The translations under genes and the position numbers were made by a program. 64,000 nt of DNA from Daphnia pulex (lineage: Eukaryota; Arthropoda; Branchiopoda; Diplostraca; Daphniidae), in the NCBI RefSeq assembly GCF_021134715.1, contig NC_060020.1:930001-994000 (forward strand), read 5' to 3'. Shown piece after piece: positions 1 through 64,000 of this stretch. A model generated the notes under the pieces. The model worked only from the letters and a program-made list of their open reading frames with translations, had not been told where the DNA came from and ran no database searches. Numbering within the stretch: the first letter of the stretch is position 1; every line of letters begins with the position of its first letter.

Positions 1-747
1 GGCCAAATGCTTTAGTACATATATAGTATGAGGTCTGGCTATTATCATCACGCAGATAACAAAGAATAATAATATCGGCTAAACGGGGGACTGCTGCTGC
101 ACTGCCGACACTGTTGAATTATTTGACAATCTAAATTTACCGTCTTTCTTTAAAAAGCATACAAATTTTTAAAAATTATTTTACGAAATTCTTCGGCATT
201 GGAATTTTTGAAACTACAGCGGTGTCAATTCAAAAATGGGGGATGTCCTTTTTTTACTGTTTTGTTTATAAGATAATTCCAAAGACATAAAGATAAAATT
301 GAAAAAAGCGATTTAAATAATGTAAAGTTCACGCGCGCCATCTGTAAGAATATTTTGAAGGTACTAGGAGAAATCTGGCGGTGCCGCCTTGAAACGGTTA
401 TCTATCGTTGATCGTCATGATAGGATAGACGAATTTGAAAATTCAAAAACCACCAGTAGACCAGTAGGCTGAAGTTGAAACAGAACGAATCTAATGTCTC
501 TACATGTTTTATTCAAAACCATCGTTTTATTATTTTAATTAAAAGTATGTGAAAATTATCAAGTTTTCATTATTATTGGTACACTATATTTAAGCTTGTG
601 TGTTTATTTCTTTTTTGTGTATTGAAGTAATATTGTATGGACAAAATGACAGGAGGCATGTATGCCCAAGACATTTTTTTCCCGTCGATTTACTTCTGTT
701 CTAAAAGAATTATTTGTATGTTTACAGGTCTTCTCTCAGTTTAAGCA
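1..747 (+). promoter_or_regulatory. Upstream region and 5' leader of the IQGAP gene
   Basis: No coding exon is supported here. A clear 3' splice site (TTTACAG ending at 727) lies 20 bases before the IQGAP start codon at 748. The leader is therefore split by an intron and the transcription start lies further upstream in this AT-rich stretch. I cannot place the donor or a core promoter with confidence. Confidence 0.45.
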
Positions 748-3700
748 ATGGAGAATTCAGCAATGTCATCTGACCCAGGTTTGTTGAAAATAGCACACAT
801 TTTACTTTATACCAAATGTTAGTCTAACATGTTTAAGGGGAACTTGGGTTTACAAATCATTCTTTAACTCACTTAACTTGGGCAGTTGCTCTTCAATCAT
901 AGCCTCAACATCTATTTTGTCCAGTTCTTTCTGGATGATGAAGGTAACTGGCTTCTCCATTGTTCGTAGGACTACACTTCTGAAACCGTTGATTAGGAAG
1001 TTGACAGCGAATTCAATGAGATAGTCCACTGATCCCGTCCCAGTTGAACGAGCCTGAAAAAGTTACAATTAAGTCTCATTCACTTAAATTAATCCCACAA
1101 AGGTTTTTTCATTACCTGAATGTTCCCCAAGTTGACTTGCAAAACTTCTAGCCTAGGTTTCTTTTGAACGTTGACTGGCTGACTCAAACCTATCTTGACG
1201 TCAAGGTGGTCAATTTGAAGGCTGATTTTACCTCTAGGTGCAAAAACTTTAAAGTCCAGCTGCCAATTGAAATGCCCCTTTAGACGTTGAGTAGCTGCTT
1301 GAGCTCCAACTACCAGGGATCCATTCTCAAAGTTGAAGATTACATCTCCAGTCCTAAACAACATAGCTGCAATATTTCGATTTGACATTTAATTCTAGAA
1401 GCGTTGTACCTGTGTATCGTGGAGAGCCCATGCAGCGTTCCATTGAAGATTTTCACAACAACCCCAGTTCCCAGAATGCTAGTGTATTCTGGGATTTCGA
1501 ACGGGTCCATTCCATTTTCTTGGATTTCTGCTCTTCCCATAGCCATTGCCATATCCAAGGGTGCCACCGAATCTGGCAGAATGTGATTCAGTTTCTTCAT
1601 CTGGCTGTTGACATTGGTTTGAACTTGATCGTTGATTTGACCAAGAATCAACGGTTTGATGGAATCAAAGATGAAAGTGCCAACCGAGTTGATAATTCCC
1701 TGCAATTAATATCGACGTTTTTGTGTTGGTCTCGTTTTAGAAAACAACAAAATTACCTGAAACAGACTACCGAAAAATCCCAAATTCTCGAATTTCATGG
1801 TTATGTCTTTAAAGCCAACATCGAAGGTAATGTTGGTAGCTTGCATGAGACCCTCAGAGTCGACGACTAATCCGGCGAATCCTTCGGCGTGAACGCGGAT
1901 TAGAGTGACGTTAAAGTCGCCTGATGAGGTACTGAACCAGGAGCTCATACGATATCGACCGACCACTTGCAGAGTGTCGAAAGTCATACCAATCCAAACC
2001 TTGGAAAACCAACCGAAAAGAAGCGTTTTTAAATATCTTTCAGACCATTTTTATCTAATTTAAGTAGAGTTTTTTACCTTCAAATCTTTGAGGTCGGTTC
2101 TGACGTAATTGATGCGAAACTGGGAGAGCTGCTGAAGTTCAGCTTCAGAGAATTTAATTTTTGCCGCTGGGAAATCGCCTTCGAAATCTGGAATGGGCAT
2201 GGGATCAGGGATGGGCACTCCCGGTATGCCGAGCGGATCATCTTGTTTGTAGTGTTCCAACAGCTGACGAATGCGCGCATCCAGACTCAATTCAATCTTT
2301 GTCCTATTCACTCACGAAAAGCGCACTGAAACTTTGCTGATGTGGTCACACTCTAAGTAAAACTTGAATATATAGACATTTCACTTACTCTTCGGGGAGG
2401 TCAGAGGTTTGAGTCGGTGGAGCTGTGCCTTGAGGAGCATCGGGTCCAATATCCTCAGGATCTCCTGGCTCGATTTCAGTTCCTGTGCCAAAAAAAAAAA
2501 ATTCAGATTTTCATTTTGAACCATTTGCTTGATCATTAAGTAACTTTTGAGGTTGTGTATTTTCCGCCACTATACTTACCCGAAGCGCAGAGAAAAACCA
2601 GGAAAAAAACGCTCAGCCACTTCATGACGCCAACAGAGTTCTACTGGCACAGGAAATAGAGCTGAAGTGAAATGAAAAGAGTCTCGAGGGGATTTTATTT
2701 TTATCTACGTTGATGCGTTGTTGACTAGACGATTTCCAGATGTGCTCCTATGGCTAGAGCAGTGTCAAATTTCACATTTCCCCCCGAGGCTTTTTTCACT
2801 CAATCACATCTACGTTTGGCGATTATTTTATGATATTTAACGTTTGCTACTTTTGTTTCTTATCATTTCAGATGGAATTCGCGTTTCTGCCGATCAGATG
2901 GACGAGAAGAGGCAGGAAAAAATCGCCTACGAGTATCTTTGCCGATTGGAGGAAACGAAGACATGGATCGAAATGTGCATTCGCGAACCTCTTCCCCAGT
3001 CTATTGAACTGGAAGAAGCTTTACGCAACGGAGTTTTTTTAGCCAAATTGGCCCATCGCTTTCAACCGCAGTCGGTGCCTCTGAAAAAGATCTACGACGC
3101 AGATCAAACACGCTACAGGGATGCCGGCCTAACTTTCAGACACACAGATAATATTAATCACTGGCTGGGAGCCATGTCCAGTCTGGGACTGCCATCTATT
3201 TTTCTGCCCGAGACAACGGTTGATTGATTTTCTTCCATCATCATCATTAATATGACCGATGCTAACAGTTCGTTTATTTTTTAAACAAAAACAGGATCTC
3301 TACGACAGGAAGAATATGCCCCGCGTCATATACAGCATCCACGCCCTTAGCCTGTACCTCTACAGATTGGGCAAAGCGCCACCCATGCCCAGCTTGTACG
3401 GAAAAGCCCAATTCTCGGACGAAGCTGTCAAATTGATGAGCCGGGAGCTCCAGCGCTACGGGTTAACTATGCCGCAGTTTGGTAAAATTGGAGGCATTTT
3501 AGCTGGTGAGCTGCCGATCGACGCTGCTGAACATCACGCTGCCATTATTGCCGTCAACAAAGCCACAGAAGACGGCCATTGCGATTTAATGATTCAAGCC
3601 ATGGGGCATCCAGCAGCCCAATTGCGCGACATTGATCCCAGCCTGGCTGACCTCTACTTGCAATCTCTCATCGACGCTCTTGATGAGAAGAAACAATCGT

Positions 3701-6700
3701 CCCGCGAACGAAGCCTCAACAGCGACTTTACCGCCGATGTTTACGACGAGCTCTTGACTGGATCGGAGATTCAGTGTCAGCTGGATTCTGTCAACGAGTT
3801 TTCGGCCTTGGAGAAAATCGCCATGTCAGTTGAGAGTCGCGACACCGTTCGCATGATGACGGCGCTGGCGCACCCAATTCTCGGAATCAAACGGCTTAAC
3901 CCAGATTACTGCCACGCTTACTTGAAAGCTCTGCACGTCGCCATTTGCGGTGACAAAGGGATCGAACTCTGCGACGTTCAAGCGCTGATTAATCAGGTCA
4001 ATCATGAAAGAGAATCTGTTCTCGAGCGTCAGAAGTACGTCAATGCCGTCAACCAGTCGCTGGAAGGTTCTGACCCGAACCGCACCCTTCGAATTTTACG
4101 TCAACTACTTGACACTGAACCCATGTCCGAACTGGTGGTGCTCGAGTTCGCCGCTGCACTTTATCACGAGGAAATGAACAACTTCCGCTCCGTCACTGAA
4201 GAAGATCTCAGCTTCGAGATGATTTGCGGCGCCATTCGCACATTAACGCAAGTGGCTCAAGTCACGCAAGCCGTCGACGGTCGGAATGTGACTGAGCTGC
4301 TCTTCGTATTGGAGGAACCTATGCTCAGCTTTGAATGCCTCAATACAAGCCTCACGGAATCCTACATGGCGGCGCTAACGGATCTACGCCGCGGAAAGGT
4401 CCGCCGGGGAGATTTCTGCACAGTGCTGACGCACAATGAGATCCAGTCATGCATCCTGAAAGTGAACGAAGATGCGGAGCGTGGTGATATCGCCCAGTCG
4501 ATTCAACGGGCCGTAGATGGCGGAGACGCGATCCAGTTGGCCGTCCTTCTCGGTTCTACTGGTCTAACTGATCAGGATCCCATCGAGGAACAGGCTCCAC
4601 TCTATTTGAGGCTTCTAAAGACGTTGAGCGAAGCCAAAAGGCGAAGACAAGACTCTGATGCCTTCTTGTCGATGGAAGACGTCGAAGAAATGCTGCGTAG
4701 ATCGCGCGAGTTGGCCACCGAAGCTGAGGAAGTCTGCCTGGTCGTGACTGGCCTCAACAATTTGCGCGATCCAGCCGGATTCGTTGATACTTTAAACTCA
4801 CCTTACATCAACCTTCCCGATTTGAGTCGCTCACAATTTCAGACGTGCACCAAGCGATTGGGCACTCGAATTCGAGGCATTCGGATTGACCAATTGCCGC
4901 CTTCCAAAGCCTGGGTGATGCATCGATTGGAGCAAGGGATTCCCGTTTACCTCAACGCCAAATCGCAAGAGATTAGCTGGGAAAAGCCTCGCGACTATTC
5001 CGACTCTGGATTGGTTGGGCTTCGTGAATTCGAAGACTTGGTCCTGTCGGTAGTCCAAGACGATGATATGGAACCCTTAATCATCAGACTGCAAGCTTGC
5101 GCTAGAGGATTCCTGGTGCGGGAAAAGATCGCCTTCCGTTTACATCATTTTCACAATAACGTCAGTTCGGTCATCAAAATCCAGGTTTGATTTTTGGTTG
5201 TTGTTGTAAAGAAGCATTCAAATTAATGAGTATTTATTCATTCCAGTCTTGGTGGCGTAGTGTCGTGGAACAGCAGCGCTATCGACAGTTGCAGCAACGC
5301 CAACAAGAAGAGTGGCAACGACAGCCGCAACGTCGAGATTTTAAGTATTTTTCACAATTTGTCGACGACATTGTTTTGATTCAAGCGTGCTGGAGACGCT
5401 GGTTGGCCCTACGGGCATATCGATCCATCAAGCGTGGGGATATGCCACTGTGTACGTTGCGTCGTTTCCTTCATCTGCTGGACATCGGCCAGGTAAACAA
5501 TCAATTTGAATAACTCATAACAGACAAACTAATAATATCTTGATTTTTTTAAAAAATAAAGCGTGATTATGATGAAGAGATGCAAGTTCAGCTACTAAAG
5601 AGTGACGTCGTGCAAACTATTCGTCGGAATAAACAGCTCGAAAAGGATCTCAATACGATGGATATTAAAATCGGGCTTCTGGTTAAGAATCAAATCGCCC
5701 TGCAGGAAGTGGTAGCACACGGCCATAAACTTCGTAAGTTTCGAGTACGGAAAGATTTATTGTGACATTCCATTATTTTTCTTTGATTATCTCATAGGAA
5801 AACATGTGAACAAAGCAGCTGAACAGCAGGAAAGGAGCTCTGAGAATCACCATTTTACTCGACCTGGCATTGAATTACTCTCGCTGACCAAAACGGGCCG
5901 TCATAAGCTAGAAGCCTATCAGCACCTCTTTTATCTTTTGCAAACTGAGCCACGTTATTTGTCTAAATTACTCTTCCTGCAGCCACAAAAGATGCCCGAA
6001 ACCATGATCTTGTCGCTATACAACTACGGCTCGAACTTGCGTGAAGAATATTTGCTCTTGAAGTTGTTCAAATGTGCGCTAGAAGAAGAGGTCCGTCACA
6101 AAGTAGACAACCTGAGCGACATTTCCACCGGCAATCCACTGGTCATCAAGCTCATCCTTCAGCTAAGCCGACAGGGTCACCGCGTCGGCCAACTGCGAGA
6201 ATTACTTGGTCCTATTGTTGAAAGGATTCTCAAAGAAAACATTTTCATCAATCTCAGTCCAGTGGAAATTTACAAGTTGTGGATCAACCAGTTGGAGAGT
6301 GCGTCAGGAGAACCTTGTGGAATGCCTTACGAAATTAGTGCCGAAGATGCCCTGAAACAACCCGAAGTTCAACGCCGCTTGAAAACTAATATCGAATTCC
6401 TTAAGGCTGCAACCACCCTTTTTTTGGAACAAATCACCTACTCCATTCGTAATATTCCGTACGGCATGCTCTATGTGGCTAAAGTGTTGGCTAGAGCGTT
6501 ACGAAACAAGTTCCCGTTGGTTCCTGAAAAAGACGTCCTCAAAGTCATTGGTAAAAACATTGCCACCGACATTTTGTAGTGAAGATTTTTAATCAAATTA
6601 TTTTTATTTACAGGTAATTTGGTCTATTATCGGTACATCAACCCAACCATCGTCTCGCCAGACGCTTTCGACATCATCTCGGTGTCGCCAACGCAAGTTT

Positions 6701-8243
6701 TGACGACGGATCAGCGACGCAATTTGGGCAATGTGAGTTAATAGATTTTTTATTTCATCAAAGTTTAACATTTTCATTGTGAAACATTAAAAAAATTTTA
6801 TTTTGAAACATTAAAAAAAATCTAGATCGCCAAAATGCTGCAATTTGCTGCTTCTAAGAAAGGATTTGCGGAAGAGTCGCCTCATTTAATGTGCCTCAAC
6901 CCTTTTATTATCGAGTGTCACGAGAAGTTTAAAGCTTTCTTCAAGGGATGCATCCAAGTAGAGGAGCCTGAAGTGGAATTTGGCATGGATCAGTACAGCG
7001 AAGCAACTCTGATCACCAAACCAACCGTTTGCATGTCGCTTCAAGAGGTTGCAAACATTCACCAGTGCTTGGTCGAGTATGAAGAGGCTTTAGCACCTGA
7101 GCCTGAAGATCCACTACACCAGATTCTCGACGATTTCGGCAGCGGTGATCAGCGCAACCATCCGTCTATCCAGTACCTCTTGGCCGGAGAAAGCAAAGAG
7201 AATGTTGGAACTTTCCAGGATTTGAATGAAGTGGCCAAGACGGAAATTTTCCTGACGCTCACCAACAAATTTGAAATGTCCGTGTCGGCCCAAGAGGAGA
7301 AGAACCAGAAGCTTTTTGTGGCCACGAAACAAATGCTCGTTTCCATCTTGCGCTGCTGTCACGGAGATAACCTGAAAGAGATCATTATCCGGCCAGCATC
7401 GATCGATGAGCAAGCCGTTTATACGCAGTTCTGCCGACAACAAATGCAATCCGAACAAAACAGTTCACGCTTTGTATCTCGGGTCGTCTCCAACACCGAC
7501 ACCACCGAAACGGTGCTCAATTCCCTGAAGATGAGGGTTTCACGGAATTTGCGGAAACTGGAACAGGTCGGCCTCGTCGCCAGCTCGGATAGCTACGCGG
7601 TTTTGGTGGCCGCTTTAGCGCGAGACGTTGTCACTTTGCGAACTCATCGCCGTGCTCGTTCCCAGGAACTTGACCGACTTTTATCCACCAAGAGGCTGCT
7701 AGACGAGAAAACTAAATTCCACGAAGAGCAAGTTAATTCGTACCAAGAATATTTGGAAACGTGTCTAAAGAACTTGACGCTGGGCAAAAATCAGAAGCGT
7801 ATCCTCCAGCACCGAGCCGAAGGCAACCATCTACAATTGGCTAACGCCCTCAAGTCTCGAACAATGCTGCACTATTCAGCCACCAAACTGCACCAGAAGG
7901 GCATTTTAATCGACATCGAAGGTTTGCCACATGCCCATTTCAAGTCGACCTTCTTCGATATATCCCCTGCCGTCGAATCCGGTGTCTTTGACGTCACGGC
8001 CAAATTTATGGGTGTCAGTGTCGAAAAAGTTCAACTCAACATCCAGGTATCAAATTTCGATCGACCCAGCCAATTAATTTTATACATCATTCATTCGTGT
8101 TTTCTTTCCCTTAGGATTTGCTTCAAATGCAGTTTGAGGGCGTTACAGTTCTCAATATCTTTAAGAAGGCGAAAATCAACGTTAATCTCCTCATCTTTCT
8201 TCTAAATTCGAAATTTTATGGGAAAACGCTGAAAAAGAAGTAA
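748..8243 (+). CDS. IQGAP1: IQGAP family scaffold protein (Ras GTPase-activating-like protein)
   Basis: Nine coding exons: 748-778, 2872-3218, 3295-5184, 5247-5492, 5562-5733, 5798-6550, 6614-6732, 6826-8046 and 8115-8243. They sum to 1,636 codons (1,635 aa), close to vertebrate IQGAP1 at about 1,657. The family links Cdc42/Rac, calmodulin, actin and microtubule tips at the cell cortex. Seen in order: a calponin-homology domain at about residues 30-145 (AYEYLCRLEETKTW, FRHTDNINHW); IQGAP-specific repeats to about 640; a WW-like segment near 660-695; three IQ motifs from about 720 (LQACARGFLVR, IKIQSWWR, IQACWRRW); a RasGAP-related domain from about 925 (LYNYGSNLREEYLLLKLF); and the RGC_C domain to the end. 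The arginine-finger position carries Ser, so GAP activity is not expected, as in other IQGAPs. The ATG at 748 joins exon 2 in frame. Intron 1 (about 2.1 kb) contains another gene on the opposite strand. Which vertebrate paralogue it matches best was not resolved. Confidence 0.95.
850..2625 (-). CDS. Secreted TULIP-fold protein, JHBP / mite group-7 allergen-like
   Basis: Seven exons on the minus strand: 2580-2625, 2389-2482, 2078-2303, 1757-1999, 1410-1699, 1116-1353 and 850-1053. They sum to 447 codons (446 aa). The protein starts with a signal peptide (MKWLSVFFLVFLCAS), then an acidic Pro-rich linker, then a segment with DPLGIPGVPIPDPMPIPDF, typical of arthropod group-7-allergen-like proteins. 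The body alternates amphipathic strands and helices. A helix of the type LGQINDQVQTNVNSQMKKL occurs mid-protein and a similar one at the C terminus (KPVTFIIQKELDKI), suggesting two TULIP halves. Several N-glycosylation sequons are present (NVT, NIT, NGT, NGS). Members of this superfamily bind lipids or hydrophobic hormones outside cells; the ligand here is unknown. The gene lies wholly inside IQGAP intron 1 on the opposite strand. The gene model is firm, the family name less so. Confidence 0.8.
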
Positions 8244-9002
8244 AATTTCGGCAACTAAACTTGTATAGCCTTTCATGAAATCCTCGTTCCAATTTATCCT
8301 CCTTTTTCCTGCTGGGAAACAGTTAATTTCCAACATGTTGTTATGCTTATATTTCCTTGATCTTAACCGGGTATGGATTATCTATATTATATAGTAGTCC
8401 GGTGATTGTAATTGGTTTCCTCGGCCATTTCCATCAATTCGTCTATGTATACACAATATATTCAATCATGAAATTACTTTGTTTTCATTCTCCTTTCTTT
8501 GTATGTTTTGTGCTACATTATATAATTATTTGGCCTTATCCTAGCAGTGATTGGATGGTTATCTCGACGCGCCTTCACAAGGGAAAACGGCGGAAATGTG
8601 ATAGCTGGTTTGTTTTTCTTGTGAAAAGTCGCGCGCGTCACAGCGTGATCGAATTCTCTTGAACTTGAGTCGACCTTTTCGTATGTGAGGAATGAGATCT
8701 GTGTTGGTAGGCAAAACGTCTGGGTGGGTAGATCCCATGAGCGCAAAAATAAAAAAAAATGTAAAATAATTTAAATTGACTTGCTTCCAACCGAGGATGC
8801 ATCAGTGAATGCGTATCGCTCATTGCGTTTAGTCGAAAAAACAACCCTTAGGCCTATATCTTATCTCTTTGGAGCTTTAATTGAACATCTTTATTCTTGC
8901 TTCTGGGGGTCCACTCCCTCTTTCTCTCCAACTAAATTGCTTATTTTTTTTTACAAACACTTGGACTCTTCCACCTGTTAGACATGTATTAATACAGTTG
9001 AA
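8244..9002. other. Intergenic: IQGAP 3' UTR and P450 upstream region
   Basis: No gene is supported. The stretch holds the 3' end of IQGAP and the AT-rich promoter region of the P450 gene. An A-rich run with AATAAA-like sequences near 8746-8770 could serve as a polyadenylation signal. Open frames here lack recognisable content. Confidence 0.5.
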
Positions 9003-11398
9003 ATGGGAGTTTTGAAGAAACTGCAGCGATTTATCATTTTGATCGTACTTCACACACAACGTGTGGTGAGCAAATACTTTATTCTATGGTCATTCAAAAT
9101 TTTTCTGCCAGAAGCAGAAGACAACAAATTTTTTTTAAACGATGGTAAGAAAACAATCAATCTCTTATTATTTTTATTGTGGAAAACGGTGATCGGCAAA
9201 AGAATAATTCAAACCAGTTCATTATTAATACCTACACTTTTAATAACATTTTTAGGAGATGTATTACCAGCCAAACCTTTCTCTCAAATTCCTGGCCCAT
9301 TACATGTACCCCTTTTTGGAAGTCAATGGCTCTATTCTTGGATTGGACCCTATTTCCTTGATAAATTGCACTTAGCAAATGAAGGCAAGTACTTTAAAGT
9401 TAAGAGAAATGCTGTGCTGTTAAATTGTACCTGTCATGTTGTTTCTGTGTTTCATCTCTGGTTATATTATTTAGACAAATATAGGAAATATGGTCCAGTT
9501 GTTAAAGAGCACTTCCTGTGGAACTTCCCTATTATTCATCTGTATGACAAACATGATATTGAAAGTGTTTTAAAGTATCCTAGCAAATATCCAATAAGAC
9601 CTGGGCTGGAAGCCCAAATTTTTTACAGAAAATCTCGTCCAGATAGGTACAAAAGTGAGTGTAAAATTAGGTTTAGTAGATAATAACATTTTTACATGTA
9701 ATTTTAAAACATATTTTGTTTAATTACAGGTGCTGGAATGGTCAATGTGTAAGTATCTTTTAGCCAATCTATATGCAATAGTTATTAGACGCATCATAGT
9801 TGCTGTTTAAAGTTGAATGACCTGTGGATGTCAATGATCTTTGCATGATTGCATGGTTTGCCTTTGAACCCCTAAGAAAGCTTTTAAAAGTATTTCTTTA
9901 TTTTATTTTATTTTTTTACAGCCAAGGATTTGAATGGCAACATTTGAGAAGCAAACTAACAACCCAGCTGGCCAGTACAGCCCTTGGAGATCACACTATA
10001 AAGCAATTGTGCATCATATCAGATGAGCTCATAGAAAAAATTCAAGAAGAACGCGTTGAAAACATTGTGGATGGCTTTGAAAAAGTCATCTACCGCTGTG
10101 GACTAGAAGGTAATATTGGTGCACCAAAAGCGCAATTAACCGTTCTTGATTTAATGATACGTGCAATAATATTTTCCCACAAAAGTTATTTTTGCCATTT
10201 TGTTTGGCCGGAGACTGGGCGCTTTAAACAAGAGCTCGATCCCATCGATTGCTGAGCGTTTAATGTTTGCGACGGAAAATCTGTTTGAGGTGTCGCATGA
10301 AACCATGTACGGACTTCCTTGGTGGAAGTTGTTTCCCACAAAATCCTATAAAAAATTAGCTGAATGTGAAGACACCATTTATGAGTAAACATCAAGAGCC
10401 ATATGTTATTAACACCCGTGGCCTAAAATTCATTGTTCTGTTATTTCGTTTTGAAAGCGTATTCACAGATTTGGTCAATGAAGCCCTTAGTGATGACGAA
10501 AATACCGAAATCCAGTCGCCGGTTCTGAATCAAATTTTGACTGCTGAAGGTGTTGACATTCGTGATAAAATAGTCGCCCTTATCGATCTTGTCGCTGCGG
10601 GAATTGAAACGGTACATATTTCAAGTACTTTAATAATAATTCATAATTAAAACATTTATCAAGACGGGCAATGCTACCTTGTTTCTTCTACACAACATTG
10701 TGAGCAACCCAGAAGTAAAAGCCCGCGTGTACGAAGAGCTTGACCGAGTTCTTTATTCTTCGCACGTCACGATAACTCCACAACTTCTGCTAGAGTTAAA
10801 ATACCTTAAAGCTTGCGTCACAGAAAGTTTGAGGTAGCAGCAAATTTTCACTTCCCGATCTCTCTTATTACTAACGACGTTTCCAATCATAGACTAACAC
10901 CCGTAGCTCCTAACGTGGCGCGTATTTTAGAGAAATCGTTTACTTTCCAAGGCTATAATGTTCCAGTCGGAGTAAGTTTACTGACTTTCAGCTTCTCGTC
11001 GGTCACATTTTCTATTTGAATTTTGTTTAGGCGATGGTGATATGCGAAACTTGGGTTGCTAGTCTTCAGGATGAAAATTATCCGGATGCGAAACGCTTCA
11101 TTCCCGAACGCTGGCTTGATGCTGACAAAGTCAATCACCACCCGTTTCTTGCAGTTCCATTTGGTGTCGGCCGAAGGATGTGTCCAGGAAAGAGAATTGC
11201 AGAACACGAAATGTTGATCATCACTGCAAAAGTACAATTTGCTTCAACTTGCATTTTATTGACCTAAGAATTTCTTACGTTTCTGTCTAGCTACTACAAA
11301 CTTTTGACATGAGCTTTCAAAAGCCTTTAGAGCAAGTTTACAAATTTCTTATCTCTCCGAAGGGACCGATAAGAGCTACACTCCAAGACAGACCCTGA
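9003..11398 (+). CDS. CYP314A1: Mitochondrial-clan cytochrome P450, probable CYP314A1 (shade, ecdysone 20-hydroxylase)
   Basis: Eleven exons: 9003-9144, 9256-9384, 9475-9654, 9730-9748, 9922-10109, 10186-10384, 10458-10611, 10664-10833, 10893-10971, 11031-11231 and 11291-11398. They sum to 523 codons (522 aa). Seen: a basic hydrophobic N terminus; the Pro-rich hinge QIPGP; the I-helix AAGIETTGNATLF; an ESLR K-helix; PERW; and the heme-binding loop PFGVGRRMCPGKRIAE with the axial Cys. The tracts LKYPSKYPIRP, SRPDRYKSAGMVN and GRRLGAL fit shade (CYP314A1), which converts ecdysone to the moulting hormone 20-hydroxyecdysone. This is better than the fit to CYP302A1 or CYP315A1, judged from memory of those families. 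Exon 4 is only 19 bases long and intron 2 starts with GC rather than GT. Membership of the P450 superfamily is certain; the subfamily is an inference. Confidence 0.85.
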
Positions 11399-11815
11399 AA
11401 TTTATGATACATATTTCGAATCACTTTTTATTCATGACCTTAAATTTTTCATGACCTTAAATTTCTTTTAATATTGAAATACACTTGAACGTATGAAAAC
11501 CGATTTTTCGAAGATTTTTTCAAACAGAACTGGAAAAATGTTGCCTAATAGCGCAGCCAACAGTTTTTGGTTGCTGAAACCTATTAGTGGTTTTCCATTT
11601 TTGTGCACCGCGAAAGAGTCCACGTAATAGTTGTTCATTCTCCGCGGACTAAAGTCCACTGTTTACCCAATACCTCCACATATGTGTTTATTTTATGCTG
11701 ACGTGTATTAAAGTAAAGTAAACGTAGCTGTCATTCGTTGTAAGATACGACCTTCGGGTATTTCCGTAATTGGTCGGCAAACGTTGAGGCGCACAGTCTC
11801 CTGCCTTTCTTTAAA
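11399..11815. other. Intergenic: P450 3' end and nucleobindin promoter region
   Basis: No coding exon is supported. An open frame on the minus strand at 11468-11659 has no recognisable content. The 3' end of the P450 transcript and the promoter of the next gene must both lie within these roughly 400 bases. Confidence 0.5.
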
Positions 11816-14235
11816 ATGAAAGGTCTTTCCAATTTTATCTTTGCTGTCATCATTTTTGCTGTTGTGATAATTAATATTGAATCAGCACCAGTTGATCCCA
11901 AAAAATCAACTGAGAAACCTTCAGATGCAAATGGAGTTGGAGATGCAGCAGGTGTAAGTACATATTTGCAATCTCTAGTTGTCAATTGTATTGAAAGGAT
12001 GGCAGTACTACAAGAAATATCTTAATTTGCATGTCTGTTCTACTGTAACTCATTCCCATTACGTTCTCTACAGGAAACTGGATTAGAATACAATCGATAT
12101 CTCCAGGAAGTAGTGCAACTGCTGGAAAGTGACCCTGACTTCAGACAAAAACTAGAAAAATCTGATCCTGAAGATATTAGGGTAAGTTTTAAGTTTTAAC
12201 ATAAATAATTCATTGTCTAGCCAAAATATTTTCTTTCTTTAAATTTGTTTTTACAATTGTAGACAGGGAAAGTTGCCAAAGAGTTGGAGTATGTGAATCA
12301 TCATGTAAGAAATAAGTTGGATGAATTAAAGAGGCAAGAAATGGAAAGATTAAGACATCTTGCTATGGAAGAATATGAAAGGGCCAGAGGACTTGGAATC
12401 CCTCATGATGGCAGACTGAAAATTCCAGGCCATTTAGATCATAAAAGTCCTTCTTTTGAGTCTGAAGATTTGAGAAAGCTTATTGTTCAGACCTCAAAGG
12501 ATTTGGAAGAAGCTGACAAACAGAGGAAGGAGGAATTCAAAGAATATGAAATGCAGAAGGAGTTTGAACATCAGAACAAACTGAAGGGTCTTGATGAAGA
12601 GAAAAGAAAAACAGAAGAAAAGGCATGGGAAGAAGCACAAGCAAAACATAAACAGCATCCCAAAGTACATATTTTGAACTTATATTATCATTTCATACAG
12701 AAAATTTAATCTGCTTTTCAATGTGTTCATTTTAGATGCATCATCCAGGTAGCAAACAACAATTAGAAGAAGTGTGGGAAGAACAAGACCATCTTTCACC
12801 TGACAGCTTTAACCCCAAAACTTTCTTTGCTTTGCATGGTAAGTTTTTAGTTTTAACAATTTATTTTTGTTTGTTTTTTTTCTTCTTTATTCAAATTTTA
12901 ATTGTTCTGCATCACTCAGATTTGGATGGCAACGGTTATTGGGATCCTGATGAAGTCAAAGCTCTTTTTAGCAAAGAATTGGACAAAGCTTATGATCCCA
13001 ATGCTCCGGAAGACGATATGGCTGAACGCTACGAAGAGATGGAAAGGATGCGCGAACATGTCTTCAATGAAACAGATACTAACCGAGACTACCTAATTTC
13101 GTAATTTGTTTTACATGAAAAAAAAATCCGTTACACTTAATTATATTTCGATCGTTGTAATATTTTTCAGATTTCCCGAGTTTTTAGAGCAGACTCGAAA
13201 ACAGGAATTTGAGCGTGATCCTGGTTGGAACACGATTGACGAGCAGCCAGTGTACAGCCAGCAAGAATACATGGAATTTGAACATCAACGGCAAATGGAA
13301 ATCCAACGACTGATTGACCAAGGAATGGTATGTACTACATAAATATTTTATTCAATGCTACCCGGCGGATGCATGTAAGCTTTTCTTGTTGGCTAGACTG
13401 CGTAATTAATTTAGAATATCCCTTTGCGTATCATGCCAATTTTTGCCTTGTAGCTTGTCGTACTTCATACGTAGAGCATGTCTTATGTATGTCTATTCCA
13501 TATCCCTTGTCCGTATTAGCTACCTCCACATCCTGGTATGATGCCAAACCATCCCAGAATGCCCAACGTGCCTTATGGTGTAGCACCTGGTCAGTATGCT
13601 GGTCAGCAACCTTACTATCCTTCTCCTGTTGCTCAGGGGAAACCGGTAGGTTAAATTGTTTGTTTTTCGTCTTTCATTGTTAATGCATTGCATTAGTTTT
13701 ATGGATTCAGTATTAAGGGTGTGATAAAAATGAAAAATTAAAGTCAATCAAAATGTAAATATTCTAGATAACTCCTGAAGAGGCGATTAGAATGCAACAA
13801 CAGCAGTATGCACAACAACCTCAGTTTGCTCCGCAGCAACAATATTATGGACAACCACAGTTCGCTCAGCAACAGCAATATGCTGGTCACCCACAACAAC
13901 AGTATGCTGCTAACCCACAATATGCTGCTCAGCCGCAACAGCCTCAATTCGCTCAGCCTGGACAGCAGAATTTCCAGCAACCGGCTCAGCAACAACAACA
14001 GAATTTCCAACAAGCATCTCAGCAACAACAACCGATTCAACAAGTACCACAACAACAGCCAATCGCTCAGCAGCCGGTTCAGCAACAGCAAATCCCTGCT
14101 CAGCAACAACCTCTTGTCCAACCGCAGGTTCCAGTCCAACAGCAGGTTCCAGTCCAACAGCAGGCCCCAATTCAATCGCAACCGGTTGCACCCCCGCCTG
14201 CCCAACAGCAAATACCAGCTGCAAAAACTGTTTGA
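11816..14235 (+). CDS. NUCB1: Nucleobindin (secretory-pathway EF-hand calcium-binding protein)
   Basis: Eight exons: 11816-11953, 12074-12181, 12263-12664, 12736-12838, 12920-13100, 13171-13327, 13520-13645 and 13768-14235. They sum to 561 codons (560 aa). Nucleobindins are Golgi and secreted calcium-binding proteins. Seen: a signal peptide (MKGLSNFIFAVIIFAVVIIN); the family motif GLEYNRYLQEVVQLLESDP; a long charged coiled-coil/DNA-binding-like segment (KLDELKRQEMERLRHLAMEE); and two EF-hands, loop 1 DLDGNGYWDPDE and loop 2 starting DTNRDYLIS, separated by an acidic helix. Both loops keep their calcium ligands. The last two exons encode a Pro-rich then strongly Gln-rich tail of about 200 residues, which is longer and more repetitive than in vertebrate nucleobindins. 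The single gene probably stands for both NUCB1 and NUCB2. Confidence 0.93.
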
Positions 14236-14774
14236 TGACATAAATTAATTGCATTTCAATTATCAAACAAATTGCTTGTCTTATAATATTTTACGAATCG
14301 ACGAAAATACAATTATTAAAACAAATTTCAACCATTTTTTAAACAAAGTTTCTATAATAAAAGAATAAATAAATAAATAAAAATTCTACAGTGAGCTGAA
14401 ATAATTCATTTGTTATATATCATTTGTTTGAATATTGGTGGTCATAAAGCATGGCAATAATGAATGGAATCTCAAGGCGCAGTTGATAGCAAACAACTAA
14501 TAAAATTTAGGAAATAGACTTAGAAAATATCAAAATAATAAAAAAAAAGGTTTGGAATAAATAAGGCAGGAATAAAGTAGCCTAGTTCAATTTCCATCCA
14601 TTCCCTCCCAACCCCAACCCATTACATGTCGTCCAGTACGTTCGTACCTATATTGCCTTAATGGTATTGCAACGTCGCATTCTGCATTCATTTTACTCTT
14701 TTGAGAAAGTCGAGGGGGACTGGAGAAAGAGTCCGCAGCATAAAACCGTTTTCGGAGCAACTGCACAAGTCAAC
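14236..14774. terminator. Nucleobindin 3' UTR with polyadenylation signals; endosulfine promoter
   Basis: Very AT-rich. Overlapping AATAAA signals lie at about 14355-14385 and again near 14555-14575, consistent with alternative 3' ends of nucleobindin. The remainder before the endosulfine start at 14775 has no coding content. An in-frame upstream ATG at 14661 could extend endosulfine, but the extension does not look like the family. Confidence 0.55.
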
Positions 14775-15525
14775 ATGGCTAGCGAAGAAAGTTCGACCAT
14801 TCCCAAGGAAAATCAAGTCACTCAATCCAACGAAGAAACCGAAACCATGGTAATTGCAAATCATAGATTTTGGTTTTACATAATTGATCTATTAGTAACT
14901 CGTGCATGTCGTTTTGCTCGTGTAAACATGTCTATGCTGCACGTATGTTTACTTTACATGCTCTCTTTTTTGGTTTTTTTAAATTGTTTGGTCATATTGT
15001 GATTTTGTTGAAATCAGTATGTTCAATTTATCTTTTGATATATTTCATAATAGGCTTCTCAAAGGGATATTGAGAAATTGGAAGAAGAGAAGTTGAAAGC
15101 TCGTTACAATGCCCGCCCTGTAACTGGACACTCAGCATTCTTGCAAAAGAGACTTGCCAAAGGCGTAAGCAAACTTTTTTTTTATCTAAAACAACTAATT
15201 TTGTTATTGCTTTTGGCTGTGTTTTGTGTTACTTTCCATTGTGCAATAATATGAGAAAGTTTGAATGCAATCTGCCAACTGAAATGTTTTACCAACTAAT
15301 TCTATTTCACTTATAATTTTATTGTAGCAAAAGTACTTTGACTCTGGAGATTACCAAATGGCAAAACAAAAAGGACCAGCTAAAATACCAACTGCAGCAA
15401 CAACAGCAGTAATCCCACCTGCCAATCTTGGACACCCAACTGGGGATGCCATTCCAACTCCGGAATCTGTTCCTACCAGGAAAACATCCATCATTCAGAG
15501 CAAGTTGGCAAGTCCTGCTATGTAA
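14775..15525 (+). CDS. ENSA: Alpha-endosulfine / ARPP19, PP2A-B55 inhibitor
   Basis: Three exons: 14775-14849, 15054-15164 and 15328-15525. They sum to 128 codons (127 aa), the usual family length. Phosphorylated by Greatwall kinase, endosulfine inhibits PP2A-B55 and allows mitotic entry. The diagnostic motif [12 protein letters not shown] is intact, including the Greatwall-target Ser. Upstream is the conserved helix [13 protein letters not shown], and near the C terminus RKTS is a likely PKA site. The ATG at 14775 was chosen because it gives a family-like start (MASEESS). The gene ends tail-to-tail with DET1, 363 bp apart. Confidence 0.95.
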
Positions 15526-15888
15526 AAAGAGCAACATCACCTGAAAGTCTTAACCGTTCGCGGGCATGAATTTGGTATCGGGCAGTTTGTATACAATTTG
15601 GTGTAATATCTTCATGATCGTGTTACGTTTCGGTGTCTGCATCAGTTTTTTTTTTTTTTTTTCCCTTAAATCTTTTTTAAAACATTTTTTTCTCAATCTT
15701 TGGCCGCGCTCTTTACTATTTTACCGCCTCTCTTCATTTTTTTTCCGCTTGAAATGATGAGAAATAACCAGGAGTTCCGTAAATCAGAAGACGCTAGTTA
15801 GACTCCTTTCCCCCGTTAAAAAAATGAAATACATACAGTGGCACCACTTCAATACAGCACAAATGATTTGTATTTTTAAATCATGAAT
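15526..15888. other. Convergent 3' UTR region of endosulfine and DET1
   Basis: T-rich stretch with no coding exon. Both flanking genes terminate here, so the two 3' UTRs may overlap as antisense transcripts. Confidence 0.5.
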
Positions 15889-17601
15889 TTAAATGTGACG
15901 AACGTGAAAATTGACTACATATTCGGAATTGGTTCTCTGAACACTTATGGCAAATGGATCTGTTGGATGAAACGTGAAAGCAACAAGGCGACGGGCAGAA
16001 GAAGGCGGAGCTGGCCGGCCAAGAATACCAGCATAAATGCGAAACCGCAGCAGTCCAGATTCACGGACGTAGAAACGAATGGGGTGCTCTCCACTAGTCT
16101 TTGGACGCTCCATGAGCGAAACCCATTTATCGTCATAGGAAAACAGCTGCAAATCAAGGTAAGGCGAAGAGGAATAGGATTGTGCTGAAATGGGAAGTTG
16201 TGAAAGAAGTCGTTTTGTGGCTTCCGTCTGCCCACCAAAGCGAGCGCTGACAATGGTCTGCTTGAATCGTTGATGAATGACGTTTGCAAATACGTTGCTG
16301 GACGGTGATCCTTGTGTTGCGTTGCGTAGTAAATCGCAAAAGTTCTCGAACAAGTTCAGTAGTTCCTGACTTGTGTTTTCATAGACGTTAATAACCTGTA
16401 AAACAATAATACGTGGGATTAAGTTTTTTTCTTTTAATTATAATCAAGATACCTGTGCGTTTTCCATATTGTAAACGACAAAGAAGGCCGGTTGCGTATT
16501 TGGGTCTGGAGCTCGTAGTGTAACCACATCTTCACTAGCATATTTCAGAAGCAAATGTGACTCATCCAACAACTGCATTTTCCAGATTCGGAGTGCGCGA
16601 ATGTGATCAAAGTTCTGATAGAACTTTCGTACGTGAAAGAGATTCCCTTCGGCTTCAGCCATGTTGATTGCTCGTCGGTAGAGAAACACTAGTAAACGAT
16701 GCTTGAGCGCGTTGACAGTTGCCTCTCGAAACGGACGAACCAACTGACCCGAAGGCCAAAGTCCCCGTACTTGATTGATTAACCATTCGTCATCGTCGAA
16801 ACAAAATCGACCTATAGTTTTTACATCAGCAAAATAGCCATCGTGTGAAATTTTAAAAATGTGTATCGTTTGATGCTGGACAGAGAGAACTGCTAGAGTG
16901 TCTTCATACAAGTAAAGTCCTTGGTTGTGTGAGAGAAAGATTTTGTCGGTCTTCATTGTTCTAGTATCACAGAGCCTTCCATTGACGATGTCAACGATGT
17001 GAAGTGAGCAATCTTCTAGTGGAGAACGAGGATGAGGAGATACGGATTCATTATTACGGAAAATATCAAAAAAATTTGGCTGGGGCTCTTCGGGAACGTA
17101 CGAGGCTGAACCGACAATAACAAATCTTCCGTCACCGACAAAGAGACTGCATTCGCGATTTAGTTGTTCACCAACAGGAGTTACAGCAATAGTATGCTTT
17201 AACTGGAAGAATTTAGAAAATACTTTACTTCTTAAATTTACAGCTTCATTGGTATCATTTCCAACAAACTCTCTCGTTCCTGGAACATCTGTAAGTAAAT
17301 CTTCTACTGCACTTGGTCCAAGATATTTGTAAACTTCCACTGAAGTTTGATCTGAAGAGAATGCAATAAAGTACTTGCCGTTGGGTGTAAATTTTCTCAA
17401 ATAGCATGGTGGCTTTTCTATGTTGACAATTGTAAAATTTGGGACAACACTTTGATAAAATGATCGGCAAATGTGATAGTTTCCGGGTTTGACATGAGTC
17501 TCTCGACGAATCAGTCGAATTACAACATTCTGCGAGGGAATTTTTCTAGGAGTCAACTCGAACTCACCATGGTCAGCCTGTCTATATTTGGGGTTCATCA
17601 T
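15889..17601 (-). CDS. DET1: DET1 homologue, CUL4-DDB1 ubiquitin ligase component
   Basis: Two exons on the minus strand: 16453-17601 and 15889-16395. They sum to 552 codons (551 aa), nearly identical in length to human DET1 (550). DET1 works in the nucleus with DDB1, DDA1 and COP1 in CUL4 ubiquitin ligases. Conserved family segments are seen along the whole length: [83 protein letters not shown] and [19 protein letters not shown]. Few introns compared with its neighbours. The gene is head-to-head with CDK7 (300 bp between start codons) and tail-to-tail with endosulfine. Confidence 0.96.
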
Positions 17602-17901
17602 TTTCAGAACCTTTTTTATTACTCGGCATTTTTACTACGTATCTGCAATTCCCATTTTATTCGCCGTGAATTTTAGAAGTTTCAGATTTTTAGTGATAAA
17701 GCACATGTGAAATAGAACTGAAGCAGGTTTGAGATGTCAAAATCCGAAACATTTTGTAGAACAGATCGATCTAGCGGTGGTAATAGAAAGATAAACAATA
17801 GTTTTTCACGCCACCTGTTGACGAGTGAAATTCCATTTTAAAATAATCGTTCTTGACGGGTGATTAAAAGTTGAAAGAAACTTTGAGTGTATGAATGAAA
17901 A
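17602..17901. promoter_or_regulatory. Shared upstream region between DET1 and CDK7
   Basis: Only 300 bases separate the two divergent start codons, so both promoters and 5' UTRs lie here. I see no TATA box suited to either gene. A single bidirectional promoter is an inference from spacing. Confidence 0.55.
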
Positions 17902-19340
17902 ATGCACGTGAGTGGAGAAAGAGAACCTAGACTTCAGCGATATGAAAAGATTGAATTTTTGGGAGAAGGACAGGTAAGGTTTTGATTGGCACTGTCTTTT
18001 GTGTATGTTCAACTGTTTTATTTTGTAATTTAGTTTGCGACAGTCTACAAGGCGAAAGATACTCTAAACGATAACAAAATAGTTGCCGTTAAAAAGGTTT
18101 AAAAAATGTGTTTTCATTTCAGCGTTTCCGGTTCGTTTATAAAATACTAACACTATTTCTGTTCAAGATTAAACTGGGTTCACGAGAAGAGGCTAGAGAT
18201 GGAATCAATCGAACAGCTTTGAGAGAAATCAAGTTACTCCAAGAACTCAAGCATGACCATATAATTGGTTTACTTGATGTCTTTGGTCACCGTTCTAATG
18301 TATCTCTGGTGTTTGACTTTATGGATACTGATTTGGAGCAAATAATCAAGGACACAACCATCATTCTCACTCCAGCACACATTAAAGCTTACATTCTTAT
18401 GACACTTCAAGGACTTGAATATCTCCATCTTCTATTTATTCTTCACAGAGTAATAATAATAATATATATTTTTCCCCTGTACATTATGACAGAAGTATGC
18501 ACATTCTTTTTTTTTCAACTACCATTTTAGGATCTGAAACCTAACAATCTTCTTGTTGATCGTCAAGGAATACTGAAACTTGGTGATTTTGGTTTGGCAA
18601 AATCGTTTGCATCACCCACTCGTATCTACACTCACCAGGTTGTGACGAGGTGGTATAGGTAATTTGAAGAAATGCAACATAAATATTCAGCTGAAATTAA
18701 AATTGATCACACCTGAAACTAGGTGTCCAGAACTGTTGTTTGGTGCTCGAATGTACGGTACCGGTGTTGATGTATGGGCAGTAGGTTGCATAATGGCTGA
18801 ACTTTTGCTTCGACTCCCCTTTTTACCTGGAGAATCTGACTTAGATCAACTTACACGTATTTTTACAACTTTGGGCACTCCAAACGAAGAGAATTGGCCA
18901 GTAAGTACATAAAACAATTTTGAACTCAACCGTCTCCCACCTTTAAACTCTAGTCATATTTCCTTGATTAGGGACTGCTTTCGCTACCAGATTTTGTTCA
19001 GTTTAAGGCTTTCCCCGTGATTCCAATGCGGCATATTTTCACCGCCGCCGGAGATGATTTGCTGCAGCTTTTGAGTCGTTTTTTGGCATTGCATCCTTTA
19101 GACAGGTGTACTTGTAGCGAAGCTTTGCAAATGCCGTATTTCAGGTATGTATTTTGATTAATTTTTAGATATAAAATTCTAAGTTTCTTCCTTAACAGCA
19201 ATAAACCAGCTCCAGCTCCAGGATCATCTCTACCTCTACCTGCATCTCTAAGTCAAGCAGCAGTCGACAAAAGCGGAACAAAACGTAAAGTGACGGACAA
19301 CGGGGAGGGAGGTTCATTAGCGAAACGTTTAGTTTTCTAA
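17902..19340 (+). CDS. CDK7: Cyclin-dependent kinase 7 (CAK / TFIIH kinase)
   Basis: Seven exons: 17902-17973, 18034-18096, 18168-18449, 18531-18658, 18723-18900, 18972-19144 and 19199-19340. They sum to 346 codons (345 aa). CDK7 with cyclin H and MAT1 activates other CDKs and phosphorylates the RNA polymerase II tail. Seen: Gly loop FLGEGQFATVYK; catalytic Lys in VAVKK; the PSTAIRE-equivalent [30 protein letters not shown]; a T-loop [11 protein letters not shown] with the activating Thr; and [18 protein letters not shown]. The C terminus AKRLVF matches the family. The usual APE/SPE motif reads CPE here. The two upstream ATGs near the start are out of frame or immediately closed, supporting the start at 17902. 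Its stop lies only 105 bp from that of NDUFS7 on the other strand. Confidence 0.96.
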
Positions 19341-19445
19341 TAAGTGGTTGAACCAATACATGTGTTTCTAATATAACCTCTAGGTTTATTTCCACCACTC
19401 TTGTTGATACAACTTTACAATTTCAGAAGCTTATGACACATTTGC

Positions 19446-20322
19446 TTATTTTCTGTACCACATCTGAATAGTCTTCATCCGTTTTACTTTTTTCTGTAAC
19501 TGAAGGATGCCGTACATCAGCGCTTCGGCAGTAGGAGGGCAGCCAGGGACGTAGATGTCAACTGGGATAATCCTGTCGCAACCACGCACAACAGAATACG
19601 AATAATGGTAGTAGCCACCACCATTAGCGCAGCTTCCCATAGAAATTACCTGGAGATAAATAAATAAATTCATGATGCCTAATATCTGTGAGAAAGTGTT
19701 CCGGTTACCCAACGAGGTTCGGGCATCTGATCGTAAACTTTACGTAAAGCAGGAGCCATTTTGTTGGTAAGTGTACCAGCTACAATTATGACATCAGCCT
19801 GACGCGGAGAAGCACGAAATACCACACCATACCGATCCATGTCATATCGCGGAGCTGCAATGTGCATCATTTCTACAGCACAGCAGGCAAGCCCAAAGGT
19901 CAGAGGCCATAAAGATCCCTGAGAGCGAAAGTTGAATATTAAAATTTTTCCAGCTAATCCTTAATGATTAACTTCACATAATCTTTAATTTTTACCTTTC
20001 TTCCCCAATTGAGAAGATCATCAAGCCGGGCAACTGCATACTCTGCCATATTGTTGGTGTTTTGAAATGGAGAGTATGGTCTCTTTTTATCCAGGGCAGC
20101 TAAGAATATTCAAAGATAAGATGTTGGTAGTAAGAAGTGATCTCAAATGCCTAAAATGGAAGGAAAATTACCATTTCCTTCAGTTCCAGATTGGGGAACG
20201 GTGCTCTGATTCCGTTTCAGTACGATAGAAGTCATGGACAAACTCGACGGTACTGAGACACTGCTGTTAATCCCTAAGGACTTCACTAGGGCGCCATTCA
20301 ATGTTCCACGTAGGGCAAGCAT
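19446..20322 (-). CDS. NDUFS7: NADH:ubiquinone oxidoreductase core subunit S7 (PSST), mitochondrial
   Basis: Four exons on the minus strand: 20172-20322, 19996-20099, 19709-19918 and 19446-19649. They sum to 223 codons (222 aa). This complex I subunit carries iron-sulfur cluster N2 and helps form the quinone site. Cluster ligands are seen as [21 protein letters not shown] and VPGCPP. The core from [10 protein letters not shown] to the end is highly conserved in type. The start at 20322 gives an N terminus ([17 protein letters not shown]) that looks like a mitochondrial targeting presequence. A second in-frame Met at about 20235 would lack it. Head-to-head with GLMP and tail-to-tail with CDK7. 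Confidence 0.96.
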
Positions 20323-20756
20323 ATTCTTAAACTGTAAATTAATCGATCAACAAAGTAAAAAACTTGATTTCCAAGAGTCGCCAGTAAATATTTTACGGCT
20401 ACGCTCTACAGTTCTGGGCACTAGCAGACAAATTTCTATGAGTAAAGAATCAGAGAAAAAGAAGGACAACGTTGTCAAATTTAATTAAAAATTAATTTAA
20501 TTTAATTTCAATTAATTTATAATATTATTTATTTGAAATTTATGTTTATGTAAATTTATTATTTATCATGATTTGCATGTTTACAGTGACCCCGAGGAGT
20601 TTCGTATTGCGTAACGAAGTTCCCTATCCCTAGGAATTTATATCAAATGACTCAGTGGGCGTCTGCTGGCTTTGAGATTTGTGATAATTCGAGTCCTTCA
20701 AATTGGTTCTGAACTTTAACAGATGAACAAGGGATTGAATTGATGGCTTGAGAAAA
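20323..20756. promoter_or_regulatory. Shared upstream region between NDUFS7 and GLMP
   Basis: 434 bases separate the two divergent start codons. The central part (20485-20570) is almost pure A/T with repeated TTTAATTT blocks. An open frame on the plus strand at 20234-20488 overlaps NDUFS7 exon 1 and is a shadow. No TATA box is convincing. Confidence 0.5.
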
Positions 20757-22280
20757 ATGACTAATTTAGTACTGGTGTTTGCTGCTTTAAATCTATTACC
20801 TCTTTTTGTGTTGGTTTTATCTGCAGACTACTATACGTTCTTGGATGGTGAACAAAAAAATTACGATCGTAATGTAAATATCTTGTTTACCTACACTTGT
20901 TTTTCAAGCTTCCTTTCCTAGTTTATTTGTGACATTGCTACTTAACACAGCAATAAATCATTTTTTGTTTACAGGTTACCACTACAATAAACCCAAAATG
21001 CCCCACAAATGAATGTGTGAATTTCACTCTTGTTCATGTTCAACAAGAAGGAATTGCTGATGTTCTCCATCACATTTGGACCATGGAAAATGTTCCCACT
21101 TTCTTTTACGCCAGAACAGAATTGAATACTGAAATGTTGATTGATTGGGAAAAGATGTTGTCAGGAAACTACAGTCAAGCCATAAGCTTTAACAAGGAAC
21201 CACAATATTTTGCTGCAGTTCTTATATTCAAAGTATACAAATACTTAAATTTACACCCTTACAACTACTTAAACTCTTATTGCAGTTTTTTATGTATAAT
21301 GATCTCAATGATACTGGTGTGATTCCAGAAACAGACAACTTTGACATCGTTTCATACAGTACCAAGAAGATGTCATGGGAACTCAAATCATCCAACTGTT
21401 CAGGGAATGTTTCTGCTTCTGTGGCATTCCGCTTAAGCAGCTATGATGGAGTAGCACTGGATTTCTCTTCCAACATTGAGATAACTGTAATTATAACTTC
21501 AGTTTAATTGTCATTACAAAATTTTATGATAACATTTTTTACAAAATAGTTAACAGCATATGGAACTCGAGGTCGAAGCCCCATACTGCCTCACTTAGCC
21601 TTCACAGAGAATTCCACTCAGGTAGACTTCGTCTTCGATCACGTAGAAACTAAAGAATCTTTTACCAACGCACGGTTGGCCATGGAATTGGCAGCTGTTG
21701 TATCCGAACCTGATAGTCGGTTTACTCTCAACGTTTCGCAAAGCTTAGACGATGAATACACTCCTGGCGTCTTTAAGGTAACCCAGTAATTCATATGAAT
21801 TTTTTTAAATGTTGAAGTATCAAATTTTGCGTTTATTTGTAGCTCATGGAAGTTCATTCAGCCTTAAATCAACACTGGATTCAATGGCGACCAGTGTGCT
21901 ACACCTCAACTCAACGTGATATCGGAGATTCCACTGGCCTCTACCAAACTGAAATAAGAAATGTTTCGGACGATAATATTCTTGACAACACGCTCCTGGA
22001 GTGGTTATCATTGGATTTGGATACGCGCTTTTTATTGATGAAGGGTTTCAATGTGTCTTTTGGCGTTGAGGGTGACGGTTTTTATCGTGCTTCGAATTAC
22101 ACAGCTTGGACCTTGGTTACTGGCCACGGAAGACCAGTCGGCGATCAGTTCTCGCTGATGGTGATATTAGTCATGGCAATCGGATTAGGGTTGCCCGCAA
22201 TCGTTCTCATTCTAGGTGGCGCAGCCATAGCCTTGCGAAACCATAGAAACAGCAAAGATGATTTGTTGCTGAGTGATTGA
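20757..22280 (+). CDS. GLMP: Glycosylated lysosomal membrane protein (GLMP / NCU-G1)
   Basis: Five exons: 20757-20873, 20975-21232, 21286-21486, 21550-21777 and 21843-22280. They sum to 414 codons (413 aa), close to mammalian GLMP (about 404-406). GLMP is a heavily glycosylated type I lysosomal membrane protein and partner of the transporter MFSD1. Seen: a signal peptide (VLVFAALNLLPLFVLVLSA); a luminal domain with many sequons (NFT, NYS, NDT, NCS, NVS, NST, NVT); the C-terminal luminal motif WTLVTGHGRPVGDQFS; one transmembrane helix (LMVILVMAIGLGLPAIVLIL); and a short cytosolic tail ending KDDLLLSD, which resembles an acidic dileucine lysosomal sorting signal. Family assignment is from overall layout and several motifs recalled from the family. 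Confidence 0.85.
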
Positions 22281-22639
22281 GTTGATTTGGATTTTAACCA
22301 AAGTGAAACTCGATTATCTTAAGACAAATGATTCGCTTCCTTTCTCGGTTTCTCTCCACTGTTATTCTGACGTATTTCATAATCTTTTCTGTCTTGAGCG
22401 AAATATTTGCCTTTGTGTGTACATACGATATCGAAATAAAAAAGTGAAACTGTACAACAGAAACTAAAGTTGCCTGAATATATAATCAAAACTTCGAAAT
22501 GAAGAACACAAATTAAATCCTCGAAATATACGGTTTGATAAAAGAGATAATAATATTGCCAAGAATATTGCAGCTGCGCGAGCTTGAACAAAATTGTACT
22601 GAGATAGCCACATTGCACTGCAGAACTGCGTAGAGGCTG
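22281..22639. other. Convergent 3' region of GLMP and the ANKLE1-like gene
   Basis: No coding exon is seen. AATAAA occurs on the plus strand at 22435-22440, suited to GLMP polyadenylation. The transcripts of the two tail-to-tail genes probably meet or overlap here. Confidence 0.5.
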
Positions 22640-24532
22640 CTATAAATCAACTGGACGGATTTGTCTCTCTCCTTCGTGGAGAAAAATGTGGAATGACTTG
22701 TAAAGCAGAAGGCATCCCCAGCGTCGTTTGTCCGAGTTCGACCACGACGTACAAATTCCATAGTAGTCTCCACGCTTTATATTCGTGATGGTGCTAAGAC
22801 CTAAAGATGAAGAGAATGGATTATGTCGTCATAGAAATATCTTTAATTAATTCAATCAACTTTTACCTATCGCTTCTATCATTGCGGCTTCGCGACAAAA
22901 TGCTTCTACTGGCAAAGAGTTTTGAAAGACGTGAATTGAAATGACGCCGTACCCATCGTTCCAGATGTCTAATATTCGCTTAACTTTATTGCTTACCTAA
23001 ATTAGAGCAATCATGTTATCCAATATTCTAAATAGATTTGTACCGAGCTTTATACTTTAAGAAACGACTGTGGTCGAGACCGAAGTTTAATTGCCTCATA
23101 AAGATGTTCGTGCGGCCTATTTTGTTTGCCCTTTCCTATGTAAAAAATGCTGGATACAAAGCGCTTGAACAATTTCTGTTGGTCCTGGGTTTCGTTGAGT
23201 GGCAGATTGTGCGTGACTCTCGGGTCTAGAAGAAGATAATTAAAAGATTTTTTCGCCAGACCTATTGTGTCGAAAAAGAAAAAAACATATTACAAAATTA
23301 AATTTTTAAAAATAAGTTAGCAATCTTGGTATATTACCCTCTCTCCATGGTTTAAGCGGGTCAGGACAGGTGAAATGTGTAACCAACAATCGGTCTAAAT
23401 GCGTAGCTATTTTTGTATCGTTTTCTAGCCCCGGATAGTTAAGCAAAATAGTCTGAAGTTCTTTGGATAACCCAAGCCTCTTTGGTGAAGGAACATGCGC
23501 AGCCTGTTCTCTGCGCAACCGAAAAAACTGTCGGAGGTAAACTTGCTTGGTTGTTGGTGTTATGGGTCCAGGACAGCCACCAAGTGATTTTAATTGGTCA
23601 AACAAGAGTTGTGAGTCCATTGATTCTCCAATCCAGTTGACAGAATTTCTTTCGTCAGAAGAAGTACACAGAGCTTCATTTAGGGTTGCATCTGTAACAG
23701 AATCCTGATTCACAAGGGGGGGATAGTGCCACTCGACCAATTCGATTCCTTTTTCAGTGTCGGAATATATGTGTTCTTCTACTATAACGATCGAACTGGT
23801 TGATGCGTTGCTGGTTACGTCAAGAGTATTGCACAGGGCCACATTAAGAGCGTTGTTGGATGAGCTAACAACAACTGAATCACTATCTAGAGCTGTAGTG
23901 CTCAAAACAGAATCAGACCCTAGAAACCCAAGGTCATTACAGCTGAGAGTGCTGTTGCAAAGTGATGTTCCCAACTCCACTTCCCGATGCTTCACAAAAA
24001 TACACTGAACAGAGTCTTCTGCTGGATCAACGTGGTCATCTTCCATGTATGAAGCAAGATACTTGAGGATGCACCATTGATTCTTCTGAAGAGCCAAATC
24101 CCATGCATTACAACCTTCTGGATCTTCCAACCAAGGATCACCCCCATTTACTATAAGAATTTTTAAAATTCCAAGAAACCCCCAGCTAGCTGCAACATGA
24201 ACTGGTGTTACTCCTTCAGTGGACTTGATATTCGGGTTACCAAAGTTAGATAATAAAAGCTGGACGATCTCCATGTGTACTGCTTCATCACCAAGTCCAC
24301 AAGCCCAATGCATAGGCGTGATTCCACTATCTGTCAGGGCATTTACGTCCACGCCCATCCTTAGTAATCGCTGGACATTTCTAAGATCGAAAAAGAGAGA
24401 TTATCATTTTGTGGCCATTGGTGAAAAACTGAGATGCATTTTGACTTACATTGCATCACATTTTTCAATCGCACGACAAATCTTTTCTTCTATCGGCTCA
24501 CTAGTATAAAATCGAACATGTTTTTCATTCAT
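22640..24532 (-). CDS. ANKLE1: ANKLE1 / LEM-3-type ankyrin-LEM-GIY-YIG endonuclease
   Basis: Five exons on the minus strand: 24450-24532, 23338-24380, 23056-23225, 22867-22996 and 22640-22800. They sum to 529 codons (528 aa). ANKLE1/LEM-3 cleaves branched or bridging DNA during cell division and genome repair. Seen in order: ankyrin repeats over about residues 25-125 (GITPMHWACGLGDE, GVTPVHVAASWGFLGILKIL); a Ser/Val-rich linker; a LEM-like segment near 278-320 (LLFDQLKSLGGCPGPITPTT, YLRQFFRLRRE); and a C-terminal GIY-YIG nuclease domain with SIFYIGKGKQNRPHEHLYEA, then IWNDGYGVISIHVFQNS and FCREAAMIEAIG, where the Glu is a plausible metal ligand. The protein ends shortly after NIKRGDYYGICTSW. 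Only 258 bp separate its start from that of LONP1. Confidence 0.88.
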
Positions 24533-24790
24533 TTCATCAAAATTTCACGATTTCACTTGTCAATAGTCAACTCTTTTACGATACTACGGAAGGAAAACAA
24601 CAATCAACTTGTTGATGCAGCTTTCAAACTTTATGGGTTGAGAAACGGTTGGTTGCCAAGGTTACTTGCCAGGGTTGCCGTAAACCGAATTTGTTAAATT
24701 CGTCTGCACCGAAATTTCTATGTGCAGTTGTCAACCCCTGTTTCACGTGAGAATTTCGTCCATAAAATTGTCTGTGAATTAAATGCAAGA
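24533..24790. promoter_or_regulatory. Shared upstream region between the ANKLE1-like gene and LONP1
   Basis: 258 bases between divergent start codons must hold both promoters. I see no TATA box. Joint control of a nuclear nuclease and a mitochondrial protease is inferred from spacing only. Confidence 0.5.
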
Positions 24791-28666
<3,876 letters not shown>

Positions 28667-29014
28667 GTGACTCTTTTCATTTGTTTACCTGTAGTACCAC
28701 CATATTTGGATTTTCATGTTGAAAATACTAATTTCATTTAACAAAAATGTAGCTGATACCACCAAATGTTTATTATTCACATCTTTGTAAAGGTCATCAT
28801 ACAAAGAGCTATCCTTCAATGAGTTCCACAAAGCTAGATTAACCACATCCATCACCCCAAAAAAAACAATTTTCGAAAATCAGGTTCTGTAACGCACATA
28901 AAATAAATATCAGAACAGTAGGTCGCATACATTGAATAACTGTTGAACATTTGCGAATTGAACGATAGCTCGGTTATAATTTGGGTTTTATAAAGGTCAC
29001 CGGTGATTCATTTA
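28667..29014. other. Convergent 3' region of LONP1 and the first cluster gene
   Basis: No coding exon is seen. AATAAA at 28901-28906 could end LONP1 transcripts, and TTTATTAATA around 29011 reads as a weak reverse-strand signal next to the stop of the minus-strand gene. Confidence 0.45.
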
Positions 29015-30545
29015 TTAATATGACAGGCGAGGGCAGCTTGAGTAAAGTTCAGTGCAATTTGCGCCGGAACGGCCCATCATCGCCGCATCCATGTATGAAC
29101 TGAATCCACCAGTGTGGCGCGTGTGCAACAGGTAGCTCAAAGGCAAACTGTAATGAAAGATAAGTAAAGTTACTGAGACCTTATTAATAACGTAGTTCAA
29201 TTTGAATTCGATAAATACCTCGACAAAGAAACGGCCCATCCAGCTTGTCCAGGTGCTGCCATAGCTAAGCGATTCATACGACATAAAGTCTCTTGGGTAC
29301 AGGCGGTGTTTTCGAGCGCAGCGTCCTGCTCCCATAATTCATGGACCATACTCAACCAAGTGGGACCGTCCAGCAACACTGTAGGGATACAATTAAAAAA
29401 AACCATTTAGATGTAGTGATAAATAACTGGTTGTTTTGTCAGATACAAGAGTTAGTTTGCACGCTAAGGTCTGGGGATGGCCATATAAAACGTTTACCGT
29501 CAGAGAGATCGTTATCATCTATGCTGCGCTTTCCAGCCGCTGTTGTTGTTGTCGACCGAACGTATAAAAAGAAGGCCAATAGACCCAATAATCCAACCAA
29601 TAAAATGGGCAAAAGTTTGTTCTGCTCTTGACAACAAGTTTCGTATCCTCCATAGCTACTTCCTCCATAGCTGCTGCCTCCCCCATATCCACCACCTCCT
29701 CCATACCCCCCCCCACCTCCACCATATCCCCCACCTCCCCCGTAGCTATCACCCCCACCCCCGCTGTAACTTTCACTGTAACCTCCGTCCCGATCATTGT
29801 AACCGGATCGAGTGCTACCCCGTTCGATTGCAGGGTCTTCGTAAGCCGGGCTGGATCCATACGCGTCGCTGTGGCGATCCCGTTGTCGGTAATTGTCGCT
29901 CGTGTCCGGAGTTGCCGGTGCGTGGTAAGAATCGGGATCGTTGTAACGCTCATTGAGCCGGTTTCGTTCGTCTTCTTTGTACCGCTCGTTGACTCTACTT
30001 CGATCGTCGTCATTGTAAGGATCGAGCCGATTTCGGTCGCTGTCGTAAAAATCGTTGCGGCGGCTGAATGGACGCGTGTCAAACGAACTGCCGCCAACGG
30101 CACGGGCCGCCGACTCTTCGGGAGGCTCTGCTACATCGTAATCGTCTGCCGATCGTTCACTGGTCGTCCGGAGACCGAGGATGCGGGGATCGCTTAGAAT
30201 GCGCTTGGCCAACTTGCTGACAACTTTGAGGACATCTCCACTAATACAATCGCCATTCGAACAATAATCGGAGAATTCGCTACGCGCTACTCGGAAATTT
30301 CGACTGTTGAGTTCTTTGCCAGTGCCGACATCAGACATGGCAAGGAAGTCGCCACTTTCCGCTGGTTTATTCTCGGCTGGCCGTTCGTCACTTTCAGCTG
30401 CTGGCGGCCGTAAAGTAGCCGTGACACCGTCGGTCATGACAAGCATCCGTGATGAAAGCATGACGACGAATACTGCAGCCACGCACCGATGAAGGCTTCT
30501 TCTGCGTTGCAGTGTCTTCGACGACACTCTCGACGGTCGAGACAT
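29015..30545 (-). CDS. Unknown membrane protein, Gly-rich, with DM4/DM12-like C-terminal domain (cluster member A)
   Basis: Three exons on the minus strand: 29498-30545, 29219-29378 and 29015-29147. They sum to 447 codons (446 aa). No named homologue is recognised. Seen: a hydrophobic signal-anchor (CVAAVFVVMLSSRMLVM); a helix of the cluster type (LKVVSKLAKRILSDPRILG); a long charged Arg/Asp/Asn/Tyr segment; a Gly-rich tract (blocks of GGGGYGG); ETCCQEQ; a membrane helix (LLPILLVGLLGLLAFFLYV); STTTTAAGKRS with a dibasic site; then exons 2-3 with CTQETLCRMNRLA, WAVSLSRLPLSYLL-like text across the junction, and the ending CTELYSSCPRLSY. The cysteine spacing and the C...Y..CP ending resemble the arthropod DM4/DM12 family. 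An acceptor before 30598 suggests a 5'-UTR intron. Function unknown. Confidence 0.75.
29660..29800 (-). repeat. Low-complexity Gly/Tyr/Ser-rich coding tract
   Basis: Within exon 1 of cluster member A, imperfect repeats of GGGGYGG and GGSSYGG are encoded by runs of C-rich triplets on the plus strand. Such tracts are prone to length variation. The tract lies on the N-terminal side of the CC pair and membrane helix. Confidence 0.7.
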
Positions 30546-33500
30546 GTCGAAGGATCGACTTTTTAAAAAATGAGCGCCAGTGAGTTCAAATCGATTATCT
30601 AAAAAAAGGCGGAACACTTTGAAATTTAAAAAAGTGAAGTATCAAAAACAAGCGCCCTGAAGTATGAGTGTGCTATAAAACTTGATGAAAGGACGATTTA
30701 ATTCAATGTCGACCGATCACCATGGCAGCTGAATGCCAACTGACGGTGCAAGTGAATCTCTCTGGGAGAAAGGGAAGACCAAGTGTCGAAACACTTGCAA
30801 GGTATTACGAAATTTGTGGGCAGTCTAGAAGTAAAAGAAGAGCCGCCCCTCTCAACTGTCTGGAGGAGGCGTTGCTAAACTTCTTCGACAAGCGGAGGAG
30901 TTTTCTTCCCCTCCGGAGCAGGTCGATGACCACTAGGCTTGACTGGACCTTGACAGGTATCACCCGAACCATATGTGGTTTCAACACGTAGCTAGCAGCA
31001 TCAATTGGATCCACAGTTCAGAGGAATTTACGGTTCATTTCGAAGCCCATCAAATTCATTCAAGAAAAGTATAAAAGAAAAGAAAAAAGAAACCCGTTAG
31101 TTCCCATCTCAATCATTGCAATTTGCCGCTGGTTCCGTCACACAAACTTCGCGTGATAAACTGTAGCACTCTAATTTTCAAATTGGACGAATGCTCTCTT
31201 CATCGTACGTTAGCCTCTGAACCATAACAAAATCGCATAAATCAGAATGTTGTTTCACGTCGGTTTTCTTTTATGGTATTTCTTTTTATGTGCAACAAAA
31301 GAGGTCAATATCGTTCTGAAAGGCTAAGCTCCAGGCGGCACAAGATTCCGACAGAGCCGGAAAAGTTCAACATCCTTGTAGTTGCTCAACACGCATGACA
31401 AACGACTTTAATTCACGACCCGCTGGAGGAAAAGGACGCACAGGATTATTAGTTTTAACATTTAAAAAGATTCATTCCTGTATAGGTAAAGTGCAATACG
31501 TCCCAGTCTGCTTAATACAAGTCAGCGCTTGACTTGCACTGGCGTTATTATGTCTAAATATGCACGATATCCATCAAAATAATGACAGGTGAACATATCA
31601 ATTGGGGGGGGGGGGGGAACAGATGCGTCAGAAAAATTAACTATATATGAGTGAATGATGGTTATTACCCACTCGTTACATATGCTAATACCCCGTATTT
31701 CTTACGTAACGAGAAACCGACATGCAATATCATAAATGTATAACAGATTGAAAAGAAATGGCTCGCGATAGAACAGGTTTACAATAGCCTCGAGTATACA
31801 AACTCCTCCGATCACGAAAATGATTCATTATACCGCACCTAACTAAGTAAACCATTATTCCCTCTTGGCTTCCAAGGCTGGACGGTGTTATTAGGCCCAA
31901 TTTTTCTGACAATTTGCGGGTTTTGTGCAAATTTTAATTTAGATCTGGTCTGTTCAGGGTGGGCGTAATCAAATTTGAAGAGATGAAAAATTTGATGTGG
32001 AAAATAATACTCCCGATCTGTTCAGCGGATCGTGAGTGCTGGCGATTAAACCGCTTTTATCGTTTTTGCAGTTTGGATTTAGGGAAGGGATCAATTTTCT
32101 GGGGTGGGGGGGCAGTCGAGGAATCGATTATTTATTTTTTGGGGGAGGGGTCTTACCGGGAAATTATATACCAAAGAAATTTTATTATTTTCAACTTAAA
32201 CTTATTCCCTCAACTTATTCGGTTATCGTTTTGAGCTGTTTTTGATTTTGAGGGGGAAGTTTGATTTTTTATCATTTTTTATTTCTATCGATATCGCATT
32301 AATCGTAAGCATGCTGATTAATAATAAGAAGATTGAACAAGTGTCGTCTGCAGTTTGTCATTGAGTTTTGAAAGTGAGGCCACGAAGCATATGCCAACAA
32401 AGTTTCAGAATATAAAGAAAACTGAACGATATCTCTTTTGAAAACGTACGTGGCTGCACGAAATAATAATTTAAAAAAACAAGAACAAATCAAATTACGA
32501 AAATGTGATCGTCTCGTGTGATGTGTCTGGTCTCTGGTGTCGTAGCTCTTCATGCTCTCCACTCGATGCTTTTTGGCGGGTAAATAAAACTTAGAATAGA
32601 AATGCCATGATTATATGGGAGTCTAATTAGTAAAGTTAAACCTGTTCTAAATTTTTGAAATGCTAGTTCCTGTCTAGCACATACAAGCCTCCTGTTGATG
32701 TATGGCATTTTGTTTGCACCATGTAACCTTTTTCTTTTGTGCAGATTTGAGGCCATCGTAACAACATGATTCACAAGTTCTACTTGTGCTGAGTCGGTCA
32801 TCAGTCTGTCTGTCTCACCTGTTGTCACTAAAAAACTCTGAACTGCCACTTAGGTAATGTTTTTGGTTACTATTATTCCTGCATGACCTGCATCTGCTAG
32901 ATATTTTATTGGTGAATTACCTGTACATCAAGGCAGTGTATTACATTTAAACCTTAAATTGATCCATTTATTAATAATTAGAGTTTACCCAGTGTCTCAT
33001 TTTAACTTTTCCTGACTTGTTGTGGATGTTGTTATTCTGTCAATAATTTTTCGTAACCTTTTTTTTTATTTCTATTTAGACAAAAAGCATCCCATTGTAT
33101 TGAAAAAAACTACCGATGTCAATCGAGTTACGCATCGCTCTTTTCCCCCTTTCTTTCAATGTTCTCGTGTACGCCCATGTGAATATGGGTGTATTCACGA
33201 GGACACCCTTTTTACCCTATCCCGTCTGGTGTAATTCAGCTCTTCTGCGGATGGATGGAGCAACTGTAGGTGTATGGCTGTACTTCCCAGGCACAAAGGT
33301 AGGACAACATTTATCTCTATTCTTTCTTTTTGGCAATTTTTGGTAGCGTTCATTATAAATCGATCGTTAGTACAGACTACGTTTATTCGTGAGCTAGGCG
33401 GTTGACTACAACTGTTTTTTCTCTCGGATTTGTTTTTGTTTTTTCTCAGCATTAAAAATCTCAGTTGTCGAACGACTTGCGCAGATCAGGCCTGTTTTGG

Positions 33501-33818
33501 TACCTTACAACTTTTTCTGTTGAGTAAATCATCACATTTGAAAATATTTTAAATTGAAACACTTGAAGCAAAGTGTAACAAAACCATTTTTTTATCAAGA
33601 GGGATCTGCCGCCACCTCGTAGATTTTGGCAGAGGTCTCAGTCTCAATCAATCCCTCAAGAATTCAGTTGCTGGACAAGTTATTTCAACACTGAATACAT
33701 AAAAACGAACCGATCAATTCAACACTTTTGATGAGTTCAAAGCTAAGTCCTGATTTCTAGTCAACAACTGATTGCTATCAAATTTGCGATATGATTTTCA
33801 GTCGAACTCATATAATAC
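30546..33818. other. Intergenic or intronic spacer, no supported gene
   Basis: No coding exon could be supported on either strand. Contents: a TATAAAA at 30674-30680 followed by an 89-codon open frame on the plus strand (30722-30991) with no recognisable features; an uninterrupted G run at about 31603-31617; and further G-rich text near 32100-32150. If the alternative-first-exon idea for the neighbouring cluster holds, this whole stretch would be intron for members B to E. Confidence 0.45.
31603..31617 (+). repeat. Poly-G homopolymer run
   Basis: About fifteen consecutive G between an A/T flank and AACAGATG. Such long G runs are rare in the window and could form a G-quadruplex or mark an assembly-uncertain spot. 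Confidence 0.85.
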
Positions 33819-34287
33819 CTATATCTTCTTGCGAGAGAAGCTCTTCGAGAGAGAGGAGGTCATTCGATCTTCTTTTTCGGCGAGCCGCCACTGTTGTGGT
33901 ACTGAGCAGCTGGATCAAGAAGAGAAAGAGGAGGCCGAGGGAGATGAGCGAGATCAATCCCAGGTAGTCGTGTCCCTCATGGCAGCAGGAATCGTAGCCG
34001 TAGCTGTCGCCTCCACCGTAGCCATAACCTCCTCCATCGCGCTCCTTTTTCGGAAGAGCGCGGGAAGATGACGAGAGCCATCCGGCTCCTAGCACGTCGG
34101 TCGAACGCTTGATGCGCGGATCACTTCTCAGGATGCCCATTAGTGGTCGGACAAACACCAACATGCGTTTCAATTCGTTCTCAGAGTCTAGACTCGTTTG
34201 ATTGTTGGTACTGGCCTCTTGGCTCAGCGATCCCATCACGAGAAACAGGCAGATACTCAGCCCAACAAAAGCGCTTGATTTGGTCAT
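33819..34287 (-). CDS. Cluster member B: exon for signal peptide, Gly/Tyr tract and membrane helix; C-terminal exon not found
   Basis: One minus-strand coding exon of 469 bases (156 codons plus one base). It starts with a signal peptide (SAFVGLSICLFLVMGSLS), then the family helix ELKRMLVFVRPLMGILRSDP, KRS, a Gly/Tyr/Asp tract, DSCCHEG, a membrane helix (LISLISLGLLFLFLIQLL) and STTTVAARRKRRS, then an acidic tail. It reaches a phase-1 donor (GTATTA) right after 33819. Read through that donor, the frame stops within three codons (about 159 aa). No exon matching the Cys-containing domain is seen between here and member A. A TCAGT initiator-like motif on the minus strand lies near 34395. Confidence 0.6.
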
Positions 34288-35383
34288 TGTTATTTAATAA
34301 ATCACGACAGGAACAAGAAATAAACAACCGGACGATGGGAGAGAAACACAGAGCTCTACGATACGTGGAGAAACCGAAAAAAAATGAGAAGACTGAACAC
34401 TAGCGCTGCAGCGTTCAGTTCACTAAAGAATGACGGACATGAAGCGAGATTGGCAACTCCCTGGGAACGTATAGCGTTTGGCTATCTTGGTAGCGGGCAC
34501 TGCGTATAGGAATATCACGTCCAGCAGCGAAGTAAGTGTAAAGATAACTCCTCCTATCCAACACTCATCTTATGCTCCGCCTCTCTAAAAGGTTGCTGGT
34601 TCTTGAACTCGAATACCCTGGTTGAGTTCGTACCGTTATTATTTATAGCACGAAACGGCCAACAAAGAAAAATCAGACGAAATTCCAAGCGCGATCTTGA
34701 TGGAAATTAAAATGATAAAATCCAGTCCCTCCTATTGGCTATAATCAGTAACTTCATCATTGGACTAGTAAATATCTAGTTAAACATCAAAATACATACG
34801 CCCTTGTAAAAAAACAATTTTGCTTCTAGCCTCTAAACGCTAGTGATTAGACCCACCATCAATCACATTCCGGGATAGTGCCAGTTATCTTGTCGAGATT
34901 GTGCATCACGGCACGAGTTAACACTCTACAAGTAGCATATAATGTTGATCCAGCAAGCAGAATATACATTACGTACGTTGTCGGGAAAACCGCACACACG
35001 AGATACACAACGTATATGATGGTTTTGGAAAGCCTTCTGTAATTTCGATTTCTGCAGCTTTACACAAAGAAAGAACTGTAAGCGCGAAGAAATATCGGAA
35101 ACCCTTCGGTCACAGTCCGTTTAATGGTCAATGGTTCTCACGAGCGCACACCAGCAGCACTCGTCGTGTTCCATTCACCTTCAGTTTAACCGAACCCCGT
35201 CCAGCCGTGAATAGCGAATGGCTGAATGTACAACATTTTTCAAATAGTCAGCAGTATACACTTGTACACTGAAAACAGAACTCGTCAAAACTTTTGTACA
35301 GCACAAAGGCCCGCTCGTCCAGCTGATATTTAATAAATGACAAGTTTTGTAGGTAACGGGAAAATAACACAAATATAAACTAC
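34288..35383. other. Spacer between cluster members C and B
   Basis: Searched on the minus strand for a C-terminal exon belonging to member C and none was recognised. The part nearest 34288 presumably holds the promoter and leader of member B. The rest shows no coding signal. Confidence 0.45.
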
Positions 35384-35762
35384 CGTCATTATATGCTGTG
35401 ATGTCCGTCTCGCAGCAGTCGTTATCCGGCGTGACGGATCGTTTCCTTTTGCCACTCACTGCTGTGCTGGTGGCAAATGCCGCCACGAAGAGAACCAGAA
35501 AAAGGACGATGTTGATCACGATCAACGGCAGTAGCTTTAGCGGTAAATACAAACTGGGCACCTTTTCATCATAGTACACATAATCTTGGTCATAGTCCTG
35601 GTAATAAGTCTTGTCGGCCCTGTCTAACCAGGCAGAGCCGAATTCGTTATTTTCGTTCACGTCATCGTCGTACACGAACGTCTCCTTTCCGAGTTCCACC
35701 TTTTGGACTGCCAGGATGAAGACCAACAGCGCCGTAACTAGCACCAAAGACACTTTGTCCAT
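35384..35762 (-). CDS. Cluster member C: short, Asp/Tyr-rich variant exon with membrane helix
   Basis: One minus-strand coding exon of 379 bases (126 codons plus one base). Signal peptide (VLVTALLVFILAVQKVELG); an Asp/Tyr/Glu-rich segment in place of the Gly tract; a membrane helix (LLPLIVINIVLFLVLFVAAF); ATSTAVSGKRKRS with basic cleavage-like site; and a CC pair placed after the helix instead of before it. It ends at a phase-1 GTAGTT donor. Read-through runs on to a stop at 35181-35183, giving an ending that is unlike the family. An acceptor (TTCCAG) sits 5 bases before the ATG, showing a 5'-UTR intron. It is the most divergent member. Confidence 0.55.
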
Positions 35763-38127
35763 TTTGGCTGGAATAGAACTTGGTTCTCAAATTGACGAGC
35801 AAGTCGAAATCATTTTTCGCAAACGAATAACACACAGCACAACAAGCGCCAACGCTTTCCAATTACGTTCTGCGTATAGATTGCGATATTGGACGACAAA
35901 GCGACTAGACTGCCGCTTCGACACTGTCGACTGAAGAACAAAAACAAAAAAAAACCCAAAGAGTCTCTCAGCCGTAATAATCGGCTCTACCGCGCGCCAT
36001 ATACCAGGCTAGAAAAATATAATGGCTGAGAATTGATAATGATTATAGTATAAATAAGAATTTTTCTCTGCTGAAAAGAAAAGCCGTGCTACTACAGCAC
36101 GAGAAAAAAAAAAACATTGGGGGATAATAACGGGGTGTCACCACAAGTGTGAGTGTTTTTTCCTCATCTGTTGAGTTCTTCGCACCCACTTTGCTTTGGC
36201 GTCTCTTCTCTGTCCATAATAAGAGATACGAGATTTACATTACTATGGGTTTTTTTCTTAACCCTGCAGCTATACATTTCTCGTTTGTTTTTATCTCAGG
36301 ATATTTTTTTGTTTTCTCTCTGTGATGCAAATGGAATGTTCAGGGTCGTCTATAGCAACTCCACTTCAGTTATGTTTTTAGGCTATAACACGGAAGTAAT
36401 CCTAGTCGGAAAACAGCAATAGGAGTTATAGTGGTGGGCCACCAAAGTCGACGTGATTTTTCAACTCTATTCATGGCTTGTTGAGTATTTTATAAGCGTC
36501 TTCCGCTTTACGTTTTTCCTCTTGTAAAATTGTTCCGGTGTTTTTAAAAATAATTTCATCTGGCAAGCGGCAATTAAATGTGGGATGTATCAATCAAAAT
36601 GTCATTTCTTCAAAAATAAACAAAAGAAACACGGAAAACAAAAAAAAAAGAACATGTAAATCAAAAAGTTAAGCACCGCGATCAGACAGAAATGTCGAAA
36701 ACGTTAACCGTAAAAGTAAAAAGGAAGGAAAGTATAGCTTATATGATTTTTTTAAAGCTCCGTCGACGTTTTAAAAACTTTTGTTTCCTTCATCTCCGCT
36801 TTACGTTAAGTTAACCGAACGCTACCGCAAGGTATAAAATCCGCCCCACACATCAGCAGGGGATGCGCGTTCCAGCGACTGAACAACAAACATATCGGCT
36901 CTCTGCTTGGCTAACTATAGCGAAACATAAATGTCATTTTACGGGTGTTTCATTTTTACGAGTTTCCTTTTTCTTTCTACTCTTTTTTTCTCAAAAACAT
37001 TCTGACAGGTCGTCAGCTTAAAACACACAGAAAATGGACAAGGATCTGAACGAAAGTGCTTACGGGGAGTCACTTAAAATTGAGGGCAACGTACTCGTAT
37101 ACCTGTCAAATTCAGTCGATTTTTGAATGGCAAATGAACTTGGTCGGACTTCAGGAAAACTCAATGCAAAAAAAAACTTTAAAAAATGTGCTGGGCGACT
37201 GTTTATGAAAGGAGGCAGGAGGCTTGGGTAAAACGAATGATGCGCGATTAAGTGCGCATACAAGGCAGTGCGTCTCGATCAATTGATTTGATAGCTATAT
37301 CAGCCTAACCATATGTTAACACAAACGAGCCTGATTAACTGCGTGTTAATACAATTGGTATTTTAAATCGATCACTGGTATTTTGGATATTTTACGTCAC
37401 AAAGGATTACATTTGAAAAAATAGACGAAGATATTCTTATACGTGCACGAAGACATGAACGATCAAACTGAACTAAAAGTTTGAACGCGCAAGTCTCGTT
37501 TTATAAACGAACAGCTTATTACAAAGTTCTCGTAACCGCTTTTGTAAAAGTTGTGTTTTCATATTCTATTCTCGCCAGCTGACTGTGACTATGAATATGG
37601 CCAGTTAACACGCTATTGCACTAGCCATTGGGTAACGAGAAGAAAAAAAAGGCGAATACGCAACCCGCCGACGCTGATAGAAAGTAAAACCCAAAAGGAC
37701 AAAATGTCAAAGTTATTTTCAAAACGACGTCCCCTGCGATTATTTTGATCATCGTCCCAAGTGTAAATAGATTGAATTACAAATCGTTGTCTTATCGTGC
37801 GCCGAAATAACCAGTTATATAAATTAGGCCTATATAGCATATTTGTTTGCTGGCATATACAGACTATAGTTTTGGGTATATAGCGGTCTATGCAACAGGT
37901 GGTTAACCGACCATACATTAACTATACTACCGGTACTATGTGGCCAACAATTGTTTGAATGTCTCAATAATAGAACAAAATGAGATGATATAGTAATAAT
38001 ACAATGTGTAGGGCCTAAACACTTTCAACAGATGGGCATTATCAAATCAGATTCTTGTGAGACATAATATGTAGCAGCAGGTGGCTGTTCACCACATCAC
38101 CAACAAAAATTCAACAAATCGCCTTAC
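35763..38127. other. Spacer between cluster members D and C
   Basis: About 2.4 kb with no recognised exon on either strand. Contents are AT-rich with scattered short open frames. A minus-strand TATA-like sequence (GTATATGG) lies near 36003, about 240 bases upstream of the member C start codon, and could belong to its promoter. Confidence 0.4.
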
Positions 38128-38683
38128 CAATATTTTCATCATTAATGATCCAGTTGTCTTGGTCGTCGCTATTGTCGTCTGAGCGCTTATTGCGCGCAGC
38201 AGCCGTCGTCGTCGTACTTGCGATCACGATCAAATAGAGCAACAACCCTGCCAGCCCAAGGAGAGCCAGCAAGGGCAGCAAGTCGTCCTTTTGCTGGCAG
38301 CAGTAACCTCCGCCACCGCCACCGTACCCGTTTCGATCAAATTGATCGTAACCATTGCGATCCAAATTGTAGTCGTCGTAATATGGGTCAACGTACTTTC
38401 GCTTATTATTTTTACGAGCGGCAGCAGCAGGGGGCAGAGATTGGTTTCGACTGCCAGGATTTCTCCTCAGGATCGCCATCAACGGGGTAACGAATTTCAA
38501 CAACTTTTTGAGCTGACGCTCAGATTCCAGTTCATCGTCGATCGTCGTTTCGACTTTCGCACTGTCTTCCAACTTGTCGGTGACCTCTAGCGATTCATCG
38601 AATCCGTTTTGGCCACTAGTCGGATGAGAAACGATGATCAGAGAACACACTAGTCCCATCAAAACAAAAACTAATTTCTTCAT
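38128..38683 (-). CDS. Cluster member D: signal peptide, Gly tract, membrane helix exon
   Basis: One minus-strand coding exon of 556 bases (185 codons plus one base). The start at 38683 is chosen because it opens directly into a signal peptide (MKKLVFVLMGLVCSLIIVS); an upstream in-frame Met at 38758 would put 25 residues in front of it. Then the family helix QLKKLLKFVTPLMAILRRNP, an Asp/Tyr/Asn segment, a Gly run, YCCQQKD, a membrane helix (LLPLLALLGLAGLLLYLIVI), ASTTTTAAARNKRS and an acidic tail. It ends at a strong phase-1 donor (GTAAGG). No C-terminal exon is recognised downstream before member C. It is the closest relative of the complete member F. Confidence 0.65.
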
Positions 38684-39202
38684 TTCTGTTTTTCTTTTCA
38701 CACCGCCGATATTGGAAAAAGTTCTACTAATTTGTTTCGCCAACTGCAGAAAATTCACGTGATGTTTGAACTGCTGATATTGTCACGAACAAACCGAACC
38801 GGCGTTGCAATCGTCCAGCTAGTGAATGACGGCCGAGGCATTTACAGCAGTGGCCAGCAGCAGCGGCCAGCAGCAGCCTCTCGTACGTCCCATAGACAGC
38901 AGCAATTACTATCAGGTCTATTGTAACGGGTTTCCTACTTCTTTGCAGCGGTATCCTTTTTTTGACGACTCCGCCTCTTTTTCATGCGTGAATCCCGTAT
39001 ACCTGCCTTATTCTTATATACCTTCCCACTTATTGTAGGCTACATTTAAAGTGTCTTTTTTTCGCTCGTTTACCCACGCGGTCATTGTGCAACTGAATCT
39101 GTATCGGTATTACAACTCATTGGCAATCCTACACACACTCAGCAGCCCCGTACACTGGACACATGAAAATTTCAAAGGAATAATAGTGAATAAATCACTT
39201 AC
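38684..39202. other. Promoter and leader region of cluster member D
   Basis: Contains a probable 3' splice site (TTTCTGCAG, minus strand, near 38746) for a 5'-UTR intron of member D. There is no room for a separate C-terminal exon of member E other than in this 500-bp gap, and none is recognised. Confidence 0.45.
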
Positions 39203-39731
39203 TTTCTTCTTCCTCTTTTGCCGATGTGACCATCCGGCGACGGCGTCCGCTGGTGACGGTGGCGTTGAGCAGAAAGAGAAGTGCATAGGAGACGGCCACT
39301 AGGACGAAGCCGGGTACGACGGTGTGAAAGTCCAGCTTGTCGCAGCATCCTGCGTAACTGCTGGAAGACGATGATCCTTCGTAAGAATTGCTTCGCGTTA
39401 TTTGTCCGCTGATCATCGATCTCAAATTTTGCATGCGGAGCTTGAAGTCCTCTCCCATCCGGCTGACTTTATTGCCCATGCCGTAAGAAGACGGTGGTCG
39501 CTGAGGCCTAGGACCGAAAGGCTTGTCGAATTTCTCATCGAATCTTTCTTGGTTGTACTGGTCGAATTCGTCCATCTCCCGGTCTTGTTGTTGATGGTCG
39601 CTAAACGGATGTTGATAGCGCTGCTGGGATGGAACTTGCCTGTCCATCTGCCCGTGAATTACCGTCACGACAAGAGCCATGAGAAAGCAGCAGTCCAGCA
39701 CCCGGCTCCGACGACGAGTGTTAAAATTCAT
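39203..39731 (-). CDS. Cluster member E: Gln-rich variant exon with membrane helix
   Basis: One minus-strand coding exon of 529 bases (176 codons plus one base). Signal-anchor (VLDCCFLMALVVTVIHG), a Gln/Asp/Arg-rich segment, the family-like helix FKLRMQNLRSMISGQI, a Ser run, AGCCDKLD, a membrane helix (VVPGFVLVAVSYALLFLLNA), TVTSGRRRR and an acidic end. It stops at a perfect phase-1 donor (GTAAGT). Upstream, an acceptor (CAATAG ending 39752) and a donor-like CAG/GTAACT near 39930 outline a 5'-UTR intron. Read-through of the donor closes after only a few codons. Confidence 0.6.
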
Positions 39732-42700
39732 TCTCCGATTAAAATGAAAATCTATTGAAATTTGTGACAGCTTGATTGATTATATGTCTTGTGATAATAT
39801 AAAACAAATAAAGCAGTTTGTACACGAAGTGTCAGATGACGGACGTGTTGCGTCAATGACCTGCCTATGTGACAGCAAAAACAAAGATAGAACCAAAATA
39901 TAATACTGAAGAGACAGTCAAATGACAGTTACCTGGCGAGCGCTCTTTCAGTGCACAGTGGCTCGGTCGGTGAGAGACTGGCAGGATATTCCCATCTTCC
40001 AGTGCTGGGCTGCAAGAAACAGCTTGCATCGTAGTTCCCTTAGCGAACCAGTCTTTCTTCTCTTTTAATAAAACATTTTATTTTTCCCCCGCGCTTTAAA
40101 AACATCGCTACTAGGCAGTAGGTTCGGCAACGTCCATTTCTCCCGCCTTTTCACGTCTCGCTTCAAATACAAGGAGATGGGTAATTCCGTGCTGCATCAG
40201 GCAGCAGTCTATTTTGTGATATTTCGCCTGGTAAAGGAAATACGATCACTAAGACAGCGACCTGAAGCGTTGGCGCAGCATAACGGCCAGGTATAACGGG
40301 ACGACGACGACGGGAATTCACGTGTGATGATTGCGCCGACTGACAGCAGCAGGAACTCGGAGGGAATCCTCTGATTGCCAACTCTTTTAGGAAATAAAAC
40401 AAATGAGTTACCTGAACGTTGGCGAAATGTGAAACTAGCGGAATGATGCAGAGCCAACATTTTTACATCGTTATTAGCAAGACATAATTTGATGCTATTT
40501 AAGCTAACTGTATCGCACTGCACGAATTCATCTTTTTCATTGCAAATGACATTTTCCCGTCATCCTACTTATTTGTTATATTGTAATCCCTTCACAGCTG
40601 TCGACTCATTTATCATCAACCAATATAAAAACATGAATATATTCGTGTAGGGATGCTCGTCCTTTGTCCATCAAACACTTTTCGGCTTATAGAACCCGTT
40701 ATGCGACATTGGTATGTAATAACAGACGAGTAATATCAACCGAAGCGAATAACCGCAGGATTTTTTTTTCCTTTAAGGTTGCGCTTCATTTTTCGATTTC
40801 TCAACGAAAATAAGGACTGCGTTGCTTCAAGGGTGGTTTCTGAACGAAGTGACTTCAGCGGGAGATCACGCGCAATGCACCTGCTGCCACACTTGGACGA
40901 TTTATAGGGAACCTCTTCACGCGGACTTCTTTGTTGTGGTAGAAGCGATTCGTCATGATGCATTCCGTTTCAGCGTTCACCAGCAAAAGTGTGAATAAAG
41001 ATGGTTGTATTTCAGATGTTGGAGAAAATAGTACACATCTTGTGTAGATGACCAAAAGGCAGATGTTCCGACAGAATTTCCTATGTCTGACACTTTTTAA
41101 CTCTTTAATGCTGCAGTGTCGAGATAATGCCTACGGTACTTGTGCTCCGGGCAACTTCAATTATATAATGTGACGCCTGGATGTGTTATTCAAATCTCAA
41201 TTAACTCAATATTTAGAATATTGTGTCGCTCGCGGTTGACGTAATTATCAGCCTTAGGTTATACTTATAACCAGATTATCTTTTCTTGTTTTTCTACCGG
41301 GATTTGCCAAACGAATAATTTGTAAAATCTTGTATCTTGGCTGTTGATCCTGTTCAACTAATAAGAACCGCTTTATAATTTAAAAATAAGGCGAATGGAC
41401 ATTTATTTATCCAACAATTTGGCACATGCAGCCTGATTGTTTCTTACATTTTCTATAAAGAGTATGCCACATTTAGTACGCATACTGTTCATGTGCCACA
41501 GGGAATTAACATTTACTAATTCAATTTAAGTATAGCCGGTACATAAATAATTTCGTTTCCTTAGATGTTGTCTAGCTGCAACATATGTTCCGTTTTGTAT
41601 GCACGATAGTTAATAAGAAGTTGAGTAACTAATATAGGTTCCCTACCTGGCGTGAGATAGTATAAAGCCTGAGTAAAGCAGTCGGTCGTCATCTCCTGCG
41701 GCAACTTTGTAAGTTCATCCTTGTCTCCGTGTGTTATACTATACCTTTAGGTGTACGCTATATGCCGATAAGCTCCGATGTTCAGGCCATTGACTTCTTA
41801 TTTCTTATGGGCTGTAATCTGCTGGAAGCGAACCTGAAAGCTAAATACGTCGGGTGAACTTTTTATGAAATGCTGCTGAGTAATACACTGGCACAAGAGA
41901 GATTTGTTTTGAAACGCGACTGGATTTCGAAATGTACGCGCGTCTGTGAAAACGCTTCAACGCCAAGGGGAATGTGCGACAAACTACCGAATCGTCGAAC
42001 ATCACGTATTATGCCTGGTAATACGGATATAACGGTCCCAACAACAATTCAAATTTTTCCGCCAGCGTCGACAGTTGAACCTTATTGATCCACGTTGTCC
42101 AGCAGAGAGCCAGAACTCGTGAGTAGGAAAAATAAAAAAAAAACCCTCAAAAAATACGGTTTTACAAATTAAAGAGCGAATCACAATGAAAAATCCCGTT
42201 GTGCAGCACTCTCAGATTCAGTCGACAGCATCAAACGGTTGCATAGTGATTTACAACTTTCAAGACTTATAATAGCAACATATAGGCCGCTCATATTATT
42301 GACGTCATTATGCACGCTGCTGTGCTCCTATATGTGTCCCGCTCCCGTTAACTCAGACGCGTCCAACAATCTAAAAAAAAAACGTGTTGAAATGGATGGA
42401 TGGATTTGGTCATGCAAGATTAGCGGGAGGCATTGCGACGGAACGCCAGCGTGAAAAGATCTTGGCCGTCAACTCGTTCAACACCTGTCTGTTGTTTTGC
42501 ATTTCCTCGTCTGTAGATTCGAAACAAATGATGCATAAAGTAATTATTCGTATATTATATACTTCATTTTTATTGTCAGCTTTGTTCCAGCACAGAGATG
42601 TTAAATTTTGATTAAATATGGACGGTCCGTTGTCAGCGCTTTGTTTTTTTTAATATCTCTTGTCTTGCTGGACTGAATAATAAACTAATAAAAGAGGAAA

Positions 42701-43947
42701 GGTCCCACATCAGTTAAATGGGATTGGAACATTTGTTGATGCTGATTGCTGCCTGAAGCTTTATCTCGTATAATAATCTAGCACTCATAGTTCGTTGGAC
42801 AATGGAGTGCGGTGTCAAGTTTTAACAAATACAAACTGTTTTACAATCAAATCCCGCGCATCGTTGATCAACCGTCACATTCACAATAAATTATATTGAC
42901 TATTTCGACTATTTAAATAAACTCCACATCTCAATAGTATAATAGATTGGTGGTAACTCGCTCGAGTGATCCTTAATAGTTCTGGATGATGTATTGTATT
43001 TATACATGCAACGATTTTAAATCCCCACTTAAAGCGGTTAAGAGACGCGTACATATTCCCTTCTAAAGAATTCGCACATAAATCTTATTTCTGGGAAACC
43101 CTAGCTATATAGCTACCATTTCATTTCCGTTATGTCATTTTTTTTTAAGATCCAATCTAGAAAGAGCGGGGATTGACATGGAATAAATGTTATACATTTA
43201 CATCTTCCTTGTAGGCTATATTTCGTCTTGGTTCTTATTGCCTTCTCATGGTAAGACGACCATACAACATTTTATGTATGCAGTTATATCGTTATATCAA
43301 AAGACTTAAAAAAATTTAGTTGAATTAATGACATTGTAAGAATGTTAAAAATAACGTTTTTGAACATTTAGTATGCATAATTTTACATCCCGTACTAAGA
43401 AAATGAAATATTCTTTGAGATGATATTATAAACTTTAAGTCATCTGTTCAAGTTATATTGAAAACGTATTAAAATTATGTAATGTGTAGCATGCGCATGC
43501 TGCATGCGATGGCAGCTAATAGGTTTTATCATTTATTTTATATCGCTTCGTATTTAAAACAATGGATGTTGAAGATGAGATAATTTATTTTATTTTGTTA
43601 TTTGTTCCCAAACGCACAGTGTATTTGTGTACCACAGCACTACTCACTTCATTTAATATCCCCTGATAACAGGTAACACTTTAACTGTGTGTCATGTTCG
43701 CTTTGTGCAACATGTTATCCCCATCCTTAACCCTAGTAAAAATAAAATAAATAACAAAAATCAACATAGAACGTCACATACTAAAGTTAAAGATTTTGCT
43801 GATCAGGATCTTGAATGTCGAATTGTCGATAACGAAATTTGGTTTGTGCTATTACATCTTCGAAATTTCAAAAATTTGTAATATGATATTGTAACATTTT
43901 GTCTGCTACGAGGTAATAGCATACGAGAATTTTGAATCTTTTGAAGC
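39732..43947. other. About 4.2 kb spacer with no supported gene
   Basis: Holds the leader and promoter of member E near 39750-40000. Beyond that only short open frames without recognisable content are seen, in AT-rich DNA. No repeats longer than homopolymers stood out by eye. Confidence 0.4.
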
Positions 43948-45670
43948 TTAATTAAGGCGCGTGCAGCTACTGAACATGTTGCTGCAGTTTTCTCCATAGC
44001 GGCCCATTAACGAAGCGTCCAAATAAGTCAAGAAACCGCTCTGATGTCTGTGATGGAGCAAGTAGCTGAGTGGAACACTGGACAAGGAAACGGCCAAGCC
44101 AGTCGATCCAGGTGAGCTGAGGGCCAAGCGATTCATTCGGCAGAGGGCTTTAAGAGCGCAAACGTCGCTGGCTTCATCCTCGCCAGATTTCCAGAGCTCA
44201 TCTACCATTGAAACCCAGGTGGGGGGATCCAACAATTCTGCAAAATAAAATCAACGTATTACGTATTACGTAGGGAAAATCCGAAGCGTTATTATGCTAT
44301 ACGATTTCATTTGCTTGCAACCGAATTTCATTGAGTTGCGAAAAGGAATGTGCATATAATAGACAGCTCTCTGCTTGATGCCAAATTCCGACTAATTTTG
44401 TTGTTCGATCCCCATAGGCAGGAATCTCTCTTGGCGCGATGGAGCTTAAAAATGTACTAGGGAGTTCAGGTCAGTGCTCCTCCTCTTACCTGCCGGATCT
44501 GCGCTTAACTTTGCAAACCACATAAAATATATTCTATTTTCTTTTGACACTGACTTGTAGATGCCTGTAGTGCAAAAACCCAACGGCCGAACAGTCATAA
44601 TATACTAACCTTCCGACACAGCCAACACTGTTGGTAATAACGTTTCACGCTGTAACGGGACAAAGCTCAATAACAAGACTACGTCAATATAATTTCCTAT
44701 CAGCTATCGACTAACGACTATAACGAGGCTGGGAAATATATTTCCTTGATTATATGAAAGCAATATCCTCCGGTCTTTTTCTGAAAGAAACTTAATCTTA
44801 TTGCTGACGATATAGCTATTAAATTGGTGATTTATGTACCGCCTTTTTAACCGTTATATCCGTCAAGTGTGCCACCCCTCATCATCCGATGCGCATTACA
44901 TACCAATAAATATGAAATAACTTACCGATGTCAGGCTCAACATTTTCGTCGTCTATTAGATCGTTGTCATCGATCGATCCATGCGATCGTTTTTTTATTC
45001 GAGCTGCTGCGGTTGTCGTCGTCGTGGCGATCGCAATCAAATAGAGAAGTAATAGAGACAGTGCTGTCAAGGCAAGAATTGGTAACAGATCCTGCAAAAT
45101 AAATGTCACATCAATTAAAATAAAGCTGTTAGTTCAAGACGATGAGATAACTCTTACATCCTTTTTATCACAACAACCGTAACTTCCACCGCCACCACCT
45201 CCTCCGTAACTTGAGCCCGAAGAATAGGAGTCGCCATATCCGTATCCACTACGATCGGGCTGTATTGGTTGAGATGAAGACTTGTACATTGGTCGCCGGC
45301 CTGAACCTCGCTTCCGGCCTTCTTCCACCATCTTCATGAGCGATGAATTAAAATCTTCGGTACCATTGAGTTCATCGGGATTTATTTCTGCAGAAAATCG
45401 TTTTTGTCGCGTCGCTCCCGATTTTGTTTTCTGTTGCTGAAAGATGGCCATCAATGGCGTGACAAATTGAATCATTCTCTTCAATTCGAGCTCAGACTCG
45501 AGGTTATCTTCTATTTCTTCTACGTCGTTGCTCGGCCGTTCATTGTTAGAATTAAATGCCATAGCTGCTGACGGTTGTTCAGCTTTATCCCACGACGGTT
45601 TGGTCGCTTCGTCGGCTATGAGAATCGCCAACAGACTAAACGCAGTGTACACGGCAATGAACTTGTTCAT
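43948..45670 (-). CDS. Cluster member F: complete Gly-rich membrane protein with DM4/DM12-like domain
   Basis: Three exons on the minus strand: 45158-45670, 44926-45091 and 43948-44237. They sum to 323 codons (322 aa). Signal peptide (MNKFIAVYTAFSLLAILIA); family helix LELKRMIQFVTPLMAIFQQQ; a basic segment; a Ser/Tyr/Gly tract; GCCDKKD; a membrane helix (LLPILALTALSLLLLYLIAI); ATTTTTAAARIKKRS; an acidic stretch; then the C-terminal domain with LLDPPTWVSMVDELW, CALKALCRMNRLALSS, SVPLSYLLHHRHQ, GRYGENC and SNMFSSCTRLN. Unlike member A, this domain is in one exon, and an extra intron splits the CC pair from the membrane helix. An acceptor 14 bases before the ATG shows a 5'-UTR intron. Function is unknown. 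Confidence 0.75.
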
Positions 45671-46506
45671 TTTTATCTTTTGAACTAACAAATGGAATCG
45701 AAGTTTAAAATGATTTCATCGAGAATTTCAATACACTTAATGTATGACACGAAACCAAATGAAACGATTGAATTCACTTACAGAAGTGATATTAAGCACG
45801 AAACAAAATAAGCGTACCGCTCGCCAAAACTGACTGGCAGTAGCTGTGAATGATCCAACGACACAGAAATTACTTAGATACAGTCGCTGTTGCGTTCCCT
45901 TTTTCATCACTTTCACACACAGTGAGCGTCGTGCTGGGAGCTCCTCCCCCTTGTCCAAGGACGGCCCATCCTTGCAAAGCAAAAATTATGCGATTGGACG
46001 TTCTGTTTTTCGTTTGAGATGCATATAGTTGAAGCTATTATTTCACGATGGTGTCACTTTAATGAGCGCTAGCGTCCTGTCTGCGTATGTTCTGTAATTC
46101 TGTTTTAAATTTAAAAGTTTAAAGCTTTCAACATTTATTTATAGTAACCTTTCTCAATAGAAATAATCCCTTGTTTTATCTAATTGAAAACATTATCGAA
46201 GCATTCAAGGCACATTCGATCTAGAATAAGTAATATTATATTATTATTGTTGATAAACGTAAACCGTACAGATTTATAAAAAAAAAATCAGTCATGGGTT
46301 CAAGGTTCATGGGAGAGCTGAGTGTTCGCCTTCTTCCTGCCAGATGTCCCTGTTGCTTCCAACGTACTCGTACCATGAAGTTCTTGTGCTGTCAGCAGAG
46401 GGACTTCGCAGGCGGAAGTTTGTCTGCAGTGGACACTGGTCACTGGAAATGGAAAGTGGCAAAAACGTCAGCAACTCACGTCGGTGGTCCGCGTCGCACC
46501 TATTGA
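45671..46506. other. Leader and promoter of cluster member F, then spacer
   Basis: A minus-strand donor-like GTAAGTGAATTC near 45780 pairs with the acceptor at about 45685 to form the 5'-UTR intron of member F. The rest has no supported exon. Open frames at 46294-46604 lack recognisable content. Confidence 0.4.
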
Positions 46507-46937
46507 GCGTGAAGATGAAGACTTCTTCACTGAAGTGTTTCCTGTTGAAAAAAAAAGACAAGAATAATTTACTAGTGAATCGAAATCCAAATGTTTTCTA
46601 TTAGCTTACTTAGCCGTTATTGATGGAAGGGCCACCAGTTCTTTACAAGCTGCGAAGTTGATGCAAGACTTGACTGCCGGCCAGTTCTTGAAACTATGGA
46701 TTCTCTTTCGGATCGTTAAAACATGTTGAATAAATCACATGATAGTTTTCAAAAGCAGTGTGTGGATATTTAGGAGTTAACCGCGGTGTCGTTTCATATG
46801 TCTATAACGATGTGGGCGGCCAACAGCATGAATTTAATAACCAAATCTGTCACGAGAGCTGCACTTTGCTAGAGCAATGGACATGATCGGAGTGAGGATT
46901 GAATGAGCAAAGTAGATATCGTTAAAGCCACGGCAGC
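46507..46937 (+). repeat. Dispersed 0.43-kb repeat, copy 1
   Basis: Matches 55928-56348 in direct orientation with small indels and scattered substitutions. Shared blocks include TGGATTCTCTTTCGGATCGT, AACAGCATGAATTTAATAAC and GATATCGTTAAAGCCACGGC. The copy ends just where the sequence leading into the huntingtin-like exons begins. No terminal inverted repeats or transposase sequence is seen, so it may be a piece of a segmental duplication. Confidence 0.85.
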
Positions 46938-47115
46938 CAGACAAAGAGAATCTACCGGCTGTTTACAAGGCAATCCATTGTTTGAAGTCTCTTTGCATTC
47001 GGATAAGAAACAATGCAACTCTAGAACAACCAGAGAACAACCAACTATTGCCGGTAAATGTCCTAAATTGTCTTCTTTAGTTGAAGATTTGATAACAAAA
47101 CCAATTTTCATTTAG

Positions 47116-49928
47116 GTCTGGAGCAAATGATTTGTCCTGAATCCACTCTTCTATTCCTATATTTGCATTCTGCCATCCGCTTGGAGCAAAGGCTGGAATC
47201 CTGAGCTAAATTTGGATGTCGAACATATCACATTGGATCTACCAATAATCCCTTCACATTTTCTGCATGATGAAGTTGTTTTAAAAGAATTCGTTTTCCG
47301 GTAATTTTGGGACATTTTCTTATAAATGGATCTTGGATCATGCTGACTGCTTACTTATTCTTAAAGAATCGAGCAAATTAGCTGGATTACCAAAAAGAAA
47401 TTTGAAGAAATTCGGATGACTTCTTGGCATTTTGAACTTACACAATGAGGATCAAGTGAGACCCGAAGAACAAGCAAGCGTCATCCAGGTATAATAACAG
47501 AGTTGGTAATTTTTTCTTACAAGTTTTGAAAAACCATTTGAATTCAAAGGCTACATGTGAAACTGTGCGAGCTCTTACAATGGTGCTTCAAAAACATCTA
47601 CCATTTAAGACGCCAAGATCTGTGAAAAATAATGAACTAGACAAGCCTCCTGAGTTCACGTCAACTGAGTAAAGCCAATGTGTTATTTAATTTCGCTTAA
47701 TTATAGCTAATTGTCAATATTTTTAATGGATATTGTAGAAGGGGCAAGAAGCTGAAAGAACTCTGCAATTTGCTAGAAGAAGATTACACGATATCATCTT
47801 CCTGCAGTTATTGGCTCAATCGTCACTCCTTCAGACACATTCAATATAATATTGATCAAGGTTCACCATCCAAAAAGAAGGCTACTAGTCCAGAAGATGT
47901 TACAGATATAGATATCCAATCCTGTGTTCGCTTCTTAGTGGATCTCTACTCACAGTGGCTTCAGAATTCGGTAACCTTAATCTTCTATGTAGAAAATAAA
48001 GATATTTTTCTTCAACATTTACTTTTTTTTTTCAAGAATACGCCGTACCCGCTGCTAGTGGACTTGTTTCAATCCCTAGTGCACATATCAAACTTCTTTG
48101 TCGATGTTCAACAGTTTGAGTGGATGCTGGATAACTCCTTAACCTTACATAGGCAACTTCTTCCTGATGATCCTGCGAGCTTAGAGTCCGCTTTAGTAGG
48201 GTGCATCTTGAAATCTGCTTCTTTTATACCAATGGTACAAAATTCATCTGAAATCTGAAGTTTTGTGATAATGTATTGTTATTTTTTCATGTCTCAGAAT
48301 ATGGAATACTGAGAATTAGTAAAAAAGCACTGTGAAACCGCATTGAATTCCCAGCATATTTCCACGCGAACTAGTGGATTAAATGGTCTTTTGTATCTAC
48401 TTCAAAAGTTTGCCAGAAATCCAGATCTTGCTCGTACAGGCACTCTCGTCAACCTGGCTATGGATTATGTCGGTAAATGTCTCAGGTTGGTGTGATTCAT
48501 CTCTTTACGTTTAAAGAAATTTGTCTGTTTATTTATTTGAAATATCATATTAAGCCCTGAACACAATGGTCCGACCTGGCATCAGTCCTTCGTTTGGTCA
48601 ATAGCGTTCTATTGCGGCGAACATTTTGCAGTATTGCCCTATCAGAATTATGCTGTCGTCGATTTTGTTGTTCAGTGCGCTCTTAGTAGGCTTGTGCAAA
48701 ACGAACAACAATCAAACGAGGTCCCAAAAGAAATTTTACAGGTATTTCGTGAATTTATTGAAGATCTTATGTTGTAATCTCGTTATTGATTCGTTATAGG
48801 GATTAGAACGGCTGAGCATTCTAGGCGTATTGACTCCGATTTGGCGAACGAAAGTTAAAAAAGAGGTTCTCAATTTAATACGCAATGTTGATTGTGATTG
48901 GATTCTACAGCCAGCACTACGAACTCTGCTGTCATTAGTCTATTCAGGTATAGGGTTTCATGCTGACTCTGTTTTTTCACTCCTCTCAAACCAATATTTA
49001 CTTTTTCAAGATTTTGGTAGCCAATTGTATAAACCTGGAGCAGATCCTGAAACGATGCTCGCCGCTATGGAATGGGTGGGCGCCCTGTTCCAACGGTAAA
49101 GCTGAATAAGATGATTCTTGTTTACTTAGTTATTAATTTGTATCTGTTTCTTAATTTTCCATTTCCTCAGAATGAAGCGCGGAACAGATCTAGAGGCGGA
49201 GCTTTTGGGGCGAATTATGCCCGTCATAACCTGTGATATTTTCCCACCAGCAGACATCTTGAATCGTATTTTAAGTGAATTTATAACGGCAAGACCCACA
49301 GTTGCCTGTTGTTTAACTCCAACCATTTTCAAAGTAAGTCGTGGAACGTAGAATTTGTGTGGCATTGTCAACTGCCAAGATGTTTACTCTCTGGTTAATT
49401 CATTCAGGTTTTTGGAACGGCACGTACTCAAGGACAACAAAGTTTAGTCATGGAGTGGATTCTCTTAAGCCTCAGCAATTTTACCAGGACGCCTAGCGAC
49501 ACAGCGAATGATTCGATCTGGAATATTTTATGTTTTTTCACCGCAGCCTCCAACAACCCATGGTTGCAGTCAGTGTAAGTCATTCATCGTTCGTCTTAAA
49601 TCTTTCACAGTTTCGGCATTCGAAAAATTTACTATGCTATTGCTGCTGATTCTTTTAGGTTTCCTCTCATAAACCGCCCGGTAAATCATAACGATTCTTT
49701 AGTGGAAGACGTATTTGTTGCATCTGCGCTGGATTTCAACTCTCAGGTATTTGACGAGCAAGAATAAGTTAAATCTAATTTTAAATGATTCATCGATAGT
49801 TGCCTACTTTTTTGGTATATTTTCAGCTTGATGATCAACAGCGATCCACATTAGTTTCTATCTTTTATTCTGCGAGAGAAAAAAGTTCATTTTTTGCCGC
49901 TGTTGATGTTGCCCTAAAACGCTTGTGA
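47116..49928 (+). pseudogene. HTT: Broken C-terminal fragment of huntingtin
   Basis: Exon-like blocks at 47116-47300, 47367-47488, 47550-47668, 47739-47970, 48037-48234, 48298-48485, 48555-48741, 48800-49095, 49171-49333, 49408-49574, 49659-49746 and 49827-49928, all with intact splice sites. Their text matches the last several hundred residues of huntingtin: DIDIQSCVRFLVDLYSQWL, SQHISTRTSGLNGLLYLL, MLAAMEWVGALFQRMKRG, MEWILLSLSNFTRTP and ILCFFTAASNNPWL. Lesions are a frameshift near 47190, a second near 47420, and an in-frame TGA at 48310-48312 inside an otherwise conserved segment. The N-terminal three quarters of the roughly 3,000-residue protein is absent. It is therefore best read as a partial duplicate that has decayed. 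Sequence or assembly errors in a real gene are the alternative. Confidence 0.75.
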
Positions 49929-52806
49929 TTCCCATCGGGGATGCTAATATTGAGTCTCGTGTTTTCAAAACACGCATAAAATATGAACGAATGAATCACC
50001 CGATTAAATTGCATAGTTACTTAGATGTATCCTCCTGTCCTTAAAAGTTACGCTATATTCTAATATTCTATATTGTTGCAATGAAATTTTCAGTTCCTAT
50101 ATTCATCTAAATTTAATGTTTTCCCCTTTATAGATGGTATAAAAATTATCATTTGTGTTACTGCTCCTCCTATTCATTATCTTCATCCTTCGAGATGATA
50201 TGCCATGCTGGCAAGTGGCAACCTGGCATCCCATTGGGTTGGGTTGCGAGGTTCTCTCAAGAAATAGGAAATAATCCAACAATATAATTAACAAATACAG
50301 AGAACAAGAAGGGAAAAGATATGAATTCTAAATACTCTTCTTCCTCTCCTCTTCCAATTCGCCGAGTTCGAGCTGTGTTGTGTCATCGTGAATCAATCAA
50401 CTTTTTTAAATTTTTATTGTTTCTCTGCTGCACGAAAGTGAAGTTACGCCTAGATGCGACGTACGATAACGGTCGTCTTAAATTAAGCTCAACGTCACTG
50501 GTCTGAATGAATGTCTAAGACTCATAGAAACTTACTGAGAAAAAGAAAGATTTCTCACAAGTAAAAGGCAAAGTGCAGAATGACAGGAATAAAGTTAAAA
50601 GTTGAAAAGGTGATACGTAAAAGTAGCAGTTTACGATATTTCGTCAACAATCTGGAATCACTAACAGATGCATAAGCACGTCTCCTCATTGTAGAAGGGA
50701 TTTCGTCTATTGTGAAGTGTGATTGTGATGCTGTCGTGGTGGCTTTTTGGTGAAGACGAGGTATAAATTTGGAGAGGAGAATATGACGTGAGTATCTTTG
50801 TTTGTTAGTTAACTTTCAAGTGAGTGTTAACGAGCTAGAGCCGACATTGTTTTCATGTTACTGATAAACCTTTCTTTTTTCTGACGCTAGAAGGCATAGC
50901 CTTCGATCATTTTCCGCTCAGTTTAGTAACATTTTTGCACATCTCAGAAGAAATTTCTCGCTGCTATTATAAGGAAATTTTGGGTGATAGCTGTCAGTTT
51001 CTCTTTCAGCAACAAAGCTCATTTGTTAGATTTTTATAATGAGTTTTTTTTTCTACTTCCGGTTTTCTCTTTTCAGTCAGTAGTTCAGCAAATATTCATC
51101 TGACGTACAAAAGAACCACATATTCGTGATCCTCGTTAAATTTGTGGTAAAGTTCATGTTTTATATTGTACGAAAGCGTACTTCCGGTTTTTAGAATTTT
51201 CCTGGACTATAGTTCAGGAAAAATCTCGATTTTGACCAAATTCTGGATTTCGCTTAAATTACACCTAATCGACCCCAAATTTCACGTAGATCACGAATAT
51301 TTAGTTTATTTTGACGACAGCTTAATGGTTAAGGCGCTATCGCTTACTTCCGGTATACTTCCGGAAAATTTGCATAAAACTAGCAAGTGAGCTTTGTTCA
51401 CTGTAGAATTCTAAGGACTCTGTGCTAATTTTAAGCAAACAGAAATGGTATTATCAAGATTTGTGAGCATCTTAAGACCAGTCCTTCAAATACTGAGTTT
51501 TGAGACGTGTCAAATAGATGGCGACGTGGCGTGTTGATGGTGTCAGTTAGGCTTATATGATGTCAAAAGTTAAGCTATCTTTTCTTCGAAAATTATCAAT
51601 GATTTAATGAATTCATAGGTAAATTCGAGTGATATTTCGTCTGTAACTTGTCGGTGATGTGTTCTATTCCGTGTATATGTTGGATAACCTCAATCTTAAT
51701 GTTTCTCATCAACTTACAGGAGGAAGCATAGACTCGTAGTCTATGGTGAAAGCCTGAAAGGGTCGTGCAGCCTACATCAATGTTCAAAATCATTGTATTC
51801 TACTAAATGTGCCATCGAAATGATACAGGCAACAACCAACACTAGCTTTATTACAGTATTGCTGAAACATGTATTCTTCTTGTCTTTTATTAGGATTCAT
51901 CATAATATTCTGCTGTTTTTATTCGACTTGCTAGATCACCAACCCCATCATGGATCAATCTCTCATTCCATCTTCTAAAGAACCTTGGATAACAGATCAG
52001 TAGTTTCATGTGTAAGTTCACTTCTCATGTCACTGAACTTTTTCTTCATTGCAGTCTCATATGTATTTAAAGTACTGATCTGCACTTACATCTATCTAAT
52101 AATTAAGAGACAATTTCAATTGTATACTCATGCTGATATAACTGTTAAATTATTCTTCTAGATCATAGACGTCAAGCAAATTGATGACACAAATTATAAA
52201 CAAGGTGACTTATTTTTCTTTTTTTATTTACAGGTTCTAAACTCCAGGTTTCTAAATTTGCATGGCAGACTTTATGAGAAGTCACGTCCTTTCAAGAAAG
52301 TCACCAAGGTCCCTTGTTTACTAACCTTTTGGCTGCTATTTGAGGTATTGCTTATGCTGTCACTACAATCTTGTTTGAATATTATTGCCATCCAAATAAA
52401 TGTTCATTCTGCTACAGGGTAATCCTTCGCTACTTGTCATGGCCTTCATCCACAAGTGAAAAACCGACGAGAGAATGCTGCAATCCAAGACTGATAAATT
52501 GTTTAATCGTTACATTAAATTATAAGTGCATATTTGGGCTCCCTTCTTTTCTGTGGCCCCGTTTCCCAAACTAACCACTAACCAACGCCCGCCGGTGGTC
52601 ACTCACCCGCTGTGAAACCAGGAGGAGGGGAGGGCTCTGGTCGAACGGGGACTTGGAAGGCGCATGATCCGACGAAAACTTTTGGAGGGTCATGAGTCTA
52701 ACCCGGAAGCCTAGTATGACTAATCGCTCCCCAGTAAAACTTGCCTCGCACTCTTCTCTCCTCTTCCATTTCCAGGTAATCTCCCTGGATCTACGCCGAC
52801 ACTGCA
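49929..52806. other. About 2.9 kb with no supported coding gene
   Basis: AT-rich text with only short open frames. Plausible splice-like signals occur (for example near 52230), so a noncoding transcript is possible but not shown. A short inverted pair AGACTCGTAGTCT lies near 51728. Confidence 0.35.
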
Positions 52807-53190
52807 TGTGCGAGTTTTAGCAAGCAATCCGTCACCCAATTTGACAAAAAGTGATAGTTTGTTTTCACGGAAAAAAACGTCAGACGGTTACAAAATTTCT
52901 AATTCAACAATCTGATGTAGAAATTTGCATCTAGTCTACTGGTGCAAATTGCGATTATTTAAGCTTGATTAATTTAGGTGATGTGTTAAAAGCAATTGTG
53001 GGTTTTTTAACACATCTCCTAAATAATCAAGCTTAAAGAATCGCAATTTGCACCAGTAGACTAGATGCAAATTTCTACATGAGATTGTTGAACTAGAATT
53101 TTTGTAACCGTCTGATGCAATTTCCGTGAAAACAAACTATCACTTTTTGTCTAATTGGGTGGCGGATTACTTGCTAAAAAGCCTCGCACA
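52807..53190. mobile_element. Foldback (MITE-like) element: near-perfect 384-bp inverted repeat
   Basis: The left arm (about 52807-52990) and right arm (about 53005-53190) are reverse complements over about 180 bases with few mismatches, around a loop that includes AAAGCAATTGTGGG. Outer ends are TGTGCGAG and CTCGCACA. Paired blocks include TTTGCATCTAGTCTACTGGT with ACCAGTAGACTAGATGCAAA, and CAAACTATCACTTTTTGTC with its complement. There is no open frame. No clear target-site duplication is seen; the right flank is poly-A. Transcription would give a long hairpin RNA. Confidence 0.9.
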
Positions 53191-53592
53191 AAAAAAAAAT
53201 TGTCTCGAACCGGACGCTCTGTTTAATGAATTGTTTATTTTGTAAGTGTTCCAGAATAAAAATGAGAATATAAATGGTTTATTTATTCAACAATAACATT
53301 TACATATTACAGATATTTGCCATTTGTGGAGAAATGGGGGTTTAAGGAATGGATGTTGGTGGATGTTATGGGGTTTGAGGAATAGATATGGTTGTATAGG
53401 TAGGTATATGGATGTGATAGACAAAGGATTTTATGTCTACCTTATTAAAACAAACCACGACTTCTTCTAGCTAATGAAAATCAATTTCCCCCTTCCCCCA
53501 ATCTCCTCCTCGCTGGTTTCCCAATCGCGAAGGCATGTTTATTATTTGTTCAACGTAAAAATTCCCCGTATTACTATTTTTTTTTCATTCTA

Positions 53593-53799
53593 AACATATA
53601 AACGGTTAACTTTATAGACGCAAATAGCAATTAAACAAAATACTGGATGTAACTTATGTAGCACAACACTAGCGATTCAACACCAAGGAACTTTTCTGTT
53701 CTTTTTCAACATATGAACGGTTAACTGCATAGACACAAATAACCATTAAAACTGGATGTAACTTTTGAGCACAACACCAGCAGTCCGGCACCAAGGAAC
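53593..53799 (+). repeat. Imperfect tandem duplication of about 95 bp
   Basis: Copy 1 at 53593-53691 and copy 2 at 53708-53799 share AACATATRAACGGTTAACT, ATAGACRCAAATA, ACTGGATGTAACTT, GCACAACACYAGC and CACCAAGGAAC in the same order, with small indels and about one substitution in ten. No coding content. Confidence 0.85.
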
Positions 53800-55177
53800 A
53801 GCAACAGCATAACTCGATGCAAAAAATCTTTCACCAGTATAGGCTGCAACAACATGCCATATTGGACAGCAACATCACTGCTACGTAAACATAAACCTAT
53901 GACCAAAATGAAATTAATGTTTGATCAATGGAAATTTTGTATAAAATACAAAAAAAAAAATCACTTCAAATGGAGTTCACCCAAATATTCTATGGCAACA
54001 CTATCTGATAACTATAGTATAAAAAAAAATTTACATGAAACTAGATTATTCATTTAATCCATTTGACATTTGTAGTGCTCTGCAGCGAAACAAAAACATT
54101 CTTCTACAGTATCTGCCTATCTTGTTAATCAATTCCCCTTAAACAATCCATAACTCAATTTACATATGATTGAAGGAAAGAGTTGTTGTCATGATGAAAT
54201 CATCCCCAAATGTTAAAATTAAACAATGTAAGCAATTATAGTAGTCCAAGCCTTATACTTCCCAAGTTAGAACCTATAATTTTTATCAAATTACCATTTC
54301 AAGGTGTCTTCTTGCAGTTCTACTGTATGTCCAACATTTTGGCAATCACAATGCAGCATGATCTAGCGTCAACTCAGATATGGCTGATCCCAGAAGACTT
54401 TGAAGCATGGAACTCTCCCACACTCCAAGGACAACATCAGCACCAAAGACTGCATGCAACAGCTCAATTTAATCACACCTTTCACTGGATGACAGCAACC
54501 AATCCATGTGCACATTAGACTGCAACAAAGAAGCGCAGACTTAACCTGGCTCTTATTCCTACTTATTAAAAAAAAAAAAAAAAACTGATCATGATCATAT
54601 CAAAGTTTCACGTTTTCGTAAAGTGTCTCGAAAACCAATGGCGGATTTCATTTCAGACGAAGACACGCGCGCCATCTACTGGCCATAATTTTAACCACCT
54701 AGTGAAAGCCAACACACTTAATAAATCTTCCACAACTTCCTTTATTATGTTCACTTAATCTAGCTTGAAAGATTTAAAAAAAGAATGGAATAACTGAATA
54801 AGACTCACTTGAAAGTTGTATGACAATTTCCCAGAAGTATAGTAGGCGCGAGTAGGCGAGGGCTCTTCAAGTCTTCAACTGCATAAAGTTCACATCAAAT
54901 GGTACTAATTATTAGTGATCCTCATGAAATTTACAGCAGACTTAATGTGTATCAAACGAAATCTAAAATGCGATCATATCGAAAATTTCTGAACGGTTAG
55001 GTTAGATCCAGGGAACAAGAAGAATGAAACGAAGCTTAGTTGACACCCTTCAGTTGCATCTAGTGTCGAAAGTAAAGAAGATAAAAGCGGTACGTGAGCA
55101 AAGAAAAAATAATGGATTATAGTGTACAGTGACTTGTTACAAACATTAGACCTCATAGTAATTATGACATTCCTAAT

Positions 55178-55238
55178 TTCAGATTCGAATACGAGACGGC
55201 GTAGCAGACACGGCCTTTACCACTAAGCTACTCTACAT
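55178..55238 (-). other. Degenerate tRNA-like sequence
   Basis: On the minus strand, TAGCTTAGTGGTAAAGG resembles an A box, and about 30 bases further TATTCGAATC resembles a B box. A weak anticodon-arm hairpin can be drawn (CGT/ACG around GTCTGCT), but the T-stem does not pair. A functional tRNA is therefore unlikely. A tRNA pseudogene or the head of a tRNA-derived SINE is more likely. Confidence 0.35.
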
Positions 55239-55330
55239 GAAATTACGAAATCAAAACATTCCTAACCATTTTCAGCCAAGTACCCTTTAACGGATGTAAT
55301 CGACATCCGGAAATAGTCAATAACGGATTG

Positions 55331-55401
55331 GCGACCAGAGTGTAATGGTTTATGGCATCTAGTGTTGTATCAAAAGGCCCCGGATTCGATTCCTACTCCC
55401 T
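55331..55401 (+). other. Second degenerate tRNA-like sequence
   Basis: On the plus strand, GTGTAATGGTTTATGGC resembles an A box and GGATTCGATTCCTA a B box, about 35 bases apart. The arms do not pair well. It lies about 100 bases from the other tRNA-like sequence, in the opposite orientation. Confidence 0.35.
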
Positions 55402-55927
55402 CCACACTGTGTCCTATTGTTTCCCATGTCTGTCTGTATAACCTAACCCTACATGTACAAATTTAACACACAACTACTAACTAAATATAATTCTTACTCA
55501 CACATTTACTAACACTAATGCACTGCGGCATTTAAAAGAAACAAACCTTGAGATAAACAATTCAGAGATCGATTGCCATCGTAATTTGTGCGACAATCTT
55601 GTACGCCGCTGTACTCGAACATTGATTACTGCTGTAATAGGCTGGCATGAGATGGCAAACCTGAATGCAAACCTTTTTGTTTCTCTTTCAAAAAGGAATG
55701 TTAAAATAATTCCGAAAAAAAATGTGACAAATGGGGGAGGGGATAAATCACATAAATAATGACGAGATGCAATTACCGCAAAAAATAACCATAAAAGTAT
55801 ACATGGTACTCTTACCATAAAAAAAAGACAATTCCAAAATTACCCCTAGGTATGAGAGAAGATTCGCAAGGGCCCAGCTCTTAATACATCCGCGTTGACT
55901 AACACCATAACGTCGCAGACCATTAAC

Positions 55928-56348
55928 GCGTGAAGATGGAATTTTTCACTGATGTGTTTCCTGTTGAAAATAACAAGGATAAGTAACTAGGTAATCAAAA
56001 TCAAAATGTTTTCTATTACTTAGCCGTATTTGATGATCTTTGCAAGCTGCGGAGTTGGTGCAAGACTTGACATCCGGCCAGTTCTTCACTTGAAACTATG
56101 GATTCTCTTTCGGATCGTTTAAAACTTGTCGAATAAAGCAAAATTTGATTTTCAAAAAAAATTGTGAATATCCAGGAGTTAACCACGGTGTCGTTTGATA
56201 TGTTTTAAAAGATGTGGGTGGCCAACAGCATGAATTTAATAACCAAATCTGTCACGGGAGCTGCACTTTCCTAGAGCAATGAAAGGATGGACATGACCTG
56301 AGTGAGGATTGAATGAACGATGTAGATATCGTTAAAGCCACGGCAGCG
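55928..56348 (+). repeat. Dispersed 0.43-kb repeat, copy 2
   Basis: Second copy of the segment at 46507-46937, same orientation. Downstream of GTTAAAGCCACGGCAGC the two copies diverge: copy 1 runs on toward the huntingtin fragment, copy 2 into unrelated sequence. A minus-strand open frame (56271-56534) with a hydrophobic start overlaps its end but is not recognised. Confidence 0.85.
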
Positions 56349-57216
56349 AAGTAGGAGTCTCCACTTTGAGGTCACACCTTTCTGTTTTCTCCTGCTCACG
56401 CAGGAGGTGGTTATTGTTGCTTCTTGGCTGATCGTCACCAGCCAGCATCCGCTCCAGCTAGTTGATTGAAGAATAAGCGAACCACCTAAAAGATTCTGCA
56501 CCAGCAAGATGACCGTGACGACGGAATTCTTCATTCATGGGTTCAAGAATAAAATGTTCATTCGTTAGGGAATCAAAAATAAATCAAAATGTTATTCTAA
56601 TACTTTCTGTTTGATGCCTTTGGTGCAATGCACAGTATGTAGTTGATACACCTTCTAATTCTTAATTCTTCTTCCCTTTCTTGTTCACCATTTTCGCCTC
56701 ACATCCAAGTGTAAAACAAGGGGGCAGATGCAAGCAACCATGATTGAGATGGTCAGGTTGGTATAGTCGCTTTCACTGACGGCTTGACGATCGTCCAATA
56801 ATCTTGGTCCAATTAAGATCCATGAAAATGGCAGGCAACGGAGAGTAGAACTAACGGTCTGCAGCATGGTGGTGTGGTTGCCAAATGTACTGCACGATCA
56901 TTTAAACTCGCCAGACAACCAATAATGGAGAACTTGCGCGACATTTATAATTTGCGGTGGCTCTCCTAACGATCGAGTCTTGTTGAGAAAAGACATATTA
57001 CTACTAACTTGCTAGTCTGCTGGTTTAAATATGCCTGGCTCTTGCACTGGCCATTCATGACCAACTTGAAAATGTTGTCAGCTGTTATTGGGAATTTTGA
57101 ATTTGGAGAGGGATGCCAACTGCCAAGTCTGCTTTCTTCCTTGACAGTGACTCCTACAGAAACATAAGTGGACACCACCATAATATGCCAGTCTCAGGGA
57201 GTGTAGATTAAATATT
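56349..57216. other. Spacer with possible remnants of a minus-strand membrane-protein gene
   Basis: Minus-strand open frames at 56271-56534, 56685-56867 and 56966-57181 contain hydrophobic stretches (VTVILLVQNLLGGSLIL; LTISIMVACICPLVLHL) but no joined model could be built and no family is recognised. A degraded multi-exon membrane-protein gene is possible. Confidence 0.3.
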
Positions 57217-57306
57217 GTTGGCTGTTCCTCAGGCTCTACTTTGGGTTCAGATTCCTCTGTCGGAAATAATTTGTTGTTGCCTAATATAAAATGAACTATT
57301 AGCTTT

Positions 57307-57513
57307 ATGAAAAAATTGGTGGTTTATTTCATATACTTCTATGTTCTTTTGTCCAAAGGCTATGGGAGCCAACCGACTCTGGCTATTGACAAAGGACCTT
57401 TTCACATTTCATCTTGCACCCAACTGCAAGCAACTGCTGTTCAAATTGATAATGTGGCTGCTGATCTTGATATAGACTTGAGATTGAAATTCTTGTTATT
57501 ACAGACTAAATAG
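57307..57513 (+). CDS. Possible small secreted peptide gene in unit 1
   Basis: A 68-codon frame opening with a hydrophobic, signal-like start (MKKLVVYFIYFYVLLSKGYG). The matching position in unit 2 keeps the start (MKRFVVYFIYLYVLLSKGYG) but meets an in-frame stop about ten codons later. No family is recognised. It could be a chance frame or a gene broken in one copy. Confidence 0.25.
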   Translation: MKKLVVYFIYFYVLLSKGYGSQPTLAIDKGPFHISSCTQLQATAVQIDNVAADLDIDLRLKFLLLQTK

Positions 57514-58232
57514 TTTCTGGCAGATCAAATAGGTAGGGAAGGCTGACACTGACCTTTTGAGTTTACTTCATTAGGTACTTGTCCTGATAACGACAAATAG
57601 TTCAAAATTGTCTTGTATCACTCACTCTTTTTCTGCATGGCGAGATTGCACATCCAATGCAGGTGATAAAACCATTGTCGCACTTCTGGGTCTCAACCAC
57701 GTGTATGGGGAATGGACACCATTGGAATAACACAAACTGATAAAAGAAAATTTTTTTAGGCGACAAGGACTTGATTTTTGTAGTCCTTAATAGAATTATC
57801 TAACACAAGGGCTGAAACATTTTTAACACCATATAATTAACTGCTTAAGCCAATTCTGAGTTGCTGTTGTACTAATTTCGACTTTCGAGTTCCGACTGCA
57901 CTGATGCAGGAGTGCAGACGAATTTGCCGTCTGCGAGTCCCTCTGGTGGCAAATTCTTAAAGCCTTGATTTTCCCTTCTTGTTTTTTTATTTATTCCTAG
58001 ATGGCAGCAAATTCTTTCTTCTCTAAATGAAAATGGTGTTGCAATCATTTATTGGCAATGTGGGTCATTCAAACACTGAAATAAAATAAATAAAAAATAT
58101 TTCGCGCAATTACATAATAAATAAAACACGGCATTTAAGAACATCAGCATTAGATAAATTTTCGTTTTTACAATAAATAGTTGTCACCATTACAAATTTG
58201 TCCACAAGGTAAGTAGTAATTAAAGTTTGTGT

Positions 58233-59263
58233 TTATTCCGGGATATCATTTTTACCAAATTCCTGATTGACTAAAATACTGGGATTCGTGTCCTGTCTGT
58301 TATTGTCACTTGGAGTACCAGTATCTTCCTGTGAGGAATTGGCGTCTTCCGTTCCATCTTCATCCACCGGTCCCTCGTCTTCATCTTCTTCCTCTTCATT
58401 CTCTTCATCAACGCTGTCGTCGTCCATCACATCAAGTCCCGAGTGTAAGTAAATTGTTTTCTTCTCAAAACCTTGCTTCAGTGCAGCAAGTCCCTTTCTT
58501 TGAATGTCTTTACGACATACTAAACTGTTCAGACTGTCTTTTAATAAAGTCAGTCTAGCATTGACTTCACTCAGAGCTCCCAACGTCTCTAAAATTTGAC
58601 TATCGGATTCTTGTTGAGTTTGTAGGGCCTCGACGTTGGATTGCCTTTCTCTGAATCGATCTTCCCACACTCGAAATATGATTGCCGCGGCGTCGAAAAC
58701 AACCCACCAGTTGGAAAAAAGGATGTAATAAACATATAAATTATTCCCTCCTGTTGAGTTGAAAAGTGAGGTAAAAGCTGCCATGAATTTGTCAACGGCA
58801 TCAATATTAGATCTGGAGTTCAAAACATTGGAAACTCCTGTCAGTACATCGGCAAGCTTGTCGATGCCGATGCCGATCACTGATTCAATAAGTCGCAACT
58901 CTTTTTCTTTGAATTTGGCGCCTTCAGTTGATTTGCGAACTGACGTTTTATCGACACTTTTGTCTGTGCGCCAGCTATCTTTAATAAGTTCTGAAATAAA
59001 AAAAACAAACATCTTAAGTTTATGTGACATCCAATAAAGGGTAATTAAAAGTGAATTTAATTGTGCTGTTGACTGCAGCAAATTAAAGAATTCATTGATA
59101 TTCATTGAATAACTTTTAAAGAATTTATACCTTTAGGCACAGCGGGTAAGTTCAATTGCTGAGGGCTCCGTAAAGAATTAGGAGCAGCGTGAGTCGGAAT
59201 GACGATGTGAGAGATCCATGACGTGAGAAGTAGTCCCGTTATAAAATAAATTGGGACAGTCAT
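58233..59263 (-). CDS. Unknown secreted helical protein with acidic tail, copy 1
   Basis: Two exons on the minus strand: 59131-59263 and 58233-58990. They sum to 297 codons (296 aa). No homologue recognised. Signal peptide (MTVPIYFITGLLLTSWISHI); a basic linker; a helical core (RLIESVIGIGIDKLADVLTG, MAAFTSLFNSTGG) that includes a moderately hydrophobic stretch (YILFSNWWVVFDAAAIIF); a coiled-coil-like region (RQSNVEALQTQQESDSQIL); then a tail made largely of Asp/Glu (ENEEEEDEDEGPVDEDG) ending in a Ser/Asn/Asp segment. The start at 59263 opens the signal peptide directly. Copy 2 at 61439-62462 is nearly identical. Confidence 0.75.
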
Positions 59264-59489
59264 CGCGTTGAGATTGAAAATCAATAAAAAGAGCACAAAA
59301 TTATTGGCGAAACCAATAAAAAAATAGCCATAGCAAGAGGCGATTCAATTCTTATATTTCCTCACGTCCGCAGTAGACGTGATAATGTTGTTTCTCGGCA
59401 CAAATGAACTTTAAGACTGAACATCTCGAAAACCTTTTCTATCGTGCTTATACGATCACTGCATATGTCGTTTTTTTTTACCCTGCAGC

Positions 59490-59713
59490 TATATAAAAGC
59501 CGACTACCTGGTTGGGTTGCTTCAAATATATATTCACAATGTTTTTCTTGAATTACATGCATCAAAGCAACCACAGCAAAGAACTCACCCAACGACTTGT
59601 GATGATAAAATCGAGAGCTCTGATTCGTTCATTATTATTGTTTCTAACTAGGCCAGACGAGTCATTAAAATCATCAGTTGTTACACACACAGTATTGCTG
59701 TACACGACTAAGG
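59490..59713 (+). other. Divergent TATA box and small first-exon-like frame, unit 1
   Basis: A strong TATATAAAAG at 59490-59499 on the plus strand is followed about 100 bases later by an ATG at 59602. A 37-codon frame follows (MIKSRALIRSLLLFLTRPDE then KSSVVTHTVLLYTTK), ending at a good donor (GTAAGAGG) after 59713. The unit-2 copy keeps the TATA box, ATG, frame and donor and differs by an in-frame six-base deletion. The downstream exon was not found. Confidence 0.4.
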
Positions 59714-61438
59714 GTAAGAGGGTTTATTACTAAAAACCAAAAGTTTGTTTAATGTACGTATACTGCATATTGTAACCCATACCAGAATTTAATCCGACCT
59801 TATAAGGACTGTAAAAACGTCAACATGAACCCTCGCTCTCGTCTCCAGCTACGCTGTCTTGACTAACTTGTTTATATGTAATACGTTCACGTTAGGTCAT
59901 GCAATGTGTACTTCCTTTTTTTTAATTCTCATTCTTTTATATATACCTGCAATCCTACCTTAAACACTATACGGGCCTGTATATTAGGTGCGCGTATTGC
60001 TTATAGCTAACCTGATGTTGACCGCACTATGACATTAGCATTACTATGAACACCATTTTGCTTCCTGTCAAAAGTGTCACGAATGGTTTTCTGTATAATG
60101 GTTCACGATTTCTCGGGTTTTCCCCAAATGTGTATGTTCATATTATTGGCTTCAATATATTTTTCACTCAGAAGATAGTGTGACGAGTTGGTTGCGGAGT
60201 AGTTTGAAGTGAAGGTTTTCTCCGGCGACTGTTGTGTTTCAAAGACTTCTTCATCTTCTTTTTTTTTTTTTTAATTTTTAACGCCACTTCGATCAAACTC
60301 GTCACCGGTTGGCTGTTCTTCAGGCTCTACATTGGGTTCAGATTCCTCCATCTGAAATAATCTTTTGTTGCCTAATACGTACAAAATGAACTTTTAGCTT
60401 TTTATGAAAAGATTTGTGGTTTATTTCATATACCTCTATGTTCTTTTGTCCAAAGGCTATGGGAACCAACTACTCCTAACAGATAATGTCTCTTGACAAA
60501 GGACCTTTTCACATTTCGTCTTGGTCCCAACTGCAAGCAACTGCTGTTCAAATTGATGTAACTGGTTTCTTGACATAGACCTGAGATTGAAATTCTTGTT
60601 ATTCCAGGCTAAATAGTTTCTGACAGATCAAATAGGTTGGGAAGGCATACACTGAATGTTTGAGTTTACTTCATTAGGTACTTGGCCCGATAAAGACACA
60701 TAGTTCAAAATTGTCTTGTAATATCACTCACTCTTTTTCTGCATGGCGAGATTGCATATCAACCAAGGCAGGTGACACAACCATTGCCTCACTTCTGCGC
60801 CGATAGTTACAAGTACAAGGGAATCCTAAGCTGTTTATAACATTTCCCTGACTTGTCTGCTTTCTCTCAATCACGTGGATAGGGAACGGATAGGCTGCTA
60901 GTGGATAACACAAACTGGAAACAGAAAACTTTTTGCGAACGGATTTGATTTTTTTACTCCTTATGAGAATTATCTAACACAAAGGCAGAAGAATTTCCAA
61001 CACTGTTCTGCGTAGGCACATAGGAAGTCTTACTGTCGTTGCTTAACTGTTTATTTTTAAGCCCATTCTGCCAACTGCGTGAGTTGCTTGCTGACTTGAT
61101 GTTTTTCACTTTCGAGTTTCGACTTTCGAGTTCCGTCTGCAAGTCCCTCTGGTGGCAAATTCTTAAAGCCTTGATTTTCCCTTCTTGTTTTTTTATTTAT
61201 TCCTAGATGGCAGCAAATTCTTTCTTCTCTAAATGAAAATGGTGTTGCAATCATTTATTGGCAATGTGGGTCATTCAAACACTGAAATAAAATAAATAAA
61301 AAATATTTCGCGCAATTACATAATAAATAAAACACGGCATTTAAGAACATCAGCATTAGATAAATTTTCGTTTTTACAATAAATAGTTGTCACCATTACA
61401 AATTTGTCCACAAGGTAAGTAGTAATTAAAGTTTGTGT

Positions 61439-62462
61439 TTATTCCGGGATATCATTTTCACCAAATTCCTGATTGACTAAAATACTGGGATTCGTGTCCT
61501 GTCTGTTATTGTCACTTGGAGTACCAGTATCTTCCTGTGAGGAATTGGCGTCTTCCGTTCCATCTTCATCCACCGGTCCCTCGTCTTCATCTTCTTCCTC
61601 TTCATTCTCTTCATCAACGCTGTCGTCGTCCATCACATCAAGTCCCGAGTGTAAGTAAATTGTTTTCTTCTCAAAACCTTGCTTCAGTGCAGCAAGTCCC
61701 TTTCTTTGAATGTCTTTACGACGTACTAAACTGTTCAGACTGTCTTTTAATAAAGTTAGTCTAGCATTGGCTTCACTCAGAGCTTCCAACGTCTCTAAAA
61801 TTTGACTATCGGATTCTTGTTGAGTTTGTAGAGCCTCGACGTTGGCTTGCCTTTCTTTGAATCGATCTTCCCACACTCGAAATATCATTGCCATGGCGTC
61901 GAAAACGACCCAAAAGTTGGAAAAAATGTAGTAATAAACATATAAATTATTCCCTCCTGTTGAGTTGAAAAGTGAGGTAAAAGCTGCCATGAATTTGTCA
62001 ACGGCTTCAATATTAGATCTGGAGTTTAAAACATTGGAAACTCCTGTCAGTACATCGGCAAGCTTGTCGATGCCAATGCCGATCACCGATTCAATAAGTC
62101 GCAACTCTTTTTCTTTGAATTTGGCGCCTTCAGTTGATTTGCGAACGGAAGTTTTCTCGACATTTTTGTCTGTGCTCCAGCTATCTTTAATAAGTTCTGA
62201 AATAAAAAATCATCTTAAGTTTATGTGACATATCCAACAAGAAGTAGTTAATTAAACGTGAATTCAATTGTGCTGTGACTGCAGCAAATTAAAGAATTCA
62301 ATGAATACCAACTTTCAAAGAATTTATACCTTTAGGCACAGCGGGTAAGTTCAATTGCTGAGGGCTCCGTAAAGAATTAGGAGCAGCGTGAGTCGGAATG
62401 ACGATGTGAGAGATCCATGACGTGAGAAGTAGTCCCGTTATAAAATAAATTGGGACGGTCAT
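61439..62462 (-). CDS. Unknown secreted helical protein with acidic tail, copy 2
   Basis: Two exons on the minus strand: 62330-62462 and 61439-62196. They sum to 297 codons (296 aa), the same exon lengths as copy 1. Differences from copy 1 are few amino-acid changes (for example YYIFSNFWVVFDAMAMIF in place of YILFSNWWVVFDAAAIIF), with the reading frame and splice sites intact. Both copies therefore look functional. The acidic tail is identical except for one residue near the end. Function unknown. Confidence 0.75.
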
Positions 62463-62688
62463 CGCTTTGAGATTGAAAATCAACAAAAAGAGCACAAAAT
62501 TATTGGCGAAACCAATAAAAAAATAAACATAGCCAGAGGCGATTCAATTCCTATATTTCCTTCACGTGCGCAGTAGACGTGATGTTGTTTCTCGGCACAA
62601 ATGAACTTTAAGACTGAACATCTCGAAAACCTTTTCTATCGCTCTTATACGATCACTGCATATGTCGTTTTTTTTTAACCCTGCAGCT

Positions 62689-62903
62689 ATATAAAAGCCG
62701 ACTACCTGGTTGGGGAGCTCCATATATATATTCAGAATTTTTTTCCTTGAACCTACATCAAAGCAACCACAGCAAAAAACTCACCCAGCGACTTGTGATG
62801 ATAAAATCGAGAGCTCTTATGCGTTCATTATTTCTAACTAGGCCAGAAGAGTCATTAAAATCATCAGTTGTTACACACACAGTATTGCTGTACACGACTA
62901 AGG
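62689..62903 (+). other. Divergent TATA box and small first-exon-like frame, unit 2
   Basis: TATATAAAAG at 62689-62698, ATG at 62798 and a 35-codon frame to a GTAAGAGG donor after 62903. Two codons shorter than unit 1, frame kept. An upstream ATG present in unit 1 is lost here, so the shared ATG is the likelier start. Confidence 0.4.
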
Positions 62904-63359
62904 GTAAGAGGGTTTATTGCTAAGAACCAAAATTGTGTTTAATGTATACTGCATATTGTAACCCATATCAGAATTTAATCCGACCTTATAAGGTCTGTAA
63001 AAAGACCAACACGAAAACAGCCCTCGCTCTCGTCTCCAGCTATACGCTGTGTTGACTAACTTGTTTAGTACGTTCACGTTAGGTCACGCAATGTGTATTT
63101 CCTTTATCTTTCTCATTCTTTTATACCTCGAATAATACCCAAAACACAAGGGCCAGTAGGGCCTATATTAGGTGCGCGTATTTCTTATATTAGGTGTTTA
63201 CCGCACTATGACATATAAGCATTACTATCTATTAACACCATTTTGCTTCCTGTCAAAAGTGTCACGAATAGTTTTTCTGTAATGGTTCACGATTTCTCGG
63301 GTTTTCCCCTAAATGGATCTTTATATTATTGGCTTCAATATTGTTCATTCAGAAGATAG

Positions 63360-64000
63360 ACGCCAAAATTGAAGGGTGGTTAAAAATCAGCAATAACGTA
63401 ACTCATTTCCAAGACGGTAAGTTATTTGTAACAATAACCTTAAACCCAATCGAAGCTACTATTTAAACTTCTGAAGTCATTGACCGTCATTGGCCACGTC
63501 GTAGCGAGGCAAGTAGAAAATTACTTGATGGGTCAAGAATGGCGGCAAAATTGAGCAATCGTAGGGCATTATCACATTTTCAAAAATACCTACAGAAATT
63601 TAAGAATAATCAGCTATGTCAAAAAAAGAAATTCTGGCTTGCAGACAATGACAGGAAGAGGCGAAAGGTAAACATGAGTACGTATGTTTGAATGGAATCC
63701 CGTTAAAATATTTACTTCTCGTACATCGGTCTGACAATAGTCGTGTCAAAGCTTTTAGCCTATGTTTACCACAATGACCGTTTCTAAGTAGGTCCAGTTT
63801 GTTGACACTCTTATATCGTACGTGCGATAATAATACACGAGAGCTTACAATATTTACTACCGCTTACTGAAGAGCTTTGTACCATAACATTATACTTAAC
63901 ATCATAGATATACTCGAAAAAAGAAAAGGAGATTCGTCCTCCTTTTTTTAAGACAATAAGTGTTCATATTTTTCTTTAAAAACGTTGCCTGAATGCTATA
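63360..64000. other. Window end: unique sequence after the tandem duplication
   Basis: Apart from the possible first exon at 63539-63667 nothing is supported. An A-rich stretch with GGAGATTCGTCC/CCTTTTTT text near 63930 is low-complexity. Confidence 0.4.
63539..63667 (+). CDS. Possible first coding exon of a gene running off the window
   Basis: ATG in a good context (CAAGAATGGCGG) opens a 43-codon frame rich in Lys/Arg/Asn/Gln (MAAKLSNRRALSHFQKYLQ) ending exactly at a donor (GTAAACATGAG) in phase 0. No family is recognised and the rest of the gene would need to lie beyond 63,668, partly outside the window. Confidence 0.3.

Follow-up and report, generated by a model that had tools for sequence, protein, structure and literature searches.

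Multiple variable first exons are described for the vertebrate UGT1, GCNT2 and clustered protocadherin genes, and the source presents the organisation of Ugt1, Gcnt2 and Ugt2a as vertebrate-specific (PMC1885805); in the case of UGT1, a promoter is placed before each first exon (PMC3325998). In arthropods, the chelicerate sDscam genes are reported, on the basis of RNA-seq and 5' RACE, to use alternative promoters and to join tandem 5' cassettes to constant exons (PMC4835542). The DM4_12 domain, described as being of unknown function, is carried with four conserved cysteines by the planthopper proteins Osiris 17 and 24, and no obvious Osiris homologues are reported for crustaceans (PMC12825958).

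Organisation of the Locus

The window is the 64,000-nucleotide stretch C4:930001-994000 of the Daphnia pulex genome, of which 133,188,837 bases in 13 contigs were searched. It contains a cluster of six genes (A-F), all on the minus strand, with related modules composed of a leader, a membrane helix and a dibasic site, and with a phase-1 GT donor at the end; signal peptides and membrane helices were called by eye from the sequence. The locus is probably a UGT1- or protocadherin-like array in which E, D, C, B and A are spliced to exons 2 and 3 of A, F being a separate transcription unit, a conventional gene that has a C-terminal exon to itself. In the open-licence PMC literature, covered through titles and the starts of abstracts, no paper was recognised as describing this cluster.

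A first-pass annotation had described six single N-terminal exons, all ending at a phase-1 GT, a second exon of A starting at 29378, and exons for the C-terminal domain in A and F only, B, C, D and E having none in the gaps behind them. The exon-end sequences confirm that all six ends are real and leave one base of the split codon; the start of A exon 2 is borne out and its acceptor is of phase 1; the restriction of the C-terminal-domain exons to A and F agrees with the outcome of searching the genome with the C-terminal exon of F as query (E up to 10): the six matching stretches fall in four loci, namely A, F and the two corresponding loci of a second cluster. The description as single exons stands for the five exons A-E, but the N-terminal part of F is made of two exons separated by a 66-bp intron. 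In the window, E, D, C, B and A are tandem homologous first exons on one strand, located upstream of A exons 2-3.

Elsewhere in the window, two near-identical minus-strand open frames with an acidic C-terminus (58233-59132 and 61439-62209; 299 and 256 aa between stops) are probably the result of a recent tandem duplication.

Gene A, Gene F and the DM4_12 Domain

The first exon of A (29498..30545, 349 codons and one base) codes for a leader, a Gly/Tyr-rich tract, CC, a membrane helix, a Thr/Ala stretch and KR, and ends in gacG/GTAAAC, where the slash marks the exon end. It is followed on the minus strand by exon 2 (29219..29378), the proposed first common (constant) exon, and by exon 3 (29015..29147), the proposed second common exon, which carries the stop codon. 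Gene F consists of exon 1 (45158..45670), exon 2 (44926..45091, with the phase-1 donor atcG/GTAAGT) and exon 3 (43948..44237), a private DM4_12 C-terminal exon, all on the minus strand. The presence of introns differs between paralogues, as the 66-bp intron of F (window 45092-45157) has no equivalent in its counterpart F'.

The tails of F and F' pass the DM4_12 (PF07841) cut-off of 22 with 23.3 and 25.5 bits, respectively, and by its tail F is a DM4_12 protein. The open frame of A exon 3 reaches 14.8 bits, under the cut-off, and A exon 2 read alone has no Pfam match; the A tail is 57% identical to the F tail, and A is very probably a DM4_12 protein. Genome-wide, the domain gives 19 matching stretches, distant ones included, none of which lies in the gaps behind the orphan exons. 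Three of these matches are found within 4.4 kb (C7:2736178-2740534), and in two of them stops interrupt the matched stretch; the group might serve for comparison, as a cluster in which each gene has one domain.

DUF1676 gave no match at E <= 10 in the 14 translated parts scanned, a set that excludes F exon 2, E' and the assembled spliced proteins, and as far as scanned neither F nor A appears to be an Osiris protein. NCBIfam gave nothing at E <= 0.01 for six parts, and the other Pfam matches (YxzE, GRP and several DUFs), all under their cut-offs, were taken as composition matches. No relatives of the F tail were confirmed in the viral and prokaryote collections, and a fold prediction of this tail, based on two sequences, was unusable (mean pLDDT 46.8).

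The Orphan First Exons

B (33819..34287, ataG/GTATTA), C (35384..35762, gacG/GTAGTT), D (38128..38683, attG/GTAAGG) and E (39203..39731, gaaA/GTAAGT) are minus-strand orphan first exons that end in phase 1. Scored with a donor-site matrix, B, C and F' have donors of only moderate strength, at the 87th-94th percentile of all GTs. Further first exons were sought in the genome with D, E and C as protein and with B as DNA, A, F and G' (an exon of the second cluster) not serving as queries; the protein searches found nothing outside the two clusters except a weak match of C (E = 0.47).

The case for C as a member of a shared-tail array is weak, because no counterpart was found in the second cluster and because its frame stays open for 67 codons beyond the donor. 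It is conceivable, if doubtful, that C alone is a longer single-exon gene whose frame runs on past 35384 to 35181, a reading compatible with the others discussed here: the open frame would add 67 residues, several of them cysteines. Against such an extension, a phase-1 GT stands at a place that agrees with the layout of the other exons, and the gap between C and B has no similarity to the DM4_12 tail.

A Second, Paralogous Cluster

Genome searches with B and with the F tail revealed a second, diverged cluster on the plus strand of the same contig, about 0.76 Mb away (C4:1734818-1746872). In piece coordinates, which equal C4 positions minus 1729000, it comprises the first exon of G' (5818-6064), F' (8682-9321, with its tail at 9844-10133), E' (12912-13443), D' (13782-14337), B' (14860-15388) and A', with a first exon at 16121-17420 followed by A2' (17513-17672) and A3' (17740-17872). 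The order E'-D'-B'-A' is kept, with a single tail, located at A', and B', D', E' and G' each lack a private C-terminal exon. G' is an extra member without an obvious signal peptide by eye; neither the window nor its flanks of 10 kb yielded a partner for it.

Relative to the shorter protein, the reciprocal partners are 59% (A/A'), 64% (B/B'), 52% (D/D'), 64% (E/E') and 57% (F/F') identical, against 19-48% for first exons that are not partners; these clear reciprocal pairs argue that A, B, D, E and F most likely predate the split of the two clusters. All six first exons of the second cluster also end at a phase-1 GT, which brings the count over the two clusters to 12 of 12 donors and fits a common acceptor at 29378. 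The introns proposed for the array would measure 4.4-9.8 kb in the window and 2.1-4.1 kb in the second cluster, versus 66-688 bp in the complete genes.

E' is readable only if a 72-bp GT-AG stretch (C4:1742046-1742117), lacking in E, is taken as an apparent intron, since E' otherwise contains stops; recent intron gain has already been a subject of work on Daphnia (PMC4202315).

The Gaps behind the Orphan Exons

A profile of four C-terminal sequences, run in the three forward frames of the eight orphan gaps, gave nothing below E = 0.68, and a permissive tblastn of the A and F tails against both strands of these gaps gave nothing below E = 1, in accordance with the first reading of B, C, D and E. 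By comparison, individual tail exons used as queries against the second cluster hit both their counterparts and the other tail type with E values of 5e-17 or better.

Each orphan might instead be spliced to a short private 3' exon of its own, coding for a few residues and too short or too fast-evolving to be recognised. Such exons would explain the conserved donors equally well, and several AATAAA/ATTAAA signals are indeed present in the C-B (three), B-A (ten) and G'-F' (six) gaps. On the other hand, no such signal occurs in the E-D, D-C, D'-B' and B'-A' gaps, and the sole one in the E'-D' gap, which measures 338 bp between the E' donor and the start codon of D', comes 58 bp behind the donor and so leaves no room for even the shortest intron seen here (66 bp). 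Moreover, a conserved 3' exon was not found in three gap pairs compared by tblastx and blastn: the strongest conservation, in a 64-bp stretch before D and in stretches of 27 and 37 bp before A (E 3e-6 to 1e-6), precedes the next first exon and is promoter-like, these being the stretches with E below 1e-3; the remaining blastn matches are of 10-15 bp with E of 0.02 or worse, and the gaps behind D, which lead to C in the window and to B' in the second cluster, share an 11-bp match only. Several private exons, all unconserved, would have to be assumed, and this explanation is decidedly unlikely. A depletion of poly(A) signals in the orphan gaps was considered and rejected, as eight were seen versus 10.2 expected and 81 of 300 shuffles were as low (pooled orphan gaps, leaving aside the G'-F' gap and an interspersed repeat); the difference is not significant.

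Donor Conservation and Selection

The first exons of A, B, D, E and F are under purifying selection: dS ranges from 1.12 to 1.65 over the five pairs (dN 0.24 and dS 1.27 for A) and dN/dS is about 0.2 for B, D and E as for A and F. The tails are more constrained, with a dN/dS of about 0.05, both for A2-A3, which jointly share 93% aa identity with A2'-A3' (dS 0.77), and for F exon 3 compared with the F' tail (dS 1.49). The dS of A2-A3 is below that of F exon 3 and of the first exons, a difference that gene conversion or extra constraint might explain.

The donors of B, D and E lie at the aligned homologous base in both clusters; those of D and E are identical to their counterparts, and B' has GTAATG in place of GTATTA. 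In the pooled ungapped comparison of B, D and E with B', D' and E', 38 of 54 bases are identical over the last 18 exon positions, as are 16 of the 18 bases at +1..+6 (B 4/6, D 6/6, E 6/6), versus 19/54 at +7..+24 and 9/54 at +25..+42, i.e., 28/108 beyond the donor (Fisher, +1..+6 vs +7..+42, p = 5e-7, or p = 1.6e-4 when the GT is omitted). The same pattern is seen for A and F, in which the donors have to function: 5/6 and 4/6 bases, respectively, are identical at +1..+6, compared with 6/18 in either pair at +7..+24. Since the donors of D and E at least, and probably that of B, are under selection, the B, D and E exons are most likely spliced to something.

The same comparison bears on another alternative of the first-pass annotation, in which B-E are truncated, intronless paralogues ending a few codons after an old donor that persists as a relic. 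In B, D and E the frame does meet a stop after 3, 5 and 2 read-through codons, respectively; nevertheless, the positions of the stops have changed in all three pairs and the read-through tails are unlike between the copies (B GII and B' GNAEKCFS; D GKAIC and D' GKVIYAYQIRKKIVLSIKN; E SK and E' SKSIFRQKF), while the donor bases are kept at a dS above 1. Truncation is thus disfavoured to the point of being highly improbable. That the orphans are joined in trans to the DM4_12 tail of A, F or the second cluster is hardly credible: the single phase of the 12 donors and of the A and F acceptors would allow it and nothing in the sequence forbids it, but splicing in cis suffices, as E, D and B (and C) share their strand with A exon 2 and precede it, an arrangement found in both clusters.

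Candidate Promoters and an Interspersed Repeat

Candidate core promoters precede D and A on the minus strand. The candidate of D (38795..38829) has an initiator-like TCATT with +1 at 38827 and GGTTCG at +28, recurs with the same spacing upstream of D', and lies inside the conserved 64-bp stretch (E 3e-6); that of A (30709..30743) has TCAGT with +1 at 30741 and GGTCGA at +28, is the same in A', and lies inside the 37-bp stretch (E 1e-6). Judged against a core-promoter consensus, the combination of an initiator-like TCA[GTC]T and a downstream element at +28 is restricted to A/A' and D/D', that is, to four of the 12 first exons.

The motif GG[AC]GGAG, on either strand and within 400 bp upstream, accompanies nine of the 12 first exons (not C, E and E') versus 30 of 392 overlapping background segments, a motif that was spotted before testing in paralogous promoters that are not independent. 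In an open ranking of 3231 7-mers, CTCCTCC is first and AGGCGGA second, with p about 1e-5 each, uncorrected.

The B-A gap also contains an interspersed, transposon-like repeat of about 1.5 kb (32150..33640, minus strand). It matches 74 stretches of the genome, 40 of the 677 candidates having been scored, and a related copy lies between F' and E', so that its position differs between the clusters. The longest noncoding match between the clusters, about 32150-33615 with piece 10519-11805, was considered as a conserved regulatory block (a moved enhancer or an RNA gene), and this reading was rejected because the match is the interspersed repeat with its 74 matching stretches and because the whole window has no Rfam match at gathering thresholds.

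Proposed Mechanism and Comparison with Known Systems

Among the explanations put forward in the first-pass annotation, alternative first exons are the best supported: the B, D and E donors are kept, unlike their read-through stops and the gap sequences, and the search behind the orphans of both copies revealed no private C-terminal domain. Since A exons 2-3 are the only tail found downstream on the same strand, in both clusters, a layout with variable first exons is the best explanation; the idea of a shared tail should be restricted to B, D and E, and perhaps C, as exons joined to A exons 2-3, and does not extend to F, which has its own tail.

In the proposed mechanism, each of the five first exons E, D, C, B and A would have its own promoter and would encode a leader, a membrane helix and a basic site together with a variable tract that is in many cases rich in Gly and Tyr. 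The exon of the firing promoter would skip the first exons downstream of it and join, in phase 1, to 29378-29219 and 29147-29015, and these common exons would supply the DM4_12-like tail; the likely output would be proteins, secreted or at the surface, that differ in their N-terminal parts and have one tail in common. The long splices, the choice of promoter, the participation of C and any function are what we infer.

A more far-reaching picture is speculative and rather unlikely to be correct as a whole: in two old paralogous crustacean clusters, promoter choice would put different membrane N-termini on one DM4_12 tail and each cell would show one or a few of about five forms, which would make this another case of protocadherin-like first-exon choice in animals, of independent origin. 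If confirmed, the locus would represent an arthropod case of first-exon choice with shared 3' exons outside Dscam, in which two parallel copies hold the layout at a first-exon dS above 1; B-E would be wrongly read as short single-exon genes, and DM4_12 would gain a role as a shared tail.

With respect to DM4_12 proteins, including planthopper Osiris 17 and 24 as described, the proteins of this locus have in common a C-terminal DM4_12 domain, a leader and a membrane region; unlike Osiris proteins, they show no DUF1676 match in the parts scanned. The resemblance to UGT1, GCNT2 and the protocadherins, as far as these are described in the sources cited above, lies in tandem first exons upstream of one common set of 3' exons, here with one splice phase; the proteins are unrelated, and the first exons of the putative array number about five. 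Protocadherin and UGT1 clusters have more first exons than this. A promoter for each first exon is stated for UGT1 (PMC3325998) and only suspected in this cluster. The chelicerate sDscam genes, as reported, are similar in being an arthropod system of tandem 5' cassettes and constant exons (PMC4835542); their cassettes encode Ig domains and generally consist of two or four exons, whereas those described here are mostly single exons that code for an unrelated membrane module.
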